A stretch of 64,000 nucleotides of DNA from Acuticoccus sp. MNP-M23. Its GTDB lineage: Bacteria > Pseudomonadota > Alphaproteobacteria > Rhizobiales > Amorphaceae. The first letter of the stretch is position 1. Each line of letters opens with the position of its first letter. The stretch lies in NCBI RefSeq assembly GCF_031195445.1, contig NZ_CP133480.1, positions 1,784,001 through 1,848,000 of the forward strand, in the 5' to 3' direction. Shown here in pieces: positions 1 through 64,000 of this stretch. The position numbers and the translations under genes were made by a program. The notes under the pieces were generated by a model. The model saw nothing but the letters and a program-made list of their open reading frames with translations, ran no database searches and was not told the DNA's origin.

Positions 1-126
1 TGCGACGGCGAGGGGCCGACGGAAGAATGCCCCATCATCAACTACTTCTTCGACGAAGACGGCAATCGCCTTTCTGACGGGCATAGCGAGGAGACCATTC
101 AGAAATCCCGGCAGCTCAGCTCGTGA
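1..126 (+). CDS. MerR-family metal regulator, C-terminal fragment (5' end outside window)
   Basis: The first frame is open from base 1 to a TGA at 124-126 and gives 41 residues. They begin with Cys, and a second Cys follows nine residues later in the context ECPII. MerR-family metal sensors end in a similar Cys-rich loop followed by CPI; the spacing of 9 equals that between the two C-terminal cysteines of mercury MerR. The DNA-binding half lies outside the window, so the assignment rests on this loop and on the metal-resistance genes that follow on the same strand. Confidence 0.5.
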   Translation, partial: CDGEGPTEECPIINYFFDEDGNRLSDGHSEETIQKSRQLSS

Positions 127-334
127 ATGTCGGGCGGCTCTGTAGCGCCGATCGCCGCAGCGCGACCAAAGTAAGGGCCGGCCGGATCGAGCGAAAAATG
201 ACCGTTCCATAGAACTTTCGCGACGACGAGGGCAATAACGTCGCCGAAGATCGCCGTCTTTGTTGCGGCGATGCCCGTCGGTTTCCACCGATCGTGGCGC
301 TTGAATGAAACCCCAAGAAAGAAAGGTTGGGTCA

Positions 335-655
335 ATGACGACTCACGCCAATACGGACGCTTGCATGACGGCCTGCATGGAGTGCCTGGCCGCCTGTGCT
401 CGATGTCTCGATGAGTGCATCGGCAGCGAGGCGATGGCGCAGTGCGCACGGCTTTGTCGCGACTGCATGGTCACCTGCGGTGCGTGCGCAACGCTGTGCG
501 CGTCGAACTCGCAGAATTGCGGCACGCTGTGCCGCGCGTGCGCCGAGATCTGCGAGGCCTGCGCCGCAGAATGCGAGAAGCACGATTCCGAGCACTGCCA
601 GGAATGCGCCCGCGCCTGCCGCAAGTGCGCCGAGGAATGCCGCAAGCTGCAGTAA
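335..655 (+). CDS. Cys-rich four-helix-bundle copper-binding protein (Csp / DUF326 type)
   Basis: The 106-residue product has about 23 cysteines in CxxxC and CxxC spacing along predicted helices, the hallmark of copper storage proteins (Csp), which hold many Cu(I) ions inside a four-helix bundle. No signal peptide is seen, so a cytosolic Csp3-like form is likely. The ATG at 335 is preferred over the one at 305 because AAGAAAGAAAGG precedes it and the product then begins with MTTHANTD, as in relatives. It lies downstream of a MerR-type regulator tail, which fits metal-induced expression, although no operator was found in the 208 bp between them. Cu(I) binding is inferred from the family. Confidence 0.85.
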   Translation: MTTHANTDACMTACMECLAACARCLDECIGSEAMAQCARLCRDCMVTCGACATLCASNSQNCGTLCRACAEICEACAAECEKHDSEHCQECARACRKCAEECRKLQ

Positions 656-740
656 CATTGGGTCGGCGGGCGTTTATACGGCGCCCGCCGTCACTCTCCC
701 CCCCAACGCTCGCGCAACGGCGATCGCATACGAGACAGTC

Positions 741-1175
741 ATGACCACCGCCATTCTCCTCACCGCTGTTCTTCTCCTCTTCAGCACCTCGATCCACTAC
801 GCCACTTTGCGTGCCGTTTCGGCCGCGATCGCCGCGCGGCCGGACGCCCGTTATTTCGGCCTGCTCTTGTCGGTCGGCGCGATCACGCTCGCGCACGTTG
901 TGGAAGCGTCGCTCTATGCGGGGGGATTCTGGCTTGGCGACGATGTCTTCATGATCGGTTCGTTCAAGGTTGAGGATGAAATGGGGTGGATGGACTACTT
1001 CTACTTCTCTCTCGTCAACTTCACGACGCTCGGGCGAGGCGACATCGCACCGACCGATCATCAACGTTTCATCGCCGGCATCGAAGCCTTCAACGGCTTC
1101 CTGCTGATTACCGCGTCGGGCAGTTTCATCCTGCAGGTGATGCGCGGGAAGGCGCCGCTCTCACGAGAATGGTGA
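741..1175 (+). CDS. Small two-TM potassium-channel-like membrane protein
   Basis: This 144-residue protein has hydrophobic segments at about residues 3-22 and 40-62, a pore-loop-like stretch near residues 88-104 and a last hydrophobic helix near 118-135. The stretch FTTLGRGDIAP resembles the K+ selectivity filter TTxGYGD of Ion_trans_2 channels, but the aromatic of GYG is replaced by Arg, so K+ selectivity cannot be assumed. The ATG at 741 was chosen because it begins directly before the first membrane helix. It follows the copper-storage-like gene by 85 bp on the same strand and converges with ccmI. Confidence 0.7.
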   Translation: MTTAILLTAVLLLFSTSIHYATLRAVSAAIAARPDARYFGLLLSVGAITLAHVVEASLYAGGFWLGDDVFMIGSFKVEDEMGWMDYFYFSLVNFTTLGRGDIAPTDHQRFIAGIEAFNGFLLITASGSFILQVMRGKAPLSREW

Positions 1176-1181
1176 CGCGTC

Positions 1182-2345
1182 TCAGCCGCCGAGCGTCGCA
1201 AGCGCCTCGTCGACAACCTTCTGCCGAGGATCGCTCTGGGGCAAAGCCGATAGCAGATCCTTGGCGCGCAGGTAGGCCGATCGCGCCTCGTCCGGTTCGC
1301 CGAGCACGGTGTAGGCGTTTGCCAATCGAAGCCAGCCGTCGAGATCGTCAGGCTCGGTCTCGAGCCGTTTGGCGAGCCTTGCCACCATCGAGCGGATGAA
1401 CTCGCCCCTTTGCTCGTCGGACATGCGGCCGGCAGCTTCCACCTGCTGCGCCGTCGGCCCTGGTCCCGACGTCGGTGCGGTTGCATCCGGCGCACCGTAG
1501 GCGGCAAGATCGAGCGGCGCGATCCCGATGCGCGCGGCAAGGACATTCGCCCGCTCGACGAACGAGCGCATCCATGGCGCGAACGCGTCTTCGGCGTCCA
1601 GCAGATTTTTGAGCGCCTCGAACGCCCCCTCGACGTCACCAACCTGCTCGCGGGCGAGCGACTGATAGTAGATCGCCGCAGGGTTGCGCGGATCGAGCTC
1701 CAGCGCTCGCTCGAACGCCTTGGCGGCCTTCGGCGTCACCGTGCCGGCCTCGGCGGCGACGAGCGCCTCGCCGTAGCGCGACAGCGTGTCGGTGCGCGCG
1801 TCGGGCCGGTCGATCACCTCGGCAAAGGCGTCGGCGGCGTCGCGGAACCGCCCCATACGCATGTAGGTTCGGCCGAGCAGCACCCAGCCTTCGGTAGGAC
1901 TGCCCGGATCGCTTTCAAGCTGCGAGCGCAGGCGAGACGCCACCTCGGTGACGTCCTCGAGCTGTTGCCGCTCTTCGGCGCGCTCGGGAATCGGAACGCT
2001 TGGCATGTCAGGCCGCCCGAGCTGGAGGTAGAGCGCCGCCCCTGCCACGGGAACAAGGACTGCCGTCAGGACGATCAGCCCGCGCCCGCTCGTCGATGCG
2101 TCCCTTTGCGCCTCCTTGCCGAGCGTGATCATCCGCCGTTTGATCTCGACCTCGGCCGCCGCGGCATCGTCGCTCAAGAGAACGGCGCGCTCAGCGTCCC
2201 GTTTCACCTCCGCCAGCTGATCCTCAAGGATCGCGAGGGCACTTTGCCGCCGCTCCAGCGCGCGCGGGCTTTTGGAAAGGGCCGGCTGCAACAGCAGCCA
2301 GACGCACAGGAGCGCCAGCCCGCCGGCGATCAGCCAAAAGGTCAT
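1182..2345 (-). CDS. ccmI: Cytochrome c biogenesis protein CcmI (CycH)
   Basis: The 387-residue protein has an N-terminal TM helix (MTFWLIAGGLALLCVWLLL), a Leu/Glu-rich cytoplasmic segment, a second TM near residues 93-113, then TPR-like repeats to the C terminus. This is the CcmI layout; CcmI presents apocytochrome c to the CcmF/CcmH haem ligase in the periplasm. The ATG at 2345 overlaps the ccmH stop by 4 nt, so the two genes are translationally coupled. It is the last gene of a ccmFGHI run. No ccmABCDE genes are in the window, so the operon carries only the haem-ligation branch of System I. Confidence 0.88.
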   Translation of the reverse strand: MTFWLIAGGLALLCVWLLLQPALSKSPRALERRQSALAILEDQLAEVKRDAERAVLLSDDAAAAEVEIKRRMITLGKEAQRDASTSGRGLIVLTAVLVPVAGAALYLQLGRPDMPSVPIPERAEERQQLEDVTEVASRLRSQLESDPGSPTEGWVLLGRTYMRMGRFRDAADAFAEVIDRPDARTDTLSRYGEALVAAEAGTVTPKAAKAFERALELDPRNPAAIYYQSLAREQVGDVEGAFEALKNLLDAEDAFAPWMRSFVERANVLAARIGIAPLDLAAYGAPDATAPTSGPGPTAQQVEAAGRMSDEQRGEFIRSMVARLAKRLETEPDDLDGWLRLANAYTVLGEPDEARSAYLRAKDLLSALPQSDPRQKVVDEALATLGG

Positions 2346-2818
2346 CGCTCTGCTCCCCGCAACGCATCCAGCGCACGCTGCTCTTCGGCCGAGAGCGGCG
2401 GCGGCGGAAGCGCCCGCCTGCGCGAGCGGCGAGCGAACATGCTGAGGCCGACGACCAACGCAATCAACGCGAGCGCGAACGGCATCAGCCAGAGCACGGC
2501 GGTGGTCGCCTTGAAGGGGGGACGGAACAGCACGAAGTCGCCGTACCGCGCGACGAGGTAGGCGAACACCTCCTCGTTGCTGTCGCCGGCGCTCAACCGC
2601 TCGCGCACGATGATGCGCATGTCGCGGGCCATCTGCGCATTCGACTTGTCGATGGATTGGTTCTGGCAAACCACGCACCGAACCTCCGCCGAAATGTCTC
2701 GCGCCCTGGCTTCAAGCTGGGCGTCGTCCAAAATCTCGTCCGGCTCCACCGCGACCGCGACGGAGACGAGGAACAGTGTCGCGAGGAGCGCCGCCGCGAG
2801 TCGAACGAAGCCCCTCAT
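2342..2818 (-). CDS. ccmH: Cytochrome c biogenesis protein CcmH (CycL/NrfF family)
   Basis: The product is 158 residues. It has a signal peptide or TM at residues 5-23, then the diagnostic redox motif RCVVCQNQSI near residues 47-56, and a C-terminal TM near 108-127. CcmH keeps the CXXCH cysteines of apocytochromes reduced for haem attachment, working with CcmG and CcmF. The start overlaps the ccmG stop by 4 nt and the end overlaps ccmI by 4 nt. The conserved Cys pair is present, so the protein looks functional. Confidence 0.93.
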   Translation of the reverse strand: MRGFVRLAAALLATLFLVSVAVAVEPDEILDDAQLEARARDISAEVRCVVCQNQSIDKSNAQMARDMRIIVRERLSAGDSNEEVFAYLVARYGDFVLFRPPFKATTAVLWLMPFALALIALVVGLSMFARRSRRRALPPPPLSAEEQRALDALRGAER

Positions 2819-3384
2819 GACGCTGCGAGACCTGGTGCTGTCGTGCGCGCCGCCTCGAGCGCGCCCAAAATGCGCTCGCGCTGATCGTCTGAGATGATGG
2901 GGCCGACGTGGCGCAGCCGCACGGTTCCGCCGGCATCCACGACGAAGGTTTCAGGGACGCCGGTGAGACCCCATTCGATGCCGGCGCGCCCGTCATAGTC
3001 GGACCCGATCCGAGCATAGGGGTTCCCGAGCTCATCGAGCCATGCGCGCGCCTCGCCCGGCTTGTCCTTGTAGTTGATGCCGTAGAGGACGACGCCGTCA
3101 CGCTCCACCATGCGGGTGAGCACGGCGTGTTCGGCACGGCAGGGAATGCACCAGGACGCGAACACGTTGACAAGGACGGGCCCGGGCGTTCCGACGAGAT
3201 CCTCGCGCGACAGTCCGGGCACGCCGGCGCCCTCCAGAGCCGGCAGCGCGAAGGCCGGCGCAGGCTCGTCGATCAGGACCGAGGGAAGCACGGAGGGGTC
3301 GCGGTCCGGATTGAGGCCCCAAAGGAGAAAGCCCCCGATCCCAGCGACGACGATGAGCGGCAACACGAAGAGTAGTCGTTTCAT
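2815..3384 (-). CDS. ccmG: Periplasmic thiol:disulfide oxidoreductase CcmG/DsbE
   Basis: The 189-residue protein has an N-terminal membrane anchor (residues 4-23) and a thioredoxin fold with the active site WCIPC near residues 78-82. Family features LINVFASWC-like and GVPETFVVD-like strings, including the cis-Pro region, are visible. CcmG passes electrons to CcmH or apocytochrome c during maturation. It lies 6 bp downstream of ccmF and overlaps ccmH by 4 nt. Confidence 0.93.
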   Translation of the reverse strand: MKRLLFVLPLIVVAGIGGFLLWGLNPDRDPSVLPSVLIDEPAPAFALPALEGAGVPGLSREDLVGTPGPVLVNVFASWCIPCRAEHAVLTRMVERDGVVLYGINYKDKPGEARAWLDELGNPYARIGSDYDGRAGIEWGLTGVPETFVVDAGGTVRLRHVGPIISDDQRERILGALEAARTTAPGLAAS

Positions 3385-3390
3385 TGGCCC

Positions 3391-5388
3391 TCACTCCGCC
3401 GGGACGACGGCCGGGCGCGTTACCACCGGCTGAACTTTGCGGGGCGCACCGACCCGGAGGCGCCGATCGCTAAGCGAGACGATTGCGCCAGCGATCATCA
3501 TTGCTGCGGCGAGCCAGATCAGCCCGACGAGCGGCTGGTAGACCACGCGCAGCGTCCAGCCTTGTGCGTTTTCCGCCGCCGGCTCGCTGATCGTTGCGAG
3601 AAGATCACCCATCGGCCGCGAGCGGATCGCGGCCTCGGTGGTCGTGATCGAAGCCAGCGGGTAGGCGCGTCGCTCCGGGCGCAGCGTCGTGACGGCCTCC
3701 CCATCACGTGTGACGGCGATCTCCGCCATGCGCGAGACGTAGTTCGGCCCTTGGACCACGCTGACGCCATCGAAGCGAAGCTCGAAACCGGCGACGGTAA
3801 CGGTCGTCCCCTCGCGCGCGCTGACGATGGTCTCGGTCTGCCACGCCGTCGATCCCACGAAGCCGAAGATCGCGATCGCAAGGCCGAGGTGGGCGAGCGT
3901 CATGCCGTATGCCGCGCGCGGCAGCCCCCTGGCGCGGCGCCAACTCCATGGCAGCGGCGCCCTGAAGAGCTGGACGCGGTCGGCCCATTCGATGACGGTG
4001 GCCGTGACGAGCCAGACAGCGAAGGCGACCGCGATGACGGCGAGCACCGGCCCCTTTGTGTCGAAATACCAGACCGCGAGCGCCGCGATGACGGTGACGA
4101 GGAAGGCGAACTTCAGCCGATCGAGCACGCCGGCAATGTCAGCACGCTTCCATGACAGGAACGGGCCGACCCCCATCACCAGGACGAGCGGCAGCATCAG
4201 GGGCACGAACGTCGTGTTGTAGAACGGCGGGCCGATCGACACCTTGTCGCCTGTGACGGCCTCCAGAAAGAGCGGGTAGAGGGTGCCGATGAGCACCGTC
4301 CCCGTCGCGACCGAAAGGATGAGGTTGTTGACGATGAGTCCGGTCTCGCGGCTGACCGGCGCGAAGAGACCGCCGGCTTTGAGGTCCGGCGCGCGCAGGG
4401 CATAGAGCGTCAGCGAGCCGCCGATGGCGATGCCGAGAAGCGCCAGGATATAGACGCCGCGCTCGGGATCGACAGCGAAGGCGTGGACGGACGTCAGAAG
4501 CCCCGAGCGCACGATGAAGGTTCCCAGGAGGCTGAGCGAGAAGGCGAGGATCGCGAGCAGGATCGTCCAGCTCTTGAAGGCGTCGCGCTTCTCGCTGACG
4601 ATCGCCGAGTGGAGCAGCGCCGTCGCCACCAGCCATGGCATGAACGAGACGTTCTCGACCGGATCCCAGAACCACCAGCCGCCCCAGCCGAGCTCGTAGT
4701 ACGCCCACCAAGAACCGAGCGCGATGCCTCCGGTGAGGAAGGCCCACGCGGCCAGGGTCCATGGACGCACCCATCGCGCCCACGCCGGATCGCCGCGGCC
4801 CTCGATTAGCGCCGCCACGGCGAACGAAAACACGATCGAGAGCCCGACATAGCCGAGATAAAGAAGCGGCGGGTGCAGCGCCAAGCCGATGTCCTGAAGC
4901 AGCGGGTTGAGGTCCTGACCCTCGAGCGGAGGCGGAAAAACCCGCTCGAACGGGTTCGAGGTGAACAGCATGAAGGACAGGAAGCCGACGCTGATCCACG
5001 CCTGAACGCTGAGGGTCCGCGCCTTGAGGGCCAGCGGAATGTTCGCGCCGAACAGCGCGACCGAGGCGCCGAAGAGCGCAAGGATTAGCGTCCACAAGAG
5101 GAGCGAACCCTCATGGCTCCCCCACGTTCCGGCAACCTTGAAGATCAGCGGCTTCAGGACGCTAGAGTTCTCGACGACGTTGAGCACCGTGAAGTCGCTG
5201 ACGACGAAAGAGCGCATCAGGGCGATGAACGCGAAGGCGAGCAAAATGACCTGGGCGATCGATGTCGCCTCGGCGCTTTTCATCCAGCGCAGATGGCCGG
5301 TGCTGGCACCGGCGATTGGCAGAACGCTCTGCACAAGAGCAACAGCGAGCGCCAGGCTCAATGCAAATTGGCCAACTTCTGGGATCAC
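3391..5388 (-). CDS. ccmF: Haem lyase subunit CcmF
   Basis: The protein is a 665-residue, many-TM polytopic membrane protein with the tryptophan-rich haem-handling (WWD) motif GGWWFWDPVEN. CcmF is the haem lyase that attaches haem to CXXCH apocytochromes. A GTG at 5388 was chosen over the ATG at 5436: GAGGTG lies 8 nt upstream and the product then begins MIPEVGQFAL, the standard CcmF N terminus. It is the first gene of the ccmFGHI operon. A ccmE gene usually precedes ccmF in alphaproteobacteria but is absent; the 270 bp upstream are a divergent promoter region. Confidence 0.93.
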   Translation of the reverse strand: MIPEVGQFALSLALAVALVQSVLPIAGASTGHLRWMKSAEATSIAQVILLAFAFIALMRSFVVSDFTVLNVVENSSVLKPLIFKVAGTWGSHEGSLLLWTLILALFGASVALFGANIPLALKARTLSVQAWISVGFLSFMLFTSNPFERVFPPPLEGQDLNPLLQDIGLALHPPLLYLGYVGLSIVFSFAVAALIEGRGDPAWARWVRPWTLAAWAFLTGGIALGSWWAYYELGWGGWWFWDPVENVSFMPWLVATALLHSAIVSEKRDAFKSWTILLAILAFSLSLLGTFIVRSGLLTSVHAFAVDPERGVYILALLGIAIGGSLTLYALRAPDLKAGGLFAPVSRETGLIVNNLILSVATGTVLIGTLYPLFLEAVTGDKVSIGPPFYNTTFVPLMLPLVLVMGVGPFLSWKRADIAGVLDRLKFAFLVTVIAALAVWYFDTKGPVLAVIAVAFAVWLVTATVIEWADRVQLFRAPLPWSWRRARGLPRAAYGMTLAHLGLAIAIFGFVGSTAWQTETIVSAREGTTVTVAGFELRFDGVSVVQGPNYVSRMAEIAVTRDGEAVTTLRPERRAYPLASITTTEAAIRSRPMGDLLATISEPAAENAQGWTLRVVYQPLVGLIWLAAAMMIAGAIVSLSDRRLRVGAPRKVQPVVTRPAVVPAE

Positions 5389-5500
5389 GGAAACGACACC
5401 TCGGCAACTGATCGTCGAAGCGTCCGCGGCTCCCACGTTGGAATGTCAAGAACCGGCTGCGGCTTCATTGGCTATCACAGCATCGTGAACCCTCGGTGCT

Positions 5501-5531
5501 TTGACCCTTCCACGTCGGAAGGCGGTACCGA
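5501..5531 (+). promoter_or_regulatory. MerR/CueR-type promoter-operator
   Basis: A -35-like TTGACC (5501-5506), a 19-bp spacer and a -10-like TACCGA (5526-5531) enclose the dyad CCTTCC-N5-GGAAGG (5506-5522). MerR-family activators bind a dyad inside an over-long 19-20 bp spacer, and CueR boxes use CCTTCC/GGAAGG arms. The promoter points at the small membrane protein and Rieske genes that start at 5659 and 5894. Seen: dyad and spacing. Inferred: control by a MerR-family copper sensor, whose gene is not identified. Confidence 0.6.
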
Positions 5532-5658
5532 CCGTCTCAGTGCCGGACTGTCCCGGCTCGTTGGGCAAGGGCTGGATCATCTTGTGAACAATACGCCACC
5601 TGTTTCCTCAGTACCGGCGGTGAGGTCCCGGAAAGTTGTTCAGTCGGGCGGGGGCGTC

Positions 5659-5913
5659 ATGAAGCACGCGATGTGGATCTGCTGCGCCGTGATGCTCGCA
5701 CCGTTGGGGCTTTACTTCGTTCAGGGCGGGACAGTTGCAGGTCTTTCCTCGACCCTTGGATTGTTCGCGCCGCTCGTTCTTTGTGTGGGCATGCATTTCG
5801 TCCTGCACCGTGTGATGGGGCGATCCTGTCACGGCAGCGGTGGCGAGGCCGCGCCAAAGCTCGAGGAGGCGCGCGTAGAGGAGCGCGAACGCCATGTCTC
5901 CGCCCACCGCTGA
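5659..5913 (+). CDS. Small two-TM membrane protein, DUF2933-like
   Basis: The 84-residue protein starts MKHAMWICCAVMLAPLGLYF and has two hydrophobic segments (about 4-22 and 29-51), then HxxMG and a charged tail. Small DUF2933 proteins with an N-terminal MKH and Cys-containing first helix are common in metal-resistance loci; their function is unknown. It overlaps the Rieske gene by 20 nt and both lie downstream of the CueR-like promoter at 5501-5531. Confidence 0.6.
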   Translation: MKHAMWICCAVMLAPLGLYFVQGGTVAGLSSTLGLFAPLVLCVGMHFVLHRVMGRSCHGSGGEAAPKLEEARVEERERHVSAHR

Positions 5914-6439
5914 CGACACCGTCGACGATCCGGTCCGCCGCGATTTTCTTTACATCGCCACTGGAGCACTTGGTGCAACCGCCGTCGCGGCGGTCGTATG
6001 GCCCTTCATCGACAGCCTGAACCCTGCGGCAGACGTCTCCGCTCTCGCGGAGGTCGAGATCGATATCTCCGACATTGAGGTCGGCGAGCGCGTCACGGTA
6101 ATGTGGCAGAGCAAGCCGGTTTTCATCGACCACCGCACGCCAGACCAGATCGACGCGGCGCGGTTGGAGGACGTCGACTCGTTGCCCGATCCGCAAAGCG
6201 ATGAGGTCCGCGTCCAGCGACCGGAGTGGCTCATCGTCGTCGGCGTGTGCACCCATCTGGGGTGCATCCCTCTCGGTCAGCGCCAAGGCGATCCGCTCGG
6301 AAACTGGGGCGGCTGGTTCTGCCCTTGCCACGGCTCGCACTACGATACCTCAGGGCGCATCCGCCGCGGTCCTGCGCCGACGAACCTCATCGTGCCGCCC
6401 TACACGTTCCAGTCCGACACGACGGTCATCATCGGCTGA
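5894..6439 (+). CDS. petA: Rieske [2Fe-2S] protein, orphan ubiquinol-cytochrome c reductase iron-sulfur subunit
   Basis: The 181-residue protein has a twin-Arg-like N terminus with RRDFLYIATGALG and a single TM, then a hinge and a Rieske domain. Both cluster-binding motifs are intact: CTHLGC near residues 116-121 and CPCHGSHYD near 149-157. This matches the alphaproteobacterial bc1 Rieske subunit. GAGGAG lies 9 nt before the ATG. No cytochrome b or c1 gene follows: the next gene is convergent, so this is an extra Rieske protein encoded alone on the island behind a metal-type promoter. It may replace or supplement the chromosomal subunit; that is inference. Confidence 0.9.
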   Translation: MSPPTADDTVDDPVRRDFLYIATGALGATAVAAVVWPFIDSLNPAADVSALAEVEIDISDIEVGERVTVMWQSKPVFIDHRTPDQIDAARLEDVDSLPDPQSDEVRVQRPEWLIVVGVCTHLGCIPLGQRQGDPLGNWGGWFCPCHGSHYDTSGRIRRGPAPTNLIVPPYTFQSDTTVIIG

Positions 6440-6524
6440 AACAGCCGGCCGGATGGGCTCAGGACGCTGACCGACCCCATCACCATCGCACGCAAACCGC
6501 GTTCTCCTGTCGACAGGCGCTTGT

Positions 6525-7496
6525 TCAGCCTGCGCAACGATAGAAGCCGCGGTATCCGATCGTCAGTTCGTCGCGCAGGTCGAAGACGAGGTCGGCCAGC
6601 ACGCGTTGCGCTCCGTCGACGTCTTCGAACTCTTCCTCGGGCGCGGCCTCCAGCGAAAGCGTGAGGCCCTCCGCGGCGAGCGGCTCACCGCCGAGCGCTT
6701 GGACGGGATCGCCGGCCGGCGCCGCGACAAGGACGAGTTGTCCGTTCAGCTTCACTACGCCCTCGACCCCCTCGCCACCAGAACGCACGGCGAGCACGGG
6801 GTCGCCTTCCGCGGTCATCTTGAAGTCGCAGCCGGCGCCGGTGCCGAGCGCGTGGTCGAGGGTCGCGGGATCCATCGGCGCGAGATCGAGCGTCGGCCTG
6901 ACGTTTGCGTCGAGGGCCGCCTGCAACGGCACGATCTCCGGAGCGGGCGCCTCACCATCGGCTTCCGGCGGCATCGCATTGCCCTCATCGAGCTCCGCGA
7001 TGAGGTATCGCATCTCCGCAATCTCGCGCTCCTGCGCCACGATGATCTCGTCGGCGAGCTTGCGCACGCGCGGTTCGGCGATGTTCGCGCGTTTGCTGGT
7101 CAAGAGCGCGATCGAGTGGTGGGGGATCATGGCGCGCATGTAGCTCGTCTCGCCGACGGTCGTCTGACTGCGCACCAGCCACAGCGCCCCAGCGAAGACG
7201 ATCACGCTCCCTGCAAAGACCGCGACGTTGATGGCAAGGTTGCGGTACATTCCGAGCATATAGGCGAGCATGATGACGGCCATCGTCGCCCCCATGACGA
7301 ACGCCATATAGAACCGGGTCTCACTCCAGAAAATCTGCTCCCAAGCGTACGTGTTCAGGTACATGAGAATGAACATGACGGCCGTGGACGTCGCAATCAT
7401 CGCGAAGAAGCGCCAGTAGTTCTTCAAGCCATGGGACGACTTCTTTTCGTGGGCACCGGCGTGTTGCGTGCCTTTGGGGTCGGTTCTGTGGGCCAT
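6525..7496 (-). CDS. DUF305-domain membrane protein with extra C-terminal domain
   Basis: The 323-residue protein has a His-containing N-terminal tail, three TM helices (about 29-47, 60-82, 88-107), then a DUF305-like segment with RAMIPHHSIALLTS and helices rich in Glu/Ala. An acidic C-terminal domain of about 130 residues follows and ends YRGFYRCAG. DUF305 proteins are ferritin-like helical proteins often found with copper genes; the MxxHH motif is typical. It is on the same strand as the nuo-like operon, 116 bp downstream of nuoN, and converges with the Rieske gene. The role of the C-terminal part is unknown. Confidence 0.75.
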   Translation of the reverse strand: MAHRTDPKGTQHAGAHEKKSSHGLKNYWRFFAMIATSTAVMFILMYLNTYAWEQIFWSETRFYMAFVMGATMAVIMLAYMLGMYRNLAINVAVFAGSVIVFAGALWLVRSQTTVGETSYMRAMIPHHSIALLTSKRANIAEPRVRKLADEIIVAQEREIAEMRYLIAELDEGNAMPPEADGEAPAPEIVPLQAALDANVRPTLDLAPMDPATLDHALGTGAGCDFKMTAEGDPVLAVRSGGEGVEGVVKLNGQLVLVAAPAGDPVQALGGEPLAAEGLTLSLEAAPEEEFEDVDGAQRVLADLVFDLRDELTIGYRGFYRCAG

Positions 7497-7612
7497 GGCG
7501 GATTACAATCTCAGCAGTGTAAGCGATGCAGGCTCGCGAGCGATGTCTTGCCGCTACCTATGTGTGGTATCCAGAAAACGCCTGAGGCGACGCCGTCGTT
7601 CCGGCCGAAAGG

Positions 7613-9022
7613 TCACGGAAGAAGCGTCCCGCCGGCGAAGGCCCGGACGGTCAATTCCGCAAGAAGGCCGAAGGCGAGGACGGCAGCGAGTGACGACCAC
7701 AATGCCACCCCGCTCGTCACCGACAGCACGGCGGTGCCGCCCGCTGGCTTGGCATGAAGGGCAGTGCGCCCGACGATCTTCAGATAATAGTAGAGCGATG
7801 CGACCGTGTTCATGGCCGCGGCGACGGCGAGCCAAGCATAGCCGGCTTCGATCGTCGCGAGAAACAGCGCGAGCTTGCCGACAAAGCCGGCCAGCGGCGG
7901 GATGCCGACGAGCGACAGGAGCGCCACGGCGAGCGCGACGGCGATCCACGGCCGGCTCGTGGCGAGCCCGGCATAGTCGGAAAGGTCGGTGCGGCCGCGA
8001 AGGTGGGTGACGGCGGCAAAGGCGGCAAGGTTCGCGGCAGCGTATCCGAGCATGAACAGGAGGATCGCCGGCAGCGCGAGGTTGGTGAGCCCGACGACCG
8101 CGACCGCCATCAGCACATAGCCGGACTGGGAGACCGACGACCAGCCGAGGAGGCGGCGAACGTCGCTCTGCCCGAGCGCTGCGAGGTTGCCGAGCGTCAT
8201 GGTGGCGAAGGCGGCGATGGCGATCAGCGGCCGCACGGCGAACGCGTCGGGCGGGAAGAGGTCGACGAACCGCGCCAGCGCGATGGCCGCACCGATCTTC
8301 GGAACGACGGTGAGGAAGGCCGCGGCCGGCGCAGGTGCCCCTTCGGCAACGTCCGGCAGCCAGGCGTGGGCGGGGACGGCGCCGAGCTTGAAGAGCAACC
8401 CGACGAGGATGAGGCCCGTGCCGAGGAGGAGGAGCGGCGCGTGCGCAGTCGTGGCCAGCGCCTCGGCCATCCCGTCGTAGGAGGTGGTGCCCACCATCCC
8501 GTAGACCAGAGCGACGCCGAGCACGAGGACGGCGTTGGCGAGCGCGCCGACCAGAAAATACTTCATGCCGGCTTCCAGCGAGAGCGGCCAGTTCCTGTGG
8601 TAGGCGGCCAGCGTGTAGCCGGTCACCGACGACAAGAGGACGGCGATGACGAGCTGCAAGAGGTCGGCCGCGCCCGCGAGCGCCATCGCACCGAGCATCG
8701 CGACAAGCAGGACGAAGTAGAACTCGCCGTGCCGTCTGTCGCTCTGGAACCAGCGCAGTGCCATGAGGACCACGACCGCGGTGCTCAGAAGGATCATCAG
8801 GCGCGACCAGACGCTCGCGCCGTCGATGACCCAGGTGCCGGAGAAGGTGAGCGTCGAGGTGCCGATCTGCCGGCTGAGAAGCACCGCCGCGAAGGCGATA
8901 CCGGCGAGCGCGATCACAGCGGCGAGTGAATGCAGCCGGTGCGGCACGAACGAGGCCGTCAGCAGCGCGACCACCGCGGTCACGATCACCGCGATCTCGG
9001 GGACGATGTCGCCGACGGGCAT
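7613..9022 (-). CDS. nuoN: Complex I-like antiporter subunit NuoN homologue
   Basis: The 469-residue, about 14-TM proton-translocating subunit retains the lysine-bearing segment FKLGAVPAHAWLPD and the PKIG lysine of the NuoN/M/L family. In the TM5 segment where E. coli NuoN has GIELISLP, this protein reads AVLLSSVTG, so the conserved Glu appears to be Leu. The ATG at 9022 forms TGATG with the nuoM stop (1-nt overlap). It is the last gene of the nuo-like operon. The orthologue call is by order and similarity; the quinone-linked role of canonical NuoN may differ here. Confidence 0.85.
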   Translation of the reverse strand: MPVGDIVPEIAVIVTAVVALLTASFVPHRLHSLAAVIALAGIAFAAVLLSRQIGTSTLTFSGTWVIDGASVWSRLMILLSTAVVVLMALRWFQSDRRHGEFYFVLLVAMLGAMALAGAADLLQLVIAVLLSSVTGYTLAAYHRNWPLSLEAGMKYFLVGALANAVLVLGVALVYGMVGTTSYDGMAEALATTAHAPLLLLGTGLILVGLLFKLGAVPAHAWLPDVAEGAPAPAAAFLTVVPKIGAAIALARFVDLFPPDAFAVRPLIAIAAFATMTLGNLAALGQSDVRRLLGWSSVSQSGYVLMAVAVVGLTNLALPAILLFMLGYAAANLAAFAAVTHLRGRTDLSDYAGLATSRPWIAVALAVALLSLVGIPPLAGFVGKLALFLATIEAGYAWLAVAAAMNTVASLYYYLKIVGRTALHAKPAGGTAVLSVTSGVALWSSLAAVLAFGLLAELTVRAFAGGTLLP

Positions 9023-10521
9023 CAGTCGGCCGCCACCGGAAGCGCGAGGATCGCGTTCGATGCGTGGTCGATCACGCCGAGCAGCCAGCTGGGGTAGATG
9101 CCGATCACCACGACGAAGACGAGGAGCGCGGCGAGCGCTGCGGCTTCGGTGCGGGAAAGGTCGGCAAAGCCCGTCCAGCGCTCCGGCCGCTCGCCGAAAA
9201 AGAGCCGCTGGAGCATCACCAGGAAGAGCGCCGCGGTGATGAGGATGCCCAAGATGCCGATGGCGGCGAGCCAGGGGAACACGCCGAAGGTGCCGGCGAA
9301 GATCTGGAATTCCGCCACGAAGCCCGCGAGGCCCGGCAGGCCGAAGCTCGCAAAAGCGGCGAGGATGGTCGCGGCGGCCATCAGCGGCGCGGTGCGCGCG
9401 AGCCCGCCATAGTCGGACAGCTCGTAGGTCTGACCGCGCTGCCAGAAGCCGCCGGCAATGAGGAACAGCGCGCCGGTGATGAGGCCGTGGGCGATCATCT
9501 CCACGGTGGCGCCGGTGAGGGCGAGCCGCCGGGCCTCCTCGCTGCCGATCATCGCGCCCGCGGCAGCGAGGCCGAGCACCGTGTAGCCCATATGGTTGAC
9601 CGACGTGTACGCGATCCGGCGTTTGAAATTCTCCTGCGCGAAGGCGACGATCGCGCCCCACAGGATCGAAACCACCGCCAGGACGCCGAGCCAGAAGGCG
9701 TAGCGCGCAAAGGTCTCGACCATCATCGACATCGGCATCCTGACGATGCCGTAGGTGCCCATCTTGAGGAGCACGCCCGCCAGGATGGCCGACGCCGGAC
9801 CCGGCGCATCGACGTGCGCCGGCGGCAACCAGGTGTGGACCGGAAACAGCGGCGTCTTGATGGCGAAGGCGAGGATGAAACCCAGATAGACGAGCCCGCC
9901 GGCGACCGTCGATCCCGCCAGCGGCTGGTTCGCGATGAGGACGCGCATGTCGAAGGTGAGCGTGTCGTTGGCAAGGACGAGCGCGATGATGGCAAGGAGC
10001 AGCGCCAGCGAGCCGGCGAGCGTGTAGACGAAGAACTTCAGTGCGGCCCGCTCGGCATCACCATGGCCCCAGCGGCCGATGAGGAAATACATGCCCACCA
10101 GGCTGAGATCGAAGAAGACGTAGAACACGAGAAGATCGAGCGTCACGAAGAGGCCGAGCGAGACGGCTTCCAGGAACAGCATCCAGACGAAATACTGGCG
10201 AGCGCGGCCCTTGGTGTCGGTGGGCCAGGCGATGGCGGCGACGAAGACCAGCGCGCTCATGGCGGCAATGGCAAGCGAGATGCCATCGACGCCGACGCGC
10301 CAGGCAACGCCCAGCGCCGGGATCCACGGCACCTCCACCGTCGCCTGGAAGGCGGGCGCGCTGGCGCTCGTGTCGAAGCCCACCCAGATGGCGACCAGAA
10401 GGGAAAGCGGCACCAAGGACACCGCCACAGCGAAGATACGCAGCCCGCTTTCGCCAAGGCGCAGGAAGGCAAGGGCGACGGCACCGAGGAGCGGCGTCAG
10501 GACGACGAGCGACAGAAGCAT
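9022..10521 (-). CDS. nuoM: Complex I-like antiporter subunit NuoM homologue
   Basis: The 499-residue polytopic protein has strong NuoM signatures: FYVFFDLSLVGMYFLIG, AIKTPLFPVHTWLPPAHVDAP and the VLLKMGTYGIVR segment. The TM5 Glu of the canonical FYVFFEgmLIPM motif is Asp here, a conservative change; the TM7 Lys is kept. It starts directly at the nuoL stop with no gap and overlaps nuoN by 1 nt. It probably forms one proton channel of a complex I-like membrane arm. Confidence 0.9.
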   Translation of the reverse strand: MLLSLVVLTPLLGAVALAFLRLGESGLRIFAVAVSLVPLSLLVAIWVGFDTSASAPAFQATVEVPWIPALGVAWRVGVDGISLAIAAMSALVFVAAIAWPTDTKGRARQYFVWMLFLEAVSLGLFVTLDLLVFYVFFDLSLVGMYFLIGRWGHGDAERAALKFFVYTLAGSLALLLAIIALVLANDTLTFDMRVLIANQPLAGSTVAGGLVYLGFILAFAIKTPLFPVHTWLPPAHVDAPGPASAILAGVLLKMGTYGIVRMPMSMMVETFARYAFWLGVLAVVSILWGAIVAFAQENFKRRIAYTSVNHMGYTVLGLAAAGAMIGSEEARRLALTGATVEMIAHGLITGALFLIAGGFWQRGQTYELSDYGGLARTAPLMAAATILAAFASFGLPGLAGFVAEFQIFAGTFGVFPWLAAIGILGILITAALFLVMLQRLFFGERPERWTGFADLSRTEAAALAALLVFVVVIGIYPSWLLGVIDHASNAILALPVAAD

Positions 10522-12423
10522 CTAAAAACTCACGAAGAGCGTTGCGATGACCAGCACGGAGCCGGCGGCAAGGATGGTGTAGTAGTGGTGGGCAAGGCCC
10601 GTCTGGAGGCGGCGCGCCCCGGCACCCGAGACGGCCGCGAGGCGCGCGGAGCCTTCCGGGATGCCGTCGGTGAGGCGCTCACCGAACGCCCGCGCAAGGC
10701 GAGCGAGCGCGTCGGTCGCGCTCGCAACGAACTCGACGCCGCCATCGACCGCCCGCCGGTCGGCCGCCGCGAGCGACCCGGCGAACCGCTTGAGACCGGC
10801 GGGGACGAGATGGACGGCGCGGTCGATCCCCCGCCGGTCGAGAGCCGAGAGAGCGTCTGCGGTTCTGCCGGTTGCGGCGGCGCAGAACGCAAAGACGCGT
10901 GGCAGCCCCAGCCAGTCCGCCGCGCTGGCGCTGTGCCCTTCCGTGCCGAGCAAGGGCACGCGGCGGGCAAGCAGCGCGCCTGCGGCAAGGCCCGCCACCA
11001 CGGTGAGGACCGCGAGCACCAGTTCCCAGGCCTTGGTGGGGGCGATCGCCACGCCGAGGAGCTCGGCAAGCGGCTGGTGCACGGACGGGAGCCACAACGC
11101 CGAGAGGAGCAGCGTCGTCGCCGCCAGAATGGCTGCGGCGACGGGTTCGGCGGTACCGGGACGGGATTTCGCGGTGGCGTGAGGGTCGCGGCCGAAGGCG
11201 AGCACCTGGAAGCGCGCGGCATAGATCGCGCTCAGCCCCCCCGCGAGGATAACGCCGATGGCCAGCCACACGCTTTGATGCCCGGCAGCCGCAGCGACGG
11301 CATCCTTCGTCCACGCCGCGCCGAGCGGCGGAAGGCCTGCGAGCGCCAAGGCGCCCACCGCGGTGAGCGCGCCGGTCACGGGGAGCGCGCGGCCGAAGCG
11401 CATTCTGGAAAGGTCGTAGCTTCCGGCGGCGTCTCCGGCGATCCCCGCCGACAGGAAGAGCAACGCCTTGAAGGCCGCATGGGCGACCAGGTGGAACAGG
11501 GCGACGCCCGGATAGCCGGCGCCGACCGCGACGAACATCAGCCCGTAGTGCGCCGAGGTGGAGGCGGCCAGCAGCTTCTTCGCGTGGGGCTGGAGGACCG
11601 CGACGAGCCCGCCGGCGAGCGCCGTGCCGAGGCCGATGCCGATCGTCGTGGCGCCCCAGCCGGGTGCGGCGGCGAGGTCGGCCTCGAGCCGGATGAGGAT
11701 GTAGGCGCCGGCCGCCACCATCGTCGCGGCGTGCAGGAGCGCCGAGACCGATGTCGGCCCCGCCATCGCCCTGAAGAGCCAGGGCGCGAACGGCACCTGA
11801 CCGGACTTTGCCGCCGCCGAGAACAGCACGCCATAGGCGACCAGCGCCAGCGCAGAGCCTTCCAGCGCGCTGATCGCGCCGAAAGCAAACGAGCCCGTGG
11901 CGGCGAAGGCAGCGACCGCGGCGAGGATCAGCCCGATGTCCCCGAGGCGCGTGGTGACGAACGCGGTAAGGCCAGCGCGCGGGTTGTCGGGATCGCGCCA
12001 GCGGTGGCTGATCAGCGCCCAGGATGCCGCGCCGACGAGCTCCCAGCCGATGAGGAGCGTCAGGAAGTCGGCCGCGATGACGAGAAGCTCCATGCCGCCG
12101 GTGAACGCCAGCAGGATGCCGATGAGCCGGGCGAGGCCCGGCGGCTCCTCGTGCGCGCTCGCATAGAGGAGCACCGGGAGCGCGATGGCGGGAACGAGGA
12201 TCGCGACGGCGGCCGAGAGCGGGGTCAGCGCTGCGGTCAGGACAAGGGGTTCGGACCAGATCAAACGGCCCGTCCAGCCGCCTGCGCTCGCCAGCACGGC
12301 AAGGACGAGGGTGAGGGCGAGCGTCGCAACGGCGACGGTGCCGAGGACGCGCCGCGAGCGGACCCCGAGCGCCCAAAGGGCAAGCCCCGCGAGGGCCGGC
12401 AGGACGGCGAGCGAGAACAGCAT
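10522..12423 (-). CDS. nuoL: Complex I-like antiporter subunit NuoL homologue
   Basis: The 633-residue polytopic protein keeps the Glu of IGWELVGAASW, the Lys of AAKSGQVPFAPWL, the HAATMVAAGAY segment and the later AFKALLFLSAG and WTKDAV lysines, so the proton channel residues of NuoL look complete. The C-terminal third carries the long amphipathic (HL-like) region and a last TM. It overlaps nuoK by 1 nt (TGATG) and is followed without gap by nuoM. Confidence 0.92.
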   Translation of the reverse strand: MLFSLAVLPALAGLALWALGVRSRRVLGTVAVATLALTLVLAVLASAGGWTGRLIWSEPLVLTAALTPLSAAVAILVPAIALPVLLYASAHEEPPGLARLIGILLAFTGGMELLVIAADFLTLLIGWELVGAASWALISHRWRDPDNPRAGLTAFVTTRLGDIGLILAAVAAFAATGSFAFGAISALEGSALALVAYGVLFSAAAKSGQVPFAPWLFRAMAGPTSVSALLHAATMVAAGAYILIRLEADLAAAPGWGATTIGIGLGTALAGGLVAVLQPHAKKLLAASTSAHYGLMFVAVGAGYPGVALFHLVAHAAFKALLFLSAGIAGDAAGSYDLSRMRFGRALPVTGALTAVGALALAGLPPLGAAWTKDAVAAAAGHQSVWLAIGVILAGGLSAIYAARFQVLAFGRDPHATAKSRPGTAEPVAAAILAATTLLLSALWLPSVHQPLAELLGVAIAPTKAWELVLAVLTVVAGLAAGALLARRVPLLGTEGHSASAADWLGLPRVFAFCAAATGRTADALSALDRRGIDRAVHLVPAGLKRFAGSLAAADRRAVDGGVEFVASATDALARLARAFGERLTDGIPEGSARLAAVSGAGARRLQTGLAHHYYTILAAGSVLVIATLFVSF

Positions 12424-12728
12424 CAGTTCTTGAGATCCGTGATGCCTTCGGTGACGTCCGCCTGGCTGCGCCGGTAGAGCGCGACCACGAGGGCGAACCC
12501 CACCGCCATCTCGATCGCCATGACCGCCATGACGAGGATCGCGAGCAGCTGACCTTCCGGCGCGCCGTCGAGGGCGAAGGCCCAGAAGCCGATGACGGCG
12601 AGGAGCACGCCGTTCAGGATCAGTTCGAGCCCCATCATCAGCATCACGAACGACTGCTGCGACAGCGCGCCGTAAACGCCCACCCCGATGAGCATTGATG
12701 CGACGATGAGGACCATTTGAAGTGTCAT
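12423..12728 (-). CDS. nuoK: Complex I-like subunit NuoK homologue
   Basis: The 101-residue, three-TM protein has the canonical NuoK length. It keeps GLELILNGV (first conserved Glu) and the second membrane Glu in AVMAIEMAVGFALVVALYR, both needed for proton transfer in NuoK. The ATG at 12728 gives MTLQMVLIV; longer forms would only run into nuoJ. It follows nuoJ by 7 bp and overlaps nuoL by 1 nt. Confidence 0.93.
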   Translation of the reverse strand: MTLQMVLIVASMLIGVGVYGALSQQSFVMLMMGLELILNGVLLAVIGFWAFALDGAPEGQLLAILVMAVMAIEMAVGFALVVALYRRSQADVTEGITDLKN

Positions 12729-12735
12729 TGAAGGC

Positions 12736-13347
12736 TCAGTGGTGATGATGGTGGCCGCCGCCACCCCCGCCGGTCTCCTCGGCGAGCGGGCGGCCGGCGG
12801 GGCGTCCTCCGGGCTCGAGCCCGGGCGGCATCGAGCCCTCGTCGGCGCGGCCATAGCGGCCGTCGCGTGCCGATAGGACGACGGTTGCGACCATGGTGGC
12901 GAGTAGCGTGATGCCGGCGGTCTCGAACACCAGCATCGAGGGGCCGAGAAGTTCGAAGCCGAGGTCGACGATCGCCTGCTTGTCGTCGGGCAGGGGATCG
13001 TTCGGCAGGTCGCTGGCGAGCGTCGCCACCGAAAGACCCAAGAACGCGGCGACCCCGGCGACCACCGAAAGCCGCTCCTGATGGACCATGTTCATCGGGT
13101 TGAGCCCGGCCGGGTTCATCATGAACATGACCATGAAGAGGGCCATGACCATCATCTCCACCGCCATCATGAAGATGAGCGCGATGCCGATGTAGGGCGC
13201 GGCCATCAACAGCATGATGAGCCCGACCGCGATGAAGGACAGGAGAAGCGCGAACGTGGCGCGCACCATGGAGTCGACGACGAACACCATGACGCCCGAC
13301 CAGACCGCCACCACCGAAAGGGCGAAGAAGGTGAGATCGACGGCCAC
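12736..13347 (-). CDS. nuoJ: Complex I-like subunit NuoJ homologue with His-tract C terminus
   Basis: The 203-residue protein has five TM helices of NuoJ type, including the Met-rich FMMAVEMMVMALFMVMFMMN segment that corresponds to the conserved TM3 region. The start is GTG, directly abutting the nuoH stop. The last residues read GGGGGGHHHHH after a Pro/Gly-rich linker. Canonical NuoJ has no such tail. A natural run of five histidines suggests metal binding on the loop side, which fits the metal-resistance setting but is not proven. Confidence 0.88.
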   Translation of the reverse strand: MAVDLTFFALSVVAVWSGVMVFVVDSMVRATFALLLSFIAVGLIMLLMAAPYIGIALIFMMAVEMMVMALFMVMFMMNPAGLNPMNMVHQERLSVVAGVAAFLGLSVATLASDLPNDPLPDDKQAIVDLGFELLGPSMLVFETAGITLLATMVATVVLSARDGRYGRADEGSMPPGLEPGGRPAGRPLAEETGGGGGGHHHHH

Positions 13348-14262
13348 TCAGAGCGCCTCGATGCCGGCGATGACGAGGTCCAGGAAGGCGAGCGGCAGCA
13401 GCACCACCCAGACAAGGGTCAGCATGCGCGAGGGCGGCATCAGCGCGAACAGCTTGTCGAGCACCACCAGGACGGCGAGCAGGAGAAGAGTTTTCAGGAC
13501 CACCCAGACGGGACCCGGGAGCCATGGGCCGAGATAGCCGCCGAGGAACACGGTCGCCGCCATCGCGGAGAACGAGACCAGCATCGCAAGCCGGGCGAGC
13601 TGCCAGGCCGCCCGCCCCGGCCCCGACACCTCCACCGTTGTCCCGCCGCATAGATCAGGCGAGTCCGCGTAGTCGAACGGCCCGCGCAAGGTGAGCGAGA
13701 GGCCGAGGAGGAGGAAGAGCGGCAGGCCGAGCGGCTGACGCGCGACGTTCCAGAGATCTTTCTGCGAGGCGACGATGTCGGTGACGGCGAGCGATTGCGC
13801 CGGCAGCGCCGCGGCGATCAGCACGAACATGGAGATCAGCATCACCGGCAGGCCGATGGCGACGTAGCGATACGCGCCGATCAGCGCGAGCGGGCTGTTG
13901 GCCGCCCACCCGTGCATGAAGACGGCGATCACGACGAGGGACTCGCACATCCCCCAGACCACGATCCCGGACGAAAGGTCCGTGACCACGAGGCTCGGGC
14001 CGAACGGCACGACCGTGAGCCCGATCAGCGCGAGCGCGAGATAGGAGACGGGCGCCAGAAACCACAACAGCGCGTCGGGTCGCTCGGTGGTGATGCGCTG
14101 TGCCGCAAGGTTACCGGCGGCGCTGCGCAACGGCGCGAAGAAAACCGATCCGGCGCCGGCCGCGCCGAGCGCTCCGGCGGCAGCGCGGTCGAGCACGGCG
14201 GTGATGTAGCTTCCTGCAGCGAGGAGCCCCGTCAGCATGAGGAAGGCGAGGATGGGACTCAT
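13348..14262 (-). CDS. nuoH: Complex I-like subunit NuoH homologue (NuoH/HycD family)
   Basis: The 304-residue, about eight-TM protein has the family hallmark PFDYADSPDLCGGTTVEVSG, corresponding to [21 protein letters not shown] of NuoH. The acidic loop is much reduced: several of the conserved Glu are missing. NuoH forms the quinone chamber where the peripheral arm docks, so a changed loop agrees with a changed docking partner. It overlaps the upstream fusion gene by 4 nt and is followed without gap by nuoJ. Confidence 0.85.
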   Translation of the reverse strand: MSPILAFLMLTGLLAAGSYITAVLDRAAAGALGAAGAGSVFFAPLRSAAGNLAAQRITTERPDALLWFLAPVSYLALALIGLTVVPFGPSLVVTDLSSGIVVWGMCESLVVIAVFMHGWAANSPLALIGAYRYVAIGLPVMLISMFVLIAAALPAQSLAVTDIVASQKDLWNVARQPLGLPLFLLLGLSLTLRGPFDYADSPDLCGGTTVEVSGPGRAAWQLARLAMLVSFSAMAATVFLGGYLGPWLPGPVWVVLKTLLLLAVLVVLDKLFALMPPSRMLTLVWVVLLPLAFLDLVIAGIEAL

Positions 14263-15329
14263 GCGTGGCCCTCGTGCTGATGGTGGCCGTGATGCGCGTG
14301 CCCGTGGCCGCCGTGCTGGTGCGCCGCGTCGTGGTCTCCGTCCGGCGGGTCCGCGGGGGTCATCTCACGAAGCGTGGCGTCGTGGAAACTGTTGATGACG
14401 AGCATCGCTTCGAACCATTCGAGGCCGATCAGCAGGTCAACGAGCTTGGGGCCCTCAGCCGGCGGCGGGATGGCCTTCTCGCCGCCCTCCAGCGCCGCGA
14501 TCCATGTGCGAAGACGGGCGCGCACGTCATCGCCGGGCGCGGTTGCGCCAAGGCCTTCCGGGATCGCCTTCATCATCCCCGTGCGCGCGACGAACGAGGC
14601 ATGCGGGCGCTCGCCGCGCAGCAACCGATCGGCCTGAGGGGCAAGCCCCATCAGCCGGGCCAGGCGGGCGATGCGACGTCGCGCGGCCTCCGGCGTCGCG
14701 GCAGGCGGCTCGGCGTAGGGGGCCGCGATCACCCGCGCAGCGACGATGACGTCGCCTTGCAGCGTGAGGTCGAGCGCGAGGCCGGGCGGCATTGTCGGAA
14801 GGAACGGTCCGTAGGTCGCGCGGTAGGCGTCGAGCGCGAGACCGTCGCGCACGTCGTCATCGGTCATCGCCATCGGCCGGCCGTAGGGCACGCCGCCCAT
14901 CATGCCCTCGCCGCCCTGGCCGTGGTCGCCCTCGCCCTTCCAAGGCGCCGGCGGCTCGTCGGCAAGGATGTCGCGCGCGGAGGCTCGCTCGCCGCGCACC
15001 AGGGCACGATGGGTTGCGGTGATCGCGTCCTCGATCGCCTCGGTGTCCGCCCTCACCGGCTCGGGGAGTGCGTGGCTCGGCGCATCGCCGCACACGACGC
15101 TCGCCCGGGGATGGGGAAGCTGGTCGTGCACGCGCGCCAGTGCCGCGGCGTCCGCGTCCCGTATCGCCCCGGCGACCAGCAGGATCGATGCGTGGCGGGG
15201 ACTTTTGGCGGGCACGACACGGCCGGCGGCGAACACGGCCTCCACCTGTGCCCGGCCGCCCTCGCCGATGGCGGCAAAGACGCTCGGCGGTGCGCTCGCC
15301 GCTAGGCGGCGCAGGGCGCTCACTGCCAT
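14259..15329 (-). CDS. NuoB/NuoD-like fusion without Fe-S cysteines, His-rich tail
   Basis: The protein is 356 residues. Residues 45-85 (HASILLVAGAIRDADAAALA, then VHDQLPHPRASVVCGDAP) resemble the NuoB stretch in which the subunit's Rossmann-like core precedes its cluster cysteine. Residues about 150-205, with GPFLPTMPPGLALDLTLQGD, resemble the start of NuoD/group 4 hydrogenase large subunits (GPxHP..). Cys is nearly absent, so no N2-type cluster can be built. The C terminus is a His-rich tail (about 12 His in the last 25 residues). It overlaps nuoA by 10 nt and nuoH by 4 nt, sitting exactly where nuoBCD normally lie. The domain relations are my reading and need profile searches. Confidence 0.55.
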   Translation of the reverse strand: MAVSALRRLAASAPPSVFAAIGEGGRAQVEAVFAAGRVVPAKSPRHASILLVAGAIRDADAAALARVHDQLPHPRASVVCGDAPSHALPEPVRADTEAIEDAITATHRALVRGERASARDILADEPPAPWKGEGDHGQGGEGMMGGVPYGRPMAMTDDDVRDGLALDAYRATYGPFLPTMPPGLALDLTLQGDVIVAARVIAAPYAEPPAATPEAARRRIARLARLMGLAPQADRLLRGERPHASFVARTGMMKAIPEGLGATAPGDDVRARLRTWIAALEGGEKAIPPPAEGPKLVDLLIGLEWFEAMLVINSFHDATLREMTPADPPDGDHDAAHQHGGHGHAHHGHHQHEGHA

Positions 15330-15682
15330 CGGAAGATGCCCTCGCGCCAGCCGTAGAGAATGCCGATGGACAGGATGCCGAGGAACATCCCCATCTCGAC
15401 CATCGCCTTGACGCCTTCAGCGACGTAGACGACGGCCCACGGGTACATGAACATCATCTCCATCTCGAACGCGATGAAGAGGAGCGTCATCGAATAGTAG
15501 CGCGCGTGATAGCGCTGCCAGGCGTGCGTCTTCGCCTCGCCGCCGCCGAGGAAGGGGACTTTCTGCGGCTCGGTCGATTTCGCCGGGCCAAGCGACGCCG
15601 CGTGGAGCGCAGCGACGGCGCTTGCCGCGATAATTGCCGCCGCGATGAGCGCCAGTACTTCAGACAAAAGCTTACCTGCCAA
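15320..15682 (-). CDS. nuoA: Complex I-like subunit NuoA homologue
   Basis: The 120-residue, three-TM protein has the NuoA pattern RYHARYYSMTLLFIAFEMEMMFMYPWAVV, matching RF..RFYL.AilFiiFDlEvaFLyPWA. The canonical PYECG loop reads PFLGGGEAK, so the loop cysteine that lies near the quinone site is lost, and the conserved Asp of FDxE is Glu. It is the first nuo-type gene of the operon, 121 bp downstream of csoR on the same strand. Confidence 0.88.
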   Translation of the reverse strand: MAGKLLSEVLALIAAAIIAASAVAALHAASLGPAKSTEPQKVPFLGGGEAKTHAWQRYHARYYSMTLLFIAFEMEMMFMYPWAVVYVAEGVKAMVEMGMFLGILSIGILYGWREGIFRWQ

Positions 15683-15803
15683 AATACGTTACCCAGGCAC
15701 AGCATACGACCGCGTGGCGGACGGTGCAACCCACCAAGTCCGGTGGCGCCGTCACCCGCGGCCAACCCTGAAGTCGGATCTCAACCTTCGGCAAAACGCC
15801 GAG

Positions 15804-16082
15804 CTATGACTGCGCTTTTTGTAGGAGCGCGATCAGTTCGTTGAACTTTGCCCGCTGGTCTTCCGGATCGCCGGAAGCAATGGCGTCGGCGACACAGTGA
15901 TGCGCATGGCTCTCAAGCAGAAGGCGTTCGATCCCCTTAACCGCGGCGCGGATCGCGGCGGTCTGGATGAGGATGTCCACGCAGTAGCGCTCCTCCTCGA
16001 CCATACGCGCCACGCCGCGCACCTGTCCTTCTACCCTGGACAGCCGCTTCAGCACTGCGTCCTTGTTGCTCGTCAATGCCAC
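15804..16082 (-). CDS. csoR: CsoR-family copper-sensing repressor
   Basis: The 92-residue all-helical protein has KRLSRVEGQVRGV at the N terminus, the signature of CsoR/RcnR repressors. The metal site is Cys34, His59 and Cys63, with the Cys-x24-His-x3-Cys spacing of Cu(I)-binding CsoR; the N-terminal His of nickel/cobalt RcnR is absent. The start codon is GTG at 16082. A CsoR-like inverted repeat lies 51-67 bp upstream. The next gene on the strand is nuoA, so csoR probably heads and controls the nuo-like operon. Confidence 0.88.
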   Translation of the reverse strand: MALTSNKDAVLKRLSRVEGQVRGVARMVEEERYCVDILIQTAAIRAAVKGIERLLLESHAHHCVADAIASGDPEDQRAKFNELIALLQKAQS

Positions 16083-16701
16083 GCTATGTCGCCGACCAAG
16101 AATTGAAGCATTGCTTCGGCCTCATCGTTATCACACCCGGAGAGGGTATGCGATCGCGCTGAGCAAACCGCTCCGAGGGGCTGAGGGTCGGCGTGGATGA
16201 GATCATGGCCCCCTCGCACCGAATGCCCGATCACAGCAGCCCGTTGCGGCAAAGCGAGATAGGGCCATGATGAACACGACCGACGGCATTCGCGCGAACC
16301 CACGAGCAACGACAGGGCGTCGCCTTCGCAACAAGACAAGATACCCGGCGATCGCTACCTGCGCCACGAGGCGCTGAAGCCGGGAGCGCCGCACCGGCCG
16401 CGACCCTCGACGGGACACCGCTGGCGGCCAGCGAGATGAAGCTCCCGCTCCACCGCGTGCTGGACGAGGAATGCGAGACCGCCGACGGGATGAGTCGCGT
16501 CGAGGCCAAGCTAGTGTTCGGCCTTCAGGCCGGACTGCCAGCGGGCTACCGCGGCTTCGTCGCCTGCGACGTGGGAGCGCGCGTTGCTTCGGGAAGGGAT
16601 GGAACAGAGTCCGTAGCCGACCCGCTCTGCGCATACCGGTGACGGGTACCCTCGTCACGCCCGGCACCACCCGTCCGCGGACGCCGAAGGAGCTTTTACT
16701 C
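16083..16701. other. 619-bp intergenic region between csoR and the sorbosone-dehydrogenase-like gene
   Basis: The left part holds the presumed csoR promoter and operator (16133-16149). The rest has several overlapping open frames in this GC-rich DNA. One plus-strand frame reads through about 16300-16642 and contains LAASEMKLPLHRVLDEE, but I recognise no family, see no clear ribosome-binding site, and the minus strand is also open. It may be a gene remnant. Confidence 0.4.
16133..16149. promoter_or_regulatory. Candidate CsoR operator
   Basis: ACACCC-N5-GGGTAT is an imperfect inverted repeat with five of six arm positions paired. CsoR operators are GC-rich dyads of the form TACCC...GGGTA. Its place 51-67 bp upstream of csoR fits autoregulation and control of the downstream nuo-like genes. 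Confidence 0.4.
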
Positions 16702-18267
16702 ATGACGCAGCCATCAACTCTGACCAGCCTCACGGTCGCGCTTCTCCTGACCGCAGCGCCCGCAGCGCTCGCCGCGCCCGGCCACGACATGGGCGCGGTG
16801 GGCGAGGCCGCGAAGTCCGAAACGCCCGACGCCGCCGCAGCGGGCGATGACCCTGCGGCAGGTATCACCTCCACCGATCGCCTACCCGACGGCGCCGACC
16901 CGTTCGCCGACCAGAAGCTCGGCAAGACTTTCACAGTGCGCGAGCACGAGCTGCCCGAGCCCTACGAGGACCTCGCCTCCCGCAACCCGGCGCTTCTCGT
17001 CGATCGCGGCGAGAGCGTGCCCGCGGTTCCCGAGGGCTACGAGGCGACGCTGTTCGTGGAAGGCCTCGACAACCCCCGCCAGCTCTTCGTCCTGCCGAAC
17101 GGGGACGTCCTGGTCGCGCAGCAGGCGGCTGGCATCGTCACCTTCCTGCGCGACGCGGACGGCGACGGCACGGCCGACATCGTTTCCCGCTTCGCGCAAG
17201 GGTTCGAGGGCCCCTACGGTCTCGCCCGCATTCCCGAAGGCAAGGGCCTCGCGCACGAGGGCGACATCCTCGTCGCGGACTATCGCGGCGTCTGGCGCGT
17301 TCCCTTCACCATCGGCGAGGTGCGCGCCTCCGGGCCGGAGATGTTCGCGCCCGAGCCCATCGACGAGGTAGCGCCTCAGAACCGCCACGCGCAGCTCCCG
17401 ATGGACCACTTCCCGGTGACCGACCAGGGCGTCTTCGGCGGAAGCGAGGGGCACAACACCCGCTCGCTGGTGGTCTCGCCGGACGGGATGACGATGTACG
17501 TGGGCGTCGGCTCGGCGAGCAACGTCGGCATCGAGCCGCCCCCGCGCGCGACGATCCAGGCCTTCGACATCGGCGGCGGCAACCAGCGCACCTTCGCGAC
17601 GGGCATGCGCAATCCGGTCGGCGTCAACTTCCGCCCAGGCACCGACGAGCTCTGGGTCGCGGTCCCCGAGCGGGACGGCCTCGGCGACGAGCTCGTGCCC
17701 GACTACCTCGCACAGGTGGAGGAGGGCGACTTCTACGGCTGGCCCTACGCCTACACCGGCTCCAACCCGCAGCCGCAGTTCGCCTCGATGGCGCCCGAGG
17801 GGCTGATCGAGACCTCGATCCTTCCCGAGGTGCTGTTCGAGTCCCATTCCGCCTCGCTCGACTTCGCCTTCGCGCCGGAGGCGTTCGGGGAGGCGTACGC
17901 GGGCGACGCCTTCGTGGCGCTGAAGGGCTCTTGGAACAGGTCGGACCCCACCGGCTACAAGGTGGTGCGCGTGCCGTTCGAGGACGGCGAGCCGACCGGG
18001 TCCTACGAGAACTTCGTCGTCAACTTCTGGGTCCGCGGCGACGATCGCGCCGTCGTGTGGGGCCGCCCGGTGGACGTCGACTTCCTGCCGGACGGCGCGA
18101 TGCTCGTCGCCGATGATACCGGTGGAACCATCTGGCACGTCGCCCCGACCGATGCCCCGGAGGCGACGCCGACGACAGCCGCGGGCGATCCGCCGGGTGC
18201 GAACGAGCCAGTGGTCGAAACTTCGGATGGCGGCGCCGCTGATGTCATCGTCGTCCAGCCCGACTGA
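16702..18267 (+). CDS. Secreted PQQ-type sorbosone/glucose dehydrogenase-like beta-propeller protein
   Basis: The 521-residue protein has a signal peptide ending near ALAAPG (residues 1-25). A six-bladed propeller follows with family strings LFVLPNGDVLVAQ, GGSEGHNTRSLVVSPDG, ATGMRNPVGVNFRPGTDELW, EGDFYGWPYAYTG and ALKGSWNRS. These match the sorbosone dehydrogenase (GSDH) family, periplasmic quinoproteins that oxidise sugars or related aldehydes. The first 100 residues and the Thr/Pro/Ala tail are low-complexity additions. GAAGGAG precedes the ATG by 10 nt. It stands alone; substrate is unknown. Confidence 0.82.
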   Translation: MTQPSTLTSLTVALLLTAAPAALAAPGHDMGAVGEAAKSETPDAAAAGDDPAAGITSTDRLPDGADPFADQKLGKTFTVREHELPEPYEDLASRNPALLVDRGESVPAVPEGYEATLFVEGLDNPRQLFVLPNGDVLVAQQAAGIVTFLRDADGDGTADIVSRFAQGFEGPYGLARIPEGKGLAHEGDILVADYRGVWRVPFTIGEVRASGPEMFAPEPIDEVAPQNRHAQLPMDHFPVTDQGVFGGSEGHNTRSLVVSPDGMTMYVGVGSASNVGIEPPPRATIQAFDIGGGNQRTFATGMRNPVGVNFRPGTDELWVAVPERDGLGDELVPDYLAQVEEGDFYGWPYAYTGSNPQPQFASMAPEGLIETSILPEVLFESHSASLDFAFAPEAFGEAYAGDAFVALKGSWNRSDPTGYKVVRVPFEDGEPTGSYENFVVNFWVRGDDRAVVWGRPVDVDFLPDGAMLVADDTGGTIWHVAPTDAPEATPTTAAGDPPGANEPVVETSDGGAADVIVVQPD

Positions 18268-18472
18268 CGAGGCGGGCGCGACGCGCTGCTGCCGTCGCGC
18301 CCCAGACCTAAGGCTGGTGCTCGGCACCTGGTTCGCCATGGTCGCGTGACATCATGCTGGGGTTGGCACCACGGCCTACGTGGTCGCCTCGCTCATGCCG
18401 GCGTCAACGGGGCGAGTTAAAGGTCGGAGAGAACTTTCGGTCAACAACGTCAAGGTTCGAGTGACGGGAAAG

Positions 18473-19825
18473 TCAAGACGCCGTTCCTTCGGGATCTTCG
18501 GTCTTGCCGTGTTTGCTGTGATCAGAACTGTCCCGCGGCGGCCTGAGACGCAGGAAGACGTGCTCGAAGATGAAGACCGCTCCCATCCCCGCCAACGCGA
18601 TCAGCACGATGGTGCGGTCGCTCTGCCATTTCAGTATCGTGAAGGCCACGAGCACGACAGCGTCCAGCCCGACCGCCGTTAGCATGACCCACCCCCGCGC
18701 CCCGATGTCGTCGCGCAGGTTTCGCCAGACACCCCAATGGATGAGGATGTCCATCACAAGGTAGAAGAACGCGCCCAGCGAGGCGATGCGGCTGAGATCG
18801 AAGAAGATCGTCAGCGCCCCGGCGATCACGACCGTGTAGACCAACGTGTGATCGCGGATCGTGCCAGGCATCCCGAAATGGCTGTGCGGGATCAGCTGCA
18901 TGTCGGTCAGCATCGCCAGCATTCGCGACACGGCGAAGATGCTCGCGATCACGCCTGAGGCTGTCGCCACGAGTGCCAGCGCGACCGTCAGGTAGAAGCC
19001 GGTCCGCCCGAGGGCGGGCTCCGCGGCTTCTGCCAACGCGTAGTCCTTCGCGACCACGATCTGGTCGAGCGGCAGGCTGGAGCCCACGGCGAAGGCGACG
19101 AGCAGGTAGACCACCGCACAGATTGCGATCGAGATGACGATGGCGCGGCCGACATTGCGGTGCGGCCGGGTGATTTCCGCGCCGGAGTTGGTGATCGTCG
19201 TGAAGCCCTTGAAGGCGAGGATCGCGAGCGCCAGCGAGGCGATGAAGCCGACGGGCCCCGTCGTCTCACCATCGCCGGTCGCCTCGAAGGACATGCCGCC
19301 GGCCCAGAGAGCGGCGATGCCGAATAGAGCGATGCCACCCACCTTCAGGACAGCCATGATCTGCGACAACAGCCCCACCGAACGGTTGCCCGACGCGTTG
19401 ACGATGTATGCGGCGATGATGAGCCCGACGCCTATCGTGGGGACGAGCCAGCTCCGCTGTTGTATCCCGAGGCCGCGCAGCAGGTAGTTGGCGAAGGTCC
19501 GCGCGACGAGGCTTTCGTTGATGACCATCGACAGCGCCATCAGAAGCGCGGCGCCCGCAGCGACCGTGGTCGGCCCGTAGGCCTTCTGCAGGATCATGCC
19601 GATGCCACCGGCGGAGGGCCAGGCGTTCGACATTTTGACGTAGGTGTAGGCGCTGAATGCGCTCACCACAGCTCCGGCGACGAAGGCCATCGGAAACCAC
19701 GGACCTGCGAGTTCCGCGATTTGCCCGGTCAGCGCGAGGATCCCTGCGCCGATCATGACGCCAGTCCCCATGGCAATCGCATCCATCAGACTGAGGCTGT
19801 TCTGCTTGTACTCTTCCTTTGTCAT
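18473..19825 (-). CDS. APC-superfamily amino acid/polyamine permease
   Basis: The 450-residue, about 12-TM protein has the APC signatures SLMDAIAMGTGVMIGAGILALTGQ in TM1 and FKGFTTITNSGAEITRP in TM6. The substrate cannot be told. The ATG at 19825 overlaps the upstream ATC-hydrolase-like gene by 4 nt, so it is the last gene of a coupled operon. The C-terminal tail is polar and His-containing. Confidence 0.88.
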   Translation of the reverse strand: MTKEEYKQNSLSLMDAIAMGTGVMIGAGILALTGQIAELAGPWFPMAFVAGAVVSAFSAYTYVKMSNAWPSAGGIGMILQKAYGPTTVAAGAALLMALSMVINESLVARTFANYLLRGLGIQQRSWLVPTIGVGLIIAAYIVNASGNRSVGLLSQIMAVLKVGGIALFGIAALWAGGMSFEATGDGETTGPVGFIASLALAILAFKGFTTITNSGAEITRPHRNVGRAIVISIAICAVVYLLVAFAVGSSLPLDQIVVAKDYALAEAAEPALGRTGFYLTVALALVATASGVIASIFAVSRMLAMLTDMQLIPHSHFGMPGTIRDHTLVYTVVIAGALTIFFDLSRIASLGAFFYLVMDILIHWGVWRNLRDDIGARGWVMLTAVGLDAVVLVAFTILKWQSDRTIVLIALAGMGAVFIFEHVFLRLRPPRDSSDHSKHGKTEDPEGTAS

Positions 19826-20604
19826 TCTGCCCTTTCCGTTTCGCAGGCGCCGGCGCGGGAATGCTGCGGCTCGCCTGTGGCGCGGGCCGCCCAGCACATG
19901 TCGCAGACCGGGTCGCCGGCCGAGAGAGTGCGCTCGCGGCCATAGTGCCCGCGCCGCCCGTCACCGGCGATGAGATCGGCGCCGGGCCAGTCGTAGAGGC
20001 ACCAGCTTTGCCGGAACGCCTCCAGCACCTCCGGGTCTCGGTTCCGCTCTGACACCGCTCGGGCGAGGCTTTGCGGCGGACAATGCGTGAAGTGCGTGCG
20101 CACCTGTGCCGCATCGCGAACGATTTCGGCCTCGTAGCCGGGCGCACCCACGGGGCGAAAAGGAAAGACCAACAAGGTGTTAAGGGTCCACCGCAAGCGC
20201 CGTGCCGGATCGCGGGTGATCAGGCGGAACGGAAGGGAGGTCGAAAGCAGCATCCGCCGGTACAGGTCCCATCCCATATCGGCGACGAGCGCGCGGCTGC
20301 AGCTTGCGGCGACGCCCTTTCTTCGCAGGGCCCTGTCGGCGGCAACGGTTACGACCGCGAGTTCAGCGATGAGAGGGCTGCCGCCCGACAGTTCCGCCGC
20401 CGGGAACCCCGCCCGGTGGAGCGATGCGATCTCGTCGGTCAGCGCGGTGCGGAATTCATCGGATTCGGCGTCGAGCCAGCGGACACGGTCACCGGATGTC
20501 AGCCGGATTTCCCGGTGGATCAGATGCCTGCGGGCCGTCCGCCAAACGACCCACCGCATCAAGCGCCGCAGCGCACGCCATCGCAGTGGCGCGGAATCAG
20601 CCAT
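19822..20604 (-). CDS. L-2-amino-thiazoline-4-carboxylate hydrolase-like protein
   Basis: This is a 260-residue soluble protein. The second half has HFTHCPPQSLARAVSE, a conserved Cys and Asp in SWCLYDWPGADLI, and the closing CDMCW, which resemble the ATC hydrolase family (PF14196) with its catalytic Cys. The true substrate of most members is not ATC. The ATG at 20604 gives MADSAPLRW and overlaps the TVP38 gene by 8 nt. It overlaps the permease gene by 4 nt, so the two products may work on the same compound; that is inference. Confidence 0.6.
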   Translation of the reverse strand: MADSAPLRWRALRRLMRWVVWRTARRHLIHREIRLTSGDRVRWLDAESDEFRTALTDEIASLHRAGFPAAELSGGSPLIAELAVVTVAADRALRRKGVAASCSRALVADMGWDLYRRMLLSTSLPFRLITRDPARRLRWTLNTLLVFPFRPVGAPGYEAEIVRDAAQVRTHFTHCPPQSLARAVSERNRDPEVLEAFRQSWCLYDWPGADLIAGDGRRGHYGRERTLSAGDPVCDMCWAARATGEPQHSRAGACETERAE

Positions 20605-21358
20605 CGTCGGTAGCCTCCCTGGCCTTCTTCCTTCCTCCTCGTAGCGCGACGACGAGCAGCGGTATTGCCGTCGCGAGCCCGAGGCCGAGCGCGATCCACT
20701 CCGCGCTGTCGAAATCGCCATCCATGGCGGCGCTTCCGAAATGCGCCAGCACGAAGCTCGCCGGCAGGATGCCGGCCATCGTGGCCAGCGCGAAGCGCCA
20801 GAAATGCAGGCGGCTCAGTCCGGCGGCATAGCTCATGGCGTCGAAGGAGACGAAGGGCAGAAGGCGGCTGATGAACACGCTCAGCGTCAGCGCATTTTGC
20901 GAACCCAGCAACCCGTAGGCGGCCTTGTCGCCAAGCCAGCGCTCGATCGCGCCCCGGCCAACGCCGCGCGCGATCAGGAACGCGGCGAGCGCGCCGAGTT
21001 CGGACCCGACCGCGACGTAGGCGGTGCCAGCGTAGTGCCCATAGGCCGCGCCTGACGCCAGCGCGATGGGTGCGCTCGGAATGGGGCTCGCTACCACGGC
21101 GGCGGTCATCAGCGCGATGATTGCCAGCGGGCCCCAAGCGCCGGCTTGTTCGATCCATATCTCGATCTGGCTAAGGTCGAGATCCACGGGAACCCGATCA
21201 AGGAGAAACGCCATTGCAATCGCCGCGACAACAGCCGCGAGAAGCGATGCTGCGAGACTCGAGCGTCGGCGCTTTCCACGAGTGTTTGGGGCATCGTTCG
21301 GGTTCCCGCCGTCCGCACTGAAGCTCACTGGATGTGCCGTTCCGAACGCGGCTGCCAT
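20597..21358 (-). CDS. TVP38/TMEM64 (DedA/VTT) family membrane protein
   Basis: The 253-residue protein has a TM at 35-53 and a VTT domain with SPIPSAPIALASGAAYG, ELGALAAFLIAR and SRLLPFVSFDAMSYAAGLS. These are the family's conserved Pro, Gly, Glu and Arg positions, linked in other members to lipid scrambling or transport. It overlaps the next gene by 8 nt within a minus-strand operon. Its substrate is not known. Confidence 0.86.
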   Translation of the reverse strand: MAAAFGTAHPVSFSADGGNPNDAPNTRGKRRRSSLAASLLAAVVAAIAMAFLLDRVPVDLDLSQIEIWIEQAGAWGPLAIIALMTAAVVASPIPSAPIALASGAAYGHYAGTAYVAVGSELGALAAFLIARGVGRGAIERWLGDKAAYGLLGSQNALTLSVFISRLLPFVSFDAMSYAAGLSRLHFWRFALATMAGILPASFVLAHFGSAAMDGDFDSAEWIALGLGLATAIPLLVVALRGGRKKAREATDDG

Positions 21359-21409
21359 GGCAAAACCGAGGAGAAAGCCGCTCGGTGGCGCCGCGGCGCA
21401 TCGCGGCGC

Positions 21410-21796
21410 CTAGGCCGCATCCAACGCCCGCGCGAGCCTGTCGCGGACTTGTCCCGCGACCTCGTGCAGTTCGGCATTGTTCACAGCGGACATCGAAGCC
21501 ACCGGATCGATAGCACTCACCTCGGTGCCGCCATTCACGCTGCGCAGAATCACGTTGCAGGGGAGCATGGCGCCGATGCGCGGCTCCAACTCCATCGCCT
21601 TCCACGCCATCTTCGCGTTGCAGGCGCCGAGGATCAGGTAGCCGTCCATGTCTTCGTCGATCTTCTGTTTCATCGTGGCCTTGACGTCGATCTCGGTCAG
21701 GACGCCGAAGCCCTCGGCCTTGAGCGCCTCGCGAACGCGCCCGTCCGCGTCCTCAAGGCTCGTGTCGGCCAGCAGGCGGTCATGCGTGTATTGCAT
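21410..21796 (-). CDS. DUF302-domain protein
   Basis: The 128-residue protein has the DUF302 pattern: ALKAEGFGVLTEIDVKATMKQK, then YLILGACNAKMAWKAMELEP and LPCNVILR, with the conserved Cys at each place. It is cytosolic, with no signal peptide. DUF302 proteins are common in metal and sulfur loci, with unknown function. It lies 51 bp before the TVP38 gene and 86 bp after the EF-hand gene. Confidence 0.88.
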   Translation of the reverse strand: MQYTHDRLLADTSLEDADGRVREALKAEGFGVLTEIDVKATMKQKIDEDMDGYLILGACNAKMAWKAMELEPRIGAMLPCNVILRSVNGGTEVSAIDPVASMSAVNNAELHEVAGQVRDRLARALDAA

Positions 21797-21882
21797 CGCA
21801 ACAAAGCTCCTCTGCGTGCGAAATGGTTGCCGGGCCGCAGGGTCGCTCCGGCCCGGTCGTGTGCGTACTGCGGCGGGGCGGG

Positions 21883-22587
21883 TCAGTTGCTCTGCTGACC
21901 CTCCGACTGCGGATTTGATCCGTCCATCATGCGGCCCTCGTCCGGCGTCATCTCGCCAGGCCCGTCGCCGCCGTCGTCCATCATTCGCGAGCGCATCGCC
22001 TGCATGCGCGTCCTCACGGCCTGCATGCGTTGCATCTGTCGCGCCGCGGCCTGCATCTCTTCGTCCGTCACCGCGCCATCGCCGTCCGCGTCGAGATGCT
22101 GGAAGCGATCAACCATGGTTTCGCGGATGCGTGCGCTGTGCAGGGTCTCGAACTCGTCGAGCGAGAGCGTTCCGTCGCCGTCTGCGTCGTATTCGGTAAG
22201 GAGGGCGCTGAGGGCCGTGCGCGCCTCCTCGGGTGTGACGGTGCCGTCCCCGTCCCCGTCCGCGTCGAGGTCGGCCATCATGCCCATGCCGGCCATACCC
22301 CGCATGCCGCCCATCATGGGCGCACGCTGTTCCATCATTCCCATGCCGGCCATACCCCGCATACCGCCCATCATGGGCGCACCCTGTCCCATCATTCCCA
22401 TGCCGGGCATCGCACCTTCCGCACCCATCATGCGGTGCATGCGCATCATCTTCGCCATCATGTCGTGCCCGGCACCCGCGCCGGGGCTGCGGGCGCCGCC
22501 CTGATGGTGCCCGCTGTCAGCAAGGGCGCCACCTGCAGTCAGCGCAACCGCCACTGCCGAAATCGCGATCTGTTTACGCAACGCCAT
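21883..22587 (-). CDS. Exported Met-rich EF-hand protein
   Basis: The 234-residue protein has a signal peptide (1-23, ending GGALADSG). A His/Met-rich region (about 24-105) contains MAKMMRMHRMM and two copies of a 19-residue repeat with GMGMM and APMMGG. EF-hand-type calcium loops follow: DLDADGDGDGTVTPEE, EYDADGDGTLSLDE and HLDADGDGAVTDEE. Met-rich clusters bind Cu(I)/Ag(I) in CopA/CusF-like proteins. GGAGG sits at a good distance from the ATG at 22587. It heads a five-gene operon divergent from the two-component system, which probably controls it. Confidence 0.8.
   Translation of the reverse strand: MALRKQIAISAVAVALTAGGALADSGHHQGGARSPGAGAGHDMMAKMMRMHRMMGAEGAMPGMGMMGQGAPMMGGMRGMAGMGMMEQRAPMMGGMRGMAGMGMMADLDADGDGDGTVTPEEARTALSALLTEYDADGDGTLSLDEFETLHSARIRETMVDRFQHLDADGDGAVTDEEMQAAARQMQRMQAVRTRMQAMRSRMMDDGGDGPGEMTPDEGRMMDGSNPQSEGQQSN
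22283..22396. repeat. Two tandem 57-bp in-frame repeats inside the EF-hand gene
   Basis: Two near-identical 57-bp units (22283-22339 and 22340-22396) are followed by 14 bp of a third. They encode 19-residue repeats rich in Met and Gly. Copy number could vary between strains without breaking the frame. Confidence 0.85.
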
Positions 22588-22759
22588 CGTGTGATCCTCC
22601 GTTTTGCATTGCAGGGCCTTATGTCTGGCTCTCACATCAAAACGGAACCGGCGTCATGGACGGATTTGTATCCGCATGTCGCAGGCGCGCGCTCTGATAC
22701 AAACGGTGACACACCGGGCGCTGACCGCGCAGTGCCGGCTTGGGTAAACAGGATGCGCT

Positions 22760-23482
22760 ATGGCAGACAGCCCGCACATTCTCGTCGTCGACGATCATCG
22801 CCAGATCCGCGAATCGGTCGCGCGTTACCTGGAGAAGAACGGCATGCGCGCGACGACGGCGAAGGATGCCGTCGAAATGGATGCTTGCCTCGCCACCGGC
22901 CACTACGACCTTCTCGTGCTCGACGTGATGATGCCCGGCGAGGACGGACTCTCGGTTTGCCAGCGGCTGTCTGCGGAACGCACCTTGCCGATCCTCATGC
23001 TGACAGCGCTGGGGCAGGAGACCGACCGGATCGTCGGGCTCGAGATCGGGGCGGACGACTATCTGCCAAAACCCTTCAGCCCCCGCGAGCTGCTGGCCCG
23101 CATCAAGGCGGTTCTGCGACGGGCGCCTGCCGCAGAGAACCACGCCGGCGGTTTGGCCGGAAAGCGCGTCCGCTTCGCCGGGCTTGTTCTTGATACCGAC
23201 ACGCATGTCGTCGAGGGGCCTCAAGTCGGCCGCATCCCCCTGACCACCGCTGATTTTCGACTGCTGAGCGTCCTACTCGAGCGCCCGCGAAAAATCCTTA
23301 GCCGCGATCAGCTTCTTGATCTCACATCCAGGCGCGCAGCCGGGCCGATGGACCGGACGATAGACAATCAAATCAGCCGCCTGCGGCGCAAGATCGAGCC
23401 CGATCCGCTTCGCCCGCGGATCATCAAAACGGTCCGAAATGGCGGCTACCGCCTGTCGGCGGACGTCGAGGTGCTGGAATGA
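22760..23482 (+). CDS. OmpR/CopR-type response regulator
   Basis: The 240-residue protein has a receiver domain (5-120) with phosphoacceptor Asp55 (LDVMMPG), the Lys of PKPF, then a winged-helix DNA-binding domain (140-235) with SRDQLLD and TVRNGGYRL. Its ATG follows AGGA by 8 nt. The stop overlaps the kinase start as ATGA. The divergent Met-rich EF-hand gene begins 173 bp away, so the regulator probably acts in the shared intergenic region. Confidence 0.93.
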   Translation: MADSPHILVVDDHRQIRESVARYLEKNGMRATTAKDAVEMDACLATGHYDLLVLDVMMPGEDGLSVCQRLSAERTLPILMLTALGQETDRIVGLEIGADDYLPKPFSPRELLARIKAVLRRAPAAENHAGGLAGKRVRFAGLVLDTDTHVVEGPQVGRIPLTTADFRLLSVLLERPRKILSRDQLLDLTSRRAAGPMDRTIDNQISRLRRKIEPDPLRPRIIKTVRNGGYRLSADVEVLE

Positions 23483-24990
23483 GGCGGCCCTTGCGAAGCC
23501 TGAGAGCGCAACTGATCGTCCTGATCATCGGTGCGCTCGTCGTGGCGCAGGCCATCAGCCTGTGGCTTTTCGTCGACGAGCGCAGCCTCGCCATCCGGGC
23601 CGCGCTCGGCTTCGAGGCTGCCGCACGGGCGGCCAACGTCGCGCGGCTTCTGGAGGAGGCCCCGCCGGACCTTCGCGCCTCCATTCTGCGGGCAGCGGAT
23701 TCGCCGCTCGTCAGGTTCGAGCTGTCGCACGCTCCGGCTGTGAGCGAGACCGATCATCATCACGCGATACCGATCGAGGCGCGGGTGCGCGCGCTTCTCG
23801 GGGACCGCTCCAGTCGCGATATCCGCGTCCAACTCCGCGACGTCGAGACCCCGGTCATGCCGTTGCCGCACCTGTCGCGCCCGATGGCGGACATGCACCG
23901 CTCCATGATGGGGGGCGCGATGGGCGCGGTGGAGATGACGCTCTCCATCGCGCTCGCCGGCGGAGAGTGGCTGAACGTCGATACGCGGTTCGAGCGGCCG
24001 CCGCTGCAATGGCCTGTTTTCTCGACAGTCTCCTTCGCGCTGACGGCGGCGCTCATCCTCGTCACCGCCTGCTGGTTTCTTGTCACCCGCCTCATCGGGC
24101 CGCTGCGGCGGCTGGCCGGCGCGGCCGAGCGGCTGGGGCGCGGCGAGGACGCGGTGCCCCTGCCCGTCGTCGGGCCGGCCGAGGTGGAGGATCTGACGCG
24201 GGCGTTCAACCAGATGCAGGATCGTCTGACCCGTTTCGTCGCCGACCGCACGCGGGTTCTCGCCGCCGTAGGCCACGATTTGCGCTCACCGCTCACCGCG
24301 CTGCGTGTCCGGGTCGAGATGGTCGATGACGAGGAGACCCGCGAAAGCCTGATCGAGTCCATCGAGGAAATGCAGACGATGGCCGAGGCCACGCTGAACT
24401 TCGCCGAGGATCTGACCGGCGCCGAAGAGCCGCAGACCGTCGAAATCGGCGCGTTCCTCCAAGACCTCGCGACGGACATGGTTCAGCCGTTCGAGCTGCG
24501 CGGTGGTCCCAGCATGAAGGTTCGCGTGCGACCCGTCTCGTTCCGCCGCGCGGTTCGCAACGTGGCCGAGAACGCCAACCGCTACGGCGGCAGCGCGCAG
24601 ATCGGATGGCGCTCCGAAGGCGACAGCCTCGTCATCGAAATTGTCGACCGCGGGCCCGGCATCCCGCCCGACAAGCTCGGCGAAGTCTTCGATCCATTCT
24701 TCCGGCTCGAAGGCTCGCGCTCGCTCGAGACCGGGGGACATGGGCTGGGCCTGTCCATCGCCCGCTCCATCGTCCGGGCGCATGGCGGTGAAATCCATCT
24801 GGCCAACCGGCCGGAAGGCGGGCTTGCGGCGACCCTTGTCGTGCCTTTGGCCGGCGCGCCGCCCGGTCATTCGTCAGCGAAAGAAAGGGAGAGGAAGCAT
24901 GTTGAGATCGGTCCTGGCAGCACTTCCGATCGTCACGGTCCCGCTGGTCGCCGTGGCGGATCAACCGGCAGACTCGCAAGGGAGATTTGA
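23479..24990 (+). CDS. Membrane sensor histidine kinase with Met/His-rich sensor region
   Basis: The product is 503 residues. TM1 lies at 8-31 and TM2 near 180-203, with a periplasmic domain of about 145 residues between them. That domain contains ETDHHHAIP and a cluster with HLSRPMADMHRSMMGG, Met/His patterns typical of Cu(I)/Ag(I) sensing. HAMP follows, then HisKA with His266 in GHDLRSPLTALR and an HATPase with VDRGPGIPPD and GLGLSI. The frame runs 92 nt into the next gene, so the last ~30 residues are an unusual polar tail. The ligand is inferred, not shown. Confidence 0.9.
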   Translation: MRRPLRSLRAQLIVLIIGALVVAQAISLWLFVDERSLAIRAALGFEAAARAANVARLLEEAPPDLRASILRAADSPLVRFELSHAPAVSETDHHHAIPIEARVRALLGDRSSRDIRVQLRDVETPVMPLPHLSRPMADMHRSMMGGAMGAVEMTLSIALAGGEWLNVDTRFERPPLQWPVFSTVSFALTAALILVTACWFLVTRLIGPLRRLAGAAERLGRGEDAVPLPVVGPAEVEDLTRAFNQMQDRLTRFVADRTRVLAAVGHDLRSPLTALRVRVEMVDDEETRESLIESIEEMQTMAEATLNFAEDLTGAEEPQTVEIGAFLQDLATDMVQPFELRGGPSMKVRVRPVSFRRAVRNVAENANRYGGSAQIGWRSEGDSLVIEIVDRGPGIPPDKLGEVFDPFFRLEGSRSLETGGHGLGLSIARSIVRAHGGEIHLANRPEGGLAATLVVPLAGAPPGHSSAKERERKHVEIGPGSTSDRHGPAGRRGGSTGRLAREI

Positions 24991-25219
24991 TCACATGATG
25001 TGGGGAGGGGGGTACGGAATGATCGGTGGACTGATGATGGTCGTGTTCTGGGGGCTCATCATCGCGCTGATCGTTCTGGCAGTGAAATGGCTCACGAACG
25101 ATCGGAGCGGAGCCAGCCGCGGGAAACCCGATGCGGTGGACACTCTGCGTGAGCGCTTCGCGTCAGGTGAAATCGACGAAGAGGAGTTCGAGCGGCGCAA
25201 GAAAGTGCTTAAGCGCTGA
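24899..25219 (+). CDS. SHOCT-domain small membrane protein
   Basis: The 106-residue protein has a signal-like N terminus, a Gly/Met-rich linker (HMMWGGGYGMIGG), one TM near 45-63 and a C-terminal SHOCT motif (DTLRERFASGEIDEEEFERRKKVL). AAGGGAGAGGAAG precedes the ATG at 24899. SHOCT proteins of this layout often accompany copper/silver genes. It overlaps the kinase frame by 92 nt. Confidence 0.85.
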   Translation: MLRSVLAALPIVTVPLVAVADQPADSQGRFDHMMWGGGYGMIGGLMMVVFWGLIIALIVLAVKWLTNDRSGASRGKPDAVDTLRERFASGEIDEEEFERRKKVLKR

Positions 25220-25275
25220 GCCGGCGATTCGGCCTGCAACCTGCGGTACGGCTCAATTCGACCGCCCGCGCTCGC

Positions 25276-25863
25276 TCAGTGGGCGGTCTCGGCGTGCCGT
25301 ACGGCGTTGAGTTTATCGAGCCAATGGTCAGGCAGGTCGTGCTGGATGGCGCCCTCGCGGATCAGGCTGATGTAGCGCAGCGAAGGATTGCCGTCCTCGG
25401 GGAGCCCGTCGGCGATAAGACTGAAGGCGCGCAGTGGGTTGCCGTCGCGGTCGGCCACGTCGAGCCAGACGGGATAGTAGCGCCAGCCCGGAACGCCCTC
25501 AGTCGAATGCAGCCGGACCATGTCGCGGCGGGTCATGCGGTAGAGCACGCCCCAGACTTCCTCTTCGGGGTCCGGCGCGATGTTGGCCGGAGCGGATTTC
25601 CCGCGGGGACGGCCGTGCAGGTTGAAGCGAAGCCGATATCCCGGAGCCCGTCCCACCCGCCACTCCAGAGGCTTCATGCGCCTGCGGCCCAGGAAAACGC
25701 TGTCGTTCATGTTGGCACCGAAGGCGAAGTACCAGACTTTGTCCGCGGGGTGGCCATCGAGCCGCAGCCCCCAGCACCAGTACCAGAGCCGGGCCAGCGG
25801 CCAGACGCGCAGGATGACCGGCAGCCACAGGCGCTTCAGGAACCGGCGCAGCACGATCATCAT
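25276..25863 (-). CDS. Gamma-glutamylcyclotransferase-like protein
   Basis: The 195-residue protein has an N-terminal hydrophobic/basic segment, then YFAFGANMN, the AIG2/GGCT fold signature (YFAYGSN), and YRMTRRDMVRLHSTEGVPGWRYYPV with the position of the catalytic Glu. The family releases 5-oxoproline from gamma-glutamyl compounds, but members in lipid or transport operons are poorly defined. It overlaps the MFS gene by 4 nt and ends the operon. Confidence 0.75.
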   Translation of the reverse strand: MMIVLRRFLKRLWLPVILRVWPLARLWYWCWGLRLDGHPADKVWYFAFGANMNDSVFLGRRRMKPLEWRVGRAPGYRLRFNLHGRPRGKSAPANIAPDPEEEVWGVLYRMTRRDMVRLHSTEGVPGWRYYPVWLDVADRDGNPLRAFSLIADGLPEDGNPSLRYISLIREGAIQHDLPDHWLDKLNAVRHAETAH

Positions 25864-27131
25864 TGCAACTCTTCCGGCGCGAGGCGCGCGATGCGCAGCA
25901 GCAGAAGAAGCTGCAGCACCGCAGCGACGATTGCGGCGACGAAGACCGCGGGAAGCGAGATCAGCGAGGCGAGACCCGCGCCAAGCAGAGGCAGAAGCGC
26001 TGCGGGCGAGGCCATGGCGTTGAAATAGGCCGAATAGGCGGGCCGCCGATCGTCGGGCGAGATCTCCATCAGGTAGCCCAGATAGCCGATGGTGACGCCG
26101 TTCATCATCGCGCCGATCATTCCGAAGAGCGCCATGTAGCCGGAGATCCCCGCATCCGATCCCAGCAGGAACAGCACCAGCATGGGCGGCAGCATCCGCA
26201 CCAGCGCGACCGCCTGGAGCATCCTGAGCTTGCCGGCGCTGTCACCAAGCTTGCCCCAGAGCGGGTTGGAGGCCAGCGCGCCGGCGGTCTGCGCGCCGAG
26301 GAGCAGGCCCACGTCGGCCGCCGTGATGCCGCTCCAATTCGCCGCGACGACGTAGAACGGGAGCGCCATCAGCGTCGCGCCGCCGAGCCACTGGGAGTAG
26401 AGGAAGAGCCGAAACCGCGAGTCCTGCGACAGCACCTCCCATCCACGGCGGATAAAGTCCGCTACGCCCCGCGGCGGCCCGCGCCCCGACCGGCGCGGCG
26501 GCATTGCTGGCTCCCCGGCCGAGACGAAGAGCGTCGAAGAAACCATCAGCAAGAGGGCCGCCAGGCCGAAGATCAGCGCGTAGGCCTCAAGATTCGGCAG
26601 CACGTCGAGCGTACCGCGCACGAAGGCGGCCACCCCGAGCGCCAAGACCCCGCCGCCGAAGAACCGCCAGGCCAGCATCCGGCTGCGCGCCCCGGAAGGT
26701 ATCGAGCGGCCGACGATGTCGTTGTAGGGCACCGCCACCACGCCGCTGACAAAGGCGTAAAGGGTCCAAAGGATGAGGAAGGCCGCGGCGAGCGCCGTTG
26801 CCGACCAGCCGGCGCCGAGCCACAGCGTCAGCGCGATGAGACTGGCGCAGATCGTCCGACCGTAGGCGCCGAACACATAGAAGGGCATCCGTCGGGTCGC
26901 GCGTTCGGCCAGGAAACCGACGACGAGCTGCGGCAGGAGCCAGCCGAGCCGCAGCACGGCGCTGGCAAAGCCCACGGCGAAAGCGCTGCCGGTGAGCTGG
27001 AAGACAAGACTGGCGACGACGGTGGCGGAATCGATTGCCGCGGCTCCGGCCTGGAACGCCGCGCCCCCGCCGGCGATGCGCCAGAACCGGCCGCGGGGAG
27101 CGTGGGCTCGTGCCGCGTCAGATGCTGACAT
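25860..27131 (-). CDS. MFS transporter
   Basis: The product is a 423-residue, 12-TM major facilitator with paired six-helix halves and a basic loop near residue 210. It lacks a motif that would give a substrate. The ATG at 27131 (MSASDAARAHAP) was preferred to an in-frame ATG at 27158 because it shortens the overlap with the upstream gene to 14 nt. It is flanked by a flippase-like protein and a GGCT-like protein, all in one operon. Confidence 0.8.
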   Translation of the reverse strand: MSASDAARAHAPRGRFWRIAGGGAAFQAGAAAIDSATVVASLVFQLTGSAFAVGFASAVLRLGWLLPQLVVGFLAERATRRMPFYVFGAYGRTICASLIALTLWLGAGWSATALAAAFLILWTLYAFVSGVVAVPYNDIVGRSIPSGARSRMLAWRFFGGGVLALGVAAFVRGTLDVLPNLEAYALIFGLAALLLMVSSTLFVSAGEPAMPPRRSGRGPPRGVADFIRRGWEVLSQDSRFRLFLYSQWLGGATLMALPFYVVAANWSGITAADVGLLLGAQTAGALASNPLWGKLGDSAGKLRMLQAVALVRMLPPMLVLFLLGSDAGISGYMALFGMIGAMMNGVTIGYLGYLMEISPDDRRPAYSAYFNAMASPAALLPLLGAGLASLISLPAVFVAAIVAAVLQLLLLLRIARLAPEELQ

Positions 27132-28206
27132 CGGCCGCTTCGGCCTCGGCCCGCGCACGTCGGATGTCGATGCCTGACTGCCACAGCACGACCAGCCCGA
27201 TGCCCACCACCAGGATGATCGACAGCATCCAGTTGAACAGGATCATCAGGAGCGCGTCCTCCTCGGGCACGCCCAGAAGGTCGAAGGCCAGCGCCGAGCC
27301 GATGACGAAGCCGCCCGGCACCCGCACAAAGCGCGACAGCACCAGCGAGAATCCCGCGAACACCATCAGGAAGAGATAGTCGAACGGGGCGAGGACGACG
27401 CCGACGGAAAGGCCCGCCCAGAGATAATGGCTGGCGGCAACCAGCTTGGCCGCAACCGCGCCGAGGATGACATAGAAGCGATAGAGGCGCGATCGCGGCC
27501 ACACGACGCCCGCGCACAGGGCTGCGCGCAGCGCGGCGCCGTTCGCCCGGAACCACCTCGCCACAAAGTCGAAAAGGCGACAGATCAGCGGGCCCTCTTT
27601 GGCGAAGAGGGTTCGAAAGCGGTACATCGCCCACAAAAGAGTCCCGAAGAGCGCGAAGTTCAGCGCACCGGCGACCGCGAGCCCCAGTTCCAGGTTGCCC
27701 CCGATCTGCGGAAGCTGCCCCGCCATCGCCACCAGGCCGGCGAAGAGCGCAAACACCACCCCGTCGATGAAGCGGGCGATGATGGTCGTGGTCAGCACCG
27801 TGCCCATCTTCAGCCCCTCCATCCGCGCGACGAGCCAGGAGCGCACGAGCGGGCTGATCCCAAGTGGCACCAGCACATTGGCGCCGTAGCCGGCGAGCAG
27901 TGCGCCGGTCAGCCTGAGGGTCCGCACCGGTTTGACATCGTGCAGGAGCTGCCGCCACTTCCAGCCGTTCAGCAGCTGCTCCAGCAGGATCGTGGCGGCG
28001 AGCATAAGGATCCAGCCTGCCTGCGCCTCGGCGAGCCCCTCCAGGAAGCGGCCGAGGTCGAGGTCGCGATAAAGCCAGAAAGCGAGCGCCAGCGCCACGG
28101 CGCCGCCCAGAACAGGGGGCAACCAACGTGTGAGAACCCGCCGCACAGCGACCGCGACGCGGGAGTGAGCGCCTTGATTTCCCGGCCAGCGCGAAGAGCG
28201 CGTCAT
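27118..28206 (-). CDS. Lysylphosphatidylglycerol synthase TM-domain (flippase-like) protein
   Basis: The 362-residue, about eight-TM protein has the PF03706 patterns: LEQLLNGWKWRQLL, then LRLTGALLAGYGANVLVPLGISPLVRSWLV and RFIDGVVFALFAGL. It is only the membrane (flippase-like) domain, without an aminoacyl transferase part. It begins 71 bp after the unknown gene at 28278 and may share its MerR-type promoter. Confidence 0.75.
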   Translation of the reverse strand: MTRSSRWPGNQGAHSRVAVAVRRVLTRWLPPVLGGAVALALAFWLYRDLDLGRFLEGLAEAQAGWILMLAATILLEQLLNGWKWRQLLHDVKPVRTLRLTGALLAGYGANVLVPLGISPLVRSWLVARMEGLKMGTVLTTTIIARFIDGVVFALFAGLVAMAGQLPQIGGNLELGLAVAGALNFALFGTLLWAMYRFRTLFAKEGPLICRLFDFVARWFRANGAALRAALCAGVVWPRSRLYRFYVILGAVAAKLVAASHYLWAGLSVGVVLAPFDYLFLMVFAGFSLVLSRFVRVPGGFVIGSALAFDLLGVPEEDALLMILFNWMLSIILVVGIGLVVLWQSGIDIRRARAEAEAADVSI

Positions 28207-28277
28207 TCCTGTCCTGTCGTCATTCGGCGGTTCAGTCTTTTTGCGTTCGATGCCGGACCGCGCGGGTTGTCAGTGGC

Positions 28278-28871
28278 TCAACGTTTGCCGCCCGGCCAGG
28301 TGAGGAACGGCATGTTGACGGTGATGCCGCTGTCAGTGAGGGCGATGTCGCCTTGGTCCTGGGCTTGTTGGACCTCCTCGGCCGATTTCAGAATGCGAAC
28401 GTTCGCGCCCTCCTGCCAGCGAACCAGTACGACGCGCCGGAGCGGTGTGTAGTCGTCCGAACCCGCCGGTCGGTCGAAGACGTCCGGCTGGAACTCGAGC
28501 GGTCCGCGAGGACCTTCCGGCTTCGCGCCGTTCTCGAAGACATAGACATTAGCGAGGAGGTCGGCCGGAACCTCAGCGAGCGAGGGCACTGCCGGAACAG
28601 GTGAGTTCATCATGTCGGTCAGCACACGGGCGATCTCGGCGTCGGAAACTTCCGTGTGGATGAAGTGGATGTCTTCGCCGGCTGCATAGCCGAAGACCGG
28701 TGGCACACGCGGGATCGCCGCCATATCCATGCCGCCCGACATATCCATCATCGGCTTCATTTCTGGTTCCGCGGCCATCGTGCCGGTCGGCGCCGCGGCA
28801 GGCGCTGCGGCGAGGCTGACGGCGGCGAATGTGGTGGCGAAGACCCTGCTTCTGCGACTTCTTCTGTTCAT
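28278..28871 (-). CDS. Exported conserved protein of unknown function (DUF7482-like) behind a MerR-type promoter
   Basis: The 197-residue protein has a basic N terminus and signal peptide (to about residue 34), a Met-rich stretch (MKPMMDMSGGMDM), then a single domain with FIHTEVSD, FQPDVFDRPAGSDDY and the ending NMPFLTWPGGKR. I recall this pattern from conserved proteins of unknown function (possibly DUF7482), but I cannot name an activity. GGGGAG lies 8 nt before the ATG at 28871. The operator at 28905-28935 makes it a likely direct target of the adjacent MerR. Confidence 0.65.
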   Translation of the reverse strand: MNRRSRRSRVFATTFAAVSLAAAPAAAPTGTMAAEPEMKPMMDMSGGMDMAAIPRVPPVFGYAAGEDIHFIHTEVSDAEIARVLTDMMNSPVPAVPSLAEVPADLLANVYVFENGAKPEGPRGPLEFQPDVFDRPAGSDDYTPLRRVVLVRWQEGANVRILKSAEEVQQAQDQGDIALTDSGITVNMPFLTWPGGKR

Positions 28872-28904
28872 GGCGCATCTCCCCGGACCGCTGATTCCAA
28901 CGCA

Positions 28905-28935
28905 TCCTAGCCGCCGTACCAAGGTACGGAGTCAA
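28905..28935 (-). promoter_or_regulatory. MerR-type promoter-operator
   Basis: On the minus strand TTGACT (28935-28930) and a -10-like CTAGGA (28910-28905) are separated by 19 bp. The spacer holds the perfect dyad CCGTACC-AA-GGTACGG (28914-28929). This is very close to the mercury mer operator, which also starts TTGACTCCGTAC. It lies between merR (28959-29366) and the unknown exported protein at 28871. Confidence 0.75.
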
Positions 28936-28958
28936 CGGGCGTCGCGGACCTTCTTGGA

Positions 28959-29366
28959 TCAAGCGTCGCGCTCGATCGCCTCCAAGGTCGAGCAGGCGCC
29001 AAGGTTCCCGTCTCCCGGACAGGCCTCGATCAGCTCGTCGAGAACGGCGGCAATCCGCTTGAGCTGTTCGAGGCGCGTGTGCACTTCGACGCGCTTTTGC
29101 TCGGCCAGCCGTCGGACGTCGCGGCAGGTTGCGTCGGGATGAACCCTCAGGGACAGCAGCTCCGAAATCTCAGCGAGCGAGAAACCGATTCCCTGGGCAT
29201 CCTTTATGAAGCGGATGCAGCGGACCGTGCTTGGCGAGTAATGGCGAAATCCGCCGTCGGCGGGTCTCGGGGGCCGGGCTATCAGGCCCCGCCGCTCGTA
29301 GTAGCGGATCGTCTCGACGTTCACGCCGGCGGCGCGTGCGGCTTGACCGATTGTCATGTTGGTCAT
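28959..29366 (-). CDS. merR: Mercury-type MerR regulator
   Basis: The 135-residue protein has an N-terminal winged HTH (MTIGQAARAAGVNVETIRYYERRGLI), a dimerisation helix and three cysteines Cys81, Cys116 and Cys125. Their spacing (35 and 9) equals Cys82/117/126 of Tn501 MerR, which bind Hg(II) across the dimer. It is the last gene of the mer run on the minus strand, 101 bp after the truncated reductase, not at the usual divergent place. A canonical MerR operator lies just downstream of it. Confidence 0.9.
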   Translation of the reverse strand: MTNMTIGQAARAAGVNVETIRYYERRGLIARPPRPADGGFRHYSPSTVRCIRFIKDAQGIGFSLAEISELLSLRVHPDATCRDVRRLAEQKRVEVHTRLEQLKRIAAVLDELIEACPGDGNLGACSTLEAIERDA

Positions 29367-29467
29367 GCGGCATCCCTTCTGTGCACCGCCCCGCGGGTTG
29401 CGGATCACGAAGCGCTGGCCGCCAAGGCGGTGGCCGCGTCAGTCCCGCCGAACGCAGCGGAGTCGTC

Positions 29468-29749
29468 TCACAGCATCGACGATATGTCCGATGCGCCACT
29501 TGGATGGGCGAACATCGCGTCCGAGAGCTGATCTGCGGTCAGATCGTGCCGGACGGCGAGCGTGAAAGCTCCGGCGCCGCCGATCATCATCTTCTTGGGA
29601 TCATAATCACAGCCCCGGAGCGCGCAGGTTCCGCCGAAGGGACGGAAATCGACTACCGTCACGCTGCGACCGGAGGCGCGCGCCCTCCTGCCTACCGTGG
29701 TCGCCGCCTTGCCTGTGCCGATCACGATGAGATCGTGGGCGCTGCTCAT
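29468..29749 (-). pseudogene. Disulfide oxidoreductase (glutathione reductase-like) with large internal deletion
   Basis: The 93-residue open frame starts like a pyridine nucleotide-disulfide reductase: FAD-binding HDLIVIGTGKAATTVGRRA, then the redox pair Cys42/Cys47 in GGTCALRGCDYDPKK. After residue about 62 it jumps to what looks like the C-terminal end of the same family (LTADQLSDAMFAHPSGASDI). About 350 residues, including the NADH and interface domains, are missing, yet the frame is kept. It cannot be a working reductase by itself. It sits 13 bp after merA in the mer operon. Confidence 0.75.
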
Positions 29750-29762
29750 TCGCTGTTTGTCT

Positions 29763-31187
29763 TCAGCCGGCGCAACAGCTGAGCCGGGTCACGTCCCGCT
29801 CGAAGGTCTGCGCGGCCAGCTTCAGCCCTTCGACGGTCGTGAGGTAGGGGAAGATCGTGGCGCCGAGATCCTCGTAGGTCATGCCCGCTTTCAGCGCCAT
29901 GGCGGCGGTCTGGATGCTGTCCGCGCCTTCGGGAGCGAGGATGTGCGCGCCGAGCAGACGCTTGCTGGGGCCGTCCGCCACGAGCTTGATCAGCCCGCGT
30001 GTGTCTCGCGCCGCAAGGGCCCGCGGCACGTGCTCGAGCGGCAGGACGGACGCGCGCACCTCGTGACTCGCGGCTCTCGCCTGCGCTTCGGTCAGGCCGA
30101 CGCTCGCCACCTGCGGATCGCAGAACACCACCGCGGGCATCGCGGAATTGTCGTAGGCGAGACCCTCGCCGTTCATCGCGTTCTTGGCGGCCAGCTTGGC
30201 GCCATAGGCGGCCATGTAGACGAACTGGTCCCGCCCGGTGACGTCACCCGCGGCGTAGACGCCCGGACAGCTGGTGCGCATCCGCTCGTCGACGACGATG
30301 CCGCCGCGCGAGTCGGTCGCGATGCCGGCGCGGGCAAGGGCGAGGTGTTCGGTGTTGGGCACGCGGCCGGTGGCGAGCAGGAGCTCGTCGGCTTTCAGCG
30401 TTTCCTCACCCGAGCCCGCATCGACCGTCAATGCGATCCGGTCGCCGCTTTGCGCGGCGCGGGTATAGCGACGGACCGTGCGAACGCCGATCCCCTCGTC
30501 CTCGAAGGCGCGTGTCAAAGCGGCGGCGATTTCCGGCTCGGCCTCGGGCAGCAGCCCGCGCCGCGTCACGATGGTGACGTGCGTGCCCGCCCGGGCGAAG
30601 ATCTGCGCCAGCTCGGCGCCGACATAGCCGCCGCCCATGACGATCAGCGATCCCGGCAGCTCTTCGAGCGTCAGAATCGACGTGCTGTCATGGTGGCGCA
30701 GGGCCTCCAGGCCGGGAATGGCCGGCACATGGGGGCGCGACCCGGTGGCGATGATGACCTTGCCCGCCCTCACGCGCTCCCCGCTCAACGCCAGAGCGCC
30801 GCCCTCGCCGAACGCCGCTGCGCCCTCTAGGTAAGCGATGCCGTTGTAGTTCGGCAGGACATCGACGTACTTGGCCGCACGCAGGTCGTCGACCAGCGCC
30901 TGTTTCTGGCGGATCACCGCGCCCCAGTCGGTGATCCGGGCCTGTGCTTCGATCCCGTCGAAACGGGCTGCGGCGGGGGCTGCGTGCATCACCTCCATCG
31001 CCCGGATCATCGCCTTGGACGGCACGCAGCCGACATTGACGCAGGTGCCGCCGATGGTCCCGTGACCGATGAGGGCGACCCGTGCGCCCTCCTCGGCGGC
31101 GGTGATGGCGGCGGAGAACCCCGCCGAGCCCGCGCCGACAACGGCAATGTCGAAGGATCCAGCTTCAGCCGTGCAGCAATCGCGCAT
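29763..31187 (-). CDS. merA: Mercuric reductase MerA (without NmerA domain)
   Basis: The 474-residue flavoprotein has FAD-binding AVVGAGSAGFSAA, active-site Cys49/Cys54 in GGTCVNVGCVPSK, NAD-binding GGGYVGAELAQ, and the C-terminal vicinal Cys471-Cys472 that pass Hg(II) to the active site. It reduces Hg(II) to volatile Hg(0) with NADPH in the cytosol. There is no N-terminal heavy-metal domain, but an extra CysCys pair lies at residues 4-5. GAGGGACC precedes the ATG. It lies 9 bp after the MerF-like gene. Confidence 0.95.
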   Translation of the reverse strand: MRDCCTAEAGSFDIAVVGAGSAGFSAAITAAEEGARVALIGHGTIGGTCVNVGCVPSKAMIRAMEVMHAAPAAARFDGIEAQARITDWGAVIRQKQALVDDLRAAKYVDVLPNYNGIAYLEGAAAFGEGGALALSGERVRAGKVIIATGSRPHVPAIPGLEALRHHDSTSILTLEELPGSLIVMGGGYVGAELAQIFARAGTHVTIVTRRGLLPEAEPEIAAALTRAFEDEGIGVRTVRRYTRAAQSGDRIALTVDAGSGEETLKADELLLATGRVPNTEHLALARAGIATDSRGGIVVDERMRTSCPGVYAAGDVTGRDQFVYMAAYGAKLAAKNAMNGEGLAYDNSAMPAVVFCDPQVASVGLTEAQARAASHEVRASVLPLEHVPRALAARDTRGLIKLVADGPSKRLLGAHILAPEGADSIQTAAMALKAGMTYEDLGATIFPYLTTVEGLKLAAQTFERDVTRLSCCAG

Positions 31188-31196
31188 GATGGTCCC

Positions 31197-31589
31197 TCAG
31201 CTCTCGGTGGCGGTCGGGGCCGCGTTGCGTCGCAGCCAGACCCAATAGGCGACGACCGCCAGCGCGGCTGCCGCTGTAAGGCGCAGCGCATAGCGAAACT
31301 CGAGCCAGTAGAGCGCCGCCGTCGCCAGGATCGCCGCTGCCGCGATGATCGTCGCCGGCGAGCGGCCGGGTCGGCCGTGCTCCATCCACGACGCATAGGC
31401 GACCACCCCGAGCGCGCCGAACAGCAGCGGGAAGAGGACATAGTCCAGTCCGCCGATCAGCGCCGACAGGCCGATCCCGGCGAGTGCGATCACCAGAAGC
31501 GGCGTGAAACAGCATATCGCCGCTACGCCGGCGCCAATCAGCCCGTTTTGGCGCAGCCGCGCCGCCTTCGCCCGATCAGGAGTTGTCAT
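31197..31589 (-). CDS. merF: MerF-like mercury transporter with extended C terminus
   Basis: The 130-residue protein opens with the MerF block GLIGAGVAAICCFTPLLVIALAGIG (Cys26-Cys27 in TM1) and LDYVLFPLLFG in TM2. Normal MerF has about 81 residues and a second CysCys pair; here that pair is missing and about 50 residues with two more TM helices are added. The ATG at 31589 lies within the merP end (14-nt overlap), with GGAAGG about 9-11 nt upstream. It probably brings Hg(II) across the inner membrane. Confidence 0.75.
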   Translation of the reverse strand: MTTPDRAKAARLRQNGLIGAGVAAICCFTPLLVIALAGIGLSALIGGLDYVLFPLLFGALGVVAYASWMEHGRPGRSPATIIAAAAILATAALYWLEFRYALRLTAAAALAVVAYWVWLRRNAAPTATES

Positions 31590-31875
31590 CTCCGACGATC
31601 CTTCCCGGATATCCGTATCCGTCTGAGGCCTTGGCGAGCGTTTCGGCTGTGACGACATCGTCGTCGAACGTCACCGTATAGCGCGCGCGCTCTGCATCGG
31701 AATCGTAGTCGACATCAAGGATCTGCGCCGTTTCCACCGCCTTGATGGCATCCGCGGCAATGTATGGGCACGACGGGCAGGTGAGACCGGTGACCTCCAC
31801 GGTGACGGTGCGCTCGTCCGCCGACGCGGCTGTCGCGGCAAAAACGGTCGCGAGCGCGATCAATAGGCGTCTCAT
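31576..31875 (-). CDS. merP: Periplasmic mercury-binding protein MerP
   Basis: The 99-residue protein has a signal peptide (1-19, ATAASAD) and a heavy-metal-associated fold. The metal site is Cys33/Cys36 in GLTCPSCPYIA, a variant of GMTCxxC. MerP takes Hg(II) in the periplasm and gives it to MerT. Gene order merT-merP-merF is the standard arrangement. Confidence 0.9.
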   Translation of the reverse strand: MRRLLIALATVFAATAASADERTVTVEVTGLTCPSCPYIAADAIKAVETAQILDVDYDSDAERARYTVTFDDDVVTAETLAKASDGYGYPGRIVGDDNS

Positions 31876-31890
31876 CGTGGAGCTCTCCTT

Positions 31891-32280
31891 TCAGAAGGAC
31901 AGGACATACGGCGTGATGTAGGGGAAGAGGATCGCAACCCCGGTCACGACGGTCGCCGACCACAGTGACCAGCGCATGATCCGGCGATTGGCTGGACGGG
32001 CGCAGACCGTGCCGTCTTTGCAGCGTCCGCTCTCCGCGCGGTGGAGGCGATAAAAGCCGTAGCCGATAAAGCCCGCGGCCACGGCGAAGGTGTACCACTT
32101 GTAGGCATAAAGCGCGGTCAGCTGCGCGATCCAGACGCCACCCACGCCGAAACTGACGAGAACCAGCGGCAGAATGCAGCAGGAGGTCATGGCGAGCGCG
32201 CCGAGGATGCCTCCCGCCGTTGCCGCCGTCGCGCCGTGATCCAGGTCGCGCTTCAGCTCTGTCTTCGTGCCAGCCGTCAC
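31891..32280 (-). CDS. merT: Mercuric transport protein MerT
   Basis: The 129-residue protein has three TM helices, vicinal Cys34-Cys35 in the first (MTSCCILPLVLVSFGVGG) and the cytosolic-loop pair Cys87/Cys93. All four Hg-relay cysteines of MerT are present. It is the first gene of the mer operon, 34 bp downstream of the MerR-type promoter at 32314-32344. Confidence 0.93.
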   Translation of the reverse strand: MTAGTKTELKRDLDHGATAATAGGILGALAMTSCCILPLVLVSFGVGGVWIAQLTALYAYKWYTFAVAAGFIGYGFYRLHRAESGRCKDGTVCARPANRRIMRWSLWSATVVTGVAILFPYITPYVLSF

Positions 32281-32313
32281 GTGTGTGGCTCCGCTTGATC
32301 CATCGTGTCCGGA

Positions 32314-32344
32314 GCCCTAGCGTCTGTAGCGGCTACAGATGCAA
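32314..32344 (-). promoter_or_regulatory. mer promoter-operator between merT and the divergent MerR-type gene
   Basis: On the minus strand TTGCAT (32344-32339) and TAGGGC (32319-32314) are 19 bp apart. The spacer region contains TCTGTAGC-G-GCTACAGA (32323-32339), an inverted repeat of 8 bp with one central base. This is the over-spaced MerR-type promoter layout, but the arms differ from the mercury-type CCGTACC dyad at 28914-28929. Confidence 0.7.
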
Positions 32345-32355
32345 GAGGCTTTTCG

Positions 32356-32772
32356 GTGGACAAGATCACGAACCAGCGAGGCTACCCGATCGGCGCGATG
32401 TCACGGCAAATCGGCGTCAACATCGAAACCATCCGCTACTACGAGCGCATCGCGCTGATGCCGAAGCCTGACCGGACGCCGGGCGGCAACCGACAGTATT
32501 CGCACGATCATCTGCAGCGGCTGGCGTTCATTAAGCGCAGCCGCGAGCTTGGGTTCAGCATCGACGAAATCCGCGCCATGCTGACGATGGTCGACCAGGA
32601 CGGCGTCAGCTGCGGCGACGTGCACGCGATGACCATAAAACACCTCGCCGCCGTCAGGCAGAAGATCACACATCTGAGGAAGCTGGAGCGGGCGCTGTCG
32701 GACATGGCCGCCGAGTGTGCGCGCGGCGACATCCCGGATTGCCCGATCATCGAGACGCTGTTTGATGCGTGA
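32356..32772 (+). CDS. Second MerR-family regulator, divergent from merT
   Basis: The 138-residue protein has an HTH with PIGAMSRQIGVNIETIRYYERIALM and cysteines Cys86, Cys121 and Cys129. The spacing is 35 then 8: the first step equals mercury MerR, the second equals Cu(I)-sensing CueR (8), so metal specificity is unclear. A GTG at 32356 is preferred because AGAGG lies 7 nt upstream; a GTG at 32305 would add 17 residues and run through the operator. By position it controls the mer operon. Confidence 0.85.
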   Translation: MDKITNQRGYPIGAMSRQIGVNIETIRYYERIALMPKPDRTPGGNRQYSHDHLQRLAFIKRSRELGFSIDEIRAMLTMVDQDGVSCGDVHAMTIKHLAAVRQKITHLRKLERALSDMAAECARGDIPDCPIIETLFDA

Positions 32773-32901
32773 ACCGCGTGTGCTCGCCGGGATGTGGGCA
32801 CTCGCGCCGACGCTGGTGAACGCGCGAATTCACTGAACGAAGCGCGCCAATATCGGCGCTTTATATCGACTCCGGCTACATCGAACGCTGCCAGCCGCAG
32901 T

Positions 32902-34065
32902 CTACAGCTTTCCTTTTGGTGACATAGCCAAAGCGGAGGCGATGCCCGATGAGACCTCGTCCGCCGCTTTCCGAATTGGATCGGTCTTGAGATGTGCATA
33001 GCGCGCTGTGGTCTGCACCTGCGTGTGACCGAGTAGCTTTCCGATCATCGTCAGGTCATGACCGAGCTGCAGAGCATCTGATGCAAAGGAATGACGCAGA
33101 TCGTGAATACGTAGACCGTCCAGTTCCGCACGCTTACGTAGCCGGCGCCAAGGCTTCTGCATGTCGGTCAGGTGTTGCCCTTCGATCCTGCCAGTGATGA
33201 CGTAGGGATTGTTCTTCACCTTGGGAATAGATTTCAATACCTCGATGACCGCCGTACCGATTGGCACCAGCTTCGCGCCCGTTTTGGAATTGGGCAGGCG
33301 AAGCACGCCGGCTTTCAAGTCGACATGGTCCCATTTGAGGGTCTGAATTTCCCCTAGCCGGCATCCGGTCAGCAAAAGAAGGCGGATGCAGTTGGTGGCT
33401 TCGGGCTCCTCGTCGACCTCACGTAGCACCTTGCCAAGCCGGGCGAGTTCATCCGGTGTCAGATAGCGCTCGCGTTTGGCCTCCTTGTATCGCTTCACCT
33501 TCCAGCACGGGTTCATGCCATCGGTTCGCACGCCCCAGGTGTGGGCCACGGTAAACATGATGGAGAGCACACCGAGCGTCCGGTTCGCCTGGTAGGGAAT
33601 GTTCTTCATGGACTGGTGGAGCCCGACCACATCGGCGCGCGTGATGTCGATGATGCGGTGTGACCCCAGCTTTGGGTTGATGAACAACTCGACCGATCGC
33701 TTGTATTCGCCGTAGGTCGACGGCTTGCAGTGAAGCGCAACATGCTCGGCGAGGAAACGCTTGCCGAACTCCTTCATCGTGGGCGATGCCTTGCGGCGAT
33801 CCCGGTCATTTGCCGGATCGCCGCTAAGGCGCACCTGCGAAAGATGCTTCATCGCCTCAGTGCGCGCGAGAGCGGGGGTGAGGGCGCCATGAAGACCGAT
33901 ATTGACGCGACGCATCCGTCCCCCGGCCCTGTATTGCGCCAGGTACATCTTGCGACCGGACGGATAGACTCGCAGCCCGAAGCCCCTCAACTCGTCGTCC
34001 CAAACGAAGAACTCCTTGTCCCCAGGGACCGCGGCATCGACGGAACGTTTGGTGATCTTTGCCAT
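32902..34065 (-). CDS. Tyrosine recombinase (phage/island integrase)
   Basis: The 387-residue protein has the DUF4102-like N-terminal arm domain (DDELRGFGLRVYPSGRK), a SAM-like core-binding domain, and the catalytic domain. Active-site residues are visible: Arg in TGCRLGEI, HDLRHSFAS, LLGHTQVQTTARYAHL with the nucleophile Tyr. The ATG at 34065 has AGG 8 nt upstream and gives MAKITKRS, typical of P4-like integrases. It lies 188 bp from the tRNA attachment scar and is transcribed away from it. Confidence 0.93.
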   Translation of the reverse strand: MAKITKRSVDAAVPGDKEFFVWDDELRGFGLRVYPSGRKMYLAQYRAGGRMRRVNIGLHGALTPALARTEAMKHLSQVRLSGDPANDRDRRKASPTMKEFGKRFLAEHVALHCKPSTYGEYKRSVELFINPKLGSHRIIDITRADVVGLHQSMKNIPYQANRTLGVLSIMFTVAHTWGVRTDGMNPCWKVKRYKEAKRERYLTPDELARLGKVLREVDEEPEATNCIRLLLLTGCRLGEIQTLKWDHVDLKAGVLRLPNSKTGAKLVPIGTAVIEVLKSIPKVKNNPYVITGRIEGQHLTDMQKPWRRLRKRAELDGLRIHDLRHSFASDALQLGHDLTMIGKLLGHTQVQTTARYAHLKTDPIRKAADEVSSGIASALAMSPKGKL

Positions 34066-34253
34066 AGAGTGCCTCATGAAGGCCGGAATCTCCGGAATCA
34101 AATCGGAATCGTTTGGGAGAAAACGGTAGCGTTTGCTTTCGTAAGACGTCGTAGATCGACGACCTAAATACGTCAATTAGAACAGAGCATTATCTGGCAG
34201 TCGGTGGTGCTAGCGTAGAGACGGATAAGGTGGCGAAAACGGGCTGAAGCTAA

Positions 34254-34298
34254 CTCATAACCTGAAGGTCGTAGGTTCAAATCCTACCCCCGCAACCA
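34254..34298 (+). repeat. 3' half of initiator tRNA-Met gene: island attachment site (att)
   Basis: The 45 bp from the CAT anticodon loop through the T arm (GGTTCAAATCC) to CCGCAACCA match the 3' half of an alphaproteobacterial initiator tRNA-Met. The bases upstream do not pair to complete the anticodon stem, and no 5' half exists, so this is a truncated copy. Site-specific integration in a tRNA leaves such a 3' copy at the distal island end. The intact tRNA should lie at the other end, left of the window. Confidence 0.8.
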
Positions 34299-34323
34299 GT
34301 CATTCCTGCGCAGATTGAATGTC

Positions 34324-34352
34324 AGAAAAGCCGCCGTCCTGGCGGCTTTTCT
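34324..34352 (+). terminator. Intrinsic terminator downstream of the tRNA scar
   Basis: A perfect 12-bp stem AGAAAAGCCGCC / GGCGGCTTTTCT with a 5-nt loop ends in a T-rich arm. It works in both directions and probably terminated the original tRNA transcript and the convergent LysR gene. Confidence 0.8.
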
Positions 34353-34368
34353 GCGTTCTGAGGCCCGT

Positions 34369-35571
34369 TCAGCCGCGCTTCGGGCCGCGGGCTTCGTCGC
34401 GCAGGATTTCAAGAAAACGCAGGTGCGGCGCCGAGGGCAGGAAATCGGCGCGGACAGTGGTGCCGATGGGGCGCAGGCTGTGCGGCAGCGGCGGACCCAC
34501 CCGCGATAACGCACCCGTCGAGAGCTCCCGCTCCACCTGCATGTCACTGATGATCGTGAGGCGGTCGGAGCCATGCAGCAGGCCGATCATCACGCTGTGC
34601 GCGCCGGTCTCGATTGGGCGGGGCACATGGTCGGGCACGGCGAGGCTGCGGTGCATCGTCTCGAAATAGGCGCGCGCGGGGGCACCGGCGCGGGGCGCGA
34701 TCCAGGGGTATTGCGCCAGCATTTCGGCAGACACCGCGCCAAGGTTCGCCAGCGGGTGGTGGGGGTCGGCCACCACCGAGAGCGGGGCGCTGAAGAGTTC
34801 GGTCTGAACCAATCCGTCGGGAAGATCGTCAGCCCGCAGCGCACCGACAATCACGTCGATGTCACCGCGCAGGAGCGCGCGGGCGAGGCTGGCATAGGTG
34901 CCGTCCACCACCTTGGGCGCAACGGCGGGAAAGTCGGCGGCAAAGCGGGTCAGGGCAGCGGGGACGATGGAGGCTTGCGCCAGCGGCAGGCAGCCGATGG
35001 CAAGGCGACCCACCACGCGTCCGCGCCAGCCCGACGCATCGTCCAGAGCCTGCCGGAATTCGGCCATGGCAAGCTTGCTGTGGCGCGCCAGCGCATCTGC
35101 CTGCCGCGTGGGGCGCAGGCCCGCCGAGGTCTGCTCGAACAGGGGCACCCCGGCGACGCGTTCCAGCGTGCGGCAGGCCCTGCCAATGGTGGAGGCTTCT
35201 CGCCCCAGCGTGGTGGCGGCGGGGCGGAATCCCCCGGTTTCCACCACGGCAATCAGCGCGCGATACTGGCTGATGGAGGCAATCCGGTCGAGGTTGGCGC
35301 GCCCGGCCGACTGTGCGCCGCGGGCCAGAAGGTCGAGCCCGCGGCGGGTGCGGACGATGAAGGCCCGGCCGGGATCGGTCAGCACCAGTCCGCGCTGGGC
35401 GCGGGTGAACAGCGCAACGCCGGCCAGCGCCTCCACCCGCGCCAGCCCCTGCGTCAGCGCCGGCTGTGACAGCGCGACCTCCCGTGCCGCGCGCGACACC
35501 GTGCCGAACGCCGCGATGGCGACCACGCCGCGCAGATGTGCCACTTTCGGCAGCCCGTCCGCATCGTCCAT
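34369..35571 (-). CDS. LysR-type regulator with two HTH-like domains
   Basis: The 400-residue protein has a first LysR HTH at about 9-65 (VSRAAREVALSQPALTQGLA) and a second HTH-like block at about 95-150 (FRPAATTLGREASTIGRACR, then LERVAGVPLFEQ). A LysR substrate-binding domain follows (about 170-390). Usual LysR proteins have one HTH and about 300 residues, so the extra 90 are a duplicated DNA-binding module. GAGGG lies 8 nt before the ATG at 35571. It is divergent from the TAXI-TRAP genes and probably regulates them. Confidence 0.85.
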   Translation of the reverse strand: MDDADGLPKVAHLRGVVAIAAFGTVSRAAREVALSQPALTQGLARVEALAGVALFTRAQRGLVLTDPGRAFIVRTRRGLDLLARGAQSAGRANLDRIASISQYRALIAVVETGGFRPAATTLGREASTIGRACRTLERVAGVPLFEQTSAGLRPTRQADALARHSKLAMAEFRQALDDASGWRGRVVGRLAIGCLPLAQASIVPAALTRFAADFPAVAPKVVDGTYASLARALLRGDIDVIVGALRADDLPDGLVQTELFSAPLSVVADPHHPLANLGAVSAEMLAQYPWIAPRAGAPARAYFETMHRSLAVPDHVPRPIETGAHSVMIGLLHGSDRLTIISDMQVERELSTGALSRVGPPLPHSLRPIGTTVRADFLPSAPHLRFLEILRDEARGPKRG

Positions 35572-35722
35572 GGATTGGCCCTCAATGCGTGTTTCGAATA
35601 GGAGCGGGCGCGCAAAGGTTCCTTTCGAATTGGCCTTTTCCGCCGCCTGAACGATTATCATTCTGTGACGCTCCGTCGGCTGAGTCTAATCAGGCGGGGC
35701 GATATGAATAGGGAGAGCGATT

Positions 35723-36646
35723 ATGATGCGAACTCTGGCCCTCGCGGGCGCGCTGGTTCTGGCGGCTGGCGCCGGTGCGCACGCCCAGGAGCGCGTTTCC
35801 ATCGGCACCGGCGGCACGGGCGGCGTGTTTTACGCCATCGGCGCCGGCATGGCGGAAATTCTGAGCAACAACATGGAAGGGGCCACCGCCAACGCGGAAG
35901 TCACCGGCGCCTCCATCGAGAACATCCGGCGGGTGTCGGCCGGGCAGATGACCATCGGCTTCTCCTCCGCCTCCACGCTGTATGAAGGCAAGAACGGCGA
36001 AGGGGCGTTCGACGGCGAGCCGCAGAACGTGGCTGCCATTGCCGCCCTTTACCCGGCCGTCCTCCAGGTTGCTGCCACCAAGGACAGCGGCGCTGCATCA
36101 ATTGCCGATCTTGCGGACCTCGACATTTCCGTCGGCCCGCCGGGCTCCAACTCGTCGGTCCTGTCGGAGCGGCTTCTGACGGCGTACGACGCGTTCAACA
36201 TGTCCAACGTGTCGTTCCTGTCCTACGGCGAAGCCACGCAGGCGCTGAAGAATGGCCAGCTCGAAGGCACGATGATCCTTGCCGGCACCCCCGCCGCGGC
36301 TTTCATCGAACTCTTCACCACGGAAGATGTGGTCCTCCTGCCCGTCACCGAGGCTGACGTGTCGGGAATGCTGGAATCCTATCCGTTCTACGCGCTGACC
36401 GAAATTGCAGCCGGGACCTATGAGGGCCAGGACGCGCCGGTGCAGGCGATCGGCGATCCCGCCATCCTGTTCGTTGCGGCCGATGCCGACGAGGCGCTGG
36501 TGCACGACATCACCGCCACCCTGTTCGACAACCTCGAAACGCTGCAGGGCGTCCACCCGGCCGCATCGGCCATCAATATTGCCGGCGCTTCGAAGACGCC
36601 GATCGCCCTCCACGCTGGAGCTAAACGCTATTTCGACGCGCAATAA
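35723..36646 (+). CDS. TAXI-family TRAP transporter solute-binding protein
   Basis: The 307-residue protein has a signal peptide (1-21, GAHAQE) then SIGTGGTGGVFYAIGAGMAEIL, the signature of TAXI proteins. It binds a small carboxylate in the periplasm for the membrane partner encoded next. GGGAGA precedes the paired ATG ATG start. Its neighbours suggest an aromatic-derived di- or tricarboxylate as the ligand, which is inference. Confidence 0.93.
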   Translation: MMRTLALAGALVLAAGAGAHAQERVSIGTGGTGGVFYAIGAGMAEILSNNMEGATANAEVTGASIENIRRVSAGQMTIGFSSASTLYEGKNGEGAFDGEPQNVAAIAALYPAVLQVAATKDSGAASIADLADLDISVGPPGSNSSVLSERLLTAYDAFNMSNVSFLSYGEATQALKNGQLEGTMILAGTPAAAFIELFTTEDVVLLPVTEADVSGMLESYPFYALTEIAAGTYEGQDAPVQAIGDPAILFVAADADEALVHDITATLFDNLETLQGVHPAASAINIAGASKTPIALHAGAKRYFDAQ

Positions 36647-36743
36647 TAAGGCGGGCGGCGGCTTCTCCGAGCCGCTGCCTGACGACGCGCCGGCCGCCGA
36701 GCCGGACGCCGCCACGTTCTGGACCATCCTGCCCCGTGGCGTC

Positions 36744-38615
36744 ATGCCGGTATGGGAGCACCGCCTCGCAACCTGTGCGCTGGCGCTGCTCGCCACTTCG
36801 GCGGCCGCTCTGGTGCTTTGGTCGGGCTGGTTCGGTGACATCACCGCGCTGATCCTGCGCGCCACATTCTTCTCGCTCACCGCGTCGGCCGGCCTTATCT
36901 GCATTGCGGCCAAGCGCGGCTTCGCGCCCTGGCGGGCCGTGCTCTACCTCCTCGCAATCGCGGTGCTGGTGCCCGGTCCCTACCTGTGGACCAACTACAT
37001 GGCGATCATCCGCTCCGGCGGCATTGCCGACAGCACGGACATTGCGCTGTTTGTCATCGCCACCGCCGCAACGCTGGTGCTGGCGCGCTATCTGATCGGC
37101 TGGATCATGGTGGCGCTGGGCGTTCTGGCGCTCGCCTATGCGCTGTACGGCAACCTCATTCCGGGCGTCTACGGCCATGCTGGGTACGATCTGGGCCGGA
37201 TCACGTCCAACCTGTTCCTGCGCACCGAAGGGCTGTTCGGCCTGCCCATGGGGGTGGCGGCGCAATATATTCTCCTGTTCTCGCTGCTCGGGCAGCTCCT
37301 TCTGCGCACCGGGCTGGGGCAAGTGTTCGTGGACCTGGCCCATGCGCTCACCGGCCGCGTCCAGGGCGGTCCGGCGCTGACGGCGGTCATCTCGTCGACC
37401 ATGTTCTCGTCCATCAACGGCTCTGCCGTGGCAGGCGTGGTCACCACCGGCACGTTCACCATTCCCCTGATGAAGCGCACCGGCTACCGCCCCAAGGTGG
37501 CCGGTGCCATCGAGGCTGCGGCCTCGTCCGCCGGGCAGATCATGCCGCCGGTGATGGGCGCCGCCGCCTTCCTGATGGCGGAACTGACGCGCACGCCCTA
37601 CGCGGTCATTGCCGCAGCCGCCCTCATTCCGGCACTGCTCTACGTATTTGCGCTGCTGGTTGCAGTGCGCACCGAGGCCGGCAAGTTCGACCTTGGCCGC
37701 GCCAGGGCGGACGAGGTGCCAAACCTCTCCGAAGTGCTGTTCAGGCGCGGTTATCTCCTGATCCCGCTGGTGGGCCTCATCGTGTTTCTGGTGGTGGGGT
37801 ACACCCCATCGGCCGCAGCGGTGCTGTGCGTGATCACCGCGCTGGTGGTTTCCGTCTTCACCAAGGCAACGCGGATCGGCCCCGTCGGCCTCCTGGAAGT
37901 GATGATGGAGACGCTGCGCAACTGCCTGCCGGTGGTGGCGGCGGTGGCGGTGGCCGGCATCCTCATCGGCGTGATGACGCTGACGGGCATGGCGCTGAAG
38001 GTGTCGTCTCTCATATTGGATGTGGGCGGCGACAACCTCTTCCTGGTGCTGGTGCTGACCATGGTGGCCAGCTTCGTCCTCGGTCTCGGGATGCCGACGT
38101 CGGCTGCCTACCTGCTTCTGGCGATCCTGATTGCCCCGGCGCTCACCAAGTTCGGCCTGCCGGTGATCGCGGCGCACATGTTCATCTTCTACTACGGGCT
38201 CCTGTCCGCCATCACGCCGCCGGTGGCGCTGGCGGCGTATGCGGGGGCGTCGATCGCGGGATCGGACCCCAACGAGACTGCCGTCGAGGCAATCCGGCTC
38301 GGCTTCGTGAAGGTGGTTGCGCCGTTCCTGTTCGTATATGCGCCCGAGCTTTTGCTCATCGGCACGCCGTGGGGCATTGCGCTAGCGTGCGCGGCGGCGT
38401 TCGGCGGCGTGTTTGCCGCAGGCGTTGCGATGACGGGCTGGCTCGTCCGCCGGCTTTCGCTGGCCGAGATCCTGTCACTCTGGGTGGCGGCGGGGCTTCT
38501 TGCCGCCGCGCTGGTGCTGCCGGTGGGCTCGGCGCTCAGCCTTGCTGCCGAAGCGGCCGGCCTTGCGATGATTGCCGGCCTTGTCCTCTTGCTGCGGAAA
38601 TCCAATGCAGATTGA
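36744..38615 (+). CDS. TRAP transporter fused permease (DctQM type)
   Basis: The protein has about 623 residues and some 18 TM helices. TRAP large-subunit motifs are visible (SSAGQIMPPVMGAAAFLMAE, LGLGMPTSAAYLL). Such fused permeases pair with TAXI proteins and use an ion gradient. The first in-frame ATG is at 36744; the frame is open back through the end of the solute-binding gene without an ATG or GTG, so the true start may be a rare codon up to 100 bp earlier. The stop overlaps the ligI-like start by 11 nt. Confidence 0.9.
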   Translation: MPVWEHRLATCALALLATSAAALVLWSGWFGDITALILRATFFSLTASAGLICIAAKRGFAPWRAVLYLLAIAVLVPGPYLWTNYMAIIRSGGIADSTDIALFVIATAATLVLARYLIGWIMVALGVLALAYALYGNLIPGVYGHAGYDLGRITSNLFLRTEGLFGLPMGVAAQYILLFSLLGQLLLRTGLGQVFVDLAHALTGRVQGGPALTAVISSTMFSSINGSAVAGVVTTGTFTIPLMKRTGYRPKVAGAIEAAASSAGQIMPPVMGAAAFLMAELTRTPYAVIAAAALIPALLYVFALLVAVRTEAGKFDLGRARADEVPNLSEVLFRRGYLLIPLVGLIVFLVVGYTPSAAAVLCVITALVVSVFTKATRIGPVGLLEVMMETLRNCLPVVAAVAVAGILIGVMTLTGMALKVSSLILDVGGDNLFLVLVLTMVASFVLGLGMPTSAAYLLLAILIAPALTKFGLPVIAAHMFIFYYGLLSAITPPVALAAYAGASIAGSDPNETAVEAIRLGFVKVVAPFLFVYAPELLLIGTPWGIALACAAAFGGVFAAGVAMTGWLVRRLSLAEILSLWVAAGLLAAALVLPVGSALSLAAEAAGLAMIAGLVLLLRKSNAD

Positions 38616-39471
38616 TCCCCCCACCTGGCACCCGTCCCCCCGCGTGCCGGATTATCGGCCCCCCGAAGGCGCGGTGGATGCGCACTGCCACGTCTTCGGC
38701 CCCGGCAATGAGTTTCCCTACGCGCCGGAGCGGAAATACACGCCGTCGGATGCCGGCAAGGCGAAACTGTTCGCGCTGCGCCGCCACCTCGGCTTTTCCC
38801 GCAACGTGCTGGTGCAGGCCAGCTGCCACGGCCGGGACAATGCGGCAATGCTGGACGTGCTGGTTGCCGATCCCGCAGGGTGCCGCGGCGTTGCGGTGGT
38901 CGACCCCGCCATCAGCGACGCAGCGCTTGCCAACATGAACGAAAAGGGCGTGCGCGGCGTGCGCTTCAACTTCGTGAAGCGCCTCGTAGACCCGGACCCG
39001 GTGGACGTTTCGGCCCGCCTTGCAGCGCGCGTCGCCGAGCTCGGCTGGCATGTGGTGGTCTATTTCGAGGCGCCGGACTTTGACGAGCTGGCGCCGTTCC
39101 TCAAAACCCTGCCATGCGATGTGGTGATCGACCACATGGGGCGCCCGGACATTGCGGGCGGCATCGAGGCGCCGGGCTTCCAGGCATTCTGCGGCCTGAT
39201 GGAGAACGAGAAATTCTGGGTGAAGGTCGGCTGCCCCGAGCGGCTGACCAAGGCCGGCCCGCCCTACTACGATGTCGCCCCGTTCGCGCGCACGCTGGTG
39301 GAGCAGTTCTCCGACCGCGTCCTGTGGGGCACCGACTGGCCGCACCCCAACATGAAGAGCCACCAGCCCGACGATGGCTTGCTGGTCGACCGCATCCCGG
39401 TGATCGCCCCCACGGAGGCGCTGCGCCAGAAGCTCCTCGTCACCAACCCGACCCGCCTCTACTTCACCTGA
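38605..39471 (+). CDS. ligI: 2-pyrone-4,6-dicarboxylate lactonase-like amidohydrolase (LigI family)
   Basis: The 288-residue TIM-barrel amidohydrolase has VDAHCHVFGPGNEFPY (HxH motif), HMGRPD, a Lys in WVKVGCPERL and the catalytic Asp in WGTDWPHPN. These match LigI/GalI-type 2-pyrone-4,6-dicarboxylate hydrolases, which open the lactone to 4-oxalomesaconate. The ATG at 38605 overlaps the TRAP permease stop. The genes for the next three steps lie on the opposite strand close by, supporting the assignment. Confidence 0.82.
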   Translation: MQIDPPTWHPSPRVPDYRPPEGAVDAHCHVFGPGNEFPYAPERKYTPSDAGKAKLFALRRHLGFSRNVLVQASCHGRDNAAMLDVLVADPAGCRGVAVVDPAISDAALANMNEKGVRGVRFNFVKRLVDPDPVDVSARLAARVAELGWHVVVYFEAPDFDELAPFLKTLPCDVVIDHMGRPDIAGGIEAPGFQAFCGLMENEKFWVKVGCPERLTKAGPPYYDVAPFARTLVEQFSDRVLWGTDWPHPNMKSHQPDDGLLVDRIPVIAPTEALRQKLLVTNPTRLYFT

Positions 39472-39473
39472 AA

Positions 39474-39512
39474 AGCGAAGAGGGCGCCTGACGCGGGCGG
39501 CTTCTTTTCTTG
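39474..39512 (+). terminator. Possible terminator between convergent genes
   Basis: A GC-rich imperfect hairpin around GAAGAGGGCGCC and GGCGGCTTCTTTTC is followed by a T-rich run. It lies 3 bp after the ligI-like stop and before the convergent dehydrogenase. Confidence 0.4.
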
Positions 39513-39604
39513 CCTGCTGCGGTGGAAGACCCGCCGGAGGCGAGCCTTCTCTTCATCGACATTGCGGCATGGCCTCTCCGGCCATGTTGCAAGAACAGCC
39601 GACC

Positions 39605-40468
39605 CTACTGCGCCAGCCGCGCCGCAAGAATTGCAGCGATCCCGTCGGCCAGAGGCCCCTCGGGAAGGTCTGTCGCCTCCATTGCGCCCATCTTGCGCTG
39701 CACCGCGGCGATGCGGGCGGCGAGGCCGCCTTCCAGCCCCAGCTCGTTCAGCGTGGCGGCGCTTTCTTCCATCTCGGCGGCACGGCGGGTGCCGTGGTGG
39801 AGGGTGCGCTCGAAATAATAGGAGGCGTGCTCGGGCCAGCCGAGGCCGGGGAAGCTCTTGGAGAGGGATTCCAGCACGCGGTCGAAGCAGCCGGAGGCCG
39901 AGGCAGCAAGCAGCGCTTCGACAGTGATGGCTTCGAGGCCCTTCACGAACAGGGAGCGCACCATTTTCACCGCGGTTGCTTCGCCGGTGGCGTTGCCGGC
40001 AACCTCGAACGTGAATCCGAGAGGCTTCATCTCAGCGGCAAGGCGTTCGGCGGCGGGACCGGCGAGGAGGACCGGCGAGGCATGGCCGTTCGGGTGGACC
40101 GGGGACATCACCGCCATGTCGAGGTAGACGGCCTCGCGCGCTTCCACGGCGGCGGCGGTGTCGCGCTTGCGCTGGGGGGAGACGGAGTTGATGTCGATGA
40201 AAACCTGGCCCTGGGTGAGGTGCGGGAGGGCGGCTTCGGCGGCAATGTAGCTCTGGTCGGCGGTCACGGCGGAGAAGATCCAGTCCGCGCCGTCGATGGC
40301 TTCGGCGACAGTCGCGCCGCGGGCGGTGCCATCGGCCTCCATCGCGGCGGCCATCTCCGGCGTGCCCTTGATGTCGTAGGCGGCGAAGCGGAATGCACCG
40401 TTCGTCTCGCCGAGGGACTTGCGGAAGGCGCGCGCGGCCTCTCCGTAGCCGATGAAGGCAATGCGCAT
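39605..40468 (-). CDS. NAD(P)-dependent dehydrogenase, 6-phosphogluconate/hydroxyisobutyrate type with DUF1932
   Basis: The 287-residue protein has an N-terminal Rossmann start MRIAFIGYGEAARAF, the segment FIDINSVSPQRK, and a C-terminal DUF1932 helical domain (GLGWPEHASYYFERTLHHGTRR). Members with DUF1932 occur in aromatic-acid clusters, with uncertain substrate. It is 37 bp downstream of galD on the same strand and probably in its operon. Confidence 0.8.
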   Translation of the reverse strand: MRIAFIGYGEAARAFRKSLGETNGAFRFAAYDIKGTPEMAAAMEADGTARGATVAEAIDGADWIFSAVTADQSYIAAEAALPHLTQGQVFIDINSVSPQRKRDTAAAVEAREAVYLDMAVMSPVHPNGHASPVLLAGPAAERLAAEMKPLGFTFEVAGNATGEATAVKMVRSLFVKGLEAITVEALLAASASGCFDRVLESLSKSFPGLGWPEHASYYFERTLHHGTRRAAEMEESAATLNELGLEGGLAARIAAVQRKMGAMEATDLPEGPLADGIAAILAARLAQ

Positions 40469-40505
40469 GTGGAGTCTCCCAGTCGTCAGGCGCTGGTGAT
40501 GCGCC

Positions 40506-41546
40506 CTAGTAGATCGTGCCGTCGAACAGTTTTCGTGCTGTCCGCAGGATCGCGGTTTCGGTGACCTCGCCGCCGTCGAGGGTGGCGAGCACCGTCATTT
40601 CGCCCGTGGGATGCTCCACGGAAAGGGTTTTTTGCATTCCGGCAGGAATTTTGGCGACTTCGGCGGCGGGACCATCCGGCAACAGGCACGCGGTGGCGAC
40701 GCTGACAGCGCCCAGCACGCCAATTGCCTTGTGGCAGCGGTGCGGGATGAATGTGCGGGTGGAGACCGCGCCGCCATCCTGCGCGGCGCTGACCATTGTC
40801 ATCTTCGGCACGCTGGAATCGGTAACGTCGCCAAGGTTCATCAGCGGGCCGGCCTTCAGGCGAATGGCCTCCAGCTTCTCGCGCAAGGGGGCATTGGCTT
40901 CGAGGTCGGAGGGGTTTTCCGTGCCGGTGATGCCGAGGGCGTCGGCGCGCATGACGACGCAGGGCATCCCGTTGTCGATCAGCGTGCAGGCAATGCCGTC
41001 GATGCTGTCGACGGTGTTGCCTGTGGGCAGGAGCGCGCCGCAGGAGGAGCCGGCGGTGTCGCGAAAGGCGATGCGGATGGGCGCGGACGTGCCGGGCACG
41101 CCGTCGATCCGGGCGTCGCCCGTGTAGGTCACGCGGCCACCGGGGGTGGCGACGGTGGCAACCGCCGTCTGCCCGGTGTTTTCCATGTAGATGGTGACGC
41201 GGGTTTCGCCGTCCGACGCCGCAATCAGCCCGCGCTCGATGGCGAACGGGCCGACGCCGGCGAGGATGTTGCCGCAGTTCTGCGCGTCGGTGACAACGGG
41301 CTTGTCCACGAACACCTGCAGGAACAGGTAGTCGACGTCGACGCCCGACCGCTCTGACCGCTTTACAACCGCCACCTTGGAGGTCAGCGGGTCGGCGCCG
41401 CCCATGCCGTCGATCTGGCGCGCATCCGGCGAGCCCATGGCGGCGAGCAGGAAGGCGTCGCGGTCCGCTGGCAGCTCGTCCGCCAGGAAATAGCCGCCCT
41501 TGGATGTGCCGCCGCGCATCCACATGGCGCGCACGCCCTCACTCAT
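40506..41546 (-). CDS. galD: 4-oxalomesaconate tautomerase (GalD, PrpF family)
   Basis: The 346-residue PrpF-fold isomerase has [13 protein letters not shown] at the start, [32 protein letters not shown] and an active-site-like Cys/Lys pair. PrpF proteins move double bonds in unsaturated tri-acids. With galB and ligK next to it, the 4-oxalomesaconate keto/enol role of GalD is likely. The ATG at 41546 overlaps the ligK stop by 8 nt. A second paralogue lies at 52106. Confidence 0.85.
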
Positions 41547-42210
41547 AAACGAGGCCCTTTTCGGCAAGCCGTCCGCGCATGCCGTAGATGTCGAGCCCCA
41601 GCTCGCCGGCGGCGAGGCGCTGGCGCTTGTCCTCCTCGGCGGCAAGACGCTTTTCGGCGGCTTCCACCACTGCGAACACCGTGTCGTGCGGGACGACGCA
41701 GACGCCGTCGTCATCGGCGATGATGATGTCGCCGGGGTTCACCAGCGCGCCGGCGCACACGACGGGGACGTTCACGGAACCCAGCGTTTCCTTCACCGTG
41801 CCCTGCGCGTGGATTGCGGCGGACCATACGGGGAAGTGCATGGCGGCAAGGTCCTTCACGTCGCGCACGCCGGCGTCGATGATCAGGCCGCGGCAGCCGC
41901 GGGCGCGGGCGGAGGTGGCGAGGAGATCGCCGAAATAGCCGTCGGTCGAGGGGGAGGTGGGGGCAAGGACCAGAACGTCACCGTCCTGCAGCTGCTCGAT
42001 GGCGACGTGGACCATCCAGTTGTCGCCGGGGGGCGCCGAGATCGTGACGGCGGAGCCTGCCAGCGCTGCGCCCGGATAGATCGGCCGCATCTTCGCCGCC
42101 ATCAGGCCGGTGCGGCCCTGCGCCTCGTGCACGGTGGCGACACCGGCTGCGCCCAGCTTGGCGATCAGCGTGGGGTCGGCGCGGGTGATGTTCTGGACGA
42201 CCTTGTGCAT
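41539..42210 (-). CDS. ligK: 4-carboxy-4-hydroxy-2-oxoadipate aldolase / oxaloacetate decarboxylase (LigK/GalC)
   Basis: The 223-residue class II pyruvate aldolase (HMG/CHA type) has [29 protein letters not shown] and [15 protein letters not shown] with the Asp and Arg of the metal and pyruvate site. It splits CHA to pyruvate and oxaloacetate, the last step after 2-pyrone-4,6-dicarboxylate. The ATG at 42210 forms TGATG with the galB stop. Confidence 0.9.
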
Positions 42211-42941
42211 CAAAGTTCATCCACGCAGCGCGGGAAGACCGACTGGAAGCCTTCCGCATGGGTGGCGGCGCGACCGCCGGACTGGCCGCCGGAGTTGCGG
42301 CGGAAGTGGTTGCCGCGGTTTTCGGCGACGTTGGTGTAGTAGGCCCAGAGGTGCTCCTGGCCCTTCATGCACTCGATGGCGGCGCGCTTTTTCTCCCACA
42401 CCGGCGAGATGTCGAGGAAGACGTCGGGCTTCCAGCCCATCTGCTCGGTCTGGTGCGGCTCGAAGAGGTAGAGCTGCGGCGCGCCGAGCACCTTCTCGCC
42501 GGGGTTGTGGCCCCACGCCTGCGCGATCATCCGCGTCTCCAGCGCAATCTCGGTCGCGTACATATGGTCGGTGTTGTAGGGGTCGTACTTGGAGTGGCTC
42601 ATCATGAAGGCGGGCTGCACCTTGCGGATGAGGTCTACGATGCGGAACTTGGCATCGCGGTCGAGGTCGAGCGGGTAGTCGCCAAGGTCGAAGAACTGGA
42701 TGTCGGCGACGCCCAGCGCCTCGGCGGCGTTCTCGGCCTCGGCGCGGCGTTCGGTCTTCACGCGGTCCAGCGTCATCCCCTCGTTCTTCCACAGCTTGGC
42801 GCTCTCGCCGCGCTCGCCATAGGAGAGGCAGGCGACCGTCACGTCGTAGCCCCTGGCGGCGTGGAGGGCGATCGCGCCGCCGCAACGCCAGACGAAGTCT
42901 GCGGAATGGGCGCTGATCACCAGGGCTGTCTTGTCGGCCAT
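42210..42941 (-). CDS. galB: 4-oxalomesaconate hydratase (GalB, LmbE/PIG-L fold)
   Basis: The 243-residue PIG-L-like protein has [18 protein letters not shown], where the usual HPDD zinc motif is HSAD, as known for Gal[12 protein letters not shown] and [12 protein letters not shown] follow. GalB hydrates 4-oxalomesaconate to 4-carboxy-4-hydroxy-2-oxoadipate. It is first in galB-ligK-galD, with 204 bp upstream that could hold a promoter. Confidence 0.9.
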
Positions 42942-43145
42942 GGGCGTTCTCCTCGGGTCGATTTGTCTTGGCGCACGGTTGTCCGCGGCTCTCGGCGCGC
43001 CGGGTTTGCCGGCGGGTCGGCTTCAGCGCGAAAGGTAGGCTCCCGCAGGCCTAGCGGCGAATGCGAAACCGTTGCCGTTCTATTCATTTTCTGCATCCGG
43101 ACGGTCTGGCGTCAGCGCCAATTACCGGCGATTGCGGCGGATGGG

Positions 43146-44234
43146 CTATTCGGCGTGTGCCTTGCCGGCCGCCAGAATACGGGCGGCAACGGTTGCCGCG
43201 CAGTCCATCGTGCCGGCCGTGCCGCCAAGGTCCGGCGTGCGAGAGGATGCGTCCGCCAAGGCGGCGGCGAGCCCGTCGTCGACCGCCCTTGCGGCCGCCG
43301 CCAGAGCATCCGATCCGCGCCGTTCGGCCAGCCAGTGGAGGAGCATGGCGGCGGAGCCGATGAGGGAGGCGGGGTTGGCGAGGCCCTTGCCCGCAATATC
43401 GGGGGCCGAGCCGTGCTGGGCCTGTGCCATGGCGTGGGTCTCGCCAGCGTTGAGCGAGGCGGCGAGGCCAAGGCTGCCGGAGAGTTCTGCCGCAAGGTCG
43501 GACAGGATGTCGCCGTACATGTTGGTGGTGACGATGACGTCGTAGCGTGAGGCGTCGCGCACCAGATGGGCGGCCATCGCGTCGATCAGCACCTCGTCGT
43601 AGCGGATGCCGGGGTGCTCGGCCGCAACGGCGCGGGTTTCGGCGAGAAACACGCCGTCGGACAGGCGCAGGACGTTGGCCTTGTGGACGGCGGTGACGTG
43701 TTTGGCGCCGCGGGTTTCGGCGAGGCGAAAGGCAGCGTCGGCGATGCGGCGCGAGGCGCGTGACGTGATCTTGCGGATTGCGAGCGCAATGCCCGGCTCG
43801 GGCATGAACTCGCCCGGCCCCTCCGCCATGTTGCGGTCGGCGTAAAAGCCTTCGGTGTTTTCGCGCACGGTGACGAGGTCCACCGGCGTCGCATCCACGC
43901 CCGGCGGCGTTTTTGCGGGGCGGATGTTGGCGTAAAGGTCCAGCTTCTTGCGCAGGGTGCCGGAGGGGTTGAGGCCGCCTTCGGCCACCGGCGGATAGTC
44001 GTTGTGGGAGACCGGGCCGAGGACCACGCCATCTGCCGCCAGTGCCGCTTCGACCACCGCGTCCGGAATGGTGGTGCCGCTTTCCTTCAGCGCGTCGAAG
44101 CCGATGGTGGCGGTGGTGAAGGTGAGGCCGAGGGCGAACGCGGCGTTGGCGGTCTCCAGGACATGGCGCGTGGCGGCGACGATTTCGGGGCCGATGCCGT
44201 CGCCATCGAGGAGGAGGAGGGTCGGGCCGCTCAT
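43146..44234 (-). CDS. Isocitrate/isopropylmalate dehydrogenase family protein
   Basis: The 362-residue beta-decarboxylating dehydrogenase has LDGDGIGPEIV, the loop TVRENTEGFYADRN and the metal site TTNMYGDILSDLAAEL. Substrate groups in the family include isocitrate, isopropylmalate, homoisocitrate and tartrate. The position after tcuA and tcuB suggests a hydroxylated di- or tricarboxylate, but the residue set does not settle it. It overlaps tcuB by 4 nt. Confidence 0.85.
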   Translation of the reverse strand: MSGPTLLLLDGDGIGPEIVAATRHVLETANAAFALGLTFTTATIGFDALKESGTTIPDAVVEAALAADGVVLGPVSHNDYPPVAEGGLNPSGTLRKKLDLYANIRPAKTPPGVDATPVDLVTVRENTEGFYADRNMAEGPGEFMPEPGIALAIRKITSRASRRIADAAFRLAETRGAKHVTAVHKANVLRLSDGVFLAETRAVAAEHPGIRYDEVLIDAMAAHLVRDASRYDVIVTTNMYGDILSDLAAELSGSLGLAASLNAGETHAMAQAQHGSAPDIAGKGLANPASLIGSAAMLLHWLAERRGSDALAAAARAVDDGLAAALADASSRTPDLGGTAGTMDCAATVAARILAAGKAHAE

Positions 44235-45346
44235 CGGGTCTGCCTCAGCTGTGCGTCGCGGGTGAGGGCGGCGAGGCGGTAGAAGCCGTGCACCATCTTG
44301 GAATAGGGGGCCAGCAGGAAGAGGGTGAGCACGGCGCCGAGGTGGACCGCCAGCAGCGCGGGCACGGCAGCGGTGCCTGTGGCGGCGTAGAGCAAAAGCC
44401 CGGTGAGGCCGGTTGCGACCAGCAGCAGGACGAACGCCATTTCCCCGCCCCACAGGCGTGCTGCGGACAGCGCCGGGTCCGCCCTGGTCTTCAGCACCGC
44501 AAGGCCGATGCCGCCGGCAACCAGCAACAGCCCGCCAGGTACGCCGAGAAGCTTCGGCAGCGAAATGAAGTCGTACGGCGCTTCGAGGCCGAAGACGTAG
44601 TGCAGCAGGGTGGCCGAGCTGGTGGAGGCGAAGCACAGCAGGAAGCCGTACATGACCGACTGGTGGCAGTGGCGGCGGGCGTTGGAGTAGCGGTCGCCCT
44701 TCTCGAAGTTGCAGCCCTGGCCCTGCCCGCCGGCAAGGTTCTTCATGCGGCCTGCCGAGCCGAACGCATCGACGAGCGCCCGCCAGGTGACCGGCGCGCC
44801 GCCCACATGCGCCCAGTAGCGGCGAAGGCCGATGGCGATGGCAAGGACCGGCAGCAAGAACGCAGGCGCGAAGATCGCCACCATGCCGGCGTGTGACAGG
44901 TAGGCGTAAAAACCGTCGCCGCCGGCGGGGCGGGCGGCGGAGACCACCGCAAACATCGCCGCCAGCGCGGCAATCAGCGCGGCGGCGACCGCAACGCCGT
45001 GGCGCTGGAAGAGGCCGCCGAACACGCCCGGCCACGCAAAGCGCTCCCAGCTTTCGGCGCGCTCTTCGGCCAAAGCCTTGGGCAGGTTCAGCGCAAATTC
45101 GTGCGGCGCGGTGTACTGGCACGAATAAAAGCAGCCGCGGCAGTTGTGGCAAAGGTTGGCGAGCTGCGTCACGTCCCCGTCCGTGAACACCTTTTGCTGG
45201 GTGATGGCGGGGAAGACCGCGCAGAAGCCTTCGCAGTAGCGGCAGGCATTGCACACCTCGATCTGCCGGCGGGCCTCGCCGGTGGTGCCGAGGCCAAGGT
45301 CGTGCGGGGAAGTTTGGAGGGCGACGTCCATGGCTTCAGCGGGCAT
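44231..45346 (-). CDS. tcuB: Tricarballylate utilisation protein TcuB (Fe-S/membrane electron transfer)
   Basis: The 371-residue protein has two ferredoxin-like cysteine clusters, CNACRYCEGFC and CHNCRGCFYSC, then about six TM helices with conserved His (NARRHCHQSVMYG). TcuB/CitB takes electrons from the flavin of TcuA to the quinone pool. It overlaps tcuA by 11 nt and the dehydrogenase gene by 4 nt. A second start at residue 6 (MDVALQ) is possible. Confidence 0.9.
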   Translation of the reverse strand: MPAEAMDVALQTSPHDLGLGTTGEARRQIEVCNACRYCEGFCAVFPAITQQKVFTDGDVTQLANLCHNCRGCFYSCQYTAPHEFALNLPKALAEERAESWERFAWPGVFGGLFQRHGVAVAAALIAALAAMFAVVSAARPAGGDGFYAYLSHAGMVAIFAPAFLLPVLAIAIGLRRYWAHVGGAPVTWRALVDAFGSAGRMKNLAGGQGQGCNFEKGDRYSNARRHCHQSVMYGFLLCFASTSSATLLHYVFGLEAPYDFISLPKLLGVPGGLLLVAGGIGLAVLKTRADPALSAARLWGGEMAFVLLLVATGLTGLLLYAATGTAAVPALLAVHLGAVLTLFLLAPYSKMVHGFYRLAALTRDAQLRQTR

Positions 45347-46760
45347 TGTTGTGATTTCCGTTGAGGTACGCGGCGACGCCCTGCCCGGCCTTGCGGCCGA
45401 ACACGGTGCCGATGGTCATGCCGAAGCCGGCAAGATAGCCCTGGCCCAGGATGGAGCCGGCCATCATTTCGCCGGCGCACCAGACATTGTCGAAAAGGCC
45501 GGTGGTGCCGCTGACACGCGCGCCATCGTCCACCTTCAGGCCCAGATAGGTGAAGGTGACACCGGGGCGCAGGCTGTAGCCGTAGAAGGGCGGCGTATCG
45601 AGCGGGCGGGCCCAGTTGGTCTTTTCCGGGGCGATGCCGCTGGTGGAAAGGCCGTCGAGCGCGTTGTGGGAGAAGGTGCCGGGCTGGCAGGCGGCGTTGA
45701 ACGCCTCCACCGTGTTGCGGAAAACGGTGCCGGGGATGCCGAGCTTCTGGCCGAGGCCCTCGATGGTGTCGGCGGTTTCGGGCGGGTAGAGGGACGGCAT
45801 GAAGAGGTCGATGGATTTGGCGTCGATCACTGAATAGGCAACCTGCTCGGGCTGTGCGGCGACGAGCCGGCCCCAGATGGCGTAGCGCTTGGGCCAGACA
45901 TCCTCGCCCTCGTCGTAAAACCGCTCGCCCATGTTGTTGACCACCACCGAGAACGGCACGCAGTCGAGCCTTGTGGCGATGCCGCCGTCGAACTTGGGGG
46001 CGCGGCCGTCGATCGCAACGGCGTGGCACTGGGTGGGGTCGCCGACGCTCTCGGCGCCCTGGTCGAGCATGTCCTTCAGGACGACGCCCTTGTTGTAGGG
46101 CGTGCCGCGGATGAGGAAGTTGCGCGCTGCCGGCCCCCATGCGCGGGCCAGCCACTCGATGTCGCCCTGGAACCCGCCCGAGGCCAGCACCACGGCGCGC
46201 CCGGCGATGGTGACGTGCTCGCCGCCAATGTCGGCCTCCACCGCCTCGAAGCGGGTGCCGTTCATGGCGACGTGGGTCACCTGCGCCTCGTAGGCGACGC
46301 GGATGCCGAGGTCTTCGGCGGTGTTGTAGTAGGCATTCACCAGAGCCTTGCCGCCGCCGAGGAAAAACGCGTTGGTGCGCGACAGGGAGAGCGTGCCGGA
46401 CAGCGAGGGCTGGAAGCGCACGCCGTGGGCCTCCATCCAGGGCAGGCACTCTTCCGAGGCGCGGATCGTCATCCGGGCGAGGTGCTCGTCGGTCTCGCCT
46501 TTGGTGACGCGGAGGAGGTCGTCATAATATTCGTCCTCCTCGTAGGCATCGGTCAGCACCGAGAGGGGGGCGTGGTGCATGCAGCGGAAGTTGCGCGTAT
46601 GGCGCGAGTTGCCGCCGCGATAGGGTTCCGGCGCTCCCTCCAGGATGACGACGCTGGCGCCCTGCTCCGCCGCCTCGATGGCCGCGCACAGTGCCGCGTT
46701 GCCGCCGCCGACAACCACAAGGTCCCAGTGGGTTGCGGCAAGTTCTCTGGGCGTGCTCAT
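45336..46760 (-). CDS. tcuA: FAD-dependent tricarballylate dehydrogenase TcuA
   Basis: The 474-residue fumarate-reductase-like flavoprotein has FAD-binding DLVVVGGGNAALCAAIEAA with Glu-binding EG, RGGNSRHTRNFR, and the closing GSILGQGYLAGFGMTIGTVFGRKAG. TcuA oxidises tricarballylate to cis-aconitate. Related proteins act on other tri-acids, so the natural substrate may differ here. It follows the GntR gene with a 4-nt overlap. Confidence 0.88.
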   Translation of the reverse strand: MSTPRELAATHWDLVVVGGGNAALCAAIEAAEQGASVVILEGAPEPYRGGNSRHTRNFRCMHHAPLSVLTDAYEEDEYYDDLLRVTKGETDEHLARMTIRASEECLPWMEAHGVRFQPSLSGTLSLSRTNAFFLGGGKALVNAYYNTAEDLGIRVAYEAQVTHVAMNGTRFEAVEADIGGEHVTIAGRAVVLASGGFQGDIEWLARAWGPAARNFLIRGTPYNKGVVLKDMLDQGAESVGDPTQCHAVAIDGRAPKFDGGIATRLDCVPFSVVVNNMGERFYDEGEDVWPKRYAIWGRLVAAQPEQVAYSVIDAKSIDLFMPSLYPPETADTIEGLGQKLGIPGTVFRNTVEAFNAACQPGTFSHNALDGLSTSGIAPEKTNWARPLDTPPFYGYSLRPGVTFTYLGLKVDDGARVSGTTGLFDNVWCAGEMMAGSILGQGYLAGFGMTIGTVFGRKAGQGVAAYLNGNHNNAR

Positions 46761-47428
46761 TGCTCATTCTTCTCGTTGCGCAGACGCAGCTGGCGAAGCC
46801 GCGCTCTGTGTGAGGCTTCGATGTGCTTGCGCATCAGCGCTTCGGCGGCGAGGCCATCGCGGGCGCGCAGTGCATCCAGCACGGTGTCGTGTTCGCCGAC
46901 CACTTCGGACGCGCGGCTGGCTTCCTCCAGCGTGGAGGGGCCGAGGATGAGAAGTGTCTTCTGCAGGGCGTGAACCGAGCGCGAAAGGTAGCGGTTGCGC
47001 GCCGCATCCAGCATCGTGAGGTGGAATTGCTGGTTGAGAACGAAGAGGCGCTGACCGGTGAGGCCGGGTGCGCGCATCTCGTCGTTGATGGCGGCAAGCT
47101 CCGCGACCTCCATTTCCGAGGCGCTGCGGGCGGCAAGCCTTGCGGCCGTCCCCTCCAGGACCGTGCGCATCTCGTAAAGCTCCATCACCTCCGAATAGTC
47201 GAGCGTGCGGATGGTGGCGCCGACGCGCGGCTGGTGGATGACGAGCCCGTCCGCCTCAAGCTGCCTGATCGCCTCGCGCACGGGCGTGCGGGAAATGTTG
47301 AGGCGGCGTGCAAGGTCGGTCTCGGTCAGCCGGGCGCCCGGGCCGAGGGCACCGGTGCGGATTTCACCCAGAAGCTTGTTGTAGGCGTCCTCGCCCTGAA
47401 GGGAGGAGGGTGTGCGGTCGGTCGGCAT
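46757..47428 (-). CDS. GntR-family regulator, FCD (FadR) subgroup
   Basis: The 223-residue protein has a winged HTH (ARLTETDLARRLNISRTPVREAIRQLEADGLV) and an all-helical FCD ligand domain with the metal His (FHLTML, EHDTVLDALRARD, HIEASH). It is the first gene of the tcuA-tcuB operon and divergent from the AbrB-like gene, so it probably represses both until a carboxylate binds. Confidence 0.92.
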   Translation of the reverse strand: MPTDRTPSSLQGEDAYNKLLGEIRTGALGPGARLTETDLARRLNISRTPVREAIRQLEADGLVIHQPRVGATIRTLDYSEVMELYEMRTVLEGTAARLAARSASEMEVAELAAINDEMRAPGLTGQRLFVLNQQFHLTMLDAARNRYLSRSVHALQKTLLILGPSTLEEASRASEVVGEHDTVLDALRARDGLAAEALMRKHIEASHRARLRQLRLRNEKNEQ

Positions 47429-47464
47429 TTATGGTCCGTCGGCCTCTTCCCATCTGGTGCACAG

Positions 47465-47477
47465 CCGTATACAACGG
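47465..47477. promoter_or_regulatory. Possible GntR operator
   Basis: CCGTATACAACGG in the 54-bp gap between the divergent GntR and AbrB-like genes has a GTATAC core. FCD-type GntR operators often have a TNGTNNNACNA-like palindrome, but the match is partial. Confidence 0.3.
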
Positions 47478-47482
47478 GATGC

Positions 47483-48652
47483 ATGGGTCGTCAATCAAAC
47501 GAAAAACCACCGGAGCCCGGCGCCGAGCCCAGCACGCTGGAGCTTGATGCGATGCGTGATGGCGCGCCCCGCAGCAATGTCCCGGTCGGTGCCAAGCGGC
47601 AAATCCTGAGCGGCCTGAACACCTGGCAGCGCCGGGTGCTGACGCTGACGCTGGCGATCCTCGGCACGGCGCTGCTTTCAGCCCTCAACATGCCGCTGCC
47701 ATTCCTGTTCGGGCCGCTGTTCGCCTGCATCATCGCCGCCGTCGCCGGTGTGCCGCTGAAGGGCGTCGGCCAGGTTGCGGTCGGCGCGCGGACCATTCTG
47801 GGCGTTGCCATCGGCGCCGCAATCACGCCCGCCGTGCTGCACGAGCTGCCGCGGATGATGGCGTCGGTGGCGCTGATCCCGATCTACATTTCGGTGATCG
47901 GCCTCATCGGCGTTCCCTACTTCTACAAGGTCTGCAAGTTCGACTTCGTGACGTCCTATTACGCCGCAATGCCCGGCGGCCTGCAGGACATGGTGATCTT
48001 CGGCACCGAAGCGGGCGGGGACGTGCGCGCACTGGCGCTGATCCATGCCACCCGCGTCCTCATCATCGTGACGCTTGCGCCGATCATCATGATCTACGGG
48101 TTCGATGTGGCGCTCGATAATCCCATCGGCGCCCCTGCGTCCGAGCTGCCGCTATGGCAGATGGGGCTGATGGTGTTGCTGGCCGTGGTCGGCTGGAAGG
48201 GCGGCGAGCGGCTGGGCCTGTTCGGCGCGTCGATCCTCGGCCCGCTGATCCTGACGGCGGCCTTCTCGCTGATGGGTTTCATCCACTCCCGCCCGCCGGC
48301 GGAGGCGATCCTCGTCGCGCAATTCTTCATCGGCATGGGCATCGGCGTGAACTATGTCGGCGTCACGCTCCCCGAAATCCGCCGGGATGTGGTGGCGGGC
48401 TTCGTCTACGTGCTGATCCTGGCGGCACTGGCTGCGGTGTTCACCGAGGCTGTGGTGTATTTCGAGGCGGGGCACGCGGTGGAGGGCTTCCTTGCCTTCG
48501 CCCCCGGCGGACAGGCGGAGATGACAGTGCTTGCCATTGTTGCCGGGGCCGACCTCGGCTTCGTCATCATGCACCACGTGATCCGGGTGCTGTTCGTGAT
48601 TACCGGTGCGCCCCTTGTGGCCCGGCTGCTCAAGGTCCGCCCCAAGACCTGA
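47483..48652 (+). CDS. AbrB-family (ammonia-monooxygenase-like, PF05145) membrane protein
   Basis: The 389-residue, about ten-TM protein is made of two similar halves, each with PLFFGPLFACI/GASILGPLIL-like and PGG motifs (AAMPGGLQDMVIFG, FAPGGQAEMTVLA). The family is poorly understood and often found beside tripartite tricarboxylate transporters. The ATG at 47483 gives a polar 40-residue N terminus; a later ATG at 47551 is possible. Confidence 0.8.
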   Translation: MGRQSNEKPPEPGAEPSTLELDAMRDGAPRSNVPVGAKRQILSGLNTWQRRVLTLTLAILGTALLSALNMPLPFLFGPLFACIIAAVAGVPLKGVGQVAVGARTILGVAIGAAITPAVLHELPRMMASVALIPIYISVIGLIGVPYFYKVCKFDFVTSYYAAMPGGLQDMVIFGTEAGGDVRALALIHATRVLIIVTLAPIIMIYGFDVALDNPIGAPASELPLWQMGLMVLLAVVGWKGGERLGLFGASILGPLILTAAFSLMGFIHSRPPAEAILVAQFFIGMGIGVNYVGVTLPEIRRDVVAGFVYVLILAALAAVFTEAVVYFEAGHAVEGFLAFAPGGQAEMTVLAIVAGADLGFVIMHHVIRVLFVITGAPLVARLLKVRPKT

Positions 48653-48908
48653 GCGGACAGGGCCGCGCCACCGGCGGGCCTGTCCTGAACGCAAGCTTCA
48701 CATGAATAGCGCGTCCGTTTTGCGGTGCAGCATGAATTTCGTGCATGGTTCGATGCCGAAAACGCGTTTGCTGCCGCTTCCGCGCCCGTGTCACCTTAGC
48801 CCTAATACTCGATGCCGTGAGCACTGCAATTGCCGCTCGCCAGCATCGGGACTGTCCGGGTCTACAAATCCGGTCGGAAAACAATGGATTAAGGGAGGCC
48901 GTTTCCAC

Positions 48909-50009
48909 ATGGGAACACACCACATCCGCACCAGAATCATGGCGCTCGCCACCACTGCACTTGCAGCGTGTGCAATGTCTATGCCGGCTGCTGCGCAGGA
49001 CGTTGATTTCTCGGGCGATACGATCGAATACGTAATCCCGTTCTCTGAGTCCGGCGGTTCTTCGCGCTGGGCCAACTTCTACGCGCCGTTCCTGCACGAT
49101 GCGCTGCCGGGCAGCCCCACCGTGGTGGTCCGCTACCGTCCGGGCGCCGGCTCCACGTCGGGCGCCAACTGGTTCGCCGAACAGGACGTGACCGACGGCA
49201 CGCTGATCTTCGGCACGTCCGGCTCGACGCAGTTCCCGTATCTGCTCGACGATCCGCGCGTGCGTTACGATTACAAGAAGTGGACCCCCGTGCTCGCGTC
49301 CGGCGTTGGCGGCGTGGCGTATCTTCCGCCCGACATTGCCGCCAATTTCGATGGCGATGCCGATGACCTGAAGGACTACAACTTCCTCTACGGCAGCCAG
49401 GGCGCCACCACGCTCGATCTCGTGCCGCTGCTGGCCTGGAAGCTCCTCGGTCTCACGGTTGACCCGGTGTTCGGCGTCGAAGGCCGCGGCGATGGCCGCC
49501 TGATGTTCGAGCGCGGCGAAGCCAACATCGACTACCAGACCTCGCCTGCCTACATCCGTTCGGTCACGCCGATGGTTGAGGAAGGCCTTGCGGTTCCGAT
49601 GATGAGCTGGGGTTCGCTGGACGACGACGGCAACATCGTGCGCGATCCGACCTTCCCCGACATGCCGACCTTCAAGGAAGTCTGCGAGGCGACCGAGGGC
49701 TGCGAAACGTCCGGTCCGGGCTGGGATGCCTGGAAGGCGTTCTTCATCGCCGGCTTCCCCGCCCAGAAGATGGTGTTCGTGCATCAGGACACGCCGCAGA
49801 ACATCGTCGACACCTACACGGCTGCACTGAAGGAAGTGATCGCCCGCGACGACTTCCAGACGCAGAAGGAAGCAACGCTCGGCAACTACCCGCAGCTGAC
49901 GGGCCCCGGTGCGAAGAATGCGGCAGAACTGGCCACCAACGTGTCGCCGGAAGCCAAGAAGTGGGTCAAGGACTGGCTCCTCGAAGACTACGGCGTCAGC
50001 CTCGACTGA
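48909..50009 (+). CDS. Tripartite tricarboxylate transporter (TTT) substrate-binding protein, TctC-like
   Basis: The 366-residue protein has a signal peptide (to about residue 29, PAAAQD), then IEYVIPFSESGGSSRWA and RYRPGAGSTSGANWFAEQ, matching the two carboxylate-binding loops of TctC/Bug proteins. GGGAGG precedes the ATG. It captures a carboxylate in the periplasm for the TctAB permease that follows. A terminator-like hairpin in the gap may keep its expression higher than that of the permease. Confidence 0.9.
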   Translation: MGTHHIRTRIMALATTALAACAMSMPAAAQDVDFSGDTIEYVIPFSESGGSSRWANFYAPFLHDALPGSPTVVVRYRPGAGSTSGANWFAEQDVTDGTLIFGTSGSTQFPYLLDDPRVRYDYKKWTPVLASGVGGVAYLPPDIAANFDGDADDLKDYNFLYGSQGATTLDLVPLLAWKLLGLTVDPVFGVEGRGDGRLMFERGEANIDYQTSPAYIRSVTPMVEEGLAVPMMSWGSLDDDGNIVRDPTFPDMPTFKEVCEATEGCETSGPGWDAWKAFFIAGFPAQKMVFVHQDTPQNIVDTYTAALKEVIARDDFQTQKEATLGNYPQLTGPGAKNAAELATNVSPEAKKWVKDWLLEDYGVSLD

Positions 50010-50039
50010 CCCCTGATCGCCTGAACAAAGACGTTTCTG

Positions 50040-50068
50040 CGCCTCCCGCCTCTGGCGGGGGGCGTTTT
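50040..50068 (+). terminator. Intrinsic terminator/attenuator between TTT binding protein and permease
   Basis: CGCCTCCCGCC-TCT-GGCGGGGGGCG is an 11-bp stem with one G-T wobble, followed by TTTT. It lies in the 84-bp gap between the binding protein and permease genes. Confidence 0.7.
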
Positions 50069-50093
50069 CGCCAAGAAGCCTGATTGGATCGAA

Positions 50094-52109
50094 ATGGACC
50101 TCGTCACGTCCGCAGTCGCCGCCCTCGGCGAGGCCTGGGTGCTCATTCTTCGCCCTGAGCAGCTCCTCTTCCTGGTGATCGGCGTGTTGCTCGGCCTTTC
50201 GGTGGGGGTGTTTCCCGGCCTTGGCGGCATCGCCGGCCTGTCTCTCGTCCTGCCGTTCATGTTCGGCATGGACCCGGTCTCGGGCCTGGCCCTCATGGTC
50301 GGCCTCATTGCGGTGGTGCCGACGTCCGATACCTTCGCCTCGGTGCTCCTGGGCATTCCAGGCTCTACCGCATCGCAGGCCACCGTGCTCGACGGGTTTC
50401 CGCTGGCCAAGAAGGGCGAGGCGGCGCGGGCATTGTCCGCAGCGTTCGCTTCGTCGCTGTTCGGCGGCATCCTCGGCGCCATCATCCTCACCGTCTTCAT
50501 TCTCATCGCGCGGCCGATGATCCTCGCATTCGGCCTGCCCGAAATGCTGATGGTGACGGTCCTCGGCCTTTCCATGGTCGCGATCCTCGCCGGCCGGCTG
50601 CCCATGAAGGGGGTCGTTGCCGCGGGCCTCGGCCTTCTGGTCGGCACCATCGGCGAGGCGGGCGCCGGCGGTTCGCTGCGCATGGCAAGTTACGACGTCC
50701 CGTATCTGCTCGACGGTTTTTCGCTGGTGATCGTCGGCCTCGGCATCTTCGCGGTGCCGGAAATCGTGTCGCTGCTGCGCCAGGACCGGGCCATCTCCAA
50801 GACCGGCGGCCTCGGCAAGGGCTGGCTGCACGGCCTTGCGGACTGGTGGCACAACATATGGCTGTCGGTGAAGTGCTCGGCCATCGGCGTGCTGGTCGGC
50901 GTCATTCCGGGCCTTGGCGGCTCGGTTGTCGACTGGATTGCCTACGGCTTCACCGTCCAGTCCTCCAAGGACAAGTCGAACTTCGGTTCGGGCGACATTC
51001 GCGGCGTGATCGGGCCGGAGAGCTCCAACAACGCCAAGGAAGGCGGCGGCCTGGTGCCGACGCTGATCTTCGGCATTCCGGGTTCCGGCTCCATGGCGGT
51101 GTTCCTGGGCGGCCTCGCGCTGCTCGGTTACGACCCCGGCCCCCACATGGTCCGCAACAACCTCGATCTCACCTACACCATCGTGTGGAGCCTTGCGCTC
51201 GCCAACGTGGTGGGTGCCGGCCTGTGCATCCTCATGTCGGGCCCCATCGCAAAGCTCACCACCATCCGCTTCACGCTGGTCGCGCCGTTCCTGTTCATGG
51301 TGATCGCGTTTGCGGCGTTCCAGTCGCGCCAGTCGCTGGGCGACCTCGCGGCGCTGATCGGCGTCGGCGTGCTCGGCATCCTTCTGCGCCGGTTCGAGTG
51401 GTCCCGCCCGGCGTTCCTGATCGGATTTGTCCTGTCCAGCCAGGCGGAATCCTTCGCCAACATGGCAAACCAGATCGCAACGTCCCGCTTCAATCGCAGC
51501 ATGGAAGCCGGCCTCAGCTACATCTTCACGCCCATCAGCGTGACGATCCTCGTCCTGACCGTGGTGTCCGTCATTGTCGGCGTGCGGCAGGGCAAGCAGA
51601 TCCTCACCCAGGGCGACGCGCCCACCGGCGGCAAGCGCGCACCGTTCGTGTTCCTGCTCGTCGTCACCGCCTACGTGGCAATCGCCACCTTCGATGCGGC
51701 GTCCATCACGCGGCTGGGCGACAAGATCTTCCCCGTCACGGTGGGCATCGTCACCCTGATCGGCTGCCTCGTACTGATCCTGCGCATGATGAAGGCGCCG
51801 GAAACCAACCCCATTTTCGCCGACCTCGAAAAAGGCAACGAAGACGGCAACGCGCAGCACGGGCTGTGGTCGACGCTGGGGTGGCTTGGCCTCCTGCTCG
51901 GCCTTTCCGCGTTGCTCGGCTTCATTCTGGCGCTCGGCATCTTCTTCGTTTCGTTCCTGCGGGTCCGTGCGCGGGTCGGGTGGCTGCGCACCATCGTGCT
52001 GACCAGCGCCGGCGTCGGCCTCATCTGCTTCCTCGGCGGCACGCTTGGCCGCGACTTTCCGCCCGGGCTCCTTCAGGAATTCTTCAAATTGCCGTGGCCC
52101 TTCACATGA
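50094..52109 (+). CDS. TTT permease, TctA fused to TctB
   Basis: The 671-residue membrane protein has a TctA part (about 1-500) with GVFPGLGGIAGLSLVLPF and the repeated GVIPGLGGSVVDWIAYGF, the inverted-repeat signature of TctA, plus TLIFGIPGSGSMAVFLG. Residues about 515-671 form four to five TM helices like the small subunit TctB. Most TTT systems encode these separately. It overlaps the next gene by 4 nt. Confidence 0.9.
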   Translation: MDLVTSAVAALGEAWVLILRPEQLLFLVIGVLLGLSVGVFPGLGGIAGLSLVLPFMFGMDPVSGLALMVGLIAVVPTSDTFASVLLGIPGSTASQATVLDGFPLAKKGEAARALSAAFASSLFGGILGAIILTVFILIARPMILAFGLPEMLMVTVLGLSMVAILAGRLPMKGVVAAGLGLLVGTIGEAGAGGSLRMASYDVPYLLDGFSLVIVGLGIFAVPEIVSLLRQDRAISKTGGLGKGWLHGLADWWHNIWLSVKCSAIGVLVGVIPGLGGSVVDWIAYGFTVQSSKDKSNFGSGDIRGVIGPESSNNAKEGGGLVPTLIFGIPGSGSMAVFLGGLALLGYDPGPHMVRNNLDLTYTIVWSLALANVVGAGLCILMSGPIAKLTTIRFTLVAPFLFMVIAFAAFQSRQSLGDLAALIGVGVLGILLRRFEWSRPAFLIGFVLSSQAESFANMANQIATSRFNRSMEAGLSYIFTPISVTILVLTVVSVIVGVRQGKQILTQGDAPTGGKRAPFVFLLVVTAYVAIATFDAASITRLGDKIFPVTVGIVTLIGCLVLILRMMKAPETNPIFADLEKGNEDGNAQHGLWSTLGWLGLLLGLSALLGFILALGIFFVSFLRVRARVGWLRTIVLTSAGVGLICFLGGTLGRDFPPGLLQEFFKLPWPFT

Positions 52110-53203
52110 CCCAGACCGGAATACCGTTTCACTTCATGCGCGGCGGCTCCTCGCGCGGGCCCTACTTCGACCGTGCTGACCTGCCGGAAGACCGTGATCG
52201 CCTGTCCGAAGTCCTGATGGCGGTGGTTGGCGCCGGCCACACCTGGAATATTGACGGGATCGGCGGCGGCACTGCCGTCACCACCAAGGTCGCGATGCTG
52301 AGCCCGTCCGCGCGTGACGATTGCGACGTGGACTATTTCTTTGCGCAGGTGGCCGTTGCCGAGCGGCTGGTGGACTACAAGCCCACCTGCGGCAACATCC
52401 TGTCTGCCGTCGGCCCCGCCGCGATCGAGAAGGGGATGGTCCGCGCGACGGACGGGGAGACGCGGGTGCGCATTTACGCCGTCAACACCGGCGCGCGGAT
52501 CGAGGCCATCGTGAAGACGCCCGGCGGCGTGGTCGAGTACGAGGGCGACACCGAGATTGCCGGCGTCCCCGGCACGGCGGCCCCCGTCGCGCTCAACTTC
52601 CTCGACACAGTGGGGTCCTCCACCGGCGCACTCCTCCCCACAGGCAACCTGATCGACACCATCGACGGCCTTGAGGTCACCTGCATCGACGTTGCGATGC
52701 CGCTGATGATCGCGCGGGCCGCCGACCTCGGCCTCACCGGGCTGGAAACGGCGGCTGAGCTTGACGCCAACCGCGCCTTCTACGAGCGGATCGAGCCGAT
52801 CCGGATCGAAGCCGGCAAGCGGATGGGGATGGGCGATGTCACCAAGTCCGTCACGCCGAAAATCGGCCTCGTTGCACCGCCAAAGGCCGGCGGCACCGTG
52901 CTGACGCGCTACTTCATGCCGTGGAATTGCCACCCGACCATGGCCGTCACCGGCGCGCAGTGCCTTGCCGCCTGCGTCCTCACCCCGGGCACCGTGGCGG
53001 ACGGAATGGCCGAAGGCCTCACCGGCACCGCCCCGCAGCTGGTCGAGATCGAGCATCCGTCCGGCATCATCGAGGTGATGGTGGACTTCGAGAACGGGGC
53101 GGACGGCCTCACCCTGAAGTCGGCCGGGCTGGTGCGCACCGCGCGGATGCTGGCGCGCGGCGAGGTGATGGTCCCGGCCTCAGTCTGGGACGGCACACGC
53201 TAA
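52106..53203 (+). CDS. PrpF-family isomerase, second paralogue
   Basis: The 365-residue PrpF-fold protein has FHFMRGGSSRGPYF at the start, CGNILSAVGPAAIEKGMV and [21 protein letters not shown]. It is clearly related to the galD product at 40506 but with a Thr where galD has Cys in the [11 protein letters not shown] motif. It probably isomerises the imported tri-acid. The ATG overlaps the permease stop by 4 nt, so it is coupled with uptake. Confidence 0.85.
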   Translation: MTQTGIPFHFMRGGSSRGPYFDRADLPEDRDRLSEVLMAVVGAGHTWNIDGIGGGTAVTTKVAMLSPSARDDCDVDYFFAQVAVAERLVDYKPTCGNILSAVGPAAIEKGMVRATDGETRVRIYAVNTGARIEAIVKTPGGVVEYEGDTEIAGVPGTAAPVALNFLDTVGSSTGALLPTGNLIDTIDGLEVTCIDVAMPLMIARAADLGLTGLETAAELDANRAFYERIEPIRIEAGKRMGMGDVTKSVTPKIGLVAPPKAGGTVLTRYFMPWNCHPTMAVTGAQCLAACVLTPGTVADGMAEGLTGTAPQLVEIEHPSGIIEVMVDFENGADGLTLKSAGLVRTARMLARGEVMVPASVWDGTR

Positions 53204-53238
53204 GACCGCCCCTCTTCCTCGACCACAGGGATAACCTG

Positions 53239-54939
53239 ATGACCACGCGGAAAACCTACGACGTTCTTGCCGAGGCATTCCGGCAGGAGGGCGTCGACAC
53301 CTGCTTCGCCCTCCTCGGCGACGCCAACATGAACTGGGCGACTTCCCTTGCCGAGCGCGGCGCGCGGATGATCTATGTCCGGCACGAACACAACGCCGTG
53401 TCGGCCGCCATGTCGCATGCGCGTGCCACCGGGGCGCCGGGTGTCGCAACCGTCACCTGCGGCCCGGGCCTGACGCAGATCCTCACCGCGCTGCCAGCCG
53501 CGGTGCGCGCCGGTATTCCGCTGGTGGTCTTTGCCGGCGAAGCGCCTCTGAAGTCGGCCTGGTACAATCAGGCAATCGACCAGGCCCCGTTCATCACCGC
53601 CACCGGAGCGGCCTACCGCGCCCTTCACCACCCCGAGCGGATGCCCGCCGAAATCCGCGATGCGTTCCTGCAGGCGCGCATGGAAAACCGCCCCGTGGTG
53701 CTCGGTGTCCCGTTCGACCTTCAGAACCGCGACTGGACCGGCCCGGACACGCTGCCCGCCCCCTCGCGCCAGATCATGCCCCGGGTCGGCCGGATGCACC
53801 CGGCACCGGACGATGTGGCGCGCGCCGCCGCCATGGTGGATGGTGCCAGCCGCATTGTGGTGATGGCAGGCCGGGGCGCCGTTGTGGCGGATGCGGGAGC
53901 CGCCTGCCGGGCACTTGCCGAGAAGACCGGCGGGCTTCTGGCCACCACGCTCCCGGCCCGCGGGCTGTTCCATGACGATCCGTTCTCGCTTGGAATTGCG
54001 GGCGGCTTTTCCACCACGGTCGCGCGAGAGCTTCTGGCCGAGGCCGATCTGGTGATTGCCGCCGGCACCATTCTCGCCCACCACAACGCCGATGGCGGCA
54101 AGCTCTTTCCCAGGGCCGCGGTGCTCCAGATCGACACCGACCCCCGGGCCATCAGCCAGGGCCGCCTTGCCGCGCAGGATCACATCCGCGCCGATGCCCG
54201 CGTGGGCGTGGAGGCGCTGACGGCGGCCATCACGCCCGCAGAAGGCGGCCGCGTCTGGCGGTCGGCGCCCATCGCCCGCGCCATTGCCGAAACGCCAGCG
54301 GACATGGCGGTGTTTCCGGCTCCGGCCGAAGGCACGTTCGACCCGCGGGACGTGGTGGCCGCGCTTGACGCCGCCATTCCGGCGGACTGGGAGTGCGTGA
54401 ACTCGTCCGGCCACTGCTCTTTCTACTTTGCGCAGATGCCGCACCGGCCGGTGGCGCACTTCCACACCATCCGCGAGTTCGGTGCCATCGGGAACGGGCT
54501 CGCCTATGCCATGGGCGTTGCAGCGGCGCGGCCCGGCCGCAAGGTCGTGTTGTTCGACGGCGACGGCAGTCTGCTCATGAATGTGCAGGAGCTGGAAACC
54601 ATCCGCCGCCACAAGCTCGACATCGCTATCTGCGTGCTGAACGACGGCGCCTATGGGTCCGAGATCCACAAGCTCCGATCCGAAGGCATCAGCGATGCTG
54701 GCGCGGTGTTCGGCTATCCGGACCTTGGCGCCATCGCGCGCGGCTTTGGCATCGACGGGCGGAAGGTGAGCGCGCTGGACGATGTGGCGGGACTGGTGGA
54801 GGCGTTCGGCGCCGGCAGCGGCCCGGCATTGTGGGATTTTCACGTCTGCGACAAGATCGCGTCGCCGGTGATCCGGCGCGCCCATCCGCACGGGCACGCG
54901 GGTGTCGAACAGGCTGTGCCGTGGGAGCGCTTCAGGTGA
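53239..54939 (+). CDS. Thiamin-diphosphate enzyme of the acetolactate synthase family
   Basis: The 566-residue protein has the PYR domain with catalytic Glu (YVRHEHNAVSAAMSHARATG), the central FAD/structural domain, and the PP domain with GDGSLLMNVQELETIRRHKLDIAICVLNDGAYG, the ThDP/Mg site. Family members decarboxylate or join 2-oxoacids. With a hydroxyacid dehydrogenase next to it, a 2-oxoacid substrate is likely, but its identity cannot be told. It follows prpF by 35 bp. Confidence 0.88.
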   Translation: MTTRKTYDVLAEAFRQEGVDTCFALLGDANMNWATSLAERGARMIYVRHEHNAVSAAMSHARATGAPGVATVTCGPGLTQILTALPAAVRAGIPLVVFAGEAPLKSAWYNQAIDQAPFITATGAAYRALHHPERMPAEIRDAFLQARMENRPVVLGVPFDLQNRDWTGPDTLPAPSRQIMPRVGRMHPAPDDVARAAAMVDGASRIVVMAGRGAVVADAGAACRALAEKTGGLLATTLPARGLFHDDPFSLGIAGGFSTTVARELLAEADLVIAAGTILAHHNADGGKLFPRAAVLQIDTDPRAISQGRLAAQDHIRADARVGVEALTAAITPAEGGRVWRSAPIARAIAETPADMAVFPAPAEGTFDPRDVVAALDAAIPADWECVNSSGHCSFYFAQMPHRPVAHFHTIREFGAIGNGLAYAMGVAAARPGRKVVLFDGDGSLLMNVQELETIRRHKLDIAICVLNDGAYGSEIHKLRSEGISDAGAVFGYPDLGAIARGFGIDGRKVSALDDVAGLVEAFGAGSGPALWDFHVCDKIASPVIRRAHPHGHAGVEQAVPWERFR

Positions 54940-55913
54940 AGGTTCACATTCTCGACGATTATTTCGACACTCTGCGCAATCTGCCGAGCTTCGAGGCGCT
55001 GGCCGGGCACGATGTCACCGTCTGGACCGACCATCAGCCGGAGCCGGCGGTGCTGGCCAAGCGGCTGGATGGTGCCGAGGCGGTGATCCTGTTTCGCGAA
55101 CGCACGCCCGTCACCGCCGAACTCGCAGGTCTCCTGACGACGGTGAAGCTCATCGCCATGCGCGGCGGTCATCCGCACGTAGATGTCGAGGCGTTGACGG
55201 CGGCCGGCATCGCGTTTGCGTCCGAGAAGGGCGAGGGAGGGCCGTCGGTCGCCGCAGCGGAGCTGACCTTTGCGTTGATTTTGGCCGCTGCACGGCAGTT
55301 GCCGGCGCAGATTGCGTCGGCGCGGGCGGGGCACTGGCAGTCCGGCGTGGGCCGCACCCTCAAGGGACGCACGCTGGGGCTCCTTGGTTATGGACGGCTC
55401 GCGCGCATGGTGGCTGACTACGCCCGCGCCTTCGGCATGAACGTGGTGGTCTGGGGCTCGCCAGACGGGCGCGCACGGGCAGCGGCTGCCGGCGAGACCG
55501 TTGCCGCCAGCCGCACCGCATTCTTTGCAGAACCGGATTTCGTATCACTCCACCAGCGGCTGGTGCCGGAGACGCGGCACGCCGTCACGGCCGAAGACCT
55601 TGCCGCCATGCGCAGCGATGCGGTGCTGATCAACACGGCGCGCGCGGGACTGATTGCGCCGGGCGCGCTTGTGGCAGCGCTGGATGCCGGCCGCCCGGGC
55701 GGCGCGGCCATCGATGTTCTGGACGGCGAACCGGTGACCGACCCGTCCGATCCGGTGCTGTCGCATCCGAAAATCATCGCCACGCCGCACATCGGTTTTG
55801 TCACCGAGGACGAGCTTGATCGGCAGTTCGCCGACATTTACGCATTGGTGAATGCGTTCGCCAATGGCGAGCCGCGGTCGGTGATCAATCCGTCCGTTCT
55901 GGCGGCGCGCTGA
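54936..55913 (+). CDS. D-2-hydroxyacid dehydrogenase
   Basis: The 325-residue NAD-dependent enzyme has TLGLLGYGRLARMVADYARAFG (Rossmann loop), catalytic Arg in MRGGHP and INTARAGLI, Glu in VLDGEP and His in TPHIGF. The GTG at 54936 overlaps the stop of the ThDP gene (GTGA). It ends the plus-strand operon and overlaps the convergent LysR gene by 29 nt at the tails. Confidence 0.9.
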   Translation: MKVHILDDYFDTLRNLPSFEALAGHDVTVWTDHQPEPAVLAKRLDGAEAVILFRERTPVTAELAGLLTTVKLIAMRGGHPHVDVEALTAAGIAFASEKGEGGPSVAAAELTFALILAAARQLPAQIASARAGHWQSGVGRTLKGRTLGLLGYGRLARMVADYARAFGMNVVVWGSPDGRARAAAAGETVAASRTAFFAEPDFVSLHQRLVPETRHAVTAEDLAAMRSDAVLINTARAGLIAPGALVAALDAGRPGGAAIDVLDGEPVTDPSDPVLSHPKIIATPHIGFVTEDELDRQFADIYALVNAFANGEPRSVINPSVLAAR

Positions 55914-56829
55914 ACCCGGGCGATTGCGTCGCGCCACCCGGCGCGCTGGCCAGCTGCGCTTCAATCATGGCCAGGAGGGTGGCAGCCGGTTCGCCCACAG
56001 GCACGCCGCGGCGGGTTGCAACGCCGAGGGTCCGCGTCAGGCCCGGTCCGCGGAACGGCAGTGCAACCAGCCCGTCCGGCGCGAGGGACGTCGCCATCCG
56101 CGGCAGGATGGTGAACGCCGCGCCGGCGCGCACCAGGCTCATGGCGGTGACGGCGTTGCGCACCTCGTAGCGCCACACGATCCGGTCCCGGTGTTCGCCG
56201 AGCCCGTCGTCGACCAGCTGCCGGTTCTTCGACTGGGAGGTGATGCGGACCATCACCTTGCCCTCAAGATCCGCCGGGACCACGTCGGCGCGAGCGGCAA
56301 TCGGGTGGTCCGCCGGCACCAGCAGCATGTACGGCTCATCATAGATCGGGCGGATCTCGCAGTCGGACGTGTCGGCCGAAACGACGGTGATGCCGAATTC
56401 CACATTGCCGGCGATCACCGCATCGAAGATGTGCTGGACCGGCATGTCATTCAGAAGAATGGACGTTTCGGGATGCGAGTCGGCAAACCGCGCCAGCACA
56501 TCGGGCAACAGCGAGTTGGCGAGGGTGGGAAGGCAGGCAAACACGATCCGCCGGCGGCGGGCGCGCCCTTGGGCGGCGACATCGGCGTAGGCGCCCTGCA
56601 GACCCTCAAGCAGTGTCTTGACTTGCGGGAGGAGGGTCTGGCCGGCGCGGGTCAGGGAGACTTCGCGGCTGTTGCGTTCCAGGAGCTGGACGCCAAGCTC
56701 GCTCTCGATCTTGCGGATACGGTGGCTGAGCGCGGTTTGTGACAGGCTGAGCGCATCGGCGGCCCGCTGGAAGCTGCCGCGCTCGGCGATGGAAACAAAG
56801 GCTTCTAGCCCGAGATAATCGACACGCAC
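55885..56829 (-). CDS. LysR-family regulator
   Basis: The 314-residue protein has a standard N-terminal HTH (YLGLEAFVSIAERGSFQRAA, SLSQTALSHRIRKIESELG) and a LysR effector domain. The start is GTG at 56829. Its tail overlaps the dehydrogenase gene by 29 nt, which suggests it belongs to the same locus. The likely target is the tricarboxylate cluster, inferred from position. Confidence 0.92.
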   Translation of the reverse strand: MRVDYLGLEAFVSIAERGSFQRAADALSLSQTALSHRIRKIESELGVQLLERNSREVSLTRAGQTLLPQVKTLLEGLQGAYADVAAQGRARRRRIVFACLPTLANSLLPDVLARFADSHPETSILLNDMPVQHIFDAVIAGNVEFGITVVSADTSDCEIRPIYDEPYMLLVPADHPIAARADVVPADLEGKVMVRITSQSKNRQLVDDGLGEHRDRIVWRYEVRNAVTAMSLVRAGAAFTILPRMATSLAPDGLVALPFRGPGLTRTLGVATRRGVPVGEPAATLLAMIEAQLASAPGGATQSPGFSAPPERTD

Positions 56830-56906
56830 CCGCTAGCCTCGCGATCCCCTCGCGCCAACGTACAGCGCCATGGCTCTGGCGAAAAGGGCTGCTGCTGACG
56901 TTCCAG

Positions 56907-57380
56907 TCAGCCGCGCATCATCAGCTGCGTCGGTGCGGGACGGTCGTCGATCGCGAAAAACGGTGCGACGGGATCTTCGGTCAGGAGGTCTTCAACCGTC
57001 ATCGCATCCAGAGTGTCCAGGAAGGCGGCGAAACCCATGCCGAGGGCCTGATTGAGCTTCCGGTCCACAGCGTCGGATTTCAGCTCGTGGCTGGCCATGA
57101 GCTTGGCGGGACCGCAACGCTGAAAGCGCGGCTCGAACACCCGGACCACGGCGCCAAGGGCCAGCTCACCGGGTGGCGCCGCAAGCCTTATTCCGCCGTT
57201 GCGCCCGCGAACGGAAGTGACGAGACCGGCTTTGGTCGCACTTTTCAAAAGCTTGAAAATTGTAAATTCGGTCAACCCGGTGTCGGCCGCGACAGTTTTG
57301 ACGGACGTGATCTCGGGATGAAACTTTGCACAATATGCAAGTACGCGAAGGGCGTAGCGTGTCTGTTCTGTGAGGCGCAT
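56907..57380 (-). CDS. Rrf2-family regulator
   Basis: The 157-residue protein starts MRLTEQTRYALRVLAYCAKF, with a winged HTH (VAADTGLTEFTIFKLLKSATKAGLVTSVRGRNGGIRLA). Only one Cys (in RCGPAKL) lies in the region where NsrR or IscR have three, so an Fe-S cluster of that kind is not expected. AGGATGAA precedes the ATG at 57380. Confidence 0.88.
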   Translation of the reverse strand: MRLTEQTRYALRVLAYCAKFHPEITSVKTVAADTGLTEFTIFKLLKSATKAGLVTSVRGRNGGIRLAAPPGELALGAVVRVFEPRFQRCGPAKLMASHELKSDAVDRKLNQALGMGFAAFLDTLDAMTVEDLLTEDPVAPFFAIDDRPAPTQLMMRG

Positions 57381-58073
57381 TTCATCCTGCGTAACTGTTT
57401 CCGAGAGGATAGCGAGCAATCGAGCAGTTGCATAGCGTGCAATCGAATTCAACTAGATTAGAAAAATTCAAATTTGGCTCCTTCAGCTGTGCCCGAATGC
57501 TGGCAATTTCAACGGGCGCATGAAGGAAAAATAAGACCGAACGCCTATGAATTTCAGCTTATCCGCAAGTCGTTCAATCCATGGTTGGGCTTATGAGAGG
57601 TATAAATTCCAGTGGCCAAGCAGTGCAGCGCAATAAGCTTTGAATGGAACGAAATTATTAGCAATATTGACGCTGCATCTATGAAATCTCCGACGCTGTC
57701 ACGAGTGGGTTCGGAGAGGAACACTCAGATGGAATTGAGTGTTCCGGGACAACCTGCCTCCTTGGAATCGCTACAGATTCAGATGTTTAAAGCGTAAGCC
57801 GATGCCGCATGCTTGCGAAAACGTCTTTGGCTACCGGTACAAAATTTGACGTCCCAACCAACGCCGCAACCGGTGGGCGTCCGGAAATTGGCAACGGATT
57901 GCCTCGATGGGGTGTCGGGCCTCCTGCCCTTCGCCGGTTCGGCGTCAGGCGATGTCGGCCAACGGGATCGGATTTGCCGCAGCGGCGTTGTATCAATTGG
58001 ATCAGTTGAGGGTCGGCGCTCCGTTGTACCGGGCGGTCAGCATTCGCGCCCGCAATGAAAGCCGGGAGGCGAC
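57381..58073. other. 693-bp AT-richer intergenic region
   Basis: This stretch is visibly richer in A and T than the surroundings from about 57440 to 57790. It holds the promoter of the Rrf2 gene and a perfect 10-bp inverted repeat at 57718-57745. Short open frames exist (for example 57612-57797) but lack ribosome-binding sites or recognisable families. The part from 57790 to 58073 is GC-rich again and has overlapping frames on both strands. Confidence 0.5.
57718..57745. repeat. Perfect 10-bp inverted repeat
   Basis: GGAACACTCA and TGAGTGTTCC are separated by 8 nt. No T run follows, so it is more likely an operator, an RNA hairpin or a mobile-element remnant than a terminator. Confidence 0.75.
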
Positions 58074-59555
58074 GTGGACCAGAAACCACTGCTTGAGCGT
58101 GGGCAAACGTGCTGGCGGATCGAACACGCCGACCGGATGCGTGTCATCGTGGACGGTGCCGATTTCTTCAGAGCCGCCAAGGCGGCGATGCTTCAGGCGC
58201 AGCATACGATCATGCTGATCGGCTGGGACTTCGACACGCGCATCAAGCTTGAGCCGGAAGGGGCAACGCTCGCGGGACCCAACACGCTTGGCGAATTTCT
58301 GGCCTGGCTCCCGGAGCAGGCCGACGGCTTGCAGATCTACATGCTGAAATGGGATTTCGGGGCGGTCCAGTCCGTGGGACGCGGCATGTTGCCGGTGTTC
58401 ATCACGGACATTCTGACCACCGACGCCCTGCACTTCCGCCTCGATGCCGAGCACCCGCTGGGAGCCGCGCACCACTCCAAGATTGTCGTGATCGACGACT
58501 CGGTTGCGTTTTGCGGCGGGATCGACATGACCGAGGAGCGCTGGGACACCAGCGAGCACCGGGACCAGAACCCTCACCGCGTGACCGTGGGCGGCGAGCC
58601 GAGCAAGCCGTGGCACGATGCGACGACCATCGTCGACGGCGGGGTCGCCGAGGCGCTGGGCGACCTTGCCCGCGAGCGCTGGCGCCGTGCCACCGGCGAA
58701 ACGCTGACGCCGCCGCCATCCCACCACAGCATCTGGCCCGACGACCTTGTGCCGACGCTGCGCGACATTCCCATCGGCATTGCCCGCACGTTCCCGGACT
58801 TTGACGGCTATGGCGAAGTGCGCGAGATCGAAGCGTTCTATCTGGAGGTGATCGCCGCCGCGCAGGATATTTTATATATCGAGACGCAATATCTCGCCTC
58901 CCGCTGCATGGTGGAGGCGATCAAGTCCCGTCTTGCTGAAGAGGACGGGCCGGAAATCATCGTCATCCTGCCGCGAAAGTCGGAAGGGTGGCTGCGGCGC
59001 AAGGCGATGGACGGTGCGCGCTATCACCTGCTGCACGAGCTGTGGGAGGCCGATCGCTACGGCCACTTCGGCGCGTTCTATCCCGTGACTGCGGCGGGCG
59101 TCGCAATTTATGTGCACGCCAAAGTGCTGATTGCGGATGGGCGGGCGCTGCGGGTCGGTTCGTCCAACCTCAACAACCGCTCCATGGGGTTCGATACCGA
59201 GTGCGACCTGATTGTCGACGCCGCCGTTGCGCCGGACAAGGCCGACGCGGTGCGCGAAGCCGCGCTATCGGTGCGCCGGACGCTGGTGTGTGAGCACCTT
59301 GGCATTGTCGATGCGCAGCTGGATGCGGCGCTGGAGGAGGCGGACGGCTCTCTTCTCGGCGCCCTTCGGCTTCTGATCCATGACGGGCGCTCGCTGCGAG
59401 CGTTCACGCCCGAGGAGATCGAGGAGGATCAGAGCATCATGACCAACAACGCCTTTGCCGATCCTGAGGCGGCCGAAGGTTTTGGCGGGCGCGTGTTCGA
59501 CGGCGTCGGCGATCTCGTCAACGGGCTGGTTGGCGGAGAGTCGGCCGAGCGATAG
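58074..59555 (+). CDS. Phospholipase D-family protein with two HKD motifs
   Basis: The 493-residue protein has two catalytic HxKx4D-type motifs: HHSKIVVIDDSVAFCGGID near residue 136 and VHAKVLIADGRALRVGSSN near 346. They form a phosphatidyl-transferring active site for phospholipid cleavage or cardiolipin-like synthesis. No signal peptide is seen. The start is GTG at 58074 after GGGAGG. It converges with recA. Confidence 0.88.
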   Translation: MDQKPLLERGQTCWRIEHADRMRVIVDGADFFRAAKAAMLQAQHTIMLIGWDFDTRIKLEPEGATLAGPNTLGEFLAWLPEQADGLQIYMLKWDFGAVQSVGRGMLPVFITDILTTDALHFRLDAEHPLGAAHHSKIVVIDDSVAFCGGIDMTEERWDTSEHRDQNPHRVTVGGEPSKPWHDATTIVDGGVAEALGDLARERWRRATGETLTPPPSHHSIWPDDLVPTLRDIPIGIARTFPDFDGYGEVREIEAFYLEVIAAAQDILYIETQYLASRCMVEAIKSRLAEEDGPEIIVILPRKSEGWLRRKAMDGARYHLLHELWEADRYGHFGAFYPVTAAGVAIYVHAKVLIADGRALRVGSSNLNNRSMGFDTECDLIVDAAVAPDKADAVREAALSVRRTLVCEHLGIVDAQLDAALEEADGSLLGALRLLIHDGRSLRAFTPEEIEEDQSIMTNNAFADPEAAEGFGGRVFDGVGDLVNGLVGGESAER

Positions 59556-59589
59556 GGCCGGCCTGGCGACGCCGCGGGTCCGCCGGGTT

Positions 59590-59618
59590 GCGCTGCCGAG
59601 CGAGGGGCCCGGCAGCGC
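59590..59618. terminator. Hairpin between convergent pld and recA
   Basis: GCGCTGCCG and CGGCAGCGC form a perfect 9-bp stem with an 11-nt loop, 6 bp downstream of the recA stop. There is no strong T run, so it may end transcription from both sides only partly. Confidence 0.55.
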
Positions 59619-59624
59619 TCTGCA

Positions 59625-60743
59625 TCATTCTGCGGCTGAGATGTCCTCGTCCGGGCTGTCGGCATCGGCGTCCGGTTCCGGCGCGCCGATGATCTTCTCG
59701 GCAATGAGGCCTGCATTCTGGCGGATGGCCGCCTCGATGGTATTGGCCACTTCCGGGTTGTCGCGCAGGAACTGCTTGGAGTTCTCGCGGCCCTGACCGA
59801 GGCGCTGACTGTCGTAGGAGAACCAGGCGCCCGCCTTCTCGACGATGCCGGCCTTGACGCCAAGGTCGAGAAGCTCGCCGAGCTTGGAAACGCCCTCGCC
59901 GTACATGATGTCGAACTCGACCTCGCGGAACGGCGGTGCGAGTTTGTTCTTTACAACCTTGACGCGGGTCTGGTTGCCCGTCACCTCGTCACGATCCTTG
60001 ATCGAGCCGATGCGGCGAATGTCGAGGCGGACCGAGGCGTAGAATTTCAGCGCGTTGCCGCCGGTGGTGGTTTCGGGCGAGCCGAACATCACGCCGATCT
60101 TCATGCGGATCTGGTTGATGAAGATGACCATGGTGTGGCTGCGCGAGATCGAACCGGTCAGCTTGCGCAGCGCCTGGCTCATCAGGCGGGCCTGAAGGCC
60201 GGGGAGCTGGTCGCCCATCTCGCCCTCAAGCTCGGCGCGCGGGGTGAGGGCGGCGACGGAGTCGACCACCAGCACGTCCACCGCGCCGGACCGCACCAGC
60301 GTATCGGTGATTTCCAGCGCCTGCTCGCCGGCATCGGGCTGTGAGATGAGAAGATCGTCGACCTGGACACCCAGCTTGCGGGCATAGATCGGGTCGAGCG
60401 CGTGCTCGGCATCCACAAACGCGCAGATGCCACCCTTCTTCTGTGCCTCGGCGATCACGTGCAGCGCCAGCGTGGTCTTGCCCGACGATTCGGGGCCGAA
60501 GACCTCGACGATGCGGCCGCGCGGCAGCCCGCCGATTCCGAGGGCAATGTCGAGGCCGAGAGAGCCTGTGGGCACCGTCTCGATTTCCACCTGCTGCCCG
60601 GCGCCGAGCTTCATGACCGCGCCCTTGCCGAACGCACGCTCGATGTTCGCAAGTGCGGCGGAGAGGGCCTTCGCCTTGTCGTTCGAGCTGCCGTCAACCA
60701 GACGTAGATCCGATTGCGACGTGCCGCTTCCCTTACGCTTCAT
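59625..60743 (-). CDS. recA: Recombinase RecA
   Basis: The 372-residue protein has Walker [10 protein letters not shown], Walker [11 protein letters not shown], the L2 loop region [19 protein letters not shown] and an acidic C-terminal tail ([12 protein letters not shown]). It is the complete RecA for strand exchange and LexA cleavage. An SOS box lies 47-61 bp upstream. Confidence 0.98.
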
Positions 60744-60789
60744 AGGTTCCGCCCATGTTTGATGCCCTATCCTACAACAAGCCGCTTAC

Positions 60790-60804
60790 GTTCGCAATCT
60801 GTTC
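60790..60804. promoter_or_regulatory. LexA SOS box upstream of recA
   Basis: GTTC-N7-GTTC (read as GAAC-N7-GAAC towards recA) is the alphaproteobacterial LexA site, different from the palindromic gamma-proteobacterial box. It lies 47 bp from the recA start. Confidence 0.85.
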
Positions 60805-60833
60805 GAAAACTTAAGATTTAGTTAACGCAACGC

Positions 60834-62807
60834 TCAGTGCCCTGTCAGCTCTCGTTTCACCGCTTCGGCAAGAAGCTTCAGCGTGAACGGCTTGGGCAGG
60901 AACGGTGCGCCGCCCAGATCGTCGACCGATGCGCCGTCCGCGTAGCCCGACATGAAGATGACCTTCAGATCCGGCCGGACCGCCCGCACCTGTCTTACCA
61001 GCGACGGGCCGTCGAGTTCAGGCATGATCACGTCCGTTAACAACAAATCGATCGAATCGCCCTCTTCGGCGAAGATTTCCGCCGCTTCCACCCCCGATGC
61101 CGCCGACAGCACGTGGTAACCCTTGGCAGACAGGGCGCGGGCGGCGATGGCGCGGATGGCTTCCTCGTCCTCCACCAGCAGGAGCGTGGCGTTGCCGGTG
61201 AGGTCCATGGGTGCGGCGCTGGGCTCGCGCGGGGTGTCGGCGGCGGGTTTGGCCTCCACCGTTGCCCGCGGCAGGTAGACGCGGAACGTGGTGCCGGTGC
61301 CTTCCTTGGAGTCGACCGTGAGCGCGCCCCCGGTCTGCTTGACGATGCCGTACACGGTGGAAAGGCCGAGCCCGGTGCCCTCGCCCGTGGCCTTGGTGGT
61401 GAAGAACGGCTCGAAGATCTTCTCCAGAACGTGCTGCGGCATGCCCGTGCCCACATCGACAATCTCGATCAGCACGGCATCGCCTTCCAGAGTGCCGCCG
61501 TCGCCGTCCAGCGCGCCCTCGCCCGCAGGTACGTTGAGGGTGCGAACCGCCAGCGTGCCGCCGCCGGGCATTGCATCACGGGCGTTGACGGCCAGGTTGA
61601 TCACCACCTGCTCGATCTGGCTGAGATCGGCCAGCACCGGCCACAGATCGCGCCCGTAGCCGAGCTCCAGATGGACCGGCTCGCCGAGCAGCCGGTCCAG
61701 CATCATCGACAGGTCGGCGATCACGTCGTTGAGATTGAGAACGGTGGGGCGCAGCGTCTGCCGGCGCGAGAAGGCGAGCAGCTGCTTGACGAGGCCGGCG
61801 GCCCGCTGCGCGCTCTGCTTGATGTTCATGATGTCGCGGAAGGCGGGGTCGCTCGGCCGGTGGTTCTGGAGGAGGAGGTCCGAGAAGCCGATGATGGCGG
61901 TGAGGACATTGTTGAAGTCGTGCGCGATGCCGCCTGCGAGCTGGCCGATGGCCTGCATCTTCTGGCTTTGCGCCATCTGGGCTTCCAGCTCCGACTCCTC
62001 GGTGACGTCGGTGAGGGTGATGATCACACGGTCGGCGAGGAAGGGCTTGGCCGCGATGCGCACGCGGCGCTCGGGCGCGGCCCGCAATGCCGCCTCGATC
62101 TGGCCGCTGGCGCGGCTCCGGGCCTGGGCGAACAGGCGGGTCAGTGCGTCGGTGTCGATGGCCAGGCCATCGCCGAGTGTGGCGCCTTCGCCGGCGACGG
62201 CGCAAAATGCGTCATTGGCGGAGGCCAGCGTGCCGTCCCGGTTTACGATGGCGGCGGGCGCGGGAATGATGTCGACGATGGACGGCAGAACGTCCTCGTG
62301 GGTCGCGGCGCTGGCAGTGCTCGCCTCGAAATAGTGGAGGAGCCGCCCGCCGTCGGCGCGGACCTCCACAACATCGCCGCTGGGCAGGACGCCTGACGCG
62401 GTGCCCTTAATGAGGGCGCGGCGGCGAAGGCCAAACAGCACCGCAGCGGCGGCAGGGTCGCTTGCCAGCGCATCGATGCCGGGGGCAAGGCCGCGGCTCT
62501 CCATCAGGCGGGCGAACGCGCTGGTGATGGTGAGGGGCGCGCCGTTGTGGTCGGTGACGGCGAGGGCGTGGTGCGGCTCGGGCGGCGGGGCCGGCAGCGG
62601 TGCGCGCCCGGCGAAGTAGAGCCCGATTATTGCGCCAATGAGCGCGGCGAGGGCGGCGCCGATGCCGATGCCCTCCGGCAGTCCCGCCGCCATGCTGGCC
62701 GCAGCGACCGCCGCAGCGCAGAGGGCTGCCGCGAAGGGGGCGGCAAGCCGCAGCCGGAGTCCGGCGGTGCCGCCCGAAACATCGCGCGGTTGCATGGTGT
62801 CGGCCAT
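60834..62807 (-). CDS. cckA: CckA-like hybrid histidine kinase
   Basis: The 657-residue protein has two TM helices near the N terminus (about 20-65), PAS-like domains, HisKA with His296 in GGIAHDFNNVLTAIIGF, an HATPase with GTGMPQHVLEKIFEPFFTTK and GLGLSTVYGIV, and a C-terminal receiver with Asp in LLTDVIMPELDGPSLV. This is the CckA layout; CckA controls CtrA phosphorylation in the cell cycle. GGGGA precedes the ATG at 62807. Confidence 0.88.
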   Translation of the reverse strand: MADTMQPRDVSGGTAGLRLRLAAPFAAALCAAAVAAASMAAGLPEGIGIGAALAALIGAIIGLYFAGRAPLPAPPPEPHHALAVTDHNGAPLTITSAFARLMESRGLAPGIDALASDPAAAAVLFGLRRRALIKGTASGVLPSGDVVEVRADGGRLLHYFEASTASAATHEDVLPSIVDIIPAPAAIVNRDGTLASANDAFCAVAGEGATLGDGLAIDTDALTRLFAQARSRASGQIEAALRAAPERRVRIAAKPFLADRVIITLTDVTEESELEAQMAQSQKMQAIGQLAGGIAHDFNNVLTAIIGFSDLLLQNHRPSDPAFRDIMNIKQSAQRAAGLVKQLLAFSRRQTLRPTVLNLNDVIADLSMMLDRLLGEPVHLELGYGRDLWPVLADLSQIEQVVINLAVNARDAMPGGGTLAVRTLNVPAGEGALDGDGGTLEGDAVLIEIVDVGTGMPQHVLEKIFEPFFTTKATGEGTGLGLSTVYGIVKQTGGALTVDSKEGTGTTFRVYLPRATVEAKPAADTPREPSAAPMDLTGNATLLLVEDEEAIRAIAARALSAKGYHVLSAASGVEAAEIFAEEGDSIDLLLTDVIMPELDGPSLVRQVRAVRPDLKVIFMSGYADGASVDDLGGAPFLPKPFTLKLLAEAVKRELTGH

Positions 62808-62873
62808 CGGATCAGTCCCCTGCCTGCGGACTTTTGATGATGGCACAGCCGGCGGCAAAGGTCGCCGGCGGGG

Positions 62874-63296
62874 TCAGTCGTCCCTGTGGATTCGCTCGCG
62901 CCGTTCGTGGCGTTCCTGTGCCTCGATGGACAACGTCGCGACTGGGCGCGCATCCAGCCGGCGCACGCCAATGGGCTCGCCGGATTCTTCGCAATAACCG
63001 TAACTGCCGTCTTCGATCCGAGACAGGGCCGCATCGATCTTTGCAATCAACTTGCGCTGGCGGTCTCGAGCGCGCAATTCGATCGCGTGATCCGATTCCG
63101 AGGTTGCCCTGTCCGCCAGATCCGGGTGATTGCGCTCGCGTTCTGCGAGTTGTTCAAGTGTATACTTGCTCTCGCGAAGTATATCGGAGCGCCAAGACAG
63201 CAATTTATTACGAAAATACTCTTGCTGTTCCGCGTTCATGAAAGGCTCGTCCTCGGTCGGACGGTAGCCATCTTCGACAGTGTCGTCGATCACCAT
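62874..63296 (-). CDS. dksA: RNA polymerase-binding regulator DksA
   Basis: The 140-residue protein has the coiled coil (about 20-85) and a C-terminal zinc-finger-like part with YGYCEESGEPIGVRRLDARP and SIEAQERHER. Only one of the four zinc cysteines remains, a form common in Hyphomicrobiales DksA. The ATG at 63296 is preferred; the next in-frame ATG is at 63239. It acts with ppGpp on ribosomal and stress promoters. Confidence 0.9.
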   Translation of the reverse strand: MVIDDTVEDGYRPTEDEPFMNAEQQEYFRNKLLSWRSDILRESKYTLEQLAERERNHPDLADRATSESDHAIELRARDRQRKLIAKIDAALSRIEDGSYGYCEESGEPIGVRRLDARPVATLSIEAQERHERRERIHRDD

Positions 63297-63462
63297 ACTC
63301 ACCGCTTCATCCCCAAGCCAATACAACGTGCCTATACACTGTCCGAAAGCGATTGCAACAGCATAACCCCAACACCTTTGGGTCGCTAAAGTGCTGCCGA
63401 GGCAGTGTGGGCGGCGGGTCGCACCTGTGCTTCGCGCCGCTCCCTGCCGGAAATGCTGCCGG

Positions 63463-63675
63463 TCAGGCGCGTTCGACCTCGGAGTGGAGCTTCAGTGCCG
63501 CACCGCCCGATTGTTGGGTGATGTAGTAGGCCGGGCAGTCTTTCGAGCCTTTGCGGGTGACTTCCGTGCCGTCGATCTTGCGGGTGGTCTTGCGGGTGTA
63601 GACCTTCTCCACCTTGCCCGTGGCCGTGCCCTTTCCCCATTTCCACTTGACTTTATCGCCCTCGGAATAACTCAT
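63463..63675 (-). CDS. DUF2945 (HVA1/TUDOR-like) small protein
   Basis: The 70-residue basic protein MSYSEGDKVKWKWGKG with VYTRKTTRKIDGTEVTRKGS and AYYITQQSGG matches the DUF2945 pattern of a small SH3/Tudor-like barrel with unknown function. It lies upstream of dksA on the same strand. Confidence 0.88.
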   Translation of the reverse strand: MSYSEGDKVKWKWGKGTATGKVEKVYTRKTTRKIDGTEVTRKGSKDCPAYYITQQSGGAALKLHSEVERA

Positions 63676-63756
63676 GTTTTCAGGCCTCCCTGGCTTTATT
63701 GGGCGGTTAACCGGCGAGGCCGGTTTCGAGTTCCACGGCGCGGCAAGGTGTCATCA

Positions 63757-64000
63757 ATGCGCTTCGAAGGCTCTGACTCCTACGTCGCGACAGCCGATCT
63801 TCAGATTGCGGTCAATGCCGCCGTGGCACTCGAACGTCCGCTGCTCGTCAAGGGCGAGCCGGGCACCGGAAAGTCGGTTCTTGCTGCCGAAGTGGCCCGG
63901 GCCATGGGCGCGCCACTGATCGAGTGGCACATCAAGTCTACCACAAAGGCCAGAGAAGGCCTGTACGAATATGATGCAGTCGCCCGTCTGCGCGACAGTC
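63757..64000 (+). CDS. MoxR-family AAA+ ATPase, N-terminal part (runs off the window)
   Basis: The frame from the ATG at 63757 is open to the window end (81 residues). It has Walker A in VKGEPGTGKSVLAAEVA and the typical IEWHIKSTTKAREGLYEYDAVARL of CoxD/MoxR ATPases, which help insert metals or assemble protein complexes. It is divergent from the DUF2945 gene. Confidence 0.9.
   Translation, partial: MRFEGSDSYVATADLQIAVNAAVALERPLLVKGEPGTGKSVLAAEVARAMGAPLIEWHIKSTTKAREGLYEYDAVARLRDS

Follow-up and report, generated by a model that had tools for sequence, protein, structure and literature searches.

The eight-gene operon at positions 7613–15682 of the 64-kb stretch of DNA analysed here (the window) encodes a complex I-like membrane arm that has lost the Fe–S and NADH subunits, and the same set recurs on copper-resistance islands and plasmids. 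In our view it descends from complex I, works without redox chemistry and handles copper; its likeliest role is proton-driven export of Cu(I), perhaps also of Ag(I), and we give this reading about an even chance. Alignments show that the proton-channel residues of the L, M and N subunits are kept and that invariant Met, His and Glu changes lie around the E-channel. With quinone chemistry apparently lost, the pump modules kept and the coupling region altered, this family could allow the coupling step to be examined in the absence of electron transfer. If Cu(I) is indeed moved, the complex would be a copper-resistance pump of a new class, found on plasmids in environmental bacteria and in some opportunists.

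Gene content and the fused cap

The operon consists of eight intact open reading frames on the minus strand, encoding NuoA, a NuoB/NuoD-like fusion, NuoH, J, K, L, M and N. This is the content given in the initial annotation; A, H and J–N match their Pfam families, and the NuoB part of the fusion stays below the cut-off. The genes and their two neighbours are as follows:

15804–16082, minus strand: csoR-type metal sensor (PF02583, E 1e-29), with C34, H59 and C63
15320–15682, minus strand: nuoA-like gene, 120 aa from a mechanically assigned TTG start (PF00507, whole-protein E 3e-24)
14259–15329, minus strand: NuoB/NuoD-like fusion, 356 aa, which presumably caps the arm on the cytoplasmic side and has no conserved Fe–S cysteines
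13348–14262, minus strand: nuoH-like gene, 304 aa (PF00146, E 1.8e-41)
12736–13347, minus strand: nuoJ-like gene, 203 aa (PF00499, E 9.6e-18)
12423–12728, minus strand: nuoK-like gene, 101 aa (PF00420, E 6e-15)
10522–12423, minus strand: nuoL-like antiporter subunit, 633 aa (PF00361, E 2e-46)
9022–10521, minus strand: nuoM-like antiporter subunit, 499 aa (PF00361, E 1e-63; TIGR01972, 472 bits, cut-off 263.8)
7613–9025, minus strand: nuoN-like antiporter subunit, 470 aa (PF00361, E 3e-61; TIGR01770, 332.4 bits, cut-off 332.6)
6525–7496, minus strand: DUF305/DUF6692 protein, downstream of the operon (PF03713, 5e-9), with hydrophobic N-terminal segments identified by eye

The csoR-type gene lies 121 bp upstream of the operon on the same strand, and the best NCBIfam match of its product is the copper-sensing RicR (84 bits, under the cut-off of 175). 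The DUF305/DUF6692 protein also matches PF20402 (8e-4) and a CopM-family model (5.6e-9), both under their cut-offs. Mercury genes are present in the window as well.

Queries with E. coli NuoB, CD, E, F, G and I (E 1e-4) gave no match in the window or in 86 related loci. The only matches fall at a different site on the chromosome, in a separate and ordinary complex I of the host that includes its own A, H and J–N. These null searches speak against hidden electron-input genes in the window and the related loci, and they agree with the initial claim that B, C, D, E, F, G and I are missing as separate genes; separate nuoB/C/D/I genes just outside the window had been named initially as one finding that would overturn it. 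The lack of an Fe–S motif is likewise borne out: the 54-row alignment of the fusion contains no invariant Cys column, and the window protein has one Cys in total.

The fusion is a divergent protein. In the window copy only the NuoB part is detected, below curated cut-offs (PF01058, 0.007; TIGR01957, 3e-6, residues 36–82), and hhalign gives a probability of 96 over 46 columns against NuoB and of only 2 against NuoD. PF00346, the NuoD part, scores above the Pfam cut-off in four of ten relatives tested (Halomonas 2.7e-7, Salinisphaera 8e-8, Sulfitobacter 1e-11 and Rubrobacter 4e-17), and the NuoD homology of the window fusion is drawn from these matches, its own profile comparison being weak. The AlphaFold2 model of the window fusion has a mean pLDDT of 85, and Foldseek aligns it with NuoB-type chains over ~140 residues, at a query-normalised TM of only 0.22–0.28. 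In canonical NuoD, the HP..HG hairpin (β1–β2) is the quinone-site histidine motif; the corresponding segment of the fusion, in a weak alignment, reads GPFLPTMPPG in place of GPQHPAAHG, and the His pair is absent.

Many members carry Met-rich, His-rich or heavy-metal-binding segments in the fused cap. Two such elements occur in the window copy:

14865–14921, minus strand: invariant loop GQGG-x-GMMGG-x-PYGRPMAM of the fusion
14262–14339, minus strand: His-rich end of the fusion (11 of the C-terminal 40 residues are His), shared by only some relatives

M143, M144, M153 and M155 of the loop are present in all 54 sequences. Residues 133–153 have low pLDDT when the fusion is modelled as a lone chain, and the loop adjoins the site at which wider relatives carry a heavy-metal-binding domain (HMBD, PF19335; two of seven) or a His-rich insert (three others).

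Distribution and integrity of the family

The full eight-gene order occurs in 76 of 86 loci of Alpha-, Beta- and Gammaproteobacteria. It is also complete in 7/7 further Actinomycetota/Sulfitobacter plasmids (the wider relatives), which belong to the 12 (5 + 7) examined among 31 plasmid records matching NuoJ. The search for this order in other genomes, proposed initially, thus finds it complete and collinear in distant relatives. Within the same class, a profile of the fusion matched at least one of 385 genomes, the window's own. A NuoJ profile matched 10 of 398 genomes of the phylum: five at E <1e-100, including the window's own, and five at E 1e-45 to 1e-16 that are known from the NuoJ match alone.

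Several sets of sequences underlie the counts given below. The 86 loci leave out L126 and L127, whose contigs are the same as those of L098 and L041. The 84-locus set (83 plus the window) leaves out these two as well as L043, which has many split frames, and L086 and L118, which lie at contig ends. The 83-sequence set (82 loci plus the window) additionally omits L044. Alignments of H, L, M and N contain 77–82 rows after a length cut, with split frames represented by their best-scoring piece. In the tally of neighbouring genes, the near copies L040/L044 and L041/L098 are each counted separately.

The initial annotation had allowed that the operon might be a decayed copy with frameshifts in relatives, and most electron-input genes are indeed missing. 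Single copies also look damaged: L046 has a stop within NuoL, and the 7 kb that follow contain neither M nor N; L043, L087 and L119 have split frames. The operon is nonetheless complete, open and collinear in 76/86 loci, which rules out general decay of the family, and family-specific residues are invariant across two phyla. That the operon is a decayed or redundant complex I copy without a function of its own is scarcely credible. In trees, the family NuoM and NuoN adjoin canonical NuoM and NuoN, and the family NuoL forms its own clade near canonical NuoL.

Methionines around the E-channel and retained channel residues

In the membrane arm, residues around the E-channel are replaced by Met in NuoA, NuoJ and NuoK. 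Median Met content is 8.3, 8.3 and 8.9% in A, J and K, as against 3.3, 3.4 and 3.0% in 22 canonical sets, whereas H, L, M and N have lower medians than their canonical counterparts; the enrichment is thus confined to A, J and K. Invariant Met columns number 25/178 in A, J and K and 13/498 in H, L, M and N (Fisher p 1.6e-7, a value computed on columns and sequences that are not independent). The invariant Met residues surround the E-channel, at positions occupied by V, L, A or Y in canonical complex I. Three segments of NuoA and NuoJ stand out:

15446–15490, minus strand: NuoA helix-2 segment, with M65, E73, M74, E75, M76, M77 and M79 around the E-channel acids
13117–13170, minus strand: NuoJ helix-3 Met stripe, with M60, M61, E64, M65, M68, M72, M76 and M77
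12739–12867, minus strand: NuoJ C-terminal tail, ending in HHHHH

The main clue to function is the NuoJ Met stripe, which the initial annotation had not noticed. On a helix wheel it lies on one face of helix 3. M60, M61, M65, M68, M72 and M76 are present in 83/83 family members and 7/7 wider relatives, and the new E64 in 82/83 (the remaining one being X) and 7/7. In E. coli numbering, V58 and Y59 of NuoJ are replaced by Met in 83/83 and A62 by Glu, and all three changes are also found in the 7/7 wider plasmid relatives, so that Y59 is Met in all 90 sequences. A73 of NuoK is Met in 75/83 and in 7/7 wider relatives. NuoJ V58 and Y59 belong to the E. coli E-channel residue set, and how chemistry is coupled to pumping through the E-channel and NuoJ helix 3 is much debated for complex I (PMC13324432). 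None of these Met replacements is found in the five solved NuoJ/NdhG chains and four solved NuoK chains compared. NuoK M29, M31, M67, M70 and M74 adjoin the retained channel acids.

The family-specific residues of NuoA are H53, H59 and Met 65, 74, 76, 77, 79 and 99. The helix-2 Met residues are present in 82/82 members, where canonical sequences have V/L/V/A/L; among the seven wider relatives (E. coli numbering), A82M and L85M occur in 7/7, V80M in 3/7 and L83M in 0/7, and NuoA as a whole is weakly Met-rich (3.3–7.5%). The His-rich tails pointed out initially are real. The NuoJ tail is conserved, with at least three His in 80/83 members (missing in 3/83), and is found in one of the seven wider relatives and absent in six; the fusion tail occurs in some members only. 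The invariant Met residues could serve packing or oxidant tolerance rather than transport.

The antiporter-like subunits retain most of their channel residues. NuoL E144, D178, K229, K342 and K399 and NuoM K234, K265 and E407 are kept in 80/80, as the initial annotation had noted for the NuoL and NuoM lysines, and NuoN keeps K217 in 79/80 (Glu in 2/7 wider relatives) and K247 and K395 in 80/80. NuoM E144 is Asp and NuoN E133, the helix-5 Glu, is Leu in 80/80. NuoK E36 is retained, and E72 is Glu in 74/83 and Asp in 9/83; together with the loss of the NuoN helix-5 Glu, the Asp substitution suggests that coupling may differ from that in complex I. NuoA D79 is Glu in the family and Asp in 7/7 wider relatives. 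NuoH E157 is Met, Ile or Leu in 82/82 members and still Glu in 5/7 wider relatives, E241 is also substituted, and E107, H117, M145 and R224 are novel.

Three antiporter-like subunits with mostly conserved Lys and Glu residues could also form an Mrp-like exchanger of H+ for Na+ or K+ that restores pH or ion balance when copper harms respiration. The metal-type residues would then act as a sensor or gate, and copper would not be the transported ion. K+-channel-like and APC permease genes do stand beside some copies, but near only 10/84 and 5/84 loci, respectively. Moreover, two phyla share ten Met residues (one of them in 75/83 members) and one Glu around the E-channel, apparently beyond what a sensor requires. 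We consider an exchanger of this kind rather unlikely.

Copper association, proposed mechanism and known systems

The copper link of the family is strong. Copper-type genes flank 51/84 loci and 4/37 control regions, an enrichment whose size is biased upward because the panel was partly chosen from the family's own neighbours; no panel gene is found in the flanks of 33/84 loci. Multicopper oxidase genes lie beside 30/84 loci and Cu-ATPase genes beside 17/84, as against 0/37 control regions in each case. CueR-like boxes (spacing 6–7) precede nuoA in 5/84 operons, two of which (L079 and L082) have the same sequence and are not independent, compared with 5/2000 random windows used as the control. 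At the cut-off used, no box was found in the other 79/84 loci, including the window. A scan with wider spacing (5–9) was noisy and was replaced. The metal link first suggested by csoR and the His tails is thus reinforced by the copper neighbours, the CueR-like boxes, the core Met residues and the metal-binding domains of relatives.

Since the window also holds mercury genes, the identification of copper as the metal at this locus is provisional. With mercury genes on the same island here and merB near the Pseudonocardia copy, the complex might transport or sense a different metal of the soft or transition type (Ag, Hg, Zn or Ni), the copper neighbours reflecting island clustering; HMBDs and His tails are not copper-specific. 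Met stripes, however, favour Cu(I)/Ag(I), csoR resembles copper sensors in its ligand pattern and in its best-matching model, annotation or Pfam identifies many neighbours as copper genes, and CueR-like boxes precede some copies, all of which makes a different metal very unlikely.

A related cassette has been described. In Marinobacter atlanticus, nuoADHJKL-like genes lie among copper genes and are co-expressed with them, according to a 2021 paper whose authors propose copper redox as the energy source of the cassette, reported without nuoM or nuoN (PMC8233155). Compared by description, it is probably a member or close relative of the present family; the passages concerned contain no residue analysis, unlike the family comparison made here (PMC8233155). 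Partial Nuo sets on plasmids have also been reported in a paper whose main text does not contain the word "copper" (PMC12361115), and a term search of PMC10141476, PMC11371751 and PMC12803027 returned no mention of Nuo or NADH.

Close to the proposal of the Marinobacter authors is a pump in which the oxidation or reduction of copper at the Met-rich site stands in for NADH/quinone chemistry, the membrane arm driving protons outward. The copper-gene association and reported co-expression (PMC8233155), the metal-like residues at complex I's redox-to-pump link, and the multicopper oxidase near 30/84 and cytochrome c near 10/84 loci are consistent with it. Yet the Fe–S subunits of complex I are absent in and beside the operon, the NuoD-like hairpin lacks its His pair in the weak alignment, NuoH E157 and E241 are substituted, and Met-only sites would fit Cu(I) binding or movement better than electron transfer. 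We think such a redox pump unlikely. The initial annotation had left the choice between an ion antiporter and an unknown driving partner; no redox partner gene is common to all neighbourhoods, cytochrome c and multicopper oxidase being near some, and the antiporter option, with its link to copper or another metal, fits the kept channel residues and the copper association.

In the reading that we prefer, the complex is a heavy-metal pump built from complex I, in which protons passing through the antiporter modules would force Cu(I) out along a coupling channel relined with Met; as a specific mechanism, we place this a little below an even chance. The transport route is inferred: its path was traced from where the residues fall on the helices and from published work on E. 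coli. Cytoplasmic Cu(I) would be gathered by the NuoJ His tail, two NuoA loop histidines and the Met, His or HMBD segment of the cap, and would then reach the outer side by way of the NuoJ helix-3 Met stripe and the Met residues of NuoK and NuoA that face it. The energy would come from protons flowing inward via the antiporter-like subunits. The E-channel would have changed from a link between quinone chemistry and pumping to one between copper and proton movement, and the fused cap would close the former quinone cavity.

The family shares with respiratory complex I a homologous membrane arm of A, H, J, K, L, M and N, but lacks C, E, F, G and I, the NuoB four-Cys set for cluster N2 and the catalytic part of D; NuoH E157, NuoJ Y59 and NuoN E133 are replaced, and the E-channel is rebuilt with Met, His and Glu. 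Mrp antiporters belong to the same superfamily, are redox-free and exchange ions with protons. Unlike them, the family has NuoH, NuoA and the B/D cap. In a quick tree its L, M and N cluster with complex I, and two host proteins presumed to be Mrp fall outside on long branches. Group 4 hydrogenases and Ehr complexes (Mbh, Hyf) combine an H/L/M-type membrane arm with a peripheral part resembling NuoB/NuoD, and are defined by NiFe or a degenerate CxxC in the NuoD-like subunit together with an Fe–S protein in the operon. In the present family, by contrast, the fusion has no conserved Cys (54 rows), no NuoB- or NuoI-type Fe–S gene adjoins the operon, NuoA and NuoJ are present, and the family's L, M and N clades do not include Hyf B, D and F. 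CusA and CTR1 are Cu(I) transporters with a Met-lined membrane path, which serves as an analogy for the proposed mechanism; the folds are unrelated and we claim no homology. Two traits expected of a Cu(I) transporter are found in the family: association with copper-resistance genes and, by helix-wheel geometry only, conserved soft-metal ligands within the membrane.

A redox-free gene set alongside complex I

As described in the initial annotation, the operon consists of eight tightly packed genes. All are open, and seven of their products score above Pfam cut-offs; the 356-residue NuoB/NuoD-like fusion, the presumed cytoplasmic cap, falls below its cut-off. The csoR gene reported upstream is also present, and its three metal-ligand-type residues have a spacing that we take to be that of copper CsoR. 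The operon and its surroundings are as follows.

7613-15682, minus strand: nuoA, the NuoB/NuoD-like fused gene, nuoH, J, K, L, M and N
121 bp upstream of the operon, same strand: csoR-type regulator gene (Cys34, His59, Cys63)
Downstream of the operon: DUF305/DUF6692 protein gene
16471-22635: glucose/sorbosone dehydrogenase-like protein, APC permease, VTT-domain protein, DUF302 protein, EF-hand protein
28959-34176: two MerR-family regulators (best model MerR, score under its cut-off), pyridine-nucleotide disulphide oxidoreductase, MerF-like and MerT-like proteins, phage-type integrase

The last segment is mercury-resistance-like and lies on the same island as the operon. No tRNA genes occur within the 64-kb window. 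Across copies of the operon, an APC gene recurs near 5 of 84 loci and a VTT gene near 10.

The separate electron-input subunits are missing, as had been claimed: E. coli NuoB, CD, E, F, G and I gave zero matches in the window and in 86 related loci. Elsewhere on the chromosome, the same queries match the regular complex I of the host, whose A, H and J–N were likewise located. Because these subunits are absent at the operon and present in the separate complex I, the operon is a second, redox-free set alongside a normal complex I. A NuoF-family protein also occurs in 44/44 searchable carrier genomes, although this family is found in other enzymes too.

A fusion-based scan of genome contigs yielded 117 confirmed relatives, and the best 80 of these were retained. 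Based on orders that we assigned from genus names, the best 80 include Rhodobacterales, Hyphomicrobiales, Rhodospirillales, Sphingomonadales, a few Burkholderiales and many Gammaproteobacteria (e.g. Halomonas, Chromohalobacter, Salinisphaera). The fusion matches five plasmid records. A plasmid search with NuoJ matched 31 records, and seven plasmids beyond the known five were opened (two from Mycobacterium and one each from Pseudonocardia, Arthrobacter, Rubrobacter, Rhodococcus and Sulfitobacter); we refer to these as the wider relatives. The search for the same gene order in other genomes, proposed in the initial annotation, found A-BD-H-J-K-L-M-N (BD, the fusion) complete in 76 of 86 loci (73/80 of the retained best 80) and identical in all seven newly opened plasmids. 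Four of the ten incomplete loci lie at contig ends (L061, L086, L118, L122) and in five others the frames are split or mis-called (L040, L043, L044, L087, L119); for L040 and L044 the RefSeq annotation includes all eight genes. These two are plasmids of one Roseivivax marinus strain with closely similar copies of the operon and copper genes. The genes of L043, on a Vreelandella sulfidaeris plasmid, are broken into many frames by sequencing error or decay. L046, from a Kiloniellaceae MAG, ends within NuoL (about 12.8-13.7 kb), with M and N not found in the 7 kb past the break, and may reflect decay or misassembly. Long fusion matches were found in 4/8 genomes of the host's genus; the fusion profile matched at least 1 of 385 genomes across the class (the window's own) and the NuoJ profile 10 of 398 across the phylum. 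The operon is therefore an accessory, patchy trait.

Copper genes and candidate regulatory sites near the operon

The initial annotation suspected a connection to copper or another metal, and the link to copper is strong. In RefSeq-annotated Roseivivax, Acuticoccus and Halomonas plasmids, the operon is adjoined by varying sets of copper genes drawn from CueR, Cu-type P-ATPase, multicopper oxidase, CopB, CopC, CopD and related genes. Heavy-metal P-type ATPases, metal regulators, a multicopper oxidase or DUF305 are nearby in 5/6 Actinomycetota plasmids; the Rhodococcus plasmid has none of these beside the operon. The Mycobacterium avium and M. paragordonae plasmids (L190 and L195) carry the operon near heavy-metal P-type ATPases.

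A neighbour-protein panel was run on the flanks (mean 12 kb) of 84 loci and on 37 arbitrary 20-kb control regions of carrier genomes. Copper-type genes flank 51/84 loci versus 4/37 controls, an enrichment whose size is biased because some panel members were drawn from these very neighbourhoods; gene identities come from RefSeq and Pfam. Three of the four control matches are weak MerR-family matches. Multicopper oxidases (30/84) and Cu-ATPases (17/84) were absent from all 37 controls, and no panel copper gene is within reach at 33/84 loci.

A CueR-like palindrome (at most two mismatches, in 280 bp around the nuoA start) is found at 5/84 loci (four distinct sequences) versus 5/2000 random windows, and also ahead of 8/18 Cu-ATPase frames examined. 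At L068, L069 and L109, three of these five loci, no panel copper gene adjoins the operon, so the regulatory hint there is independent of the neighbours. The window operon has no such box around nuoA and has csoR instead. Other neighbours include an ergothioneine-type egtB directly downstream of the operon on an annotated Halomonas plasmid (L042) and egtB-like frames, judged by eye, downstream at L113, L115 and L116; EgtB-type proteins lie near 6/84 loci. Directly upstream of nuoA at L120 (about 9.1-9.6 kb) is a Cys-rich DUF326 protein, presumably copper-storage-like, and at L095 (about 9.1-9.6 kb) a Cys-rich protein that resembles it by eye.

Methionine-lined core and putative metal sites

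The membrane subunits of the family (82 loci and the window) were compared with the complex I of the host, of 20 of its relatives and of E. coli, 22 canonical sets in all. Median Met content of A, J and K is 2.4 to 3 times canonical; that of H, L, M and N is below canonical. Met accounts for 25/178 invariant columns in A/J/K versus 13/498 in H/L/M/N (Fisher p 1.6e-7, from related, non-independent sequences). In NuoJ helix 3, M60, M61, M65, M68, M72 and M76 (canonically V/Y/V/L/V/L) are kept in 83/83 family members and 7/7 wider relatives; E64 (canonically A) is kept in 82/83, the remaining one being X, and in 7/7. M61, E64, M65, M68, M72 and M76 lie on one helix face, a clustering equalled by 0.3% of random sets for this post hoc choice and by 1.2% when M60 is included. 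Met content in the wider relatives is 9-12% in J, 9-11% in K and only 3-8% in A.

The E. coli E-channel set treated in PMC13324432 includes NuoJ V58, Y59 and A62, NuoK A73, NuoA D79 and NuoH E157. V58 and Y59 are Met in all family and wider members, and A62 is Glu. NuoK A73 is Met in 75/83 family members and 7/7 wider relatives. At NuoA D79 the family has Glu; the wider relatives keep Asp. Family members have Met, Ile or Leu at NuoH E157, and 5/7 wider relatives have Glu. Met is absent from the stripe positions of solved NuoJ-type chains (cyanobacterium, two Paracoccus versions, Thermus, E. coli) and from the corresponding positions of NuoK-type chains (cyanobacterium, Thermus, two chloroplasts).

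Further candidate metal sites would lie in the cytoplasm, assuming that complex I topology applies, with the NuoJ C-terminus inside and the NuoA N-terminus outside; Arg placement in NuoJ agrees with this topology. The NuoJ C-terminal tail contains at least three His in 80/83 family members (exceptions L046, L089, L093) and in only 1/7 wider relatives. NuoA has two invariant loop His where canonical proteins mostly have Asp. The fusion adopts a NuoB fold: its AlphaFold2 model has a pLDDT of 85, and Foldseek aligns about 140 residues with NuoB-type chains. The invariant loop of the fusion, GMMGG-x-PYGRPMAM, contains four Mets and is largely low-confidence when modelled alone (AlphaFold2). In two of the seven wider relatives, PF19335 (heavy-metal-binding domain, HMBD) lies next to this loop position.

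L192, 7405-9108: PF19335 inside the NuoB/NuoD-like cap
L194, 6922-9084: PF19335 inside the NuoB/NuoD-like cap

In these two caps, nature has joined a metal-binding domain to a complex I-type subunit. Inserts near the loop bring the cap to 32-37 His in three further relatives; the remaining two have neither feature, and in one of them (L191) the annotated start seems too late.

Proposed mechanism and relation to known systems

The complex I-like membrane arm without electron input is confirmed, and its proposed reading, a pump arm that could be an ion antiporter with a link to copper or another metal, is supported and can be sharpened. Fe-S features and sampled quinone-site features are gone. 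The pump modules (antiporter-like subunits) retain most key Lys and Glu, as had been stated of the NuoL and NuoM channel lysines, except that NuoN lacks the helix-5 Glu and NuoM has Asp in place of Glu, so coupling appears to differ in detail from complex I. The simplest model suggested by this anatomy, which we consider about evenly balanced between right and wrong, is a proton-driven Cu(I) exporter. Cu(I) would be captured on the inner side by His, Met and HMBD sites and move along the Met stripe, powered by proton entry via L, M and perhaps N. Export is favored over import because the metal sites are predicted to face inward.

A full-text search of open-licence papers found no report of the Met-lined core, fused metal-binding cap or cross-phylum spread. 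One study describes nuoADHJKL-like genes within, and co-expressed with, a Marinobacter atlanticus copper cluster, gives nuoM and nuoN as missing from that cassette, which is probably related to the operon, and suggests copper redox as the energy source (PMC8233155). Plasmid-borne partial Nuo sets have also been reported, with copper unmentioned in the main text (PMC12361115).

The NuoL comparison with other antiporters that the initial annotation proposed used a tree built by a quick method, with rooting and depth unsettled; its 78 antiporter-type proteins came from 14 family loci and 10 canonical sets, plus 6 outgroup proteins. A lone host antiporter-domain protein, L009 (G000:C1:1268230-1268889), groups with the L-type proteins on a long branch. 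The L, M and N of the family are each monophyletic (SH-aLRT 100, 100 and 99); M and N adjoin their canonical counterparts, and L is near canonical L. Outside these clades, on long branches, lie Hyf proteins of E. coli and two host proteins presumed to be Mrp. Since family L, M and N group with canonical L, M and N to the exclusion of Hyf and presumed Mrp, it is not Mrp but the membrane arm of complex I from which the operon descends or with which it shares an ancestor.
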